Source: Paenisporosarcina antarctica
GTDB taxonomy: Bacteria; Bacillota; Bacilli; Bacillales_A; Planococcaceae
Reading direction: 5' to 3'
DNA length: 52,500 bases
Assembly (NCBI RefSeq): GCF_004367585.1
Contig: NZ_CP038015.1
Location: forward strand, 440,001 to 492,500
Position 1 is the stretch's first letter; each line of letters begins with the position of its first letter. The notes beneath the pieces were generated by a model. The model worked only from the letters and a program-made list of their open reading frames with translations. It was not told the DNA's origin and made no database searches. The translations under genes and the position numbers were made by a program. Positions 1-52,500 of this stretch are shown here, piece after piece.

Positions 1-2840
<2,840 letters not shown>

Positions 2841-2903
2841 AATAAAGATTGAATAGCTTTCAATGGCTCGTTTATCCAGTTTTGAGTGAACAAGCACTCA
2901 TTA

Positions 2904-3020
<117 letters not shown>

Positions 3021-3027
3021 AAATAAG

Positions 3028-3060
3028 AAACCGTTACCTGTAAAAGGGTATCGGTTTTTT
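3028..3060 (+). terminator. rRNA operon terminator
   Basis: Hairpin eight bases after the 5S gene: AAACCGTTACC pairs with GGTATCGGTTT (one mismatch) and is followed by a run of T. Its distal half reappears at 3564-3577. Confidence 0.85.
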
Positions 3061-3262
3061 TGTGTGGTTTATTTCGAGTGTTAATAGAAGATGAGCGAGA
3101 AACGGGTTAAACAAGAAGTTCAGGGAGATAAGGATTGAAACCTGGAGCATATAGCAAACGGAATAACCTACGTTGTGACGAAAATTCATTAGATGTATTT
3201 ACCTATTTTCTCAACTAACAAGTCACCTTGACTATGAAACCAACACTTTCTGATGTTTTCGT
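3047..3262 (+). repeat. Imperfect direct repeat, copy A (rRNA trailer)
   Basis: Non-coding stretch starting in the distal arm of the rRNA terminator. It shares several blocks in the same order with 3564-3740: GGTATCGGTTTTTT, then GAGTGTTAATAGAAGATGAG, then GGAGCATATAGC, then GTGACGAAAA, then CCAACACTTTCTGAT. The second copy is shorter by internal deletions. No gene was recognised here. I read it as a duplicated rRNA operon trailer. Confidence 0.75.
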
Positions 3263-3348
3263 TCCCTAATAAGCAGCGTAGCGAAAATCAACCAGTTATT
3301 CCTCCTGGATTGGTCCCTTGAGAAGATGTTAAATGGATAAAATTGGGC

Positions 3349-3474
3349 GAAGCGGAATAAAAACCGGTTCTAGCCGATTAAACGAGTCACGAAGCCGATT
3401 AAATCTCTGGTGAAGCGGAATAAAACCTTCCCGAAGCCGAATAAAACCCTATCCAAGCCGATTAAATCTTTATC
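3349..3474 (+). repeat. Six-unit 21-nt tandem repeat
   Basis: Units start at 3349, 3370, 3391, 3412, 3433 and 3454, a strict 21-nt period. Each begins with a form of GAAGCCGATTAAA or GAAGCGGAATAAA followed by about eight variable bases. The array lies between the two trailer copies. One plus-strand frame reads lysine- and proline-rich heptapeptides, but it has a stop codon within the second unit and no start codon, so I treat the array as non-coding. Confidence 0.85.
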
Positions 3475-3542
3475 AACTACTAAATAAGGTAGGAAAATCA
3501 ATCATCCACACACGAAAGTTAACTTTTTAAGTAAACTTTAAG

Positions 3543-3577
3543 GTTTCCCTGTCTGACAGGGCTGGTATCGGTTTTTT
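3543..3577 (+). terminator. Second rRNA-trailer-like terminator
   Basis: CCCTGT pairs with ACAGGG, followed by GGTATCGGTTTTTT, the same 3' arm and T run as the true rRNA terminator at 3028-3060. No gene lies directly upstream, so it looks like the relic of a second rRNA operon end. Confidence 0.5.
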
Positions 3578-3740
3578 GCATGATTTATTTTGAGTGTTAA
3601 TAGAAGATGAGCGAGAAATGAGACTTGGAGCATATAGCTTGCGGGAAGACCTGGGAAGTGACGAAAATCATTAGATTTATACAACAGTTGTCTTGACTAA
3701 CAAGTCTCCTTCCTATGAATACCAACACTTTCTGATATGA
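3564..3740 (+). repeat. Imperfect direct repeat, copy B
   Basis: Second, internally deleted copy of 3047-3262, with shared blocks in the same order. The following stretch to about 4280 contains no gene that I can support. Confidence 0.75.
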
Positions 3741-4027
3741 AAAACCGTCTCTTGAACCAAATTGACTATTGGAAGCCAATTTTCTTTCTTTAACTGCTCC
3801 ATGCAAATCGTTTAAGATTACCGGATAGCTTTCAGTCTTTTGCGAAATGGAAACTCTTAATTAAAGATCCATTTAGTTGTCGCTACATGGCATATTACTT
3901 TGTGTGAAGGTATGAATGAAATTCTCGATTTATCGGAGTGGTATTCCCAAGTTTGCTTCCCAGTTTTAGGAATAAATAATTCTCAATGAAAGTAACTTTC
4001 AAAAACCAAATCCTCTAAATTCGTAAG

Positions 4028-4056
4028 TTTCGACATATTTCCCGGGAAATGTCGAA
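4028..4056. repeat. Inverted repeat
   Basis: TTTCGACAT and ATGTCGAAA flank TTCCCGGGAA with a two-base bulge, giving a stem of about 14 pairs. There is no T run on either strand and no neighbouring gene, so its role is unknown. Confidence 0.6.
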
Positions 4057-4283
4057 ATTCAACAACTTTCTCCATTTACTTTTCAAAATGGCTCAGAATA
4101 TATTTCTTTTTGTTTAGTGAAAGATAATCCCTCAATCTCTTGAAATACTTGCTAATTACTCCGTGAATTCGATCTGTATATGAATTAGTAGAATTGATGA
4201 AGTGACACCTCTATTTGCTGTAGCATATTTCTCTTAATCTTCCATGCAATGCATACATCCTACATAACATTTGTATTGGACAT

Positions 4284-4310
4284 TCCTTAACAAAGCGTTA
4301 AGGAATTTTA
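4284..4310 (+). terminator. Terminator-like hairpin
   Basis: TTCCTTAAC pairs perfectly with GTTAAGGAA (5-nt loop) followed by TTTT. It stands 30 nt before the possible gene at 4340 with no recognised gene upstream. Confidence 0.4.
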
Positions 4311-4339
4311 AGCTGATGTAGATAATAAGATGTATAGGG

Positions 4340-4585
4340 GTGAAAATAATAGAAACATTTAATTGGATTATTTTCATGTGGCAAATTTCATTTGTAGGTT
4401 CATTTATTTCGTTTTTGTATGGTTTTTTTAACAGGTCTTGGATATCAATACTTCTCACTTTTCTAACTTTTCTCTCGGCTGCTTATTATTTCAATGGAGA
4501 CGAAAATATATGGACATTCATAGCTTTAATTTTCATTGTATTGCTTATTGTGTCAATTATCTTTTGGAGAAAGGGCAAGAGGTAG
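4340..4585 (+). CDS. Possible small membrane protein, unknown
   Basis: An 81-codon frame that I do not recognise. It is strongly hydrophobic, with probable membrane segments near residues 8-30, 34-51 and 58-76, and ends in a basic tail (WRKGKR), as expected for a small integral membrane protein. The start is uncertain. The GTG at 4340 has AGGGG almost touching it, too close for normal initiation. An in-frame ATG at 4376 has no clear ribosome binding site. It stands alone between the rRNA trailer and the tRNA gene. The membrane-like composition supports it as a real gene, but the weak start leaves it doubtful. Confidence 0.45.
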   Translation: MKIIETFNWIIFMWQISFVGSFISFLYGFFNRSWISILLTFLTFLSAAYYFNGDENIWTFIALIFIVLLIVSIIFWRKGKR

Positions 4586-4757
4586 TTAGTATATTTGGTC
4601 TGTGCAAATAATAGGAAACTATAAATTAGTGATAGGTATACTAGTAAGAAAGATGGTTTCAGTTATCATTACTTCGTTAATACCCACCAAATCCGCAACC
4701 TAATTACTACACTAAAACTCATATTATAAAATCTTAAAACTATTTTTCAAATTACTA

Positions 4758-4786
4758 TTGTTTATTATTATTTTCAATGATATAAT
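4758..4786 (+). promoter_or_regulatory. Sigma-A promoter of tRNA-Asp
   Basis: TTGTTT, a 17-nt spacer, then a perfect TATAAT at 4781-4786. The tRNA gene begins 24 nt after the -10 box. Confidence 0.75.
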
Positions 4787-4810
4787 AAATCTTGTCGTTA
4801 AATAACATGT

Positions 4811-4886
4811 GGTCCCGTGGTGTAGCGGTTAACATGCCTGCCTGTCACGCAGGAGATCGCCGGTTCGATCCCGGTCGGGACCGCCA
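4811..4886 (+). tRNA. tRNA-Asp (GTC)
   Basis: A 76-nt cloverleaf. The acceptor stem pairs GGTCCCG with CGGGACC. The anticodon stem CCTGC/GCAGG encloses loop CTGTCAC with anticodon GTC at 4844-4846. The T arm carries GGTTCGATCC, the discriminator base is G, and CCA is encoded in the DNA. Confidence 0.97.
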
Positions 4887-4903
4887 TTTATCTAAATTAT
4901 CAA

Positions 4904-4940
4904 TCCGCAATGAAAGGAAACTTTCTATGTGGGTTTTTTT
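4904..4940 (+). terminator. tRNA terminator (imperfect)
   Basis: GAAAG and CTTTC close a GAAA loop, extended imperfectly by CCGCA and TGTGGG, followed by seven T. Confidence 0.55.
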
Positions 4941-5009
4941 GTGCAAATAAAGTGAAGAATTGTTATGAATTCGGTACACTAGAGAAAACATGTGTGAGGT
5001 AATCATTAT

Positions 5010-5462
5010 ATGACATATATTAAACAAGTATCATCTCTTGAAGAAACTGAACAATTTGGGCAGCGATTAGGCTCGCTTGTTCAAGCACAAGATGTTATTA
5101 CGCTAGAAGGAGATCTTGGTGCAGGAAAGACAACTTTTACAAAAAGCTTTGCAAAAGGTTTAGGGATAGAACGTAATGTGAATAGCCCGACCTTTACGAT
5201 ATTGAAACAATATGAAGGTAGATTGCCATTCAATCATTTAGATGTATATCGTCTTGCAGGCAGTGAAGAGGATTTAGGATGGGATGAACTTTTTTATGGA
5301 GATGCGGTAACTGTAATTGAGTGGGCAAAATTGATTGAATATGATTTGCCAAATGATCGATTACAAATTGAAGTATTCTACGAAGATGAATTTGCTAGAC
5401 GTTTTGAAGTTACCCCAAAGGGTGAACGTTATGAGCGATTATGTAAGGAGCTATTTGAATGA
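5010..5462 (+). CDS. tsaE: tRNA t6A biosynthesis ATPase TsaE
   Basis: TsaE (YdiB) is the ATPase that works with TsaB and TsaD to make N6-threonylcarbamoyladenosine at position 37 of ANN-decoding tRNAs. The 150-aa length is normal. The P-loop GDLGAGKT is at residues 34-41, followed by the family signatures NSPTF (58-62) and HLDVYR (76-81). The start is supported by GAGGT about 12 nt upstream. The stop codon overlaps the tsaB start by 4 nt, so the two are translationally coupled. It opens the tsaE-tsaB-rimI-tsaD operon, in the same order as ydiB-ydiE of B. subtilis. Confidence 0.96.
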   Translation: MTYIKQVSSLEETEQFGQRLGSLVQAQDVITLEGDLGAGKTTFTKSFAKGLGIERNVNSPTFTILKQYEGRLPFNHLDVYRLAGSEEDLGWDELFYGDAVTVIEWAKLIEYDLPNDRLQIEVFYEDEFARRFEVTPKGERYERLCKELFE

Positions 5463-6166
5463 TTTGGTTAGGAATTGATACATCGAATATGCCATTATCA
5501 ATCGCGATTGTTAAAGATGATCAGCTATTGGTTGAATGGACAAGCTCGGTAAAAGTAACACACTCTGTAGGGGCAATGCCAGCTGTTGAAGAAGTTTTAA
5601 ACCAAGCAAATATAAAACCGAATGAAATTGATGCAATAGCAGTAGCTGAAGGCCCTGGCTCATACACAGGTGTTCGAATTGGTGTGACTATTGCTAAAAC
5701 TCTGGCTTGGACACTAAAGATTCCATTAGTGGGGGTATCAAGTCTTCAAACCCTTGCAGGGAATGGAACGCTATTCAAAGGACTTATTTGCCCTATTATG
5801 GATGCTCGCCGTCAGAATGTATTTTCAGCGATTTATACAAATGATTTAGAATCTTACTTAGCAGATGGTCACTATTCCCTGGAGACTGTTTTAGAAAAGT
5901 TGGCAGCTATAGAAGAAGATATATTGTTTGTTGGGAGAGATGTTTCAATTCATTGGGACACAATACAACAAGTTCTAGGTAAACGTGCTATTCGCGCACC
6001 GTTTCATTTAGATTTACCAAAAGCTTCAATTGTGATTGAGCAAGCATTGAAGACACCACTACCTTCAATAGAAGAAACGCATCACTTTGTACCCGATTAT
6101 AAACGAATTACCGAAGCTGAAACGAATTGGCGTGCAGAACAAAAGGCTGGAGAAACAAATGGATGA
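5459..6166 (+). CDS. tsaB: tRNA t6A complex dimerisation protein TsaB
   Basis: TsaB is the inactive ASKHA-fold paralogue of TsaD that dimerises with it in the cytoplasmic threonylcarbamoyl-transferase complex. The 235-aa product starts with the actin-like motif GIDTSN and carries EGPGSYTGVRIG around residues 64-75, typical of this family. The HxxxH metal site of TsaD is absent, as expected. Its ATG lies inside the tsaE stop (ATGA). Its own end overlaps the start of rimI. Confidence 0.95.
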   Translation: MIWLGIDTSNMPLSIAIVKDDQLLVEWTSSVKVTHSVGAMPAVEEVLNQANIKPNEIDAIAVAEGPGSYTGVRIGVTIAKTLAWTLKIPLVGVSSLQTLAGNGTLFKGLICPIMDARRQNVFSAIYTNDLESYLADGHYSLETVLEKLAAIEEDILFVGRDVSIHWDTIQQVLGKRAIRAPFHLDLPKASIVIEQALKTPLPSIEETHHFVPDYKRITEAETNWRAEQKAGETNG

Positions 6167-6614
6167 TATGATTACTTACCGTAAAATGACGGAAGCAGAT
6201 ATTGATGGAGTCTTAAAGATTGAACAAGAAGCATTTAGTCTACCATGGACACGAGATGCATTTGTTCAAGAAATGACAACTAACTTGCATGCTTATTATG
6301 TTGTCGCTGAAAATAGTGAAGGAAAAATTGTAGGTTTCTGTGGAATGTGGATAGTGGTAGATGAAAGTCATATTACTAATGTAGCAGTGACTGAACAACT
6401 TAAGGGCCAAGGGATTGGAGAAGGACTTATGCGTGAGGCAATCCGAGTTTCTAAAGAGTCTGGAGTTGTTCTGATGACATTAGAAGCACGAGTCAGTAAT
6501 ACGGTTGCACAAAATTTGTATCGTAAATTAGATTTTCAAAATGGTGGTATTCGAAAAGGTTATTATACTGATAACCAAGAGAATGCCCTGGTAATGTGGG
6601 TGAAATTTAAATGA
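6159..6614 (+). CDS. rimI: Ribosomal protein bS18 N-acetyltransferase RimI
   Basis: GNAT-family acetyltransferase of the RimI type, which acetylates the N-terminal alanine of ribosomal protein S18 using acetyl-CoA. The CoA-binding motif QLKGQGIG and the C-terminal NLYRKLDF segment are clear. I chose the ATG at 6159 because GGAG stands 6 nt before it and it overlaps the tsaB stop by 8 nt, giving 151 aa, the usual RimI length. A longer frame from 6087 would overlap tsaB heavily and has no ribosome binding site. The stop overlaps the start of tsaD. Confidence 0.93.
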
Positions 6615-7630
6615 TGAAAGATCAAATCATATTAGGTATTGAGACGAGTTGTGATGAGACTGCTGCATCCATCGTCCGTAACGGAAGAGAAATTGTATCC
6701 AATGTTGTAGCATCACAAATTGAAAGTCATAAACGCTTCGGTGGAGTCGTTCCTGAAATCGCTTCTCGTCATCATGTAGAGCAAGTGACCATTGTCATTG
6801 AAGAAGCACTCAAGCAAGCAAACATGCAACCAAGTGACATAGATGCAGTTGCAGTTACAGAGGGTCCAGGGCTTGTAGGGGCACTATTAATAGGTATTAA
6901 CGCAGCGAAGGCATTTGCGTTCGCTAATGGATTGCCTCTTGTTGGCGTTCATCATATAGCAGGACATATTTACGCGAACCAGTTAGTAGAACCGATGCAA
7001 TTCCCTTTACTAGCTCTTGTTGTTTCAGGTGGACACACGGAAATTGTCTTGATGCGAAATCATGGTTCATTTGAGTTAATTGGAGAAACACGTGATGACG
7101 CGGCAGGAGAGGCGTATGACAAAGTAGCTAGAGTATTAAAACTACCCTATCCAGGTGGACCTCATATTGACCGACTGGCACATGAAGGCGGAGAAGCACT
7201 TGTATTTCCGCGGATTTGGTTAGAACAAGACTCCTATGACTTTAGCTTTAGTGGACTTAAATCCTCAGTAATAAATTATATGCATAATGCCGAGCAGCGA
7301 GGAGAAGTGGTTAATCCACAAGCCGTAGCTGCAGGTTTCCAAGCAAGTGTGGTAGAAGTACTCACTGGTAAAACATTACGCGCTGCTAGAGAATTTAAGG
7401 TGAAACATGTGATTGCTGCAGGCGGTGTTTCTGCAAACAAAGGATTACGAAAATCGTTAAAAGATACCTTTTCTAAAGAAGGCATCACATTTACTGTCCC
7501 TCCTCTGTTTTTATGTACAGATAATGCTGCGATGATTGCAGCAGCGGGTTCAGTTATGTTCGAAAAAGGACATAAAAGCTCGATGTCCATGAACGGAAAA
7601 CCAGGTATGCCTTTATTCGACTGGAATTAA
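6611..7630 (+). CDS. tsaD: tRNA threonylcarbamoyltransferase TsaD
   Basis: Catalytic subunit (Gcp/YdiE) of the t6A complex, which transfers the threonylcarbamoyl group from its adenylate to A37 of tRNA. The 339-aa protein has the Kae1/TsaD signatures: GIETSCDET near the N-terminus, the metal-binding HHIAGH with H115 and H119, and [10 protein letters not shown] followed by [11 protein letters not shown]. It is coupled to rimI through an ATGA overlap; the ATG at 6614 is an equally possible start. It ends the operon and is followed directly by a strong terminator. Confidence 0.97.
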
Positions 7631-7631
7631 C

Positions 7632-7672
7632 AAGAATCGATTCTCTCATTGAAGAGAATCGATTCTTTTTTA
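7632..7672 (+). terminator. Terminator of the tsaE-tsaD operon
   Basis: Perfect 15-bp stem AAGAATCGATTCTCT / AGAGAATCGATTCTT with a 6-nt loop, followed by T residues. Confidence 0.93.
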
Positions 7673-7711
7673 ACAAAAATACAAGGCGCTGTCAATAGAG
7701 AACATCTGTAC

Positions 7712-7870
7712 TTATGCACAATTTGTGGATAACCTGTGCATAAGTTAGTTGAATTCAATATATAGTGGTAGGTTATTCATATTGAATTGTAGATAAAAAA
7801 AAAATCACCTGTGGATAGTGTGGATAAGTCTGTTGATAGATTGATATATCAAGCTTTTGTTTGTGAATAA
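7712..7870. promoter_or_regulatory. DnaA-box cluster between tsaD and the ABC-F gene
   Basis: Relative to TTATCCACA, there are two perfect boxes on the minus strand (7724-7732 and 7819-7827). Four boxes have one mismatch: 7712-7720 (plus), 7735-7743, 7810-7818 and 7862-7870 (minus). Weaker two-mismatch matches lie at 7773, 7831 and 7874. The stretch has no convincing gene and lies between two convergent terminators. The same intergenic position (gcp-ydiF) is, from memory, one of the DnaA-binding clusters outside oriC in B. subtilis. Confidence 0.8.
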
Positions 7871-7936
7871 ATATGTGGAAAGAAAAATGTCGAAATTTGT
7901 ACTTGACCTATATATATGGGCAAAGAATTGCAAGAA

Positions 7937-7964
7937 AATAGCGCATGTTGAAACATGCGCTATT
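7937..7964 (-). terminator. Terminator of the ABC-F gene
   Basis: Perfect 13-bp inverted repeat AATAGCGCATGTT / AACATGCGCTATT just after the stop codon, followed on the minus strand by TTTTC. The T run is short. Confidence 0.75.
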
Positions 7965-7966
7965 AT

Positions 7967-9898
7967 TTATAATATTTCTAATTCTTCTTCTAATTCCATC
8001 CATTCCATCATTAACACTTCTTGTTCCTCTTTAAAAGCTTCAAGCTCTTTTTGAAGAATTAATAGTTGCTCATGGTCTTGGAAAATGGCTGGATCACACA
8101 ATTTCTCCTCAACAGCACTAATGCTAACTTCAATTGTTTGTAATTGAGCTTCTAATTCTTCTAAGCGTCTTGAAATTTGTCGTTCCCTTTTTTTCGCCTC
8201 TTTATCAATGGTCGAAGTGGATTGCTTCGTGGTCGCAGCTCCTACTTCTTGAGGACCCGCTTGTTCTAAACGAATTTCTTCTAGTTCTTTTTTCTTTTCC
8301 ACGTAGTAATCATAATCACCTAAATATTCAAATGCCCCGTCACCTGATAACTCAATGACTTTAGTAGCAATCCTGTTAATAAAATAGCGATCATGTGAGA
8401 CGAAAAGTATAGTTCCTGGGTAATCAATTAATGCGTTTTCGAGCACTTCTTTACTATCAAGATCTAAGTGGTTAGTCGGTTCATCGAGAATAAGAGTGTT
8501 TGCTTTTAACATCATGAGTTTAGCTAAAGCGACTCTGGCTTTTTCGCCACCCGATAAAGAGGAAATTGTTTTGGTCACATCATCACCACTGAATAGGAAA
8601 CGACCCAAAACATTACGAACATCTTTTTCGTTCATCAATGGCCAATCATCCCATAATTCCTTTAATACGGACCGATTACCTGTTAGTTTAGCTTGTTGTT
8701 GATCATAGTAACCAAATTGAACATTGGTCCCGTAATGAATTGATCCAGCAATAGGGGGAATATCTTTAACAACTGTTTTGAGTAATGTAGATTTCCCTAC
8801 ACCATTTGGTCCGACTAAAGCAATTCGGTCTTCACGAAAAATCCGAAGATCTACATCTTTGGACACCGGCTTACCAGAATAACCTACCGTTAATTCTTCT
8901 AATTTTAATACGTCGTTGCCACTTTGGCGATCAATAGAAAAACCAAAGTTTGCAGATTTTTCATCACCATTCGGTGAACCCATCCAGTCCGTTTTCTCCA
9001 AAACTTTTCGACGAGACTGAGCCATTTTAGTTGTAGAAGCACGCGCTAAATTACGTTGTACAAAATCTTCAAGTTTCTCTTTTTCTGCTTGCTGACGGTC
9101 AAAAGTTTTCATATCCCGTTCATACGTTTTTGCCTTTTCATCCAAGTACTTGCTATAATTTCCCACAAAGCGTTTCACTTTATGACGAGATACTTCGTAA
9201 ACAAAGTTCACAACTTGATCAAGGAAATACCGGTCATGAGAAACGATTAATATGGCACCAGGGTAACCTTGCAGATAACGCTCTAACCAACTGAGTGTGT
9301 CGATATCTAAATGGTTAGTCGGTTCATCAAGAATGAGGAGATCTGGTTTAGTTAATAATAATTTGGCTAATGCCAAACGTGTTTTTTGACCACCAGATAA
9401 CGACTGTATCGGTTTATCGTATTCTTCGGGGAAGAATTGCATCCCGTGTAAGACAGCACGTGTATCAGCTTCGTATTGGTAACCACCGGAGTCCTTAAAG
9501 GCAACTTGTAATAAGTCGTAGTCAGACATGATGCGTGCATAGGAATCCGCATCATCATATACGGTAGGATCTGCCATTTGAAGTTCTAATGAGCGTAATT
9601 TTAGTTCAGCCACATGGTGATACTCAAAAATGGTCATCATCTCATCCCAAATCGACAAATCTGAATCGATGCCAGCATGTTGCTCCATATAGCCAACTTT
9701 AGTATCTTTTGGAATGATAATATCTCCAGAATCATAAGACATTTCACCTGCAATAATTTTAAGGAGTGTAGACTTCCCAGCTCCGTTTCGACCAACGAGA
9801 GCCACACGGTCGCGATGATTTATTTCTAGTTTGGCCCCACTTAAGATTTCATCGATGCCAAACGATTTATGTAATTGATTCACTTGTAATACAATCAT
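7967..9898 (-). CDS. ABC-F family ATPase (YdiF-like)
   Basis: ABC-F proteins are soluble twin-ATPase translation factors that bind the ribosomal E site. The product has 643 aa from the ATG at 9898, preceded by GGTGG/GAGGTG 5 nt upstream; a longer frame from 9919 lacks a binding site. Domain 1 has Walker A GRNGAGKST at 36-44, signature LSGGQKTRLALAK and Walker B LLILDEPTNHLD. Domain 2 repeats these with GPNGVGKST, LSGGEKARVALAK and TLILDEPTNHLD. Between them is the charged linker of this family, and the last ~90 residues form a coiled coil. There is no transmembrane segment. Position and layout match B. subtilis ydiF. The gene converges on tsaD and diverges from rex. Confidence 0.93.
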   Translation of the reverse strand: MIVLQVNQLHKSFGIDEILSGAKLEINHRDRVALVGRNGAGKSTLLKIIAGEMSYDSGDIIIPKDTKVGYMEQHAGIDSDLSIWDEMMTIFEYHHVAELKLRSLELQMADPTVYDDADSYARIMSDYDLLQVAFKDSGGYQYEADTRAVLHGMQFFPEEYDKPIQSLSGGQKTRLALAKLLLTKPDLLILDEPTNHLDIDTLSWLERYLQGYPGAILIVSHDRYFLDQVVNFVYEVSRHKVKRFVGNYSKYLDEKAKTYERDMKTFDRQQAEKEKLEDFVQRNLARASTTKMAQSRRKVLEKTDWMGSPNGDEKSANFGFSIDRQSGNDVLKLEELTVGYSGKPVSKDVDLRIFREDRIALVGPNGVGKSTLLKTVVKDIPPIAGSIHYGTNVQFGYYDQQQAKLTGNRSVLKELWDDWPLMNEKDVRNVLGRFLFSGDDVTKTISSLSGGEKARVALAKLMMLKANTLILDEPTNHLDLDSKEVLENALIDYPGTILFVSHDRYFINRIATKVIELSGDGAFEYLGDYDYYVEKKKELEEIRLEQAGPQEVGAATTKQSTSTIDKEAKKRERQISRRLEELEAQLQTIEVSISAVEEKLCDPAIFQDHEQLLILQKELEAFKEEQEVLMMEWMELEEELEIL

Positions 9899-10022
9899 AT
9901 ATTCCACCTCAGTTCTCACTTAGTGTAAAGGATGCTCGTGACTCGTGCAACGACTGAACTTTACTTCTCTCACGTAGTAATGTAAGATGAAAGCGATTTC
10001 GCTTGAGTGCAGGAGGAACAAC

Positions 10023-10679
10023 ATGAAACAAGAACCGCTTAAAATTCCACAAGCTACATCAAAAAGATTACCTCTTTATTATCGTTTCATCCAAAACTTC
10101 TCAAACGCGGGTAAGAAACGTGTTTCTTCACAAGAACTTAGTGAAGCGATGAAAATTGATTCTGCTACAATTCGTCGTGATTTTTCGCATTTTGGTGCAT
10201 TAGGTAAAAAAGGCTATGGCTACGAAGTCCAACACTTGCTTGAGTTTTTCCGTCAAACGCTCGACCAAGACGAAGAGACGAATGTCGCATTAATTGGTGT
10301 AGGCAGTTTAGGTACAGCTTTTCTAAAATATAATTTCCACAAAAATCATAACACCCGAATTGTTGTGGCTTTTGATACGAGTGCAACGGAAGATGGGACG
10401 ATGATGAGTAATATCCCCGTTTTTGAGCCAACTAAGTTAGAAGAAAAAATACAACAATATGGGATTGAACTCGTAATCTTAACAGTTCCATCTCGTGCGG
10501 CTCAAGAAGTAACAGACCGTCTAATAAAAACGTCGGTTAAAGGAATTCTCAATTTCACTCCGGTTAGATTGACTGTACCTGATTCAATTCGTATTCACAC
10601 AATTGATCTGTCTGTCGAATTACAAACTCTAATCTACAGCATAAAAAAAGACGAAGAAACGTTCACACTTCGTTCATAG
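10023..10679 (+). CDS. rex: Redox-sensing transcriptional repressor Rex
   Basis: Rex senses the NADH/NAD+ ratio and represses fermentative and respiratory genes when NADH is low. The 218-aa product has an N-terminal winged helix (about residues 1-80, with [19 protein letters not shown]) and a Rossmann domain with GVGSLG at 92-97, then a domain-swapped C-terminal helix. The ATG at 10023 is chosen because AGGAGG lies 6 nt upstream; an upstream in-frame ATG at 9987 has none. Unlike B. subtilis as I recall it, no moaC separates it from the ABC-F gene. I saw no clear Rex box upstream. Confidence 0.95.
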
Positions 10680-10742
10680 AAGCAATAGCGTACAGATGCT
10701 AAATACGTTAAACTTAAATCACACTATAAGGAGGTATTTTCA

Positions 10743-10937
10743 ATGCCAGGTCCATTAAGTTTTATTATTATCGGTGTTGTCGCGTTACTTGTGTTTGGTC
10801 CTAAAAAGTTACCTGAACTTGGTAAAGCTTTTGGTTCTTCTTTACGTGAGTTTAAAAATGCAACAAAAGGGTTAGTAGATGATGACGATTCAGTTGATAA
10901 AAAGAAAAAAGACGTTCAAAATGATGAACTGAAGTAA
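10743..10937 (+). CDS. tatA: Twin-arginine translocase TatA
   Basis: A 64-aa TatA-family protein: short N-terminal membrane helix (about residues 4-18), the FGPKKLPELGK hinge and amphipathic helix, then an acidic/lysine-rich tail. TatA oligomers form the pore that exports folded proteins with twin-arginine signals. AAGGAGG stands 8 nt before the ATG. The tatC gene follows after 6 nt, the arrangement of tatAy-tatCy in B. subtilis at the same chromosomal position. Confidence 0.95.
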   Translation: MPGPLSFIIIGVVALLVFGPKKLPELGKAFGSSLREFKNATKGLVDDDDSVDKKKKDVQNDELK

Positions 10938-10943
10938 GTTAGG

Positions 10944-11732
10944 ATGACCAATCCAATGAATGAAAAAGATTTAACACTCATTGAACACATAGATGAAATA
11001 AGAAAACGACTGATGATTACCGTCGTTTTCTTTGTTATTGCAGTGCTTGGAAGCTTTTTTTTAGCCAAGCCTTTAATACACTTTTTACAGTATAGTGAAG
11101 AAGCAAAATCATTAACGTTAAACGCATTCACCATTACCGATCCAATTATGATTTATTTAAAAGTTATCATGTTTATCGCGATGGTGATTACATCACCCGT
11201 CATCTTGTATCAATTATGGAGCTTTGTTAGCCCGGGATTACACGAAACAGAACGCAAAGCGACACTTAGTTATATTCCATTTACGTTTTTCTTATTTGTA
11301 GGTGGTATTCTCTTTTCCTACAAAGTGTTATTTCCTTATGTCATTAATTTCATGATACTATTATCAACAGATTTAGATATTAACCAAGTTATTGGGATAA
11401 ATGAGTATTTTACTTTCTTATTTCAAATCACAGTACCTTTCGGGATTATTTTTCAATTACCAATCGTGTTGTTATTCTTAACACGTCTTGGAATGGTTAC
11501 ACCCATGATGATGGTGAAAGTAAGAAAGTATGCATACTTCGTATTATTTGTCATTGCAGCCTTTATCACACCACCAGACATTTTCTCGCATTTGTTAGTA
11601 ACTTTGCCGTTATTCATATTGTATGAGATTAGTGTCATGGTTTCCCGAATTGGCTATAAAAAGTATTTGAAATCAGAACAAAGGCGTCAACGTGAAGAAC
11701 AACAAGCGCTCATCGATAACATGAAGAAGTAA
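10944..11732 (+). CDS. tatC: Twin-arginine translocase TatC
   Basis: Polytopic receptor for twin-arginine signal peptides. The 262-aa product has six predicted membrane helices and the family signatures HIDEIRKRL near the N-terminus and LWSFVSPGLHETERK between helices 2 and 3. It is co-transcribed with tatA, 6 nt upstream. The start is ambiguous: the ATG at 10944 has AGG immediately before it, whereas the in-frame ATG at 10956 sits 11 nt after AGGA and would give 258 aa beginning MNEKDLTL, a normal TatC N-terminus. Confidence 0.95.
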   Translation: MTNPMNEKDLTLIEHIDEIRKRLMITVVFFVIAVLGSFFLAKPLIHFLQYSEEAKSLTLNAFTITDPIMIYLKVIMFIAMVITSPVILYQLWSFVSPGLHETERKATLSYIPFTFFLFVGGILFSYKVLFPYVINFMILLSTDLDINQVIGINEYFTFLFQITVPFGIIFQLPIVLLFLTRLGMVTPMMMVKVRKYAYFVLFVIAAFITPPDIFSHLLVTLPLFILYEISVMVSRIGYKKYLKSEQRRQREEQQALIDNMKK

Positions 11733-11739
11733 CATAATG

Positions 11740-11779
11740 AAAGCTTTCCACTGGATTAAACGGTGGAGGGCTTTTTTTG
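11740..11779 (+). terminator. Terminator of tatA-tatC
   Basis: AAAGCTTTCCAC pairs with GTGGAGGGCTTT using G-U pairs, followed by seven T. Confidence 0.85.
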
Positions 11780-11850
11780 TATAGCAAGCAAGTGTTGTAA
11801 AAGGTTGAGGGAGGACATATTAATTGACTGACAATAAATTTATAAACAAT

Positions 11851-11886
11851 AAAAAAATCTCCCAATGATTACTACATCGGGAGAAA
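11851..11886 (-). terminator. Terminator of the CPBP protease gene
   Basis: On the minus strand TCTCCCGATG pairs with CATTGGGAGA, followed by seven T. It lies 42 nt after the stop codon. Confidence 0.82.
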
Positions 11887-11927
11887 TTCTTATATTTTGA
11901 AACTGGTGTTCAATTTCGTCAAACATT

Positions 11928-12659
11928 TTATTGTGAGTTAGATAAAGTTTCTAAATATTTTTGATAACGTTCAATATTATCTGCATTTAATTGGACCAAT
12001 ACGACAAATCCATTTAATAACATGTGTGAAATAATTGAAGTCATAATACGTCTTGTTTTGTAATACAAGAAAGCGAATATGAATCCTGATACTGCATACA
12101 GTAGGATATGGGTAAAGTCAAAATGGATAATAGCAAAGACAATCGCACTAACAGCCCCCGCAATAAAGAAGTTGGTCTTTTGGACAAGTGATCCAAAAAT
12201 TACGCGTCTAAAAATTAGTTCCTCTAGAATAGGAGCAAATATCGCAATTGATAATATAGCGACAGGTGCGGCATCTGCAATTTTAATAAAAGCAGCTGTA
12301 TTTTCAGAACCAGGATCTATACCAAGTGCATTTTCAATAAATGCTGCAAGTGCTTGACCAAACAACACCATGAAAAATCCGACAACACCCCAACCAATCG
12401 AAGCACCAATTGAACTTTGCTTGCCTTTTAAATTGTTTAAAAAAGATTTGTTTTTTCGGATAATGAAAACACTTATTAGAGTTGCCACAGCCATGCTTAT
12501 GAATACCCACCAACCACTTGCCATAAGTTTAGCTTGTTGTATTTCCATTCCGTCTTGTTTCATTAATAAGTCAAAGATAAGAGGTGCAAACACTATTCCT
12601 GACAATTGCATGATTACATAAATTAAGATTAAATAAAACGCTGTATTGTATTTTTTCAC
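11928..12659 (-). CDS. CPBP family intramembrane metalloprotease
   Basis: Membrane protease of the CPBP (Abi, Rce1-like) family, 243 aa with about eight hydrophobic segments. The hallmark EExxxR is EELIFR with E146, E147 and R151. A second conserved motif with H179 and H184 (HFDFTH) and the later FAFLYYKT..ISHMLLN segment complete the active-site region. It starts at GTG (12659) with AAAGGAC 8 nt upstream. It occupies the position of ydiL in B. subtilis, between tatC and groES. Its substrate is unknown. Confidence 0.9.
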   Translation of the reverse strand: MKKYNTAFYLILIYVIMQLSGIVFAPLIFDLLMKQDGMEIQQAKLMASGWWVFISMAVATLISVFIIRKNKSFLNNLKGKQSSIGASIGWGVVGFFMVLFGQALAAFIENALGIDPGSENTAAFIKIADAAPVAILSIAIFAPILEELIFRRVIFGSLVQKTNFFIAGAVSAIVFAIIHFDFTHILLYAVSGFIFAFLYYKTRRIMTSIISHMLLNGFVVLVQLNADNIERYQKYLETLSNSQ

Positions 12660-12751
12660 AAATAAAGTCCTTTCATCAAAAGATGTTCTTTTCTTATTGT
12701 ATTGTTTTTTAATGCGGCTCGCAAAGAATACAGAAATTTCGATGTTCCTAC

Positions 12752-12780
12752 TTGCAAAAGTGGAGACGATTCATTAATAT
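12752..12780 (+). promoter_or_regulatory. Sigma-A promoter of groES-groEL
   Basis: TTGCAA (12752-12757), a 17-nt spacer, then TAATAT (12775-12780). Transcription would start close to the CIRCE element. Confidence 0.75.
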
Positions 12781-12790
12781 AAGAACTGTG

Positions 12791-12817
12791 TTAGCACTCA
12801 TAGACTGAGAGTGCTAA
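12791..12817 (+). promoter_or_regulatory. CIRCE operator (HrcA site)
   Basis: TTAGCACTC, nine bases, GAGTGCTAA: a perfect match to the CIRCE consensus. It lies just after the promoter and before groES, so HrcA repression and heat induction of groES-groEL are expected. Confidence 0.97.
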
Positions 12818-12856
12818 TAAATTAATTTACTACCATTTCAGGGAGGTTGTTTTCAC

Positions 12857-13141
12857 TTGTTAAAACCATTAGGCGATCGTATCGTAATTGAATTAGTCGA
12901 GTCTGAAGAAAAATCAGCATTCGGCATTGTCATTCCAGACTCTGCTAAAGAGAAGCCACAGGAAGGGAAAGTAATTGCTGTTGGGACTGGTCGTGTACTT
13001 GAAAACGGCGCGCGTGTAGAGCTAGATGTGAAAGCGGGAGACAAAATCATCTTCTCTAAATACTCAGGTACTGAAGTGAAATTTGAAGGTAACGAATTTT
13101 TAATTTTACGCGAAAGCGATATTTTAGCTATTATTGGCTAA
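12857..13141 (+). CDS. groES: Co-chaperonin GroES
   Basis: The 10-kDa lid of the GroEL folding chamber, 94 aa with the standard [11 protein letters not shown] beginning, a mobile loop around residues 17-30 and the conserved KYSGTEVK region. It starts with TTG at 12857, with GGAGG 10 nt upstream. groEL follows after 40 nt in the same CIRCE-controlled operon. Confidence 0.97.
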
Positions 13142-13160
13142 TATTAATAACTTCATTTAA

Positions 13161-14813
<1,653 letters not shown>

Positions 14814-14911
14814 TAAGTGAGAAAAAATCCTTGATTAAATAAGGGTTTTGGGAGTCAACCTATCATTGATGACCACTTATTTGTTTAAAAAATTGCATAT
14901 GACCACTTTTA

Positions 14912-14960
14912 GAGAAGGTCTTTCATCAGTTTACTAAACTGTTGGGAGGCCTTTTCTTTC
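14912..14960 (+). terminator. Hairpin terminator after groEL
   Basis: GAAGGTCTTTCATCAGTTTA pairs imperfectly with the following AACTGTTGGGAGGCCTTTTC, ending in T. A weaker hairpin (AATCCTT / AAGGGTT) lies nearer the groEL stop at 14827-14848. A closely related hairpin occurs at 18839-18886. Confidence 0.7.
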
Positions 14961-15384
14961 ACATTTATTGTTGTTTGGATTGTAAAATATTTATGTAAAG
15001 CGTAATGAACAAGTACTTGTTTTAAAAAATTTCAAAGAATGATGATAAACCCATCAACAGCCTTTTATGTTGTCAATTACACTCCACACATTGTGAAGCG
15101 ATCACGTGGTTGGAGTTGGTATAATTGAAACGCAGTTGATATAGAAAATCTATACCATCTACTTTTTTGTTTTAAAAATACCATTCAGGACAAATTTCCG
15201 TTAAAATAAACATTGTCGATTTTCACAATAGTTTTTCACAAAGTATAAGTGTCCAAATGTACTTGAGTTTGTTAATAAATTATTAAGCATGATAAAAGTG
15301 TAAAAGAAGTGGAACACTTGGTTATATATATTTTTTGACCGAGAGTTTGAAGTTGTATCCATAGTGAGAGGATTTGAGTTTGAA
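14961..15384. other. AT-rich intergenic stretch without genes
   Basis: About 420 nt between the groEL terminator and the dihydrouridine synthase gene. I see no reading frame with a ribosome binding site, no RNA fold and no clear promoter. Confidence 0.6.
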
Positions 15385-16347
15385 ATGATAGATAATTTTT
15401 GGCGTGATTTACCACGACCATTTTTTGTGCTTGCACCAATGGAAGATGTGACAGATGTTGTTTTTCGGCAAGTAGTAAGTAAAGCCGGTCGACCGGATGT
15501 ATTTTTTACAGAGTTTACAAACTCGGATAGCTATTGTCATCCAGAGGGCATTAAAAGTTTGCGTGGCCGGTTGATTTTTACTGAAGATGAACAGCCAATG
15601 GTGGCACATATTTGGGGAGATAATCCTGAATATTTCCGTCAAATGAGTATTGGCATGGCAGAGCTAGGATATAAAGGCATCGATATTAATATGGGCTGCC
15701 CTGTACCGAATGTGGCAACGAGAGGGAAAGGTAGTGGCCTTATTCTTCGTCCAGATGTTACGGCAGAACTTATTCAAGCAGCAAAAGCAGGAGGACTACC
15801 TGTCAGCGTGAAAACTCGACTTGGCTATAACGATGTAAATGAGTGGGAGGAGTGGCTAACGCATATTTTAAAACAGGATATTGCGAACCTTTCTATTCAT
15901 TTACGTACAAGAAAGGAAATGACCAAAGTAGATGCGCATTGGGAGCTAATTCCGGAAATCAAAAAATTACGTGACCGTATCGCACCAAATACGCTGCTAA
16001 CAATCAATGGAGACATTCCTGATCGTCAAACTGGGCTGCAGCTTGCTGAACAATATGGTATTGATGGCGTTATGATCGGGCGAGGTATTTTTAAAAATCC
16101 TTTTGCTTTTGAAAAAGAGCCAAAAGAGCATAGCACTAAAGAATACCTTGATCTTTTAAGACTGCAGCTTGATCTTCAAGATCAATATGCGGAAGCACTG
16201 CCACGTTCAATCACAGGCCTTCATCGCTTTTTCAAAATTTATGTCAAAGGATTCAGTGGAGCCGGTGAATTAAGAAATCAATTGATGAACACGAAATCAA
16301 CAGATGAAGTGCGTGCATTGCTTGATAACTATGAAAAAGAATGTTGA
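15385..16347 (+). CDS. tRNA-dihydrouridine synthase
   Basis: FMN-dependent Dus family enzyme that reduces uridines in the D loop of tRNA with NADPH. The N-terminal LAPMEDVTD opens the TIM barrel. MGCPVPNV holds the catalytic cysteine, SVKTRLGY follows, and [14 protein letters not shown] closes the phosphate-binding part of the barrel. The last ~80 residues form the small helical tRNA-binding domain. I start at the ATG at 15385 (320 aa, beginning MIDNFWRD as in related Bacillales proteins). The in-frame GTG at 15364 would add seven residues but overlaps the only GAGAGG sequence. It is a lone gene with its own terminator; which U positions it modifies cannot be told. Confidence 0.92.
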
Positions 16348-16430
16348 TGAGAAGTGACAGTGAAGTGATGTAACTCTAAAAAAGGTAGAGAAAAAATAAA
16401 TCATATTTTTTATACTTAATATCACCAATT

Positions 16431-16475
16431 AAGGACCTAACGTAAATTTAAAATTTACGTTAGGTCCCTTTTTTG
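16431..16475 (+). terminator. Terminator of the dihydrouridine synthase gene
   Basis: A 35-nt perfect palindrome (16433-16467) with arms starting GGACCTAACGTAAATTT, followed by CTTTTTT. The remaining ~200 nt before the next gene hold nothing recognisable. Confidence 0.92.
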
Positions 16476-16694
16476 TGTTTTATAAGGTGAAGTACTGAAA
16501 CTTGTCATGAAATAGAGTGGGGAAATCCAATTAACAATAATGGGGCAACTTGACAAATAGAGTTGAACGTTGCATTCTGGTAATGTTAAATAAATTTAGA
16601 AATTATTAACTAGAATGGAAAGCTTGATAGATATTGTTGTTTTTAAGTCAAAGGAATTTGATTAAAGGAATGAATTGAAATTGAGGTGTAATAG

Positions 16695-18734
16695 TTGGTT
16701 GATTTAAGAGTACCAGAAAAGAAGTTTCGTCCTGAAATAGAGGGGGTAAGAGCTGTTGCCGCGTTATTAGTCGCAATATATCACATTTGGATAGGGTCCG
16801 TTTCAGGCGGAGTAGATGTTTTTTTTATTGTGTCCGGGTACTTAATCACAACTTCTTTATTGTCAAAAATAGAGAGGGAAGGAAGAATCAATCTTTTTGA
16901 ATATTTGTTAGGGTTGTCTAGAAGATTATTTCCTATCGCCTTTACAGTACTTTTGTTTACAACCATATTTTCTATTCTAATCTTGCCGGTAACGGCTTGG
17001 AAACAAACCATTCCTGAAATCTTTTCTTCGGCATTTTATTATCAAAATTGGCAGTTGGCGAACACTGCTGTTGATTATCTGGCTAAAGACAATGTTGCCA
17101 GTCCGTTCCAGCACTTCTGGGCTTTGTCAATTCAAGGTCAATTTTATGTTACATGGCCGCTAATCATTATGTTGGCCTATTTTGTAGCAAGGAAAATATT
17201 TAAACTTCCTGTGCGAAAGACTTTATTGACTGTGCTAAGCATCATTTTTACCGTTTCTCTTGGGTATTCAATTTATATTACCTCAGCAAATCAGCCCTGG
17301 GCGTATTTTGATACGTTTGCGCGAGTGTGGGAGTTTAGCTTAGGTGGGATTTTGGCGCTATTGATTCCATATTTGAAGTTTAATAAGTCTATTAGTTTTG
17401 TTATAGGATGGTTCGGTTTGGCCGTCATTTGTTTTACTGGTATTCTATTGCCTGTATCCAATGTTTTTCCTGGATATGCTGCGTTATTGCCAACTACAGG
17501 TGTGATGTTAGTAATCCTTGCTGCGGAGAATGGTAGCCGTTTTGGAGTAGAGAAACTATTAGGTTCCAGACCGTTTTTATACTTAGGAAGTATTTCTTAC
17601 GGCTTTTATTTATGGCACTGGCCGATATTGATTTTCTATTACACGTATTTTGGCACGGACACGGTAACTTATCAAGGCGGGCTGGCTATTTTGTTAGGCG
17701 CGTTCGCTTTATCACTTGTTTCGGTTAAAGTTCTTGAAGCACCAGTAAGGAAAATTAGTGTTAAGCAATCAAAAATTAAGCTTGCTGGAATTATGGCAAC
17801 ATTCATGCTCCCAGTAATCTTGGTAAGCACATCTTGGGGAATTTATGTGGATCAGCCTCATGGTGAGAACCTTAATTCTAAAAGTATTAAGGTGAACGCT
17901 GGTATAGAGTCAAATGTAGAACAAATCCTTGAAGATTATCCAGGTGCACGCACCATTTCTGACAACATTAAGGCAAGCCCTGATATTGAACCAATCCCCA
18001 ATCCAATTAATGCTAAAATGGATGTTCCAATGTTCTACGATGAAAGTGATTGTTTCAGCAGTCGTACTGAAAAAGGAGTAGAGAAATGTTCATACGGTGA
18101 ATTAGACAATCCGGAATATACGATTGCACTTGTAGGTGGCTCCCATTCTGGCCACTGGCTTCCCGCCTTGAAAATTGTGTCTGAAATACAGAACTTGAAA
18201 ATTGATTTATATAATAAAGACGCGTGTAGGTTTTCGAGTGACGATTTTAATGGCATGCTGTCAAAATCTTGTATGGAGTGGAATGTCGATGTGATGGAAC
18301 CTTTACTTTCCGATCCACCCGATTTACTATTTACCACAGCAAACGTCAATAGTGGTGATACAATCCCGGCTGGATACCTCAGTAAGTGGGAAGAGTTTGA
18401 AGGAATTACTACGGTGTTTGCGCTCCGTGATAATCCAAGAATGAATGAGGACCCTCTTTTGTGCGTAGAAAAAAATCCGGATAACTGTACAGTACAGAGA
18501 AAAAATGCCTTATCCGCAATTCCTCCATGGGAAAACACCGAGAATATACCGGACAATGTAATTTTTGCCGATATGTCGGAATATTTCTGTGATGATGATA
18601 CTTGTAAACCTGTTATTGGAAATGTATTAGTGTATCGTGATTATCACCATATCACAGCCACCTATTCTAGAACGTTGGCCCCTGCCCTGGAAAAACATAT
18701 TGTTAAAGCTTTAGAAAACTTGAAGTATAATTAA
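16695..18734 (+). CDS. Membrane O-acyltransferase with SGNH domain (OafA/OatA type)
   Basis: A 679-aa two-part enzyme expected to move acyl (usually acetyl) groups across the membrane onto a surface polymer. The N-terminal acyltransferase-3 domain (about 1-380) has some ten membrane helices, starts with the RPEIEGVRAVA motif, has the catalytic-type histidine H30, and contains GGVDVFFIVSGYL. The extracellular C-terminal half carries an SGNH-hydrolase domain with GGSHSGHW near residue 480 and DYHHIT near 650. Its nucleophile block reads GGSH rather than the more usual GDSH. It starts with TTG at 16695, with GAGGTG 6 nt upstream. It is a lone gene. Acceptor polymer (peptidoglycan, teichoic acid or polysaccharide) is unknown. 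Confidence 0.88.
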   Translation: MVDLRVPEKKFRPEIEGVRAVAALLVAIYHIWIGSVSGGVDVFFIVSGYLITTSLLSKIEREGRINLFEYLLGLSRRLFPIAFTVLLFTTIFSILILPVTAWKQTIPEIFSSAFYYQNWQLANTAVDYLAKDNVASPFQHFWALSIQGQFYVTWPLIIMLAYFVARKIFKLPVRKTLLTVLSIIFTVSLGYSIYITSANQPWAYFDTFARVWEFSLGGILALLIPYLKFNKSISFVIGWFGLAVICFTGILLPVSNVFPGYAALLPTTGVMLVILAAENGSRFGVEKLLGSRPFLYLGSISYGFYLWHWPILIFYYTYFGTDTVTYQGGLAILLGAFALSLVSVKVLEAPVRKISVKQSKIKLAGIMATFMLPVILVSTSWGIYVDQPHGENLNSKSIKVNAGIESNVEQILEDYPGARTISDNIKASPDIEPIPNPINAKMDVPMFYDESDCFSSRTEKGVEKCSYGELDNPEYTIALVGGSHSGHWLPALKIVSEIQNLKIDLYNKDACRFSSDDFNGMLSKSCMEWNVDVMEPLLSDPPDLLFTTANVNSGDTIPAGYLSKWEEFEGITTVFALRDNPRMNEDPLLCVEKNPDNCTVQRKNALSAIPPWENTENIPDNVIFADMSEYFCDDDTCKPVIGNVLVYRDYHHITATYSRTLAPALEKHIVKALENLKYN

Positions 18735-18838
18735 AACCGTCTTTTACATCATGTTCTTGGAGTAGCATGATGTAATAAGGATTAATAACCCATATTTATA
18801 TCGGGTTTTAGCCTGTTACAAACGAAACTCATCTATTA

Positions 18839-18886
18839 GAAAAGGTCTTTTATCAGTTAACTAATTGGGGAAAGGCCTTTTTTTTC
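18839..18886 (+). terminator. Hairpin terminator after the acyltransferase
   Basis: AAAAGGTCTTTTATCAGTTA pairs imperfectly with AATTGGGGAAAGGCCTTTTT. It resembles the hairpin at 14912-14960 in both arms. A perfect 9-bp stem TACATCATG / CATGATGTA without a T run lies closer to the gene (18745-18774). The next ~200 nt are empty. Confidence 0.75.
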
Positions 18887-19100
18887 CTGCTGTCATATGA
18901 GGATAAATGTACATGGTTATGATAAGGCTATGAAATGAATGCATTTATAGAGCTGTCGATTTTAAATTAAGTTATGTGCTATTATTAGGTTTGAATAAAT
19001 ACTATAAACACACAAATGGGTACTTAGTTTTAAGTAATACTTTTTTCTTCGTTAAGAACTTGAGGTTGTGTAAATAGGTAATGTTATAGGAGGTTTATTG

Positions 19101-19619
19101 ATGGATAATAATGATATATTAATCAGATTAAGATATGCGCTAGATATAAAAAATAAAGATATGGTAGAAGTCTTTAAACTTGGCGGCATTGAACTCTCAA
19201 AAGATGAAGTGCTGAAGGTACTGACAAAATCACCTGACGATTACGATGATGAAGCTGACAGTATTTTTGATGCAGTTGAAGATGAAAATCATATTAGACT
19301 TGATAATGCGATGTTAGAGACATTTTTAAACGGCTTTATTATTTTCAAAAGAGGAAAACAAGAGCCGAAACCAGGACAACCTGAAATTCCTGCACTGACA
19401 AAGGAAAGAGCGAATAATCTCCTTCTGAAGAAAGTGAAAATTGCACTGTCATTAACAAGTGAGGATATGCTTGATATAGTAGAAACTTCAGGAGTAGTGA
19501 TAACAAAAGGGGAATTAAGTGCTTTTTTAAGAAAAGAAGGACATAAGAATTATAAAGAGTGCGGTGATCAGAACGCTAGAAATTTCTTAAAAGGATTAGC
19601 TATAAAATATAGGGCATAA
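19101..19619 (+). CDS. DUF1456 family protein (YehS-like)
   Basis: A 172-aa soluble protein made of two DUF1456 repeats. The first begins NNDILIRLRYALDIKNKDMVEVFKLGG. The second, after a proline-rich linker near residue 95, repeats the pattern in LLLKKVKIALSLTSEDMLDIVETSG. The family is widespread, and I know of no established function. The ATG at 19101 has AGGAGG 7 nt upstream; a TTG three bases earlier is less well placed. It stands alone, followed by its own terminator. Confidence 0.88.
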   Translation: MDNNDILIRLRYALDIKNKDMVEVFKLGGIELSKDEVLKVLTKSPDDYDDEADSIFDAVEDENHIRLDNAMLETFLNGFIIFKRGKQEPKPGQPEIPALTKERANNLLLKKVKIALSLTSEDMLDIVETSGVVITKGELSAFLRKEGHKNYKECGDQNARNFLKGLAIKYRA

Positions 19620-19671
19620 AAATGTACAATTCTAAATCCGGACTTGCAGTTCTTTAATAAAGTGTAAGCAA

Positions 19672-19712
19672 AAAGACTATTTCTCATGAAAATGGGAGGT
19701 AGTCTTTTTTTC
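19672..19712 (+). terminator. Terminator of the DUF1456 gene
   Basis: AAAGACTATTTCTCAT pairs through several G-U pairs with ATGGGAGGTAGTCTTT around GAAA, followed by T. A related hairpin follows the DUF4097 gene at 23554. Confidence 0.85.
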
Positions 19713-19848
19713 ATTCTTATATTTTACGGATAAATGTTTGCGGCATGCATTTTCTACTTCTTCTCGCGATAAGTTAAGTATTGGTAAAAAACGAAAGTAG
19801 AGATGAAAACGTAAATTTCTTTAATTTAAATGATAGGGGGGGTTAAGG

Positions 19849-21666
19849 ATGCAAATTTTTTACACAGTCCGTCCCGGGGATACGCTGTATCAAATAGCGA
19901 GGAGATGGGAGCTGCCGGTTGAGTCCCTTATTGCTGCGAATAATTTGGAAGCACCTTACACGATTTATGCAGGTCAGCAGCTTTCCGTTCCTCCCGGTGT
20001 TGATGTCATCCGTGTAAGGACAGGAGATACCGTTTATAAAATTGCTCAATTTTTCGGCGTTCCACAATCCGTTATTATCGAAGAAAACCAACTTCATCCT
20101 CCGTATATCATACAAGTGGGCCAACTGTTGAAAGTCCCTCCAGGTAGCCCATACTACGTTGTTCAACCCGGGGACACACTTTTTCAAATCGCTAAACGTT
20201 TTAATGTAATAACAAATGGACTAAGTTATCCTGATCTAATCAGGGAAGTGAACCTACTACCGTCGAATATCATTTTTCCAGGTATGAGTTTAATCATTCC
20301 ATATGCACCTCCCGGGGATCAAGGTTTAATTGCCTATACATCCAACGTAGGGGGAGACTATGAAATATGGCTGTATAACCCTAGTAATGGTGAGAATGTA
20401 CAATTCACAAACGGTTTAGGAGAATCCTTTTCAATTCCTTTTTGGTCTCCCGACAGCACAAGAATAGCTTTTGTAGGAAAAAATGAAATTCTGTATGTAC
20501 TCTATGTATCTGAAGGTGGAATTAGCAGTATTGATCAATTTAGTGAAGGCTTAGGTGTTTATTTAAGTTGGTCACCGGACAGTCAAATACTAACTTATAC
20601 GAAGCAGAATGATGTAATTTTGTACAATATTAATACACATCAATTTAAAAAAGTAAACCAACCTGGTGCCACTGATGTCCAGTGGTTTCCGAGCGGTACA
20701 GAATTGCTTTTCCAAGCGCCCGATGCATCAGGAATTAGTCAGCTTTACCGTATTGAAACCGATGGAGCAAATAAACGACAAATTACTCAAAACACTGGAA
20801 GTAGTTTTAATGATGTGCGTCTTTCCCCTGATGGATTGAATGTACTTTATACAACCCCTGGTGCTAGCATCTCCATTATTTACACTTTAGAAATTTCAAC
20901 GGGAAGCATATTTGAAGTAAGGGGCGGTCCCCTTGCTAAAAACTATTTTCCCGTATGGTCTCCTAATTCCTCGACTATTGCTTACAGTGCTACTGCTTTT
21001 GAAGACGTTGGATATTTCTCTCTAATCAGAACAAGTGGAAAAGAAGGGGAAAACGACTTGACGAGAGCCATATCAAATTGCTTTGCCACTCCTGTTACAT
21101 GGTCCCCAGATGGCAGGAAAATTGCCTATCTGTCGGACTGTAACAATGGAACGGCTAGTGAGATATGGATGATTGACATCTTGCATCCTGTACCGATTAG
21201 ATTAAGAGAAGTTGCATTCATTACGTCTTTGCAATGGTCCTCTCGTCCAATTGTTCCTATGAAGAAAACCTATACCAGTACTGTCTATAACGTTCAATTT
21301 CAATACCCTTCACATTGGGAAAGAATAAGAGAGGAAAGATATGAAGGTCTCGATGGCTTCTTTCAACTTTCAGCGATTTCTGCAGATGAAATGATTAACG
21401 AAGTTTGCCTCAATGAAGCGTACCATGGACTATATCCATATGGTTCCGCACCTCGCATCATTAAAGCACAAATCCAACAACAAGAAGCATGTTTTATTTT
21501 CCCGTCAATGGACCAACCACCAGAAATGGAAGGTCAAGCTGCTTTAATCGTCAGGTACCCAAAACCGATTCAAATTGAGGGCAGTACCTACAATTATTCT
21601 ATCTTGTGGGTATCCCAAAACCATCTGAATGAAATAAGTTCTACCTTTGTTTTCCGTAGTAGTTAA
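19849..21666 (+). CDS. Three-LysM protein with TolB-like beta-propeller
   Basis: A 605-aa protein. Three LysM peptidoglycan-binding modules occupy residues ~1-50, 51-99 and 100-155, each with a [TV]xxGDTxxxIA core and a closing P-rich segment. A WD40/TolB-like propeller follows (~160-470), recognisable by repeated WSPDSxxIAF/WSPDGxKIAY blades. The last ~130 residues are an unassigned domain. There is no signal peptide: the protein begins directly with the first LysM. In Bacillus, LysM proteins without a secretion signal are often spore coat or cortex proteins made in the mother cell, such as SafA and YaaH, so a spore location is plausible but inferred. The start is supported by a G-rich site and AAGG just upstream. 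Confidence 0.87.
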   Translation: MQIFYTVRPGDTLYQIARRWELPVESLIAANNLEAPYTIYAGQQLSVPPGVDVIRVRTGDTVYKIAQFFGVPQSVIIEENQLHPPYIIQVGQLLKVPPGSPYYVVQPGDTLFQIAKRFNVITNGLSYPDLIREVNLLPSNIIFPGMSLIIPYAPPGDQGLIAYTSNVGGDYEIWLYNPSNGENVQFTNGLGESFSIPFWSPDSTRIAFVGKNEILYVLYVSEGGISSIDQFSEGLGVYLSWSPDSQILTYTKQNDVILYNINTHQFKKVNQPGATDVQWFPSGTELLFQAPDASGISQLYRIETDGANKRQITQNTGSSFNDVRLSPDGLNVLYTTPGASISIIYTLEISTGSIFEVRGGPLAKNYFPVWSPNSSTIAYSATAFEDVGYFSLIRTSGKEGENDLTRAISNCFATPVTWSPDGRKIAYLSDCNNGTASEIWMIDILHPVPIRLREVAFITSLQWSSRPIVPMKKTYTSTVYNVQFQYPSHWERIREERYEGLDGFFQLSAISADEMINEVCLNEAYHGLYPYGSAPRIIKAQIQQQEACFIFPSMDQPPEMEGQAALIVRYPKPIQIEGSTYNYSILWVSQNHLNEISSTFVFRSS

Positions 21667-21678
21667 TCCATACAAAAA

Positions 21679-21725
21679 AAGAAGGTCTGTATCAGGCTTA
21701 CCTAACTGATAAAGATTTTCTTTTC
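21679..21725 (+). terminator. Imperfect hairpin after the LysM-propeller gene
   Basis: GAAGGTCTGTATCAG pairs imperfectly with CTGATAAAGATTTTC, then TTTTC. It is related to the hairpins at 14912 and 18839. The remaining ~200 nt before the next gene are empty. Confidence 0.55.
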
Positions 21726-21936
21726 AATATTTTTCATCATCATCATAGCTATTAATAGAGGGTATTTTTAACACGCTTGGCCTTATTATATTAATTTTTT
21801 TACAGAGCTAAATGAAAATTTAGCTACTAAGTCTCAAGGCTTAGATGTAAATACCTCCTAGGTCCATTTGAATGAATCACTAAAAGGCTATACTTAAACT
21901 AACGAAATGATTGTGGTGTGCACAAGGGGGAGACAT

Positions 21937-22647
21937 ATGATTGATTATACGCTGAAAGTAGAACAAGAACTGCTAATTTGGAAACAGAAAATGACAAGAC
22001 AATCAGGTCCTATAAGCCGTGCAGCTAAGACTGCACAGACGAAAATAAATGGTCTTCTACCAGAAAAGTTTCATAAAGTGATGACAGAAAGCATCAAAAA
22101 CATGGTGAAAGCAACGCTTGTAGGCTCTAATTTGACGACGAAAAAACGGTCATTAACAAGTATGAGTCTCTATGAGCGCGACGAGCTATTTAAGGAAAAG
22201 CTTTCAACCTTCAGAAAAACAGCTGTTATTGAAGGTGCTGGAACAGGTGCAGGGGGAATCCTACTTGGAGTAGCTGACTTTCCGTTGCTATTATCCATTA
22301 AAATGAAGTTTCTGTTTGAAGTGGCTGCTGTGTATGGATTCGATACGAACGATTCCGAAGAACGTCTGTTCATTCTGCATATTTTCCTATTGGCTTTTTC
22401 AAGCGAGGAAAAACGAAAAGAAACATTGTTGATCATTGAAAACTGGCAGCAACAAAAATATGTGGTCGCCGATATGGACTGGCGTGAATTTCAACAGGAA
22501 TACCGTGATTACATTGATTTAGTGAAAATGTTCCAAGTGCTACCTGGAATCGGGGCAGTGATTGGCGCGTTTGCCAATTATAATTTGCTTGACCAACTCG
22601 GCGAAACGGCAATGAATTCATACCGATTGCGGTTATTACAAACTTAA
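21937..22647 (+). CDS. EcsC family protein
   Basis: A 236-aa protein of the EcsC family. The central segment with GAGTGAGGILLGVADFPLLL and the following helices up to about residue 135 match the family. A second Gly/Ala-rich helix lies near 205 (LPGIGAVIGAFANYNLL). EcsC was named in B. subtilis from the ecs ABC-transporter locus; its biochemical role is not settled, and this gene is not beside an ABC transporter. The ATG at 21937 is preceded by AAGGGGGAG; an upstream in-frame ATG at 21907 is not. Confidence 0.85.
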   Translation: MIDYTLKVEQELLIWKQKMTRQSGPISRAAKTAQTKINGLLPEKFHKVMTESIKNMVKATLVGSNLTTKKRSLTSMSLYERDELFKEKLSTFRKTAVIEGAGTGAGGILLGVADFPLLLSIKMKFLFEVAAVYGFDTNDSEERLFILHIFLLAFSSEEKRKETLLIIENWQQQKYVVADMDWREFQQEYRDYIDLVKMFQVLPGIGAVIGAFANYNLLDQLGETAMNSYRLRLLQT

Positions 22648-22666
22648 AAAAGGGGTCTTACAGAGA

Positions 22667-23464
22667 ATGATGTTAAAAAATAAATGGGTCATTTTTTTAG
22701 TTCTATTGCTAGTGATAACAGGTGGAATTATGTTCACTTTCAAAGGTAATGATGTCTTTGGGGAGAACAGCGATAAGAAAGTTATTGAAGATTCATTTAC
22801 GAACATTGAAATTTTGACAAATAATACTGCAGTAGAAATTATACCAACTAAAAGTTCAGTAGCAACAGTGGAATATTCAGGTGATACAAGTAAAAAGTCA
22901 AAATACACATTTGATGTGGATGTAAAAGGAGAAACGCTTTCTGTTCAATTTAAAGAAAGACGCCGATTTTTCTTTTCGTTTGGTTTCCCTTCTTTTGACT
23001 TGAAATTGACAGTAAGTATTCCAGAGAAACAATATGAAAGCATCCAAGTTAATAGTGACAACGGGCGAATCAATGTAGAAAATATACAAACAGATGTGGT
23101 TTTGCTAGAGACGGAAAATGGTCAGATACGGTTAAGAAATATAGAAGCCAATACTGTTAATGTTGAAACCGATAACGGTAAAGTTATTTTGGAACATGTC
23201 AAAGGTGAAATTAAGGGGAATTCGGATAATGGGAGAATCTCCTTGATAACAAATAAGTTAGACTGGCCGATTGATTTAGCAACAGACAACGGCAGTATAG
23301 AAATAAAAACTGAATCTGTGCCGACTAACGCGATAATAGATGCAGAAACGGATAACGGGAAAATCACCATTTTTGACGAAGAGAAAAACCGTGCAACTTA
23401 CGGTAAAGGGAAAAATTTGATTAAGTTACAGACAGATAATGGCCGAATAACCGTAACGAAATGA
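22667..23464 (+). CDS. DUF4097 (putative beta-solenoid) surface protein
   Basis: A 265-aa protein with one N-terminal membrane anchor (residues ~5-25) and an extracytoplasmic beta-rich domain. At least seven turns carry a D/E-N-G motif at roughly 20-residue spacing (SDNGRI, TENGQI, TDNGKV, SDNGRI, TDNGSI, TDNGKI, TDNGRI), typical of DUF4097 proteins. In several Firmicutes such proteins sit in stress-response operons, but no regulator is adjacent here. It follows the EcsC gene by only 19 nt and may be co-transcribed. ATG 22667 or 22670 could be the start. Confidence 0.87.
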   Translation: MMLKNKWVIFLVLLLVITGGIMFTFKGNDVFGENSDKKVIEDSFTNIEILTNNTAVEIIPTKSSVATVEYSGDTSKKSKYTFDVDVKGETLSVQFKERRRFFFSFGFPSFDLKLTVSIPEKQYESIQVNSDNGRINVENIQTDVVLLETENGQIRLRNIEANTVNVETDNGKVILEHVKGEIKGNSDNGRISLITNKLDWPIDLATDNGSIEIKTESVPTNAIIDAETDNGKITIFDEEKNRATYGKGKNLIKLQTDNGRITVTK

Positions 23465-23553
23465 AGTCAATCTGTTGGTCAGTTCATATTACAACTAAAT
23501 TACACTCATTCATTTGTTCTAAGAAAATTTATAGTTCATAAATGGTGCAAAGG

Positions 23554-23587
23554 AAAAGACTACATCCAAATCGGAGGTAGTCTTTTG
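23554..23587 (+). terminator. Terminator of the EcsC-DUF4097 pair
   Basis: Perfect 10-bp stem AAAAGACTAC / GTAGTCTTTT. Confidence 0.88.
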
Positions 23588-24188
23588 TTATAAATTCTAA
23601 TTTTCAGGACAAAAAAATTAAATAGGCAACATAAGATATTCATTACTGAAAGTTACTACTTGAATGATTAAACTCTACTACTTAGTTAATTATGTAGAGT
23701 AATTCATAGTGGACATATTAAAGTATAGTTTTCAAAGGGGATTAACTTTAGAAAAATTGTCAAAAAAAAAGAGGACGAAAACAAGTTATTTCTAGTCTTA
23801 AGAAAAGACACGAAAGGATAAATGAGGAGGGGGATAGAAAGGGTATCACTAATAAAAACTATGCCAATAATTCGCAATAATATACCTAAAAAGTTTTGGT
23901 TATGCAATGTAAGAGTATCTCGTCAGAATCATTAAATCATTAATTTAAAAACCCAGTTTCAAGATGCCTAGCTAAATAAACAATGAAATTCGGTTAAAAA
24001 AACATAGACATAACAAGACAAGATTGAAAAAGTATGAATATATGAAATTTAGAGTTTTTGTATTTAAAATAGTATCTATTTTTTGGTTGATTTGGTTAGG
24101 AAGGTCACACCTCCCGATAATAACTTTCATTTTTGTGAGAAGTGTATTTAAAGAATACCTTACCTTCCTTACCTAGAGTGTTTAAACT
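23588..24188. other. AT-rich stretch without a supported gene
   Basis: About 600 nt between the plus-strand DUF4097 terminator and the 3' end of a minus-strand operon. A short plus frame from 23710 reads an HTH-like fragment (RGLTLEKLSKKK) but stops after 28 codons, so it may be a relic. A GAGGAGGGGG at 23823-23832 is not followed by a usable start. An AGAGT/ACTCT inverted repeat at 24175-24190 might end the minus-strand operon. Confidence 0.5.
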
Positions 24189-24332
24189 CTACCTTCCACA
24201 ACACCCTCCTCCTCTTCGTTTTTGAATTACTCTTTTCCCACTCGAAGTAGTGTTTATTATGATAGGTTCTTTAGAGCTATTATTACTATCAATCTTGGTA
24301 GATTTTAATATTACTTTTTGTTGTTTTTTCAC
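24189..24332 (-). CDS. Small basic protein with KRRGGGCCGR tail
   Basis: A 47-aa frame that I do not recognise. It starts at GTG (24332) with a strong GGGAGGTG site 8 nt upstream and ends at TAG (24189-24191). The product starts MKKQQKVILKSTK, has a Ser/Asn/Thr-rich centre, and ends KRVIQKRRGGGCCGR. It is strongly basic, soluble and has no membrane segment. It lies 55 nt after the JAMM peptidase gene on the same strand, so the two are probably co-transcribed behind the coiled-coil gene. Such short Gly-Cys-tailed basic proteins are common among spore-coat components. A di-glycine near the C-terminus beside a JAMM peptidase also recalls ubiquitin-like substrates, although 47 residues is too short for a beta-grasp fold. 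Both readings are inference. Confidence 0.65.
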   Translation of the reverse strand: MKKQQKVILKSTKIDSNNSSKEPIIINTTSSGKRVIQKRRGGGCCGR

Positions 24333-24387
24333 ATTAATCACCTCCCTTGCTGATTTAGTATATTCAATTAAAATTATAAAGTTAGGG

Positions 24388-24804
24388 CTAACTCAATGTT
24401 TCTATTACAATAGGACATTCAAAATAAGTTGATTTTAAAATGTTATAGCATTTTATTTTTGGGATTTCTAGTTTAAAAGAAACAATCACCATTTTTACTT
24501 CTTGATCAGGGTGACTAAAAATATCATAACTAGAAGGTATTGCTGATGTAGTTGGATGTGAGTGATAAATGGCGATAACACACTCGCTCCGTTCTTCAAT
24601 TTTATTAAGAGTTTTTTCTACTACCTTCTTTTGAACAAAAAAACGATTTTCAGATTTCACCTCGTTTTCCAACTTCCAAAATGAACATATTTTATTGTTA
24701 GTACCAGCTAACAGCCCACAAGATTCATATGGAAGGTGGATACGTGCGTGCTCGATTACTTCTTTTAATAGTAAATCTGAAATTATCACTTTGTTAGTTT
24801 CCAT
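24388..24804 (-). CDS. JAMM/MPN+ metallopeptidase (JAB domain)
   Basis: A 138-aa single-domain zinc peptidase of the JAB/M67 type. All JAMM residues are present: E27 in YESCGLLAG, and the block HSHPTTSAIPSSYD with H81, H83, S91 and D94 at the canonical spacing. No signal peptide or extra domain is seen. Known relatives cut isopeptide or peptide bonds next to ubiquitin-like tails, release cysteine from sulfur carriers, or have unknown targets. It overlaps the upstream coiled-coil gene by 11 nt, implying translational coupling, and precedes the small Gly-Cys-tailed protein. The target is unknown; the neighbours suggest processing of a spore or surface protein. Confidence 0.88.
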   Translation of the reverse strand: METNKVIISDLLLKEVIEHARIHLPYESCGLLAGTNNKICSFWKLENEVKSENRFFVQKKVVEKTLNKIEERSECVIAIYHSHPTTSAIPSSYDIFSHPDQEVKMVIVSFKLEIPKIKCYNILKSTYFECPIVIETLS

Positions 24805-26350
24805 AGTGCGGTTTCTTTTTGAAAAAATTTAAAAAATTAAAAATTCCAATTTTTTTATTTTCTTGTTGTTTCTTTTCAATAGAAACATTGTTTGTGTGTC
24901 CGTTAATCATTGACAAATCAACAGGAACGTCAATTGTCTGTTCGTTAATGATTGTAGTTTCAATAGGAACATAAAATGACTGCTCGTTAATTAATGTAGG
25001 TTCAACAGAAACATCAAATGTCTGTTCGATAATCTCTGCAGCATCAACAGGAACATCAAACTTTTGTTCGATAATCACTGCAGATTCAACAGGAGCAATT
25101 GTTTGTTCGATAATCACTGCAGATTCAACAGGAGCATCAATTGATTGTTCGGTAATTTCTGCAGCTTCAACAGGAGCATCAATTGTTAGTTCTATAATCT
25201 CTGTAGAATCAACAGGAGCATCAAATGTTAGTTCGATAATCTCTGTAGAATCAACAGGAGCATCAAATGTTAGTTCGGTAATTTCTGCAGCTTCAACAGG
25301 AGCATCAAATGTTTGTTCGATAATCTCTGTAGCATCAACAGGAGCATCAAATGTTAGTTCGGTAATTTCTGCAGCTTCAACAGGAACATCAAATGTTTGT
25401 TCGGTAATTTCTGCAGCTTCAACAGGAACATCAAATGTTTGTTCGATAATCTCTGCAGGCTTAGCAGGAACATCAATTGAATCTACTTTCTTCTCATCTA
25501 TAGGGGGCACTGAAATTGTGTTAGTGATGGTAGTATTTTCTTTAAATGGTTTATTGTTAGGGAAAATAATTTTAGTAGAATGTTTTCTGGCTTTTAATGG
25601 GAGAGTAGGTGTAATTAAATTCTTCTTGTCTTTTACTAAAGAATCCTCTTTTAAACGGATAGTATTAAATGTCTTTGAGTTTACCCCTTTGTTTAGTCCT
25701 TTAATAAATTGAGTAGGTGTATATCCATGAGATGGAAAACTGTTCTTATTATAGTGTGCCTGCTCTTCTTGATCTTTATTGCGTATATCTATAAGTTCTA
25801 TTGGAGTTAACGTATTTGGTTCTTGAATAACCTTTGCGTTATTTATAAATTTCTGTAGTTGTTTATAAGATAATGGGAGATTGTTTTTTTGAATAGGAGA
25901 AATTGATATATGTTCTATGGGGGGAGTAGTATCTTTTTTTCTTGTATGCATCTCACTGACTTCATTTTTTGTATCTGCTAGTAAGGAATCTTGTGAATTT
26001 ACTGTTTCTGTAATATTTTTAACTTCATTATTCGTTAATTTCTTCATGATTAATGAAATGTCTTGATTTAACTCACCGACAGTTTGGTTAAGGGAATCAA
26101 TCTGAACTGAAAATTTTTTTTCTTTTTGCTTATACTCCTCTATTTGTATACTTTGTTTTTCGTCTAGTAATTCCATTTCTCCTTTTAAATGTGTAACTTG
26201 ATTTTTATACCCATTAAATTCGGTTTTCATAAAGAGATAGTCATCAACTGTATTTCCTGTTTTCAATGTTTCTAAGGTGTCTTTATATGTTGCGATTTTC
26301 TGCTTCAGTATGTCAATGTCTTGAGTGGAATATATCTTAGATTTTCCCAA
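24794..26350 (-). CDS. Coiled-coil protein with 14-residue tandem repeats
   Basis: A 518-aa protein that I do not recognise. Residues ~5-115 are predicted coiled coil, rich in Lys/Glu/Gln. A low-complexity linker follows to about 285. About 14 tandem repeats of 14 residues then run to ~500, with consensus E-Q-T-F-D-V-P-V-E-A-A-E-I-I; one unit has lost a residue. The end is basic (FLNFFKKKPHYGN). There is no signal peptide or membrane helix. It starts at TTG (26350), with AAGGAGTG about 8 nt upstream. It is first in the operon with the JAMM peptidase and the small basic protein, and divergent from the paralogue array. The acidic repeats and coiled coil suggest a structural scaffold; a spore-surface role is inferred. 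Confidence 0.8.
   Translation of the reverse strand: MGKSKIYSTQDIDILKQKIATYKDTLETLKTGNTVDDYLFMKTEFNGYKNQVTHLKGEMELLDEKQSIQIEEYKQKEKKFSVQIDSLNQTVGELNQDISLIMKKLTNNEVKNITETVNSQDSLLADTKNEVSEMHTRKKDTTPPIEHISISPIQKNNLPLSYKQLQKFINNAKVIQEPNTLTPIELIDIRNKDQEEQAHYNKNSFPSHGYTPTQFIKGLNKGVNSKTFNTIRLKEDSLVKDKKNLITPTLPLKARKHSTKIIFPNNKPFKENTTITNTISVPPIDEKKVDSIDVPAKPAEIIEQTFDVPVEAAEITEQTFDVPVEAAEITELTFDAPVDATEIIEQTFDAPVEAAEITELTFDAPVDSTEIIELTFDAPVDSTEIIELTIDAPVEAAEITEQSIDAPVESAVIIEQTIAPVESAVIIEQKFDVPVDAAEIIEQTFDVSVEPTLINEQSFYVPIETTIINEQTIDVPVDLSMINGHTNNVSIEKKQQENKKIGIFNFLNFFKKKPHYGN
24880..25490 (-). repeat. 42-bp tandem repeat array inside the coiled-coil gene
   Basis: About 14 copies of a 42-nt unit that keep the reading frame, seen on the plus strand as repeated CAACAGGAGCATCAAATGTT and AATTTCTGCAGC / AATCTCTGTAGA blocks. 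Central copies are nearly identical and outer copies diverge. One copy near 25085 lacks a codon. Confidence 0.92.
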
Positions 26351-26583
26351 TAATTTTCACTCCTTCTTTGTACAGTATTATAATATTAATCATGTTATAA
26401 ATACGTGACAAGTTGAAATAGGCGTATTAGTGCTTTGTTTGAACATGAAAGAAGCTAGTGCCATTAGTGAGCGAAAGGAAGATATGGATTTATAGAAAAA
26501 TTCAATATGTAGACAGAGCTTGTTATTAATAGAGACAAGTTCTCCTTATTTGGTGAGCATAAACGTTTCCTTAAATAAGGTTT

Positions 26584-26618
26584 CTACCTAAACCTTTATT
26601 TTTTATCAACGTATAGTA
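26584..26618 (+). promoter_or_regulatory. Sporulation-type promoter module 1
   Basis: CTACCTAAAC at 26584 and CGTATAGTA at 26610, start-to-start distance 26 nt, then GAATGCAAG. The same module with the same spacing precedes the other two paralogues. CGTAnnnTA resembles the CATAnnnTA -10 box of the mother-cell factor sigma-K. Confidence 0.6.
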
Positions 26619-26651
26619 GAATGCAAGAAAAAATAAGGTGGTGTTTAAAGT

Positions 26652-27326
26652 ATGAAACATAAAAAACCGATTAATTGTCCAGAGTTAATTTGTATCAATG
26701 TTGATAAGGTGTACGACTGGATTGTTAAAGAAAAGTCGTTTGACGTTACTTCTTTAGCTGATGTTCCCATTACATTTACACCGGCTGATTCAGTACCTGA
26801 TGAAGATATTGTAGGTGCGACTGTAACATGTGAAGTGAACCCAGATCCAACAACTCCGATTGAAGTCCTAGCCCGTGACGATCGTCCATTTATCATTGAT
26901 GGGACTCAAGTTACCCTTCAGCAGCTGAATATTCGTAAGAATTTTATCATTACACTTATCGTGACTTTAGCAGATGGAACGGTGTTGACTAGTGCTCCAC
27001 CAGTTGAGGGTAATGAGCCAGTAAATGCAGAATTGTTGATTTCTCGTTGTGAGCAAGTTACATTGTGTGCCCCTGTAGGAACAGAAGTTGAAATTACGTA
27101 TACGGATCTAGATTGTTTCGTGTGTACGACAGGTGCACTCGAAGTAGCTGAGGATACAATCTCATTTACTGCTTTAACGATCTCGGTAATTACGTGTCAA
27201 AGCATTCAATCGATATACCCAGTAACAGTTGAATTCTTAGCTGAGTTCTGTGAGCCTAGAGATGATATTCAACCTGAATGTCCTGCCCCAATTCGCCCAC
27301 TACAATGCCCAGTTGTTTTCCCATAG
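26652..27326 (+). CDS. Cysteine-containing paralogue 1, spore-surface-like
   Basis: A 224-aa protein of unknown function, the first of three close paralogues (others at 27760 and 31438). Shared blocks in order are ELICINVDKVYDWIVKE, GATVTCEVNP, VTLQQLNIRKNFIITLI, ISRCEQVTLCAP, EITYTDLDCFVC, ISVxTCQSIQS and a nearly identical end EFLAEFCEPRDDIQPECP to PVVFP. It has about nine cysteines, a beta-rich pattern, no signal peptide and no membrane segment. The N-terminal dozen residues (MKHKKPINCP) differ from the other copies. A cysteine-rich protein without a secretion signal behind a sporulation-like promoter suggests a cross-linked spore coat or exosporium component; this is inference. AAGGTGG lies upstream of the ATG. 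Confidence 0.8.
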   Translation: MKHKKPINCPELICINVDKVYDWIVKEKSFDVTSLADVPITFTPADSVPDEDIVGATVTCEVNPDPTTPIEVLARDDRPFIIDGTQVTLQQLNIRKNFIITLIVTLADGTVLTSAPPVEGNEPVNAELLISRCEQVTLCAPVGTEVEITYTDLDCFVCTTGALEVAEDTISFTALTISVITCQSIQSIYPVTVEFLAEFCEPRDDIQPECPAPIRPLQCPVVFP

Positions 27327-27350
27327 TTATTGAATAAATTAATAATTTCA

Positions 27351-27390
27351 AACCGTGCCTACCTTAACTTGAGGAAGGCACGGTTTTTTA
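27351..27390 (+). terminator. Terminator of paralogue 1
   Basis: AACCGTGCCT pairs perfectly with AGGCACGGTT, followed by six T. An overlapping 79-codon frame runs through this hairpin and is not a gene. The ~300 nt up to the next promoter module are otherwise empty. Confidence 0.9.
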
Positions 27391-27689
27391 TCATACTAAA
27401 AATATTTGAAATTCTAAGAGTTTTTCACTTTCAATATAAAAATGTGAACTTCAAATTAATTTATTATCTTAGTAAAGCATTGTTAATCATGTTTTCAATA
27501 AGGGACAAATTGCTTACACAAGATTTATTATGGATCTCTCTATATGGAGGTATAATCCAAAGTTGCTAATAGTCATCATCTATAAAAGAAAAATTATTAT
27601 TTATAGAGATCCCCAATTCTTTAATCAGTTTAGATAGAAACGTGTGCTTTACACGTAAAAATTAATAAATATGGAGATAAGTAAGCTTA

Positions 27690-27724
27690 CTACCTAAACA
27701 CTTTTTTTTTTTCAACGTATGCTA
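27690..27724 (+). promoter_or_regulatory. Sporulation-type promoter module 2
   Basis: CTACCTAAAC at 27690 and CGTATGCTA at 27716, again 26 nt apart, followed by CGAATGTAAG. Confidence 0.6.
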
Positions 27725-27759
27725 CGAATGTAAGTTACTAATTTAAGGAGGTGAAAAAT

Positions 27760-28422
27760 ATGCAATTTAAAAATTTAAATGGTGGTCAAGAGTTAATTTG
27801 TATCAATGTTGATAAGGTGTACGACTGGATTGTTAAAGAAAAGTCGTTTGACGTTTCTCTACCTCCTGGTACTACAATTACATTTACACCTTCGATTACC
27901 CTTGATGACGCAACTCTTGCTGGTGCGACTGTAACATGTGAAGTGAACCCAGATCCAACAACTCCGATTGAAATCCTAGCTCGTGACGATCGTCAATTTA
28001 TCATTAATGGGACTCAAGTAACTCTTCAACAGTTAAATATTCGCAAGAATTTTATCATTACACTTATCCTGACTTTAGCAAATGGAACAGTGTTGACTAG
28101 TGTACCTTCTGCAGCATTGATGATTTCTCGCTGTGAACAAGTTACATTGTGTGCCCCAGTAGGAACAGACGTTGAAATTACGTATACGGATCTAGATTGT
28201 TTCGTGTGTACGTTTGGTACACTTTCGGGAGATCCTGAAAGTATGCTCACATTTGTTGATGGTCTAACGATCTCGGTAGTTACGTGCCAAAGCATTCAAT
28301 CGACATTCCCAGTAACAGTTGAATTCTTAGCTGAGTTCTGTGAGCCAAGAGATGATATTCAACCTGAATGTCCTGCCCCAATTCGCCCACTACAATGCCC
28401 AGTTGTTTTCCCAAGCGTATAA
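27760..28422 (+). CDS. Cysteine-containing paralogue 2, spore-surface-like
   Basis: A 220-aa second member of the family, starting at the ATG at 27760 (MQFKNLNGGQELICINVDK). AAGGAGG lies 7 nt upstream; an in-frame GTG at 27751 overlaps that site and is not used. It keeps all the blocks of paralogue 1 but has a different loop after KSFDV (LPPGTTITFTPS) and a shorter segment before ISRCEQ. The last ~45 codons are almost identical at DNA level to the other copies, which indicates recent duplication or gene conversion. Confidence 0.8.
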   Translation: MQFKNLNGGQELICINVDKVYDWIVKEKSFDVSLPPGTTITFTPSITLDDATLAGATVTCEVNPDPTTPIEILARDDRQFIINGTQVTLQQLNIRKNFIITLILTLANGTVLTSVPSAALMISRCEQVTLCAPVGTDVEITYTDLDCFVCTFGTLSGDPESMLTFVDGLTISVVTCQSIQSTFPVTVEFLAEFCEPRDDIQPECPAPIRPLQCPVVFPSV

Positions 28423-28439
28423 TGGGCACCAAACATATT

Positions 28440-28472
28440 ATGAAGAGAGTATATTCTCTCTTCATTTTTTAA
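28440..28472 (+). terminator. Terminator of paralogue 2
   Basis: ATGAAGAGAG pairs with CTCTCTTCAT, followed by T. It resembles the hairpin after paralogue 3, showing that the duplicated unit includes the terminator. Confidence 0.88.
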
Positions 28473-29008
28473 TATAGGGTGTAGAATGATCCATTATAAA
28501 TTCTAATACCACAAGAGTTGTAAGGAAAAGCAGAGTGTTAAAACTAATGATTTAAGAGTTCCAAAGAAAAGTCCTTTATAATAGAAAGCCAGGGTTTTTA
28601 CCCGTCCAACAAATGGACAAGAATAATACATAACTTATTCAACTTTATTTAGGGCTAAGATTCTGTAATCAACTAGAAATTTAGCTCTTGCTAAGGAATT
28701 GTCATAGTGGTTATCCTTTTGATTTAACGGTCTCTTAAACTTAGGGTAAGTAATAGCTCATCAGTTGCTACATTATTAAATTAAGGCCATCAGTAGGCTT
28801 GGAGTATTTTTGCAGTTACAAGGTCTCGTTTAACAGATGAGAATTCGCATTGAACTAAAACTACGTCTTTTCGTTCTCCTACGTTGCATACAACAATTTC
28901 ACGGGTGTATAAATCAAGTTATTACATCCCAGAGACTCTACTATTAATTTCATATATATAGTAAAAGGGAATTACTATAAGAGTTCCCAATATGAAAAGG
29001 GTGAGGTA
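28473..29008. other. Intergenic stretch without recognised genes
   Basis: About 535 nt. I find no reading frame with a ribosome binding site on either strand. CATATATATAGTA just over 50 nt before the next gene is a weak candidate for a sporulation-type -10 box. Confidence 0.5.
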
Positions 29009-30868
29009 ATGAAAAAAAAACAAGTGCGAATTAGGAGGGATTTTACGAATTCCAGTTCAAGTGTTTATGAGTGCTTTTTATCTGAAACATCGTGTGTAGA
29101 ACTACTTCAAGTAGGAGGCCGTGCAGAACAAACAATATTTCTACCTGACGGTACAAAAGTACTACTTCAAAGAGTGAAAATATTGACGACAGGACTTGTT
29201 ACAGTCAAGTTAATGGATGGGTCAAGTGTGATAGAGCCATTCTCATTAACGGAGGGATATTTCTTATGTGCACCACCAGGAACAACCGTTAATTGTGAAA
29301 TCACAAATGTAAGATGTTATGCTAACGTGGTTTGCGTAGACAATATGTGTAATCAATTAATAATTTCTATCAGCTTTTGTCAGGATGTAAAATCAGAAAC
29401 AAATGTAAACGTATTAATGAACGGGGAATTTTGTAAACCAAGATTACAGGATATATCTGGGCAGTGTCTTCCAATTGGTCAGTCAATTCAGGGGCAACTA
29501 AATTTTATCGAAGTAAAATCAACAGATGGTGAAGAAAAACAAACTTTAATAAGAAATGACATAATTATACCTTTTGAAGAAACTTATTGCGCTAAAGCTT
29601 CTAGAGTATATGACTGGATTCAACGACATATTGTTGTCCCTACTATTAGTAAAGAAAGGGCATGTATATATGAAGTTCTCTCGGCTGATGGGGATTGTGG
29701 TGACATTGCGGAGGGAGATCTTATTTGCCTACCGTGTGATGAAGCATGTGAAGAATTTCTCGTCTGTAATAATCAAAATTGTCTTTTAATATTGAGAAGT
29801 ATTTCTACTGAGTGCCAATTTTGTCCATCTGATGCTAAAATATTTCCGAATGGACTTGCATGTGAAGTTCAGGGACAGGGCGTTTTCAATGTTGAGAAGG
29901 TATTATTTTATCCGACAATCGAAGAAGCTGTTGCGGATGCAGAAGATAATAATACCTTAATCGTATTTCCAGGGGAGTATAATCCTCCTTCATTCCTTTC
30001 AATTGATAAGCCGTTGACGTTGCGAGGATTAATAGTAGATCAAACAACAGTCACTTTTCCAGATAGCCTTATTAATACGACAAGTCTTAGGATTGAAGCA
30101 GACAATGTTACAATTGAAAATCTTCATTTTATAGGTCCTACTTCTACGACTTCAGGGGATAACGCATTATTAGGAATTCCATTTAAATCGTTTGGTGTAC
30201 TTTATGAAAACATTACCATCAGGGTTTCTATTATTGAAGGAGGACGTCGAAATGCATTTATTCGGGCGAAAAATTTAACCATTTCCGAAACAATGTTTAT
30301 TCATACAGGAAACCGGAATTCTTTGCACATCTTTAACGCACAAGGTACAACCAATATTAGTGAAAACACATTTCAAGGTGGACCAGAAAGTCGGGCAGCT
30401 ATGACTTTTGAAGATGGTGAAAGTGGATTTACAGGGACCATTACTATACAAGATAATACATCCATAAGGCATTCGCAATTTGTGTTGTTTAATTTATTTC
30501 GTTTTGATGATGTGTCTTTATTTGTGTTACGAAATATAATTGACCACCAAGATAGATCTGGCAGCTCAATCATTTTTATTCCTATCGATTTTACTGAAGC
30601 TTTACCTATTATTATTGAAGAAAATGAAATTATTAACCCAAACCCAGGTAGACTTGCAGTTTATGTTGATTTCAGAGATGCTGGTGCATCTGTTCCTTCA
30701 AACGGCCAAATACAGGTAATTAGAAATATTTTTGATATAGCTTTACCTTGGGGCTCAGTTACAGATACTGTAGATCCCAATTACCCTGTAGGTTTTAGTA
30801 CAAATGCTCCAATGTCCATGTCATTAAATGCTTTTCAGTTAGTTGGAAATATAGTCATAAATCTTTAA
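29009..30868 (+). CDS. Composite surface protein: paralogue-type modules plus beta-helix
   Basis: A 619-aa protein that I do not recognise as a named family. Residues ~25-150 resemble the second half of the ~220-aa paralogues, with ISFCQDVKSETNVNVLMNGEFCKPR matching their TCQSIQS...EFLAEFCEPR ending. Residues ~190-290 begin CAKASRVYDWIQRHI, matching their INVDKVYDWIVKE beginning, and continue cysteine-rich. Residues ~300-615 form a right-handed parallel beta-helix of the NosD/pectate-lyase kind, with repeated ITI.NT / IENLHFIG turns and IVFPGEY. There is no signal peptide. It starts at ATG 29009 with AAGG about 8 nt upstream. Shared modules and position point to the same structure as its neighbours. 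Confidence 0.8.
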   Translation: MKKKQVRIRRDFTNSSSSVYECFLSETSCVELLQVGGRAEQTIFLPDGTKVLLQRVKILTTGLVTVKLMDGSSVIEPFSLTEGYFLCAPPGTTVNCEITNVRCYANVVCVDNMCNQLIISISFCQDVKSETNVNVLMNGEFCKPRLQDISGQCLPIGQSIQGQLNFIEVKSTDGEEKQTLIRNDIIIPFEETYCAKASRVYDWIQRHIVVPTISKERACIYEVLSADGDCGDIAEGDLICLPCDEACEEFLVCNNQNCLLILRSISTECQFCPSDAKIFPNGLACEVQGQGVFNVEKVLFYPTIEEAVADAEDNNTLIVFPGEYNPPSFLSIDKPLTLRGLIVDQTTVTFPDSLINTTSLRIEADNVTIENLHFIGPTSTTSGDNALLGIPFKSFGVLYENITIRVSIIEGGRRNAFIRAKNLTISETMFIHTGNRNSLHIFNAQGTTNISENTFQGGPESRAAMTFEDGESGFTGTITIQDNTSIRHSQFVLFNLFRFDDVSLFVLRNIIDHQDRSGSSIIFIPIDFTEALPIIIEENEIINPNPGRLAVYVDFRDAGASVPSNGQIQVIRNIFDIALPWGSVTDTVDPNYPVGFSTNAPMSMSLNAFQLVGNIVINL

Positions 30869-31368
30869 TTAGTTTAATGTACTCTATTAGTACCTCGTTC
30901 AATGCCTCAATTTGAAGTTAACAATGGGAAACAAAAGGGCAATATTAATGTGCAAATAGTCTAGATGACGGGATAAGATTATTAATATTTAATCGCTATA
31001 GTTGCACATTTTGCTCAGGTTGTTATTATGTCCTCGTTTCCTCAAAAAGATCCGATTTAGCTACATGTACCCTCTCTTAAAAATGTGAATAACCCCTTTC
31101 TATTTAGCACGTCCTAAAAGGCCGTTTTAAATTATTCTAGTTTCTACGTTTTACTAGTTGCTTCATGTCCAAGGATGTAAACATTTGAATTGCAGGCACT
31201 TATCATTCGCAGGTACCGTTTAGTATAGGATTATTTTTTTCTGCGTAAAATAGTCAGATTTACAAGTGGTTTAACAACCGGCAAAGTGTAAAATGATTTT
31301 TAATCGCTCATTATTATTCACCTCTTTCCCACTACAATAAAATTTAAATATCTAGAAAAGCAAGTTTT
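30869..31368. other. Intergenic stretch without recognised genes
   Basis: About 500 nt, AT-rich, with no supported reading frame. A minus-strand GAGGTG near 31316-31321 leads only to a three-codon frame. Confidence 0.5.
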
Positions 31369-31403
31369 CTACCTAACTCCTTGATTTTTTTCTTCGTATT
31401 CTA
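31369..31403 (+). promoter_or_regulatory. Sporulation-type promoter module 3
   Basis: CTACCTAACT at 31369 and CGTATTCTA at 31395, again exactly 26 nt apart, followed by GAATGTAAG. Confidence 0.6.
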
Positions 31404-31437
31404 GAATGTAAGCAAAAAAATTTTGGAGGTGAAAAAT

Positions 31438-32094
31438 ATGCAATATAAAAATTTAAATGGTGGTCAAGAGTTAATTTGTATCAATGTGGATAAGGTGTAC
31501 GACTGGATTGTTAAAGAAAGGTCATTCGACGTTTCTTTAGCAGGTGCTGTCATTACATTTACACCTGCTGGTTCAGTACCTGCTGGACCTATTTTAGGTG
31601 CGACTGTTACATGTGAAGTGAACCCTAATCCGGCACTTCCGATTGAAATCCTAGCCCGTGACGATCGTCCATTTATCATTGATGGGACTCAAGTTACTCT
31701 CCAGCAGTTAAATATTCGTAAGAATTTCATTATTACACTTATCGTGACTTTAGCAGATGGAACTGTGTTGACTAGTGTACCTTCTGCAGCATTGATGATT
31801 TCCCGTTGTGAGCAAGTTACATTATGTGCGCCTGAAGGAACAGATGTTGAAATTACGTATACGGATCTAGATTGTTTCGTGTGTACGACTGGTACACTCA
31901 TGGGAGGTGAGGGAGGTATAATCACATTTAGTGCTCTAACGATTTCCGTAGTTACTTGCCAGAGCATTCAATCGATATTTCCAGTAACTGTTGAATTCTT
32001 AGCTGAGTTCTGTGAGCCTAGAGATGATATTCAACCTGAATGCCCTGCCCCAATTCGCCCACTACAATGCCCAGTTGTTTTCCCACGCGTATAA
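31438..32094 (+). CDS. Cysteine-containing paralogue 3, spore-surface-like
   Basis: A 218-aa third family member, beginning MQYKNLNGGQELICINVDK like paralogue 2. GGAGGTG lies upstream of the ATG at 31438; a longer frame from 31423 includes the binding site and is rejected. It keeps the conserved cysteine blocks, with its own loop after RSFDV (SLAGAVITFTPAG) and a glycine-rich MGGEGG loop before the last CQSIQS segment. Its separation from copies 1 and 2 by the 619-aa composite gene suggests the composite was inserted into, or evolved within, a tandem array. Confidence 0.8.
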   Translation: MQYKNLNGGQELICINVDKVYDWIVKERSFDVSLAGAVITFTPAGSVPAGPILGATVTCEVNPNPALPIEILARDDRPFIIDGTQVTLQQLNIRKNFIITLIVTLADGTVLTSVPSAALMISRCEQVTLCAPEGTDVEITYTDLDCFVCTTGTLMGGEGGIITFSALTISVVTCQSIQSIFPVTVEFLAEFCEPRDDIQPECPAPIRPLQCPVVFPRV

Positions 32095-32115
32095 AGCGTC
32101 AGTACAAACCATATT

Positions 32116-32147
32116 ATGAAGGGAGAATATTTCTCTCTTCATTTTTT
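32116..32147 (+). terminator. Terminator of paralogue 3
   Basis: ATGAAGGGAGA pairs with TCTCTCTTCAT, followed by six T; close copy of the hairpin at 28440. It lies only 20 nt before the next gene, which may rely on read-through. Confidence 0.88.
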
Positions 32148-32166
32148 GTAAAAGGGGTGCTAATTG

Positions 32167-32742
32167 ATGAAAAAGGATAAGAATGATATAGAAGAGAAAA
32201 TCAAAAAGCTTCATCATCAAACGAATACATACTTGACTGAAATAAAAAGGATAATAGCTGAACGTGAGGTGCCCGTCAAAAATAGTTTAATATGCTATTT
32301 TACTTATTCAATGAACATTTCCCACGATCCTGAGCAGGAGAGCTTATGTCTAGGATCTTTCCATATACTTAATACGGGAAATCAGTCTATTACAAATCCT
32401 TATATATACTTAAAAATTCCAATAGAATCATTTTTTTCTTTTTCAGGAAAGTACGTATATGAAAATGCTAAAAAGTCATCGAAAGTTACAGATGGATGGG
32501 AACGAATAAATGAAAAAAAGAATAGGGAAGAATATTGGCTTAAGCCTTTGGGTAATAAAACTATTGAACCTAATGAGAAAATTTCATTTTCAAATTTCCA
32601 GATCAATTGGTCACCTAAAGAATCTTATTCAGGCAGTATCATTGGGTTTACTTACAGTGATCAAATGAAAGATGGGGTAGCTGTGATTAATCCGATTAAT
32701 ATAAATGGGACTATACGTAAGAAGGGGGATGAAGGTGAGTAA
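32167..32742 (+). CDS. Unknown protein in the surface-protein locus
   Basis: A 191-aa soluble protein that I do not recognise. The first ~40 residues form a charged helix (KKDKNDIEEKIKKLHHQ), followed by a mainly beta region with NSLICYFTYSMNISHDPE, LGSFHILNTGNQSITNPYIYLKI and a WSPKESYSGSIIGFTYSD segment, compatible with an immunoglobulin-like beta-sandwich. There is no signal peptide or membrane segment. The ATG at 32167 is preceded by AAGGGGTG. It overlaps the next gene by a few bases, so the two form a coupled pair. Confidence 0.7.
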   Translation: MKKDKNDIEEKIKKLHHQTNTYLTEIKRIIAEREVPVKNSLICYFTYSMNISHDPEQESLCLGSFHILNTGNQSITNPYIYLKIPIESFFSFSGKYVYENAKKSSKVTDGWERINEKKNREEYWLKPLGNKTIEPNEKISFSNFQINWSPKESYSGSIIGFTYSDQMKDGVAVINPININGTIRKKGDEGE

Positions 32743-33037
32743 TTTAGAAGGAAAAGAGCAAGAATTATTAATAAAGCAAGGAATTCGCCAATTTATGAAA
32801 GATCAGATTAACGAACCAAAAGAGGGTAACAACAGTTTCGTCTATTTGGAGAATAGTACATTAAATATGTTGATTACTTATTTGTTGATGAATGGAAATA
32901 GTCGAACTTATGGAGAAATGGATAGAGAAGATGATGGGTTTTCTAATAATAAAATTTTGGAGGATCTTGACCATATCATTGAGGGTAGCAAACAGGAATT
33001 TGAGGAGATCATCACACTACTAAAAGGTAAAGTTTAA
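32735..33037 (+). CDS. Small unknown protein coupled to the preceding gene
   Basis: A 100-aa helical, acidic protein of unknown function (from GTG 32735, beginning VSNLEGKEQELLIKQGIRQFMKD). I prefer this GTG because AGGGGG ends 6 nt before it; an in-frame ATG at 32729 directly touches the binding site. The start lies inside the end of the preceding gene, whose TAA is at 32740-32742. The C-terminal half is an amphipathic helix (LEDLDHIIEGSKQEFEEIITLL). Its neighbours suggest a role in the same structure. Confidence 0.65.
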   Translation: MSNLEGKEQELLIKQGIRQFMKDQINEPKEGNNSFVYLENSTLNMLITYLLMNGNSRTYGEMDREDDGFSNNKILEDLDHIIEGSKQEFEEIITLLKGKV

Positions 33038-33240
33038 ATCATCATCCTTTAATTATGTATTCCCTCTTACGCAAATGAAATGATTAAATTGATACATAAA
33101 TTGAATTATTAACAGCTTTGACCTTAACCCACAAATATATCGTTGCCAAATGAATCAATAGTATTGTCAACATACTTGATTTCACGAATGAAGATACCAG
33201 CAGCCTTTGTTTTGGGATATCTGTGATGGGGGGTAATAAC

Positions 33241-34170
33241 TTGAATACTGGAAATATTAAAAATAACGATCCTATACAACTTCAACAAACGATTATTTAT
33301 TTTAAGGCAGAACTAGCTAAATATAAAGGTAAAGTTGAAAAATACAAAAATAACTTTGACCATTCGTTAATAGAAAAACTTGAACAAGAAAATGTTCATT
33401 TAACGAACGATAAAGCCGAACTATCTCTAGAGGTGTATAAGTTAAATAAAGAACTTGAAAGGCAGACTAGCGATTTTAAAGAACGTATTCATTTACAGGA
33501 AGTTCAGATAAAAACGTCAATGAATTCTATTAATAACTTGCAGAAAACTAAAACTGATTTAAGACAGATGAACAAGCAGTTGACTGAAGTAATAAAAACA
33601 TTAAAAGACGGGCTCAATTCTGATAAATATAGAAACAAAAAACAGGATAGACAAGTTCTTTCACTTAATCAAAAGCTTGCAGAATATAAAACTACTATAG
33701 AACAGCACGACAGCAAACTTGTTGAACTCTTTCAAGAAGCAAATAAAAAAGTGTATTTAAAGATTGAAAAATTGGATATAAGTATCAATGACCGTATCCA
33801 GTCTGAAGAAGATAGACAGTATATGATAAAAGAAATGGAAGAAAAAGAAAAAGCTTTAGAAAAGCTCCAACATGAAATAATGAATTTAACAGAACAAAAT
33901 GAAAAGTACAAAGATGCCATTACACGATTAGAAAAAAGTTTGAGCGAGAAGAATGATGGTATAGGTTTATTCTCTTCATCTAGTACACCTACTATTGATT
34001 CTGACATGCTTTTGCAATTAGAAAATCAAATAAAAGATGTTTTAGGACAATCGTTGGATTTCGAAGAAAAATTGGCTGCGAAGTTAATTGTTATTAATTC
34101 TTTGGAACATAAATTAGATCAGCTTACTATAGAAATTGATGACATAAAAGAAGTCCGACCAATCGATTGA
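33241..34170 (+). CDS. Long coiled-coil protein, unknown
   Basis: A 309-aa protein, almost wholly coiled coil from residue ~10 to 230 (Lys/Glu/Gln/Leu heptads). A short Ser-rich break around 240 (GLFSSSSTPTIDSD) is followed by a second helical pair to the C-terminus. There is no signal peptide or membrane helix. The TTG at 33241 has GGGGGG 7 nt upstream; GTG 33223 and ATG 33226 overlap or precede that G-rich site. It recalls the coiled-coil part of the protein at 24794-26350, so the locus is framed by two coiled-coil proteins, but I see no direct sequence similarity. A scaffold role is inferred. Confidence 0.7.
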   Translation: MNTGNIKNNDPIQLQQTIIYFKAELAKYKGKVEKYKNNFDHSLIEKLEQENVHLTNDKAELSLEVYKLNKELERQTSDFKERIHLQEVQIKTSMNSINNLQKTKTDLRQMNKQLTEVIKTLKDGLNSDKYRNKKQDRQVLSLNQKLAEYKTTIEQHDSKLVELFQEANKKVYLKIEKLDISINDRIQSEEDRQYMIKEMEEKEKALEKLQHEIMNLTEQNEKYKDAITRLEKSLSEKNDGIGLFSSSSTPTIDSDMLLQLENQIKDVLGQSLDFEEKLAAKLIVINSLEHKLDQLTIEIDDIKEVRPID

Positions 34171-34559
34171 TTCTTATACGATGTCAGCACTATGATATAC
34201 ATATATAAATTAAATGGTTTTCAATTTGAATGATAGCATATTCAGAAGGGAATGAAGTTGTCCCTTTAGTTACAAAGCCCTTTTTATTTCTATTCTATCT
34301 GTAGAAATAATGGGGATAAGGATCACTTTATTTCTTGAATCTTGTAGAAGTCGAAGATTGAAAAATAGGATATACTGATTAGCCATTCCAAGCCTGTTTG
34401 CCCAGATTTATACACTTTCATACATACTTTGCTAATATACTATGTGAAAGCTCTTAAAGATGTTACTCATCAATGGACCCTTCAAAATAATATTCCGACC
34501 TCCATAAAGAATTGTAAAGACCATTATTTTATGAAATATTATGATGTAATTCGCAAATG
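34171..34559. other. Intergenic stretch, possibly with a gene relic
   Basis: No complete gene. A plus frame open from 34366 to the TGA at 34558-34560 reads ~64 residues of plausible protein (for example YYVKALKDVTHQWTLQNN) without a start codon or binding site. It may be the decayed 3' end of a lost gene. Confidence 0.35.
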
Positions 34560-34605
34560 AAAAAGCGTGTGAACCCTTTGATAGTAAAGGGTTCACACGC
34601 TTTTT
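34560..34605. terminator. Strong bidirectional hairpin
   Basis: Perfect 20-bp stem AAAAAGCGTGTGAACCCTTT / AAAGGGTTCACACGCTTTTT with loop GATAGT. T runs on both strands allow termination in either direction. It lies between the relic frame on the plus strand and the small minus-strand gene at 34779. Confidence 0.9.
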
Positions 34606-34778
34606 CTATCTAATATGGACAATGGCATCATTTTGCTAATCATTAAAACTGTCCATCACATCGTTTACTTGGTATGTTTTATAAAGTTTGCTTAAAAATT
34701 TCAACTCATGAATTCACAAACAATTGTCCGAATGTAACCATACTATCAGAGTATGAAACCACAAAAAATAAGGATAAG

Positions 34779-34895
34779 TTACTTATCTACATAAAATTGG
34801 AAGAAATCGAATACGAGATTAAATATAACTACCGTATTAATCACCACAAACAATAGTGCCTGTTTATTGAGTTTTTTCATCTTGATTCGGTCCAT
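34779..34895 (-). CDS. Small single-pass membrane protein (38 aa)
   Basis: A short frame starting at ATG 34895 with AAAGGAGTG 7 nt upstream and ending at TAA (34779-34781). The product has a basic start (MDRIKMKKLNKQ) followed by an unbroken hydrophobic helix (about residues 13-30, ALLFVVINTVVIFNLVFD) and a short polar end. This is the profile of a single-pass membrane microprotein. Its function is unknown. A plus-strand frame across the same bases lacks a binding site and is taken as its shadow. Confidence 0.6.
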   Translation of the reverse strand: MDRIKMKKLNKQALLFVVINTVVIFNLVFDFFQFYVDK

Positions 34896-35286
34896 ATATC
34901 CACTCCTTTTTTCAGATTATACGTCTTAATTTATTCATTGTAATAATATGTTTGCGGGTTTATCACTATTAATAAATGTGCTATTTCTTTACGTTTTTTT
35001 GATTAGAACCATCTTGAAAGTAACCATAATTTTATTGGGGCAGATAGGAAATTTACTTTAAAATTTACTGATTAATTTGTGAATATCCGAATGGGTATGA
35101 TTCTTTTACCCAAATTGTTTCCTCCTTATATTATTCGCCGTTTGACAAAATGTGACTTGTTGACGTCTGTGCATCTTCACTTTTTTCCCTTATTCACGAA
35201 TTAAATAATGATTAAACCGCTTAGAAGTTCAAATGTGCCATGATTAGAATCTCTCCTAAAAATGTATCCGAAAAAAAATGAATGTA
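34896..35286. other. Intergenic stretch upstream of the gluconate operon
   Basis: About 390 nt without a supported gene. A minus-strand AAGGAGG near 35120-35126 leads into a 13-codon TTG frame only. Confidence 0.5.
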
Positions 35287-35300
35287 TAAAAGCGTTTACA
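35287..35300 (-). promoter_or_regulatory. cre-like site (CcpA) at the gnt promoter
   Basis: On the minus strand TGTAAACGCTTTTA matches the catabolite-responsive element consensus with one mismatch. It overlaps the -35 box, so glucose repression through CcpA is expected. Confidence 0.65.
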
Positions 35301-35323
35301 TTTCAATATAGTTGAACTAATAT
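35295..35323 (+). promoter_or_regulatory. Sigma-A promoter of the gnt operon
   Basis: TTTACA (35295-35300), a 17-nt spacer, then TAATAT (35318-35323). Confidence 0.78.
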
Positions 35324-35339
35324 ACTTGTATACAAGTAT
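35322..35339 (+). promoter_or_regulatory. GntR operator
   Basis: Perfect 18-bp palindrome ATACTTGTATACAAGTAT overlapping the end of the -10 box. It corresponds to the operator known for B. subtilis GntR; gluconate binding would release the repressor. Confidence 0.88.
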
Positions 35340-35364
35340 TCCGGTTACCGGATGAGGAAGTGAA

Positions 35365-36090
35365 ATGATGAGTGAATCAATGGAATATCTCTATCCTTCA
35401 AAATGGATTGCGAGCGCTTCTACAGGTGTTCGTTTAGCATGCGAGCTTAGAATTCGAATTATTTCAGGCACGATAAAAAAAGGTACCGTTTTATCAGAAA
35501 ATAAATTAGCAGCAGAATTTGAAGTAAGTCGATCCCCTATTCGTGAAGCATTAAAAATATTGGCAACTGAAAACATTATTCGATTAGAAAGAATGGGTGC
35601 GGTTGTTGTTGGTTTATCGGAACAGGATATAAAGGAAATTTATGATGTGCGCTTAGTCATCGAAACGTTTGTTTATGAACGTATTGTGAAAATGGATACC
35701 ACTGAATTAGTAAAAGAGCTAAGTAAAATACGCGAAATGATGGAAGTTGCCATTAAATATAATGATGCTGATGAATTCTCTTATCAGGATGTATTGTTTC
35801 ATGAAACGATAATTCGTTCGATTGATCATTCCTATATCCTATTGATATGGAATAATGCAAAACCTGTTATGGAAAGTTTAATCCTTCTTTCTATGCGCAT
35901 GCGTTTAGAAGAAAAGTCCGATGATTTTGCACGAGTTTTGAAAAATCACGATCTTTATATCGAAGCGATCAATTCAAAAAATCGAGATATCATGATCCAG
36001 GCGTTACATCAAAACTTTCAAGATGTTCAAGGAAAAGTAGATGATCTTTGGATGTCGCAACAAATGCTCACGAAAGAAAGGGAGCAATAG
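35365..36090 (+). CDS. gntR: Gluconate operon repressor GntR
   Basis: FadR-subfamily GntR regulator. The winged helix (about residues 20-85) has LACELRIRIISGTIKKGTVLSENKLAAEFEVSRSPIREALKIL, and an all-helical FCD effector domain follows. The 241-aa length is normal. It is first in gntR-gntK-gntP-gntZ, the same order as in B. subtilis, and lies 25 nt after its own operator, so it is autoregulated and responds to gluconate. AGGAAG precedes the start; ATG 35365 or 35368 are both possible. Confidence 0.94.
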   Translation: MMSESMEYLYPSKWIASASTGVRLACELRIRIISGTIKKGTVLSENKLAAEFEVSRSPIREALKILATENIIRLERMGAVVVGLSEQDIKEIYDVRLVIETFVYERIVKMDTTELVKELSKIREMMEVAIKYNDADEFSYQDVLFHETIIRSIDHSYILLIWNNAKPVMESLILLSMRMRLEEKSDDFARVLKNHDLYIEAINSKNRDIMIQALHQNFQDVQGKVDDLWMSQQMLTKEREQ

Positions 36091-36093
36091 GCT

Positions 36094-37641
36094 ATGACGA
36101 ATTATATGTTAGGTGTCGATATCGGTACGACTAGTACGAAAGCTGTGTTATTTACTGAAAAAGGCGAAATAATTCAACAAGAGAATATTGGATACCCCCT
36201 GTACACACCAGATATTTCAACAGCAGAACAGAACCCAGAAGAGATATTTCAGGCTGTAGTGCAAGCTATATCAAATATAATGGCGAATTCCCAAATTAAC
36301 CCAGAAAAATTGTTATTCATTTCATTTAGTAGTGCCATGCATAGTGTAATTGCGATGGATGAAAATGATCAACCACTGACGCAATGTATTACTTGGGCGG
36401 ATAATCGAAGTGAAGGTTGGACTCGTAAAATAAAAGAAGAGTTAAACGGTCATGAAGTGTACAAACGGACTGGGACACCTATTCATCCCATGGCCCCATT
36501 AAGCAAGATTGCTTGGATTGTAAATGATCGACCTGAAATAGCAGCCAAAGCCAAGAAATATATAGGAATTAAAGAATTCATTTTCAAAAAGTTCTTTGAT
36601 CGATATGTAGTGGACCATTCACTAGCTTCAGCAATGGGTATGATGAATCTCAAAAAACTAGATTGGGATGAAGAAGCACTGCAAATAGCGGGAGTTACAC
36701 CGGATCAGTTATCCGAGCTTGTGCCGACAACTAAGATTTTCACAAATTGTAGCCCAGAAATTGCACAAAAGATGGGCATTGCTCCACAAACGTCATTTGT
36801 CATTGGGGCAAGTGATGGTGTGCTTTCTAATATAGGCGTGGATGCCATTGGTAAAGGTGAAGTAGCTGTAACAATTGGGACTAGCGGCGCTATACGAACA
36901 ATCATTGACCATCCTCATACTGATGACAAGGGTCGAATATTTTGCTACGCATTAACAGAAAAACATTGGGTCATTGGTGGCCCAGTCAACAACGGTGGAA
37001 TGGTACTGCGATGGATTAGAGATGAATTTGCATCGTCAGAAGTAGAAACGGCAAAAAGGCTGGGCATTGATCCGTATGAAGTGTTAACAAGAATTGCTGA
37101 ACGGGTAAGGCCTGGCGCTGATGGATTATTGTTCCATCCATACCTAGCTGGTGAACGTGCTCCATTGTGGAATCCTGATGTGAGAGGCTCATTTTTTGGT
37201 TTAACGATGACCCACAAGAAGGAACATATGATTCGGGCAGCACTTGAAGGTGTCATTTACAATCTTTACACCGTATTTTTAGCCTTACTCGAAGTGATGG
37301 ATGAACCGGTTACCCGAATAAAAGCAACTGGCGGATTCGCAAGATCAGATGTTTGGCGACAAATGATGGCTGATATATTTGATGTGGAAGTGATTGTTCC
37401 GGAAAGCTATGAAAGCTCCTGTCTTGGGGCTTGTATTTTAGGGCTATATGCTACCGGAAAAGTTGATTCGTTTGATGTGGTTTCTGACATGATTGGTACT
37501 ACATTTAAGCACACGCCTATTGAATCCGATGTGCAAGAATACAGAGAGCTTCTACCAATATTTATTAATATATCGAGAGTATTGGAAAAAGAATATACAA
37601 GCATTGCAAAGTATCAACGAAATTTAATTAAAAAAGAATAA
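36094..37641 (+). CDS. gntK: Gluconate kinase (FGGY family)
   Basis: Phosphorylates gluconate to 6-phosphogluconate with ATP. The 515-aa protein has the FGGY carbohydrate kinase fold: N-terminal DIGTTSTKAVLF phosphate-binding loop, then WADNR around the sugar site, and the C-terminal TGGFARSDVWRQMMADIF signature. It begins 3 nt after gntR. The neighbouring gluconate permease, 6-phosphogluconate dehydrogenase and GntR settle the substrate as gluconate rather than another polyol. Confidence 0.95.
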   Translation: MTNYMLGVDIGTTSTKAVLFTEKGEIIQQENIGYPLYTPDISTAEQNPEEIFQAVVQAISNIMANSQINPEKLLFISFSSAMHSVIAMDENDQPLTQCITWADNRSEGWTRKIKEELNGHEVYKRTGTPIHPMAPLSKIAWIVNDRPEIAAKAKKYIGIKEFIFKKFFDRYVVDHSLASAMGMMNLKKLDWDEEALQIAGVTPDQLSELVPTTKIFTNCSPEIAQKMGIAPQTSFVIGASDGVLSNIGVDAIGKGEVAVTIGTSGAIRTIIDHPHTDDKGRIFCYALTEKHWVIGGPVNNGGMVLRWIRDEFASSEVETAKRLGIDPYEVLTRIAERVRPGADGLLFHPYLAGERAPLWNPDVRGSFFGLTMTHKKEHMIRAALEGVIYNLYTVFLALLEVMDEPVTRIKATGGFARSDVWRQMMADIFDVEVIVPESYESSCLGACILGLYATGKVDSFDVVSDMIGTTFKHTPIESDVQEYRELLPIFINISRVLEKEYTSIAKYQRNLIKKE

Positions 37642-37665
37642 ACATTCAATATTGGAGGAATTGTC

Positions 37666-39012
37666 ATGCCGTTAGTTATTGTCGCGATAGGTATTGTTTC
37701 GTTACTAGTTTTAATTATGGGGTTCAAATTAAACACCTTTGTGTCATTAATCATTGTATCTTTTGGAGTTGCTTTAGCTTTAGGTATGCCACTAGATAGC
37801 GTTGTTGGTTCAATTGAGTCTGGACTTGGCGGAACACTTGGACATTTAGCTTTAATATTTGGTCTAGGTGCGATGTTAGGTAGTTTAATTGCAGATTCTG
37901 GAGGCGCGCAACGTATTGCGATGACCTTAATCGATAAATTCGGAGAAAAAAATATTCAATGGGCTGTTGTAGTTGCTTCATTCATTATCGGAGTTGCCTT
38001 ATTCTTTGAAGTAGGATTAGTACTATTAATTCCGATTGTATTTTCGATTTCAAAACAATTACGAGTGTCTATTCTATACTTAGGAATTCCGATGGCAGCT
38101 GCTTTATCGGTGACTCACGGATTTTTACCACCTCACCCTGGACCGACAGTAATTGCCGGAGAGTATGGTGCAAATATTGGTGAAGTATTACTTTACGGTT
38201 TTATTATTGCCATTCCAACTGTCATTTTAGCAGGGCCATTATTTACAAAGCTTGCTAAAAAACTTGTCCCTGATTCATTTAATAAAACAGGTGATATTGC
38301 TTCTTTAGGTGAACAAAAAACATTTAAAATAGAAGATACACCTAGTTTTGGTATCAGTGTATTTACAGCAATGTTTCCTGTTATCTTAATGGCTATCGGA
38401 ACAATTATTACCATGATTCAACAAACAAATGATATTGCAGATAATATGTTATTTGAAGTCGTGCGTTTTGTAAGTAATGCTTCTACTGCAATGTTATTAT
38501 CTTTATTGCTTGCCGTTTATACCATGGGATTGGCAAGAAAAATACCGATGAAAACCGTGATGAATACTTGTTCGAGAGCAATAGCAAGTATTGGGATGAT
38601 GCTATTAATTATTGGTGGTGGTGGGGCTTTTAAACAAGTACTCATTGATGGTGGTGTTGGTGACTACGTGGCTGAATTATTTAGTGACACGACATTATCA
38701 CCTATCTTACTGGCGTGGATGATCGCTGCTATTTTACGAATCGCTTTAGGATCTGCAACGGTTGCGGCTTTAACAACGGCCGGTTTAGTTATTCCTCTGT
38801 TAGGTACAACTGACGTTAACTTAGCTTTGGTCGTACTTGCAACTGGAGCAGGTAGTTTAATCGCTTCACATGTTAATGATGCTGGTTTCTGGATGTTTAA
38901 AGAGTTTTTTGGTTTGACGATGAAAGAAACATTTGCAACATGGACATTACTTGAAACGATTATTTCTGTTGCTGGATTAGGGTTTATTCTATTATTAAGT
39001 CTAATTGTTTAA
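37666..39012 (+). CDS. gntP: Gluconate permease GntP
   Basis: Proton-coupled gluconate importer of the GntP family, 448 aa with about 12-14 membrane helices. Family features include the HGFLPPHPGP motif near residue 145, and the SATVAALTTAGL and ASHVNDAGFWMFKEF segments near the C-terminus. TTGGAGG stands before the ATG. It lies between the kinase and dehydrogenase genes of the operon. Confidence 0.94.
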   Translation: MPLVIVAIGIVSLLVLIMGFKLNTFVSLIIVSFGVALALGMPLDSVVGSIESGLGGTLGHLALIFGLGAMLGSLIADSGGAQRIAMTLIDKFGEKNIQWAVVVASFIIGVALFFEVGLVLLIPIVFSISKQLRVSILYLGIPMAAALSVTHGFLPPHPGPTVIAGEYGANIGEVLLYGFIIAIPTVILAGPLFTKLAKKLVPDSFNKTGDIASLGEQKTFKIEDTPSFGISVFTAMFPVILMAIGTIITMIQQTNDIADNMLFEVVRFVSNASTAMLLSLLLAVYTMGLARKIPMKTVMNTCSRAIASIGMMLLIIGGGGAFKQVLIDGGVGDYVAELFSDTTLSPILLAWMIAAILRIALGSATVAALTTAGLVIPLLGTTDVNLALVVLATGAGSLIASHVNDAGFWMFKEFFGLTMKETFATWTLLETIISVAGLGFILLLSLIV

Positions 39013-39030
39013 AAAGGAGATAGAAAATAT

Positions 39031-40434
39031 ATGAGTAATACAATTGGTGTTATGGGTCTAGGTGTAATGGGAAGAAGTATTGCGATGAATATGGCAAGTA
39101 AAGGTGAACATGTAGCTGTCTATAATTACACAAGAGATTTAACGGACTTGCTAGTAAAAGATATCGAACAACAACAACTTTATCCATATTACGATGTGCA
39201 AGAATTTGTGCAGTCTTTACAGTCACCAAGAAAAATTTTCATGATGGTCACTGCTGGGAATGTTGTAGATTCAGTGATTAAATCATTAGTACCATACCTT
39301 GAGCCAGGCGATATTATCATGGACGGTGGTAATTCAAACTATCAAGACACGGCCCGAAGATTTGATGAATTGAAGTCACAAGACATTGATTATTTAGGTA
39401 TTGGTGTTTCTGGTGGGGAAGAAGGAGCCTTGAAAGGTCCTTCCATCATGATTGGCGGCGAAAAAGAAGTATATGAAAAAGTAGCATCTATTTTCACTAA
39501 AATTGCTGCTCAAGTTGAAGGAAACCCTTGCTGTGCGTATATGGGTCCTAAAGGTGCAGGTCATTTTGTGAAAATGGTGCATAATGGAATTGAGTATGCC
39601 GATATGCAACTCATTGCAGAAGCCTATACTTTTTTGAGAGAAAAACTACATATCCCTCTCAATGAAATTGCTGATATTTTTGAAACATGGAATCAAGGGG
39701 AACTGAAAAGTTATCTGATTGAAATCACAGCCGATATATTAAGAAAGCAAGATGAAAAAACAGGTTTACCACTTGTCGATGTAATTTTAGACAAAACTGG
39801 CCAAAATGGCACAGGTAAATGGACGAGTATACAAGCAATTGATAACGGAATTCCCGTATCCATTATTACAGAATCATTATTTGCTCGTTACATCTCACAT
39901 GTAAAAGAAGAACGATTACATGCAGCAAGTATCTTAGCTGGTCCAGAAACTACTAATGAACCAGTAGATCAAGAAGAATGGGTTGAATCTGTTAGACAAG
40001 CCTTATATATGGGGAAAATTTGTGCCTATGCACAAGGCTTTACTCAATATAAAGTAACGTCAAAAATCAATGATTGGAACTTGCCATTACAAGACATTGC
40101 GCTTATTTTCCGTGGTGGTTGTATCATACGAGCGGAGTTTTTAAACACAATTAGTGAAGCTTTTGGAGCACAAGAATCTACAACAAATTTATTGATTGCA
40201 CCATACTTTGTTGAAAAAACGAAAGCATATCAAATAGGGATGAGAAAAGTGGTAGCTGAAAGTATGATGTCAGGTATGGCGTTCCCTTCTTTAAGTGCTG
40301 CTCTTACTTATTATGATAGTTATCGAACTGGTTACTCGACTGCCAATCTATTGCAAGCACAACGTGATTATTTTGGGGCTCACACATATGAGCGTACAGA
40401 TGTAGAAGGTTCATTTCACACGATATGGAAATAA
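39031..40434 (+). CDS. gntZ: 6-phosphogluconate dehydrogenase, decarboxylating
   Basis: Oxidises and decarboxylates 6-phosphogluconate to ribulose 5-phosphate. The 467-aa protein has the Rossmann motif GVMGLGVMGRS at the start, DGGNSNYQDTARR, GVSGGEEGALKGPSIM, and the catalytic lysine/histidine region GPKGAGHFVKMVHNGIEYADM. The residue pattern after the second beta strand (NYTRD) is typical of NADP users. It is last in the gnt operon, so gntZ is used as the symbol; a separate housekeeping gndA may exist elsewhere. AAGGAG precedes the ATG. Confidence 0.95.
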   Translation: MSNTIGVMGLGVMGRSIAMNMASKGEHVAVYNYTRDLTDLLVKDIEQQQLYPYYDVQEFVQSLQSPRKIFMMVTAGNVVDSVIKSLVPYLEPGDIIMDGGNSNYQDTARRFDELKSQDIDYLGIGVSGGEEGALKGPSIMIGGEKEVYEKVASIFTKIAAQVEGNPCCAYMGPKGAGHFVKMVHNGIEYADMQLIAEAYTFLREKLHIPLNEIADIFETWNQGELKSYLIEITADILRKQDEKTGLPLVDVILDKTGQNGTGKWTSIQAIDNGIPVSIITESLFARYISHVKEERLHAASILAGPETTNEPVDQEEWVESVRQALYMGKICAYAQGFTQYKVTSKINDWNLPLQDIALIFRGGCIIRAEFLNTISEAFGAQESTTNLLIAPYFVEKTKAYQIGMRKVVAESMMSGMAFPSLSAALTYYDSYRTGYSTANLLQAQRDYFGAHTYERTDVEGSFHTIWK

Positions 40435-40443
40435 TCTAAATAG

Positions 40444-40490
40444 AAGAGCAGGATTAAGGTTTCAATTACCCTTAATCCTGCTTTTCTCTT
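40444..40490 (+). terminator. Terminator of the gnt operon
   Basis: AGCAGGATTAAG pairs perfectly with CTTAATCCTGCT, followed by T. Confidence 0.92.
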
Positions 40491-40601
40491 ATTTTTAGTG
40501 TACTGAACGTATGAAGGTTTGTTATATTGTAGGGAATAATATAGCATTCTTGGTATTGTTCATATATACATAGAATAGAGTCAATAAAAGGGGTTATCAC
40601 G

Positions 40602-41375
40602 ATGAAACTAGTTTCTTGGAATGTGAACGGCATTAGGGCTTGTGTGAAAAAAGGATTTATAGATTATTTTCATGAAGTGAATGCGGATATTTTTTGCCTG
40701 CAAGAGACGAAGTTACAAGCTGGGCAAATTGATTTACAGTTAGAAGGATATTATCAATATTGGAATTATGCAGTAAAAAAAGGGTATTCAGGTACAGCTG
40801 TCTTTACAAAGGAAAAACCAATCTCAGTAAAGTATGGAGTAGGAGATTTAACTGAAGAAGCTGAAGGTAGAATACTTACATTAGAATACGATCAGTTTTA
40901 TTTAGTGAATGTCTATACACCCAATGCGAAGCGAGATTTAACAAGACTTCCTTACCGCTTAGAATGGGAAGATGAAATGCGTGCCTATTTGAAGCACTTA
41001 GATCTAACAAAACCAGTGATTATGTGTGGAGATTTAAATGTGGCGCATCAACAAATAGATTTAAAAAATGCTAAATCAAATAAAGGCAATTCAGGCTTTA
41101 CAATAGAGGAACGAGGAAAGATGACGGGATTACTAGATGAAGGATTTACAGATACGTTCCGTCATTTTTATCCGGAGAAAGAAGAAGCCTTTACATGGTG
41201 GTCTTACATGGCCACGGTGAGAGAGCGTAATATCGGATGGAGAATTGATTACTTCATTACGTCAAACCGACTATGTGAAAGATTAGTTGATGCATATATA
41301 CATCCACAAATACATGGAAGTGATCATTGTCCGATTGTTTTGGAGCTTAAAGGGAATGTGAAAAACCTTTCATGA
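40602..41375 (+). CDS. exoA: Exodeoxyribonuclease III / AP endonuclease ExoA
   Basis: Mg-dependent AP endonuclease of the EEP superfamily, acting in base-excision repair. The 257-aa protein has all the motifs: WNVNGIRA (N7), LQETKL with the metal-binding Glu, NVYTPN, GDLNVAH, WWSYM and the terminal GSDHCPIVLEL with the catalytic Asp-His. The translation initiation region carries AAAAGGGG. In spore formers ExoA also repairs AP sites during outgrowth. Confidence 0.94.
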   Translation: MKLVSWNVNGIRACVKKGFIDYFHEVNADIFCLQETKLQAGQIDLQLEGYYQYWNYAVKKGYSGTAVFTKEKPISVKYGVGDLTEEAEGRILTLEYDQFYLVNVYTPNAKRDLTRLPYRLEWEDEMRAYLKHLDLTKPVIMCGDLNVAHQQIDLKNAKSNKGNSGFTIEERGKMTGLLDEGFTDTFRHFYPEKEEAFTWWSYMATVRERNIGWRIDYFITSNRLCERLVDAYIHPQIHGSDHCPIVLELKGNVKNLS

Positions 41376-41425
41376 GTTCATTGAACTAACGAAAGGCTTA
41401 GCTTTAGTCGAGTACTCAAAAGAAG

Positions 41426-41791
41426 CTACCTAATACGTTTATTGACCACTTTATTTGAGTACAATAGGGCCCCTAAGTAGCCAACCAAGTATGCAATAAC
41501 TAACACAAAAAGTGCTGAGCCACTAATGGTGCTATTGCCAAGATACAATTGATATAGAACGATGAAAAGAGTTGCGCATATTCCGCCAAGATGTGGTGAA
41601 TTCTTAATGTAAAAGTGCATGGCTACTAATCCACCGATAATGGCAACAATGAAGAAATTAATTTTAACGAGTACATCTTGTGACGTTGAATGATCTACAT
41701 TAAGTTCAATATAGAGTAACAACTGTAGGATGATATATTGAGCTATTAAAGAAATTAAGACGACAGGTATCCAATCAAATTTTCTGTTCAA
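41426..41791 (-). CDS. Small polytopic membrane protein, unknown
   Basis: A 121-aa protein with four predicted membrane helices and no recognised domain (for example VVLISLIAQYIILQLLLY and LFVLVIAYLVGYLGALLY). The start is TTG at 41791, 9 nt after AAGGAGG; the in-frame TTG at 41797 is only 3 nt from that site. It lies on the strand opposite to exoA and converges on it. Confidence 0.72.
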   Translation of the reverse strand: MNRKFDWIPVVLISLIAQYIILQLLLYIELNVDHSTSQDVLVKINFFIVAIIGGLVAMHFYIKNSPHLGGICATLFIVLYQLYLGNSTISGSALFVLVIAYLVGYLGALLYSNKVVNKRIR

Positions 41792-42067
41792 AATCAAAAA
41801 CCTCCTTCCATTATTGTATGCATAATAAGCATAAAAAAGAATAACAAGGATATTAGTAGCTAGGATAATTGATTGAAAATAATGAGGGAAATATGTAACA
41901 AATACTGACGTTTTTTTCTTTCGTAATAAAGAAAATGCGAATGTGCCAGATGAAGGTGTAAAGAATTAGTAAGCATAAGTATAGAAAATTTCCAGTAATC
42001 GTCGAGTATCGAGTATAATAGAGAAAAGCAGAGACTGATCATCATTTGATCTAAAGGAGGACTATAT

Positions 42068-42271
42068 ATGACTGAAAATAATGAAACAAACCAACAAGAT
42101 GTGCCGAAGAAAAAATTAAGCTTAAAAGAAGCGATGCAAAAACAATTAGAAGCAAAGAAAAACCTAACTTCCGATAACAACGCTAAAGGAAGTACATCGA
42201 AATCATCGAAAGTAATGCAAAGCCAACAAACGAAAAAAGTAAGTAATACACGTAGAAAAATGGGTGTATAA
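42068..42271 (+). CDS. Small basic low-complexity protein, unknown
   Basis: A 67-aa hydrophilic protein (many Lys, Gln, Ser, Asn) with one helical stretch (LSLKEAMQKQLEAKKN) and a basic end (TRRKMG). I do not recognise it. AAAGGAGG lies 7 nt before the ATG, and a terminator follows directly, so it is very likely a real gene. There is no membrane segment. Confidence 0.8.
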   Translation: MTENNETNQQDVPKKKLSLKEAMQKQLEAKKNLTSDNNAKGSTSKSSKVMQSQQTKKVSNTRRKMGV

Positions 42272-42275
42272 TAAA

Positions 42276-42313
42276 ACTGCGCAAACCGATTTTTATATGG
42301 TTTGCGTTTTTCT
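42276..42313 (+). terminator. Terminator of the small basic gene
   Basis: CGCAAACC pairs with GGTTTGCG, followed by five T. Confidence 0.88.
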
Positions 42314-42383
42314 TAGGGAATTTTAGATTTTGATTAAATGGTGTATACTTATGACAATTGTGATCGTGGAAGAAGGGTTTTAG

Positions 42384-43853
42384 ATGGTGTCGAAATATGC
42401 AGATGATGGATTTGCATTACATACGGACTTATATCAAATAAATATGGCAGAAACTTACTGGGCTGATGGTATACATAATCGTAAAGCGGTGTTTGAGCTG
42501 TTTTTCCGCAATTTACCCTTTGGTAATGGCTATGCAATTTTTGCAGGTTTAGAGAGGGTACTAGATTTTCTTCGGGATTTCCAGTTTACGGATAGCGATC
42601 TTGCGTATTTGCAGCTAGAGCTTGGATACAAGGAAGACTTTATTAGTTATTTGCGTGAAGTCAGGTTCACCGGAGATGTGTATTCGATGATTGAAGGTGA
42701 GCTCGTTTTTGCCAATGAACCAATTATGCGCATTGAGGCTCCACTGGTTGAAGCGCAACTCATTGAAACAGCACTCCTGAATATTGTCAATTACCAAACC
42801 TTAATTGCAACGAAAGCAAGTCGTATTAAACAAATCGTCAAAACCGATACAGTTATGGAATTCGGTACGAGACGTGCTCAAGAAATGGATGCAGCAATTT
42901 GGGGCTCACGGGCTTCCATAATTGGTGGGATAGAGGCAACAAGTAATCTTAGAGCTGGCAAAAAGTTCGGTATTCCTGTTGCAGGAACACATGCGCATTC
43001 GCTTGTTCAAGCATACAAAAATGAATATGAAGCTTTCCATGCATATGCCAAACGACATAAAGATTGTGTATTCCTTGTAGATACTTACAATACATTAAAG
43101 ACCGGTGTTCCAACTGCCATTCAAGTAGCAAAAGAACTTGGAGATAAAATCAATTTCGTTGGAATTCGTTTGGATAGTGGAGATATTTCATTCCTATCAA
43201 AAGAGTCACGTCGTATGTTAGATGAAGCGGGCTTTACGGATGCGAAAATCGTCGTGTCAAATGATTTAGATGAATATACAATTTTAAACTTAAAAGCCCA
43301 AGGTGCGAAAGTGGATATGTGGGGCATTGGCACAAAGTTAATTACCGCGTATGACCAACCCGCTCTTGGTGCAGTATATAAAATTGTTTCAATTGAAGAT
43401 GAAAAAGGTGTAATGGAAGATACAATTAAAATTTCATCTACTTCTGAAAAGGTAACGACGCCGGGTAGGAAAAAACTGTATCGTATAATTGATCGAGAAA
43501 ATGGCAAAGCAGAAGGCGATTATATTACGATGTTTGATGAAGACCCTACTCATGAACACCGATTAAAAATGTTCCATCCAGTTCATACCTTTGTTTCGAA
43601 ATTTGTGACGAACTTTGAAGCAAAAGAGCTGCATACAAAAGTCATTGAAAATGGACAAGTTATTTATTCGAATCCAACGTTGTTTGCAATGAGGGATTAC
43701 GCAACTGCTAACTTAGAATTACTATGGGATGAATACAAACGTTCTTTAAATCCAGAAGAATATCCAGTAGATTTAAGCCAAAAATGTTGGGATAACAAGA
43801 TGCGAAATATCCAAGAGATAAAAGAAATGGTAGATAGGATGCATTACTCTTAA
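42384..43853 (+). CDS. pncB: Nicotinate phosphoribosyltransferase
   Basis: First enzyme of the Preiss-Handler NAD salvage pathway, making nicotinate mononucleotide from nicotinate and PRPP with ATP. The 489-aa protein shows the family features: N-terminal [32 protein letters not shown] with the phosphate-binding region, GTHAHS, and [10 protein letters not shown]. The C-terminal zinc-site-like extension is typical of the longer Bacillales form. It is followed after 10 nt by nadE, so both ends of the pathway share an operon. Confidence 0.94.
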
Positions 43854-43863
43854 AGGAGTGACT

Positions 43864-44694
43864 ATGATGACAAACTTGCAAAAGACAATTATTGAAGAAT
43901 TGAAAGTTAAACCATCGATTGACGCCAAACAAGAAATACGTATATCCATTGATTTTATGAAAAATTATTTAAAAAAGCATTCATTCTTAAAAGGATTGGT
44001 TCTTGGTATTTCAGGTGGTCAAGATTCTGCACTTACTGGCAAGCTTGCTCAAATGGCGGTAGATGAATTAAATGATGAACTGGGAGCACAAGCCTATTCT
44101 TTTAATGCGGTTCGATTGCCTTATGGCGTTCAGTTTGATGAAGATGATTGTCACGACGCACTAAATTTCATACAACCATCTAAAATTTATACGGTGAATA
44201 TAAAAAATGCAGTCGATGCAAGTAAACATGCACTTGATACCTCTGGGATTACCCTTTCTGACTTTGCTAAAGGAAATGAAAAAGCACGTGAAAGAATGAA
44301 AGTTCAATACTCAATTGCGGCTATGCACGATGCAGTCGTCCTTGGAACAGATCATGCAGCAGAAGCCGTCACTGGTTTTTATACTAAATATGGTGATGGT
44401 GGAGCCGACTTAGTGCCTATTTCTCGATTAAATAAGCGACAAGGGAAACAACTATTAATAGTTCTAGGTTGTCCGGAACATTTATATACAAAAATTCCTA
44501 CTGCGGATTTAGAAGAAGATCGTCCTGCGTTACCAGATGAGATTGCTTTAGGTGTTTCATATGATCAAATAGATGATTATTTAGAAGGAAAAAAGATTCC
44601 AACTGAGTCAAAAGAACAAATTGAAAATCATTATTTACGCTCAAAACATAAAAGACATATGCCTATTACCGTCTTTGATGATTTTTGGAAATAA
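43864..44694 (+). CDS. nadE: Ammonia-dependent NAD+ synthetase
   Basis: Converts nicotinate adenine dinucleotide to NAD+ using ATP and ammonia. The 276-aa protein has the PP-loop [13 protein letters not shown], the [22 protein letters not shown] segment and the C-terminal [15 protein letters not shown]. It lacks the N-terminal nitrilase-type glutaminase domain, so it uses free ammonia. GGAG lies upstream; ATG 43864 or 43867 fit, while GTG 43858 overlaps the binding site. Confidence 0.95.
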
Positions 44695-44698
44695 ATTC

Positions 44699-44734
44699 AA
44701 GCACATGTAGCACTATGCTATGTGTGCTTTTTTG
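44699..44734 (+). terminator. Terminator of pncB-nadE
   Basis: AGCACATGTAGC pairs with GCTATGTGTGCT including G-U pairs, followed by six T. Confidence 0.87.
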
Positions 44735-44842
44735 TACTCTAATAAGTTGTTAAGTATCAAAGTATTAGGTAAAATGGACTTATAATGTGTCAATTTTCTA
44801 ACAAATACAAAAATTCAACACAACAACTGGGGGAGTAGAGAC

Positions 44843-45793
44843 ATGAAAAACCAAGAAAAAATGCATTCGATTATAGATAATATAGAGCGAGTAATTATAG
44901 GGAAACGAGATATTGCAGAGCTATGTGTAGTTGCGTTAATCGCTCAAGGACATGTTTTACTTGAAGATGTTCCGGGTGTTGGTAAGACGGTTATGGTGCG
45001 TGCATTAGCGAAATCAGTAGGCGCTCAATTCAAACGTATTCAATTTACGCCCGACTTACTGCCTTCAGATGTAATTGGTGTATCAATATATAATCCCAAA
45101 GACATGGAATTTCAATTTAGACCAGGTCCAATTATGGGGAATATCGTATTAGCAGATGAAATCAATCGAACTTCACCTAAAACTCAATCAGCACTTCTCG
45201 AGGGAATGGAAGAAGCATCGGTAACAATCGATGGAGAAACGATGATGATTCCTAAACCGTTCTTTGTAATGGCCACACAAAATCCAATTGAATATGAAGG
45301 TACGTATCCGCTTCCAGAAGCACAATTGGACCGTTTCTTACTTAAACTTAGAATGGGTTATCCTTCACATGCAGAAGAAATTGAAGTGTTAAAAAGAGCT
45401 GAAAAATCATCTCCACTTGAAGACTTAAAACCTGTCATTTCACTTGAAGACCTCATTCTTTTGCAACAAGAAGTAAAAGACGTAATGGTCGATGATACCA
45501 TCAAAAATTATATTGTCGATTTGGCTAACCGAACCAGAAAAGATTCTTATATATATTTGGGTGTAAGTCCTCGGGGATCTCTAGCATTAATGAAAGCATC
45601 ACAAGCGTTAGCAATGTTACGAGGTAGAGACTTTGTTACGCCAGATGATGTTCAATATTTAGCACCATTCGTCTTTAGTCATCGAATGATTTTACGTTCA
45701 GAAGCACGCTATGATGGTGTTACAACTGAAGAAATTATTGGACGTATTTTAACGAAAACAAATGTTCCGATTAAAAGGCTTGTTAAACAATGA
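44843..45793 (+). CDS. MoxR family AAA+ ATPase
   Basis: A 316-aa MoxR-type AAA+ ATPase. Walker A is EDVPGVGKT (residues 41-49), Walker B VLADEINR, then sensor motifs MATQNPIEYEGTYPLPEAQLDRF. Such ATPases act as chaperones or activators for their neighbours. It is coupled by an ATGA overlap to the DUF58 gene and then to a transglutaminase, the common MoxR-DUF58-transglutaminase trio; B. subtilis yeaC is the positional match. GGGGGAG precedes the ATG. Confidence 0.92.
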   Translation: MKNQEKMHSIIDNIERVIIGKRDIAELCVVALIAQGHVLLEDVPGVGKTVMVRALAKSVGAQFKRIQFTPDLLPSDVIGVSIYNPKDMEFQFRPGPIMGNIVLADEINRTSPKTQSALLEGMEEASVTIDGETMMIPKPFFVMATQNPIEYEGTYPLPEAQLDRFLLKLRMGYPSHAEEIEVLKRAEKSSPLEDLKPVISLEDLILLQQEVKDVMVDDTIKNYIVDLANRTRKDSYIYLGVSPRGSLALMKASQALAMLRGRDFVTPDDVQYLAPFVFSHRMILRSEARYDGVTTEEIIGRILTKTNVPIKRLVKQ

Positions 45794-47007
45794 AACGAAT
45801 AAACTCTTCGTTGGCATTAGGACTGCGTCTCCTGTTTGTTATTTTTCTATTAATCTCTGCGTTTACTTTTGCGATGTTTCAAGGTGGATTCGTTAGCTGG
45901 TTTATATTTTATACTGTGCTTCCATTTGCCTTATATTCCATCATATTTTTCTTCATCCCAATCTCAAAAATACAAGTTGAACGTTTCATTCAGACACCTC
46001 AAATACGTAAAGGTGATAAACTCATCGTAACGGTGAAGTTAATAAGAACTTCTAGATTTCCGATGCTTTATTTAGTTGTAAAAGAAATGACACAAAGCTT
46101 ACAACTCATTCGTCATATGGATTCATCCCAGTTAAAAACAATTAAAATGGTGGGGTTTCAACGAATAATCGAATGGACCTATGAAATTGATCATATGCCG
46201 CGTGGTGAACATACATTGGACGGAATTGAAATTACCGTTAGTGACTTTTTTGGATGGGTCAAGAAATCTCAAATCCTACCAATAAAACAAATGGTACTTG
46301 TCTATCCGAATATAACGGAGATGATATTTATGCCGATTGAAACTCGATATGAACAAGGGGCTGTTGCCTCTCCTTTCACCATTGTAAAAGATACAACAAT
46401 GGCTACGGGTGTTCGAGACTACCAACCTGGTGACCGCGTATCATGGATTCATTGGAAATCTTTCGCCCGTACACAAACACTCCGTACTAAAGAGTTTGAA
46501 GATAGAGAGTCTCAAGAATTATTCATAATAACTGATCGAAAACCATCGGATAATTTTGAAGAACAAATTGAATTAACCGCGTCAGTATTACAAGCGGTTG
46601 TTCGAAATCAAGCAAGTGCAGCATTTTTATCTTTAGGAGCCACACGTTTTTATTTTCCAACGGTTAAAAGTGAAGATCAATTACAAAGGACAATGTTTCA
46701 CTTGGCGAAAGTAGAAGATGATTTAAAAAAACCAATCGAGCAAATGTTGCCAAGAGATCCGGCGATGTCGAGTGCTACATCAGTTTTACTCATCACTGGA
46801 GATTTAACGGCAGGATTGATTGAGGCTATTCCGAAATCAGCCAAAAATTTACGTCAATGTACGGTTTTTGTCGTCATTAAAAAGGGGGAAAAACTATCAA
46901 AACAAGCGGGGGTTATGCATAAACTTGCTCGTTCTAGAGGAATGATTATTCACGTGCTTTCTCCAGATCATTTTGCAAATGCCTTTACGGAGGTGGGACG
47001 CTCATGA
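45790..47007 (+). CDS. DUF58 domain protein
   Basis: A 405-aa membrane-anchored protein with two hydrophobic segments near residues 10-55 and the DUF58 signature DYQPGDRVSWIHWKSFARTQTLRTKEFEDRE around 215-245. A von Willebrand-A-like remainder follows. DUF58 proteins pair with MoxR ATPases, but their function is unproven. Start and stop both overlap the neighbouring genes by 4 nt, so the trio is translated as a unit. Position matches B. subtilis yeaD. Confidence 0.9.
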   Translation: MKRINSSLALGLRLLFVIFLLISAFTFAMFQGGFVSWFIFYTVLPFALYSIIFFFIPISKIQVERFIQTPQIRKGDKLIVTVKLIRTSRFPMLYLVVKEMTQSLQLIRHMDSSQLKTIKMVGFQRIIEWTYEIDHMPRGEHTLDGIEITVSDFFGWVKKSQILPIKQMVLVYPNITEMIFMPIETRYEQGAVASPFTIVKDTTMATGVRDYQPGDRVSWIHWKSFARTQTLRTKEFEDRESQELFIITDRKPSDNFEEQIELTASVLQAVVRNQASAAFLSLGATRFYFPTVKSEDQLQRTMFHLAKVEDDLKKPIEQMLPRDPAMSSATSVLLITGDLTAGLIEAIPKSAKNLRQCTVFVVIKKGEKLSKQAGVMHKLARSRGMIIHVLSPDHFANAFTEVGRS

Positions 47008-49199
47008 AAAATGGTCTTCAAAATAAATGGTTGCAAGGCATATTTTATGTGCTTGTGTTCTTCTTGTTACGTGAATGGCTACTCCCAGTTATGGAATTAA
47101 CGAAAACCAATTACTTATCTATTTTCTTAGCTTTTATTGCGTTATGTTTTGTGTTTAGCTTTTTCTCTGTTCCTTGGTGGCTGTCGGGTCCCGGGAAACT
47201 ATTGTATATGTCATGGGTCATTATATTTGTTTATACAGGGGAAGTGTTTTTTACAAAAGAAGCTATTTCATTTCTGTTCAGTGATGCGATGATAAATATT
47301 TTTGCTCTAATCAGTGGTGATTGGGCAGTAGTTACCGATACTTTTCGAACCGTGTTGTTTTTTGCACTGTTATGGATGACAACTTATTTAATACATCATT
47401 GGATAACAGTCCGATTGACTATTTTCTTGTTTTTCTTCATGACCGTTATATTTATTGCGGCTCTTGATACTTTTAGTCCGTATCAAGGTGTTGAATCGAT
47501 TCCTCGTGTCATGATACTAGGGTTGTTATTATCTGGTTTGTTAAAAGTAGCTCAAATACTGGAACAAAACCACATTTCCGCGTCTCGAGGGAACTACGCG
47601 TCTCTAATTATTCCGCTTATTGTGGTAGTAGCATTTAGTGGCTCACTTGGTTATCTACTACCAAAGGCAGGTCCTGTGTGGGTGGATCCTGTTCCTTTTA
47701 TTCAATCATTTGCTGAAGGGGCAGGAACAGCACCGGGAAGATCCGGTGGGATAGGGAAAATTGGTTATGGCGAAGATGATTCTGTTTTAGGCGGAGGATT
47801 CCGTTCTGATTCTACAGTTGTCTTTGAAGCAATCGTGCAAACACCCCAGTACTGGAAAATTGAAACGAAAGATACCTATACGTCAAAAGGATGGGAACAA
47901 TCTGTCGTGTCAGATGGCACAACTGTCTTCAATCCTGGTGATGTCTTTGAAAGTGGAATCGCGCCTGGGCCAGTTGAAGATCAGGATGTAGCACAGTATT
48001 CATTTAATTTAGAATATCCATTTCTAATGTATCCATATGGTTCAGTTGCTGCAGATGCAACGGTAGAGACAACTTTTGCATTTGAAAAAAATTCACAAAA
48101 AATTAATACGTTCCAGGGGAATGATTTGGTCGAATTAAAGCAATATAGTATATCGTTTAGTGAACCCAAGTTTAGTTTAACTGATTTAAGAGCAACCACA
48201 ATTGAATCGTTGGCAGAGGTAACTCCAGAGTTTGATCGCTATTTACAACTACCAGAAGAATTACCGGAGCGGGTAAGAGAACTATCACAATCAATTACTG
48301 AAAATCAAACAAATTTGTATGATAAAGCTCGAGCGATTGAACGTTACTTTTCACAGAATGGCTTCATATACGATCAAAGTAATATTAGCATTCCAGAGGC
48401 AAATCAAGATTATGTAGATCAATTCTTGTTCGATACAAAACGGGGATATTGTGATAATTTCTCGACATCTATGGTTGTTTTGCTTCGATCTCTAGATATC
48501 CCAGCTCGATGGGTAAAAGGATTTGCTGAAGGAGAAGAAATAGAAAATAACAATGGTGATAGAGTATACGAAGTTACAAATAATAATGCTCACTCGTGGG
48601 TTGAGGCATATTTTCCAGGTGTAGGTTGGATGCCGTTTGAGCCAACTATTGGATTTAGTGGAACAGGAAATATTGATTACGACTTAGAATTAGACTCTAC
48701 AGAAGAACCTGAAGAAGCAGTTGTGCCAGAACAACCGAAAAAACCACAACCAACAGAAATTGAAGATAATAAATCAATTTCTGAAAGATTTACAGAAACC
48801 ATGCAAAATTTTATGGGTTGGATTTCAAATAATCGAGGGCGAATAATTCTCTGGAGTATAGTTGCGATAGGATTTCTTGTAGTCTTGTTCCGTATTCGAC
48901 AAAAATGGATGCCCAAACTGTTAGTGCCTTACTATCGATTACGTAAAGATGATTGGAATTCTTTTGAAAATAGCTATCACCGTTTATTAAAGCAACTCGC
49001 GTTGTATGGTGTGGCACGAAGAGAAGGGCAGACTCTGCAATCGTATGCGAATTATGTAGATGGTTTCTTCGATTCAAAAGATATGAGAATGTTAACAATT
49101 GCTTATGAAAAGGGCTTTTATGGAAGAAATATAGAGGCACATGAATGGTTGAAACTGAGAGAATCTTGGGAAAACTTAATCAATAGGACAAGCGGTTGA
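47004..49199 (+). CDS. Transglutaminase-like membrane protein
   Basis: A 731-aa protein: about six N-terminal membrane helices (to ~220), an extracellular region with a transglutaminase-like cysteine-peptidase fold (~430-560), another helix near 610 and a C-terminal cytoplasmic domain. The catalytic triad is visible as KRGYCDNFSTSM (Cys), NAHSWVEAYF (His) and the following Asp/Glu-Pro-Thr block. It is last of the MoxR-DUF58 trio; the match in B. subtilis is yebA, directly before guaA. The substrate is unknown. The promoter of the next gene overlaps its stop codon. Confidence 0.92.
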   Translation: MKNGLQNKWLQGIFYVLVFFLLREWLLPVMELTKTNYLSIFLAFIALCFVFSFFSVPWWLSGPGKLLYMSWVIIFVYTGEVFFTKEAISFLFSDAMINIFALISGDWAVVTDTFRTVLFFALLWMTTYLIHHWITVRLTIFLFFFMTVIFIAALDTFSPYQGVESIPRVMILGLLLSGLLKVAQILEQNHISASRGNYASLIIPLIVVVAFSGSLGYLLPKAGPVWVDPVPFIQSFAEGAGTAPGRSGGIGKIGYGEDDSVLGGGFRSDSTVVFEAIVQTPQYWKIETKDTYTSKGWEQSVVSDGTTVFNPGDVFESGIAPGPVEDQDVAQYSFNLEYPFLMYPYGSVAADATVETTFAFEKNSQKINTFQGNDLVELKQYSISFSEPKFSLTDLRATTIESLAEVTPEFDRYLQLPEELPERVRELSQSITENQTNLYDKARAIERYFSQNGFIYDQSNISIPEANQDYVDQFLFDTKRGYCDNFSTSMVVLLRSLDIPARWVKGFAEGEEIENNNGDRVYEVTNNNAHSWVEAYFPGVGWMPFEPTIGFSGTGNIDYDLELDSTEEPEEAVVPEQPKKPQPTEIEDNKSISERFTETMQNFMGWISNNRGRIILWSIVAIGFLVVLFRIRQKWMPKLLVPYYRLRKDDWNSFENSYHRLLKQLALYGVARREGQTLQSYANYVDGFFDSKDMRMLTIAYEKGFYGRNIEAHEWLKLRESWENLINRTSG

Positions 49200-49224
49200 T
49201 TTTAAGTCAAACTACCTGTAGAAT
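49196..49224 (+). promoter_or_regulatory. Sigma-A promoter of guaA
   Basis: TTGATT (49196-49201), a 17-nt spacer, then TAGAAT (49219-49224). The -35 box overlaps the stop codon of the upstream gene. Transcription would begin just before the riboswitch aptamer. Confidence 0.7.
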
Positions 49225-49246
49225 TGAGAAAAATTATACAGACCGT

Positions 49247-49320
49247 TTGCCCTTATATATGTCCGATGATACGGTTCGGATGTCTCTACCAAGTCGCCGG
49301 AAATGACTTGACTATGAAGG
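49247..49320 (+). promoter_or_regulatory. Guanine riboswitch aptamer upstream of guaA
   Basis: Purine riboswitch fold. P2 is TCCG...CGGA around GATGATACGG, followed by the junction TGTCTCTACC. P3 is AAGTCGCCGGAAATGACTT, and the closing segment is GACTATGAAGG. The specificity base at the position of C74 is C (49312), so the ligand is guanine or hypoxanthine rather than adenine. Confidence 0.9.
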
Positions 49321-49373
49321 CGAATTCAAACATGTCTACTATTGGACGTTTGTTTGATTTCGCCTTTTTCATA
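49313..49373 (+). terminator. Riboswitch terminator (guaA leader)
   Basis: AAGGCGAA..CAAACATGTC pairs with GACGTTTG...TTTCGCCTT, followed by T. The 5' arm overlaps the 3' strand of P1, so ligand binding should favour termination. Confidence 0.85.
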
Positions 49374-49449
49374 AGAAAAGATAGACTTATTGTCTAGTTC
49401 CAAGCGTCAGACTGAACGACACTTTGCACTTTTCTTAAGTAGAGCAAAA

Positions 49450-49489
49450 GAACGCGTAGAAAGGTTTTCTTTCGTACGCGTTTTTTTTG
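49450..49489 (+). terminator. Second terminator in the guaA leader
   Basis: AACGCGTAGAAAG pairs with CTTTCGTACGCGTT (one bulge), followed by eight T. It sits 40 nt before the guaA start and about 80 nt after the riboswitch terminator. No gene lies between the two hairpins. Confidence 0.85.
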
Positions 49490-49529
49490 TTAATTGGGGC
49501 AGGATAATCTAAATGAAGAGGTGTACACA

Positions 49530-51083
49530 TTGTCAGCAACTCCTATCTTAAAAGAACAAGAAAAAATCGTTGTACTAGATTTTGGTAGTCAATACAATCA
49601 GTTAATTACACGTCGTATTCGTGAGTTTGGTGTTTATAGTGAATTACACCCACACACAATTACGGCTGAAGATATAAAAGGGATGAATGCTACAGGTATT
49701 ATTTTCTCGGGTGGCCCAAATTCGGTATACGATGAAAATGCATTTCACGTCGATCCTGCAATCTTTGATTTAAATGTGCCAATCTTAGGGATTTGCTACG
49801 GTATGCAATTAATGTCTCTTCATTATGGTGGAAAAGTTGAAAAGGCTACACATCGTGAGTACGGAAAAGCCGAAATCTCCGTAGTTAAAGAAACTCCTTT
49901 ATTCAAAGATCTACCAAACGAACAAGTTGTATGGATGAGTCATGGTGATCATGTAACAGTTGCTCCAGAAGGTTTTGAAGTAGTAGCGACAAGCCCATCT
50001 TGTTCAGTAGCAGCAATGGCTGATGAATCAAGAGGATTATATGCCGTTCAATTCCACCCAGAAGTACGTCATTCTGTTTATGGTATTGAAATAATTCGCC
50101 AATTCGTATTTGGCATATGTAAGGCAAAAGGCGATTGGTCAATGGAAGGCTTTATTGAACTTGAAATCGAAAAAATTCGCCATGAAGTTGGCGATAAAAA
50201 AGTATTATGTGCTTTAAGTGGTGGAGTAGATTCTTCTGTAGTAGCCGTATTACTCTACAAAGCAATTGGTGATCAATTAACATGTATGTTTGTCGATCAC
50301 GGTTTACTGCGTAAAGGTGAAGCTGAAAGCGTTATGAAGATGTTCGCTGACGGATTCAACATGAATGTAATTAAAATAGATGCACAAGAACGTTTCATGA
50401 GCAAACTAGAGGGCGTATCGGATCCTGAAACAAAGCGTAAAATTATCGGCAATGAATTCATTTATGTATTCGACGATGAAGCGTCAAAATTAGAAGGTAT
50501 GGACTTCCTTGCACAAGGAACTCTTTACACAGACATTATTGAAAGTGGTACAGCTACTGCACAAACAATTAAATCCCATCACAATGTTGGTGGTTTACCT
50601 AAAGATATGCAGTTTAAGTTAATTGAACCATTAAAAACTTTATTTAAAGACGAAGTACGTGCCCTTGGAACAGAGCTTGGAATGCCGGATGAAATCGTAT
50701 GGCGCCAACCATTCCCTGGTCCAGGTCTTGGGATTCGTGTTTTAGGAGCAATTACAGAGGAAAAACTTAAAATTGTTCGTGAGTCTGATGCGATTTTACA
50801 TCAAGAAGTAGTTAAGGCGGGTCTACAACGTGATATTTGGCAATACTTCACAGTGCTACCTGACATTCGTAGCGTAGGTGTTATGGGAGATGCCCGTACG
50901 TATGATTACGCAATAGGAATTCGTGCAGTTACATCTATCGATGGAATGACTTCTGACTGGGCTCGTGTGCCGTGGGATGTTCTAGAGAAAATCAGTGTAC
51001 GTATAGTAAATGAAGTACCACATATTAACCGTGTGTTGTACGATATTACGAGTAAGCCACCAGCAACAATTGAGTGGGAATAA
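49530..51083 (+). CDS. guaA: GMP synthase (glutamine-hydrolysing)
   Basis: Makes GMP from XMP with ATP and glutamine. The N-terminal class I glutamine amidotransferase domain (~1-200) has the nucleophile in GICYGMQL and the QFHPEV histidine. The ATP-pyrophosphatase domain follows with SGGVDSSV, and the C-terminal dimerisation domain ends in [12 protein letters not shown] start at TTG 49530 (517 aa) because GAAGAGGTG lies about 7 nt upstream. A longer frame from 49494 would include that binding site. A guanine riboswitch in the leader implies repression by excess guanine. Confidence 0.95.
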
Positions 51084-51112
51084 ACAGACCAATTGGGAAT
51101 CGCTGTTATTTA

Positions 51113-51134
51113 CGAACGTTAAACGTTTTTTTTT
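51113..51134 (+). terminator. Weak terminator after guaA
   Basis: GAACGTTAAACGTT forms a short hairpin followed by a long T run. Confidence 0.5.
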
Positions 51135-51155
51135 TTAAAATGTTCGGAAAACAGA

Positions 51156-51184
51156 TTGAAATCATGTAGCGTTAATGTTATTAT
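51156..51184 (+). promoter_or_regulatory. Sigma-A promoter of pbuG
   Basis: TTGAAA (51156-51161), a 17-nt spacer, then TATTAT (51179-51184), about 20 nt before the riboswitch aptamer. Confidence 0.75.
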
Positions 51185-51204
51185 TTCTATTGTAATTAAA
51201 TAAT

Positions 51205-51276
51205 GTCGTCGTATAATGTCGGGAATATGGCCCGAAAGTTTCTACCGAGTTACCATAAATGACTCGACTACGATTT
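51205..51276 (+). promoter_or_regulatory. Guanine riboswitch aptamer upstream of pbuG
   Basis: P1 pairs TCGTA with TACGA. P2 is TCGGGAATATGGCCCGA, followed by AAGTTTCTACC. P3 is GAGTTACCATAAATGACTC, and the closing segment is GACTACGA. The C74-equivalent is C at 51268, so the sensor is guanine-specific. The same control is known for pbuG in B. subtilis. Confidence 0.93.
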
Positions 51277-51305
51277 AGAAAGACGAACTCTTTCGTCTTT
51301 CTTCA
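51277..51305 (+). terminator. Riboswitch terminator (pbuG leader)
   Basis: AGAAAGACGA pairs perfectly with TCGTCTTTCT around AACTCT, immediately after the aptamer. T content after the stem is modest. Confidence 0.78.
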
Positions 51306-51337
51306 TTCATAGACCCTTGGGTGATATGATAATCGGA

Positions 51338-51370
51338 AGCATGCGACTTTTTTGTCGCATGCTTTTTTGT
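51338..51370 (+). terminator. Second terminator in the pbuG leader
   Basis: AAGCATGCGAC pairs perfectly with GTCGCATGCTT, followed by T. It lies about 150 nt before the pbuG start; the sequence between holds no gene. Confidence 0.88.
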
Positions 51371-51520
51371 TTTTATAATAATAAGCTTAGTGAACCACTT
51401 AAACTCTTTTGAAAGCAGGTTTCTTCTAAGGAAATCCGAGTTACTTTGAGAGAGGTATTTTAAGAAAGCTTCTATTATAGAAGAAACTAATGTGTGTACA
51501 CGACAACACGGAGGAAAAAC

Positions 51521-52500
51521 ATGAAAAAGTATTTTCAATTTGAAGAACTCGGAACTAACTACCGTCGTGAGATTATCGGTGGATTAACAACATTCTTATC
51601 AATGGCGTATATCTTAATCGTTAACCCACTAGTATTATCATTAGACTCTGTTCCAGATTTACCAGACTCGATGCGTATGGACGCAGGTGCGGTATTCGTA
51701 GCCACGGCTTTAGCAGCTGCCGTCGGATCTATCTTTATGGGGCTACTCGCCAAGTATCCAATAGCCCTTGCTCCCGGGATGGGATTAAATGCATTTTTTG
51801 CTTATACTGTTGTCTTAACGTATGGTATCCCGTGGGAAACAGCATTAACAGGTGTTTTATTTTCAGGACTCATTTTTATTGGTCTATCATTAACAGGTAT
51901 TCGAGAGAAAATTATTAATGCGATTCCCGCTGAATTGAAATATGCAGTTGGAGCGGGTATTGGTTTGTTCATAGCATTTATTGGACTACGTAATGCAGGA
52001 ATCATCGTAGAAAACCCTGCAACTCTTGTTGGGCTTGGTGATTTATCTGCAGGAAATACATTGTTAGCGATATTCGGATTATTCATAACCGTTATTTTTA
52101 TGGCTCGTGGTATTAAAGGCGGTATCTTTTACGGTATGCTTCTAACAGCTGTTGTGGGTATGATTTTCAGTTTAGTTGATATTCCTTCATCTATAATTGG
52201 AAAAGTTCCAAGCGTAGCACCAACTTTCGGTGTAGCTTTTGAACCTATATTTAATGACCCAGGTTCATTACTTACGTATCCATTTTTAATCGTTGTCCTC
52301 ACATTTTTGTTTGTAGATTTCTTTGACACAGCAGGAACTTTGGTATCTGTTGCAAATCAAGCTGGATTAATGAAAGATAACAAGTTACCTCGTGCTGGCA
52401 AAGCGTTACTTGCAGATTCTTTAGCAACAGTAACGGGAGCTGTGTTCGGTACGTCGACAACTACTTCATATATTGAATCAAGTGCAGGGGTTGCGGCAGG
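51521..52500 (+). CDS. pbuG: Hypoxanthine/guanine permease PbuG, 3' end missing
   Basis: Purine permease of the AzgA-like NCS2 family. The frame starts at ATG 51521 with GGAGG 7 nt upstream and is open to the window edge (326 codons; about 430 expected). It begins MKKYFQFEELGTNYRREIIGGLTTFLSMAYILIVNP, as in Bacillales homologues. It also shows APGMGLNAFFAYTVV, the FVDFFDTAGTLVSVA motif and GTSTTTSYIESSAGV, all conserved in the family. Multiple membrane helices are evident. With guaA next door and matching riboswitches, guanine uptake and GMP synthesis are controlled together. Confidence 0.95.
   Translation, partial: MKKYFQFEELGTNYRREIIGGLTTFLSMAYILIVNPLVLSLDSVPDLPDSMRMDAGAVFVATALAAAVGSIFMGLLAKYPIALAPGMGLNAFFAYTVVLTYGIPWETALTGVLFSGLIFIGLSLTGIREKIINAIPAELKYAVGAGIGLFIAFIGLRNAGIIVENPATLVGLGDLSAGNTLLAIFGLFITVIFMARGIKGGIFYGMLLTAVVGMIFSLVDIPSSIIGKVPSVAPTFGVAFEPIFNDPGSLLTYPFLIVVLTFLFVDFFDTAGTLVSVANQAGLMKDNKLPRAGKALLADSLATVTGAVFGTSTTTSYIESSAGVAA

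Follow-up and report, generated by a model that had tools for sequence, protein, structure and literature searches.

Ten genes at positions 24189-34170 of the window (the whole 52,500-nucleotide stretch of Paenisporosarcina antarctica DNA that was analysed) form a locus of a spore-coat type, an assignment that is well supported. BMQ_0737 genes at such loci keep a near-constant Ig-like partner that is unnamed in Pfam and NCBIfam, and the JAMM metalloprotease encoded here falls in a group of JAMM proteins that is linked to BMQ_0737 across many Bacilli. We consider it fairly probable that the genes constitute a mother-cell locus that builds an outer layer of the spore, with the JAMM enzyme and an adjacent cysteine-tailed miniprotein acting as proposed below. 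The mechanism suggested for this pair is an inference.

Three of the genes lie on the minus strand and seven on the plus strand, each where the initial annotation had put it. The minus-strand genes encode a tail miniprotein (24189-24332), the JAMM (Prok-JAB) metalloprotease (24388-24804; 138 aa; PF14464, E = 4.1e-16) and a 518-aa coiled-coil protein (24794-26350) with 14-residue acidic repeats and a C-terminus of the FLNFFKKK type. The JAMM gene and the end of the 518-aa gene overlap by 11 bases. The miniprotein, when read from a GTG at 24332 that was chosen by the upstream GGGAGGTG, is 47 aa long, carries 12 Lys/Arg residues and ends in RRGGGCCGR; the start given in the initial annotation, 24341, yields 50 aa. 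All components of the original inventory are present, although they amount to ten genes and not eleven, because the repeat scaffold counted separately is the C-terminal part of the 518-aa protein (42-bp unit, 13.4 copies, 24918-25476).

The plus strand carries BMQ_0737-family paralogues A (26652-27326; NF052457 E = 6.6e-50) and B (27760-28422; E = 4.3e-52), a 619-aa composite protein (29009-30868; E = 2.6e-33) in which one or more BMQ_0737-type domains precede a parallel beta-helix, and paralogue C (31438-32094; E = 2.7e-53), so that the composite gene sits between paralogues B and C. Further along are a 191-aa partner protein (32167-32742), modelled as an N-terminal helix plus an Ig-like beta-sandwich, a small conserved protein of up to 110 aa (32705-33037) and a 315-aa coiled-coil protein (33223-34170), the last two of which are kept at the same place in relatives. 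As had been claimed, signal peptides are not apparent: a strongly hydrophobic N-terminal stretch is found in none of the ten proteins by hydropathy, a cruder measure than a signal-peptide program.

Four of the ten proteins pass the NCBIfam model NF052457, 'BMQ_0737 family morphogenetic spore coat protein', which has a curated cut-off of 71 bits: the paralogues score 170, 177 and 181 bits, and the front part of the composite scores 116. The paralogues are 80-84% identical pairwise and contain 10-11 cysteines each, in keeping with the initial description of three cysteine-containing paralogues. That description also held that the genes were almost all unrecognised, which is true of Pfam, where the JAMM alone of the ten proteins passes a cut-off (PF14464, PF01398), but not of NCBIfam. 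A probable spore-surface locus with its own enzyme was recognised correctly, and the error lay in taking the core proteins for unrecognised ones. The term 'undescribed' likewise fails for the core, a named family with a studied founder, and stands, within the literature searched, for the partner and the JAMM/tail module.

The founder, BMQ_0737, was located in the outermost protein set of Bacillus (Priestia) megaterium spores according to the accessible portion of PMC4656864, which treats it as a single protein and makes no mention of a partner, a JAMM or a tail. The accessible portion of PMC4674009 names BMQ_0737 once, in its reference list, and is likewise silent on partner, JAMM and tail. 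The likeness of the present locus to the B. megaterium system consists of three full-length paralogues and one partial domain over the family cut-off. Across the literature searched, which took in few subscription papers, neither the constant partner nor the JAMM/tail pair is described as a module, and the pairing of JAMM or Mov34 with spore coat, sporulation or exosporium is absent from the accessible text of the matches listed.

The distribution of the family is also consistent with a role in the spore. In a sample of 200 genomes of the host family, SpoIVA was matched in 56 of the 56 genomes that bear NF052457 and in 154 overall (150 of these matches being over its cut-off), a co-occurrence with a hypergeometric P of 2e-8 when the kinship of the genomes is ignored. 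The host genome has SpoIVA, and all four NF052457 copies found in it fall within the locus; NF052457 is absent from the eight same-genus genomes listed, though SpoIVA is present in all eight. The spore-surface reading of the initial annotation is supported by NF052457, by promoters resembling those of sigma-K and GerE, and by the SpoIVA match in every sampled family genome with the coat protein. An AlphaFold2 model of paralogue C gives a beta fold with disordered ends (mean pLDDT 73). A Foldseek search of the BMQ_0737 model against known structures gave a best E of 0.023 and none at 0.001 or better, and the BMQ_0737 profile reached a best E of 0.64 against PDB sequences. Among 209 genomes taken phylum-wide, only the centre genome passed the BMQ_0737 cut-off and 36 others matched weakly; eight of these 36 have a JAMM match, none of them closer than 290 kb on one contig (a figure obtained by eye from the coordinates).

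The sporulation-type promoter modules reported at the paralogues are real. Promoter-like elements on the plus strand precede paralogue A (26586-26618; GerE-like ACCTAAAC, 16 nt, CGTATAGTA), paralogue B (27692-27724; ACCTAAAC, 16 nt, CGTATGCTA) and paralogue C (31371-31403; ACCTAACT, 16 nt, CGTATTCTA). They share the arrangement RCCYAWNY-16 nt-CGTAnnnTA. Of the six upstream regions in the locus, three contain it, compared with a mean of 0.005 in shuffles; the pattern was picked after the sequences had been seen. At the named loci described below, CATAnnnTA is present in 42 of 42 BMQ_0737 upstream regions (shuffle mean 3.3), and RCCYAWNY stands exactly 16 nt ahead of it in 37 (shuffle mean below 0.1). 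We take CATAnnnTA to be a sigma-K-like -10 element and RCCYAWNY a GerE-like box, the two being set at constant spacing in the relatives. The three -10 boxes in the window have CGTA and not CATA, in an identical layout, a difference that counts against the reading favoured below.

The same pattern is missing within 150 bases upstream of the composite, 191-aa and 518-aa genes. Terminator-like hairpins that resemble each other follow paralogues B (28440-28465) and C (32116-32142), so transcription of the 191-aa gene may require either read-through or a different promoter. A scan for sigma-70 promoters performed at chance, with 54 found and 51.6 expected.

The initial annotation proposed co-occurrence of the genes as a check, and gene order proves to be conserved both across the host family and at named loci. 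At 30 family loci, taken from 56 genomes matched, relatives of the 191-aa and 315-aa proteins are each present beside BMQ_0737 in all 30, the 110-aa relative in 29 and the 518-aa coiled-coil protein in 28. A second set of 44 named loci (Lysinibacillus, Sporosarcina, Psychrobacillus, Viridibacillus, Metasolibacillus, Halobacillus and others) has the 191-aa relative in all 44, the 110-aa and 315-aa relatives in 40 each and the 518-aa protein in 31. Beyond the host family, where 47 of the 55 genomes with BMQ_0737 were examined, a profile of the 191-aa family finds a relative no more than 4 kb from BMQ_0737 in 42. Two of the five misses (G512 and G615) come from stretches that stop about 3 kb past BMQ_0737, where a 191-aa relative would be cut off, judging by kin; for another (G378) the stretch is 6 kb of an 8.5-kb contig. 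A match is absent from all 24 control JAMM loci.

Neither the 191-aa protein nor any of four relatives tried has a Pfam or NCBIfam family over cut-off. Its AlphaFold2 model (pLDDT 85) consists of an N-terminal helix and a beta-sandwich, for which Foldseek returns generic Ig-like sandwiches (best E 6.4e-6; TM about 0.45 by query length). Four Sporosarcina records (L043, L045, L060 and L074) show the 315-aa coiled-coil match several times in series around 11650-14400, reflecting repeats or extra copies. One record named Arthrobacter (L046) bears a locus of the Bacilli type, and its label is probably a wrong name or a sign of contamination.

The JAMM protein of the window has the motif E...HSHx10D, and its catalytic residues are invariant in an alignment with four relatives. 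It resembles the JAMM1/desampylase enzymes in its Prok-JAB match, in a match to JAMM1 in the PDB and in these catalytic residues, with the desampylase model itself scoring below cut-off (43.5 against 130 bits). In contrast to those enzymes, it is accompanied in genomes by a spore-coat protein and by a miniprotein with a cysteine tail, and not by a ubiquitin-like modifier. In the host family, a JAMM relative occurs in 5 of 261 genomes at E 0.001 (the host and four others). All five lie in the same locus and adjoin a tail gene, and one is interrupted; this is the JAMM of Psychrobacillus sp. OK032 (L048, 8170-8560), beside which the tail gene is open. Two Halobacillus records carry a JAMM at the same place.

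A profile built from five JAMM sequences gives some match in 142 of 398 genomes of the class Bacilli. When the best 66 matches are ranked, a BMQ_0737 gene stands no more than 10.5 kb away on the same contig for 37 of the first 42 and for none of the next 24. The boundary at rank 42 was set post hoc, scores run continuously across it, and the profile was built from linked genes. Four of the remaining five strong matches have BMQ_0737 on another contig and one genome (G598) lacks it. On a tree of 69 JAMM sequences the strong-group label needs 3 changes, compared with 20.1 when labels are shuffled, and the group forms a single clade (one change) in only 3% of bootstrap trees. The motif H[ST]Hx10D is retained in 44 of 45 strong-group proteins. 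The exception (L173, 6782-7168) is the JAMM of G598, in which Asp is replaced by Asn and next to which a tail gene still lies; this is the sole strong-group genome with no BMQ_0737 detected, and the Asn is what one would expect if the enzyme had lost its role.

JAMM is present in 41 of the 62 class genomes with BMQ_0737 and absent in 21. Among the 56 family genomes that have BMQ_0737 it occurs in only 5, and among the 44 named loci in 6; the JAMM/tail pair is accordingly dispensable. In the family of G503 (23 genomes, four of them new), one genome has BMQ_0737 without a JAMM and one has a weak JAMM without BMQ_0737, which leaves the JAMM linkage without independent replication.

JAMM is linked to the tail gene as well. 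In Psychrobacillus and Halobacillus, the JAMM-adjacent gene encodes a small basic protein of 46-50 aligned residues with an invariant GGCCG near its end. Using a pattern fixed only after such examples were known (an ORF of 25-130 aa at most 1.6 kb from JAMM, whose final 22 residues contain C-x(0-2)-C-G-[KRGP]), we find a same-strand tail ORF at 39 of the 42 strong matches and at none of the 24 controls. A stricter GC.?CG pattern, fixed in the same way, gives 34 of 42 against 0 of 24, and all 34 lie 8-143 bp from JAMM. The background of the tail pattern is visible as a matching small ORF on either strand in 4 of 44 further loci and as an opposite-strand ORF in 5 of the 42 strong-group loci (0 of 24 controls). 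One genome among the three strong loci without a tail has a relative ending in GGCCLK about 4 kb away. The claim of a dedicated processing enzyme consequently stands as a genomic linkage, on these counts and on those for BMQ_0737, but not as a reaction.

At the 44 named loci, JAMM and an adjacent tail co-occur in the same six, while tail-pattern matches at three JAMM-less loci lie away from that place and look like chance. The tails themselves vary among GGCCG, GGCACG, GCGCG and SCCG types, and several lack GG before the cysteines, having one or no Gly there (KGCCGR, SRSCCGR, RRRCCGR and RRCCGK). Nine BMQ_0737 loci in the range L135-L147 have no JAMM at that place, and seven of them still have a tail protein, so that this protein would not be a JAMM substrate only. 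In these seven (L135-L140 and L144) the tail gene stands beside BMQ_0737, and six of the seven proteins end in GCxCG plus a basic stretch; the genome of L139 does have a JAMM, beside its other BMQ copy.

The composite was initially described as paralogue modules joined to a beta-helix, and this architecture is borne out by an NF052457 match at residues 13-154 and by beta-helix matches from residue 304 (TIGR04247 and TIGR03805), both of the latter below their cut-offs. The composite probably represents an exposed variant. Three other genomes encode proteins of 631-632 aa whose front part matches BMQ_0737 (L089, 7404-9299; L090, 8719-10617; L091, 8875-10773), and there they stand away from the main locus. 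In two genomes of the host family, proteins of 314-320 aa combine an Enas N-terminal half with an NF052457-matching C-terminal half (L092, 7595-8557; L093, 8105-9049), each adjoining an Enas gene, and L093 additionally has collagen-like genes. These fusions may connect ENA fibres with BMQ_0737, and together with the composite-like proteins they suggest that parts of BMQ_0737 are used as docking modules by a variety of surface structures.

ENA proteins (PF13157) resemble the paralogues in being cysteine-bearing proteins of the spore surface, where they appear late according to the accessible part of PMC12921279. Membership of the window proteins in this group was rejected, as none has an Enas match at E up to 1. 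A profile comparison with ENA aligned only a short motif like CINVDKVYDW, with a probability of 47.

On the interpretation that we favour, cysteine-rich BMQ_0737 proteins would assemble late in sporulation, under sigma-K with GerE, into a disulfide-linked layer on the spore, to which the Ig-like partner and the coiled-coil proteins may provide anchorage. The beta-helix protein would dock through its BMQ_0737 part, as a variant exposed on the surface. The JAMM would be a zinc protease with the tail protein as its dedicated partner, most likely cutting beside the cysteine tail. Such a cut would ensure timely release or maturation of the tail protein, whose cysteines would cross-link or cap the layer. 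A cut near the tail ranks as the most likely action of the enzyme, followed by action on coat proteins and then by a cysteine switch; Gly-Gly maturation is unlikely.

Action on the coat is the most serious competitor, although we give it distinctly the smaller chance. The JAMM would then cut BMQ_0737 or the coiled-coil scaffold, and the tail protein would be an independent, merely co-transcribed component that cross-links or neutralises charge. This would fit both the seven loci where a tail protein lies beside BMQ_0737 in the absence of JAMM and the variation in tail type. However, the spacing of tail and JAMM in all 34 strict cases is tighter than that of JAMM and BMQ_0737, whose starts are 1.5-10.5 kb apart. 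The occurrence of tail proteins without JAMM also weighs against a switch, in which the tail's cysteine pair would sit on the JAMM zinc and keep the enzyme inactive under the reducing conditions of the mother cell until oxidation at the spore surface freed it. The dedicated neighbouring gene and the conserved C-terminal cysteine pair would suit such a device, which we nevertheless regard as doubtful.

Maturation of a ubiquitin-like kind, in which a cut after Gly-Gly exposes a conjugatable terminus, has a parallel in the JAMM Mec+, which acts this way on CysO-Cys. The window tail reads GGG-CC and many others GG-C, but the tails with one or no Gly ahead of the cysteines, and the lack of any E1 or ubiquitin-like match among the ten locus proteins in Pfam and NCBIfam, make this reading improbable. 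As a general mechanism it was rejected, GG not being universal across tails. Least credible of all, to the point that we attach hardly any weight to it, is that the locus is a mobile or phage-derived remnant and not a spore system. Prophage hallmarks, which the initial annotation had named as grounds for refutation, were looked for: the JAMM matches three PHROGs tail families, but the other nine proteins have no PHROGs match at E 0.001, no phage gene was found among ten neighbouring genes checked, and the arrangement is conserved in many families. What the JAMM shares with phage tail Prok-JAB proteins is a widespread domain, through which alone these matches arise, and a prophage origin was rejected.

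The outer layers of a spore influence its adhesion, resistance and germination, and little is known of how they are assembled beyond the best studied species. The comparison extends BMQ_0737 from one studied protein to a module that includes an almost invariable partner and, across many families, a protease with its dedicated miniprotein. Specific, testable genes are thereby supplied for the construction and timing of such a layer. The JAMM enzyme apparently operates without a ubiquitin-like system. We suggest, tentatively and with less confidence than for the locus itself, that spore-forming Bacilli share a dedicated coat-maturation module in which a JAMM specialised for the outer spore layer and a basic miniprotein, with its C-terminal cysteine pair as substrate or switch, act on a layer of BMQ_0737 and its Ig-like partner. 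If this is true, the JAMM pathway would not depend on any ubiquitin-like protein, and assembly of the spore coat would include a proteolytic timing step of a new kind.

Elsewhere in the window, a 605-aa protein with LysM and WD40-like propeller matches is encoded at 19849-21666. Genes for a GntR regulator, an FGGY sugar kinase and a GntP permease stand in series at 35365-39012 and probably make up an ordinary operon for gluconate at the border of the locus.
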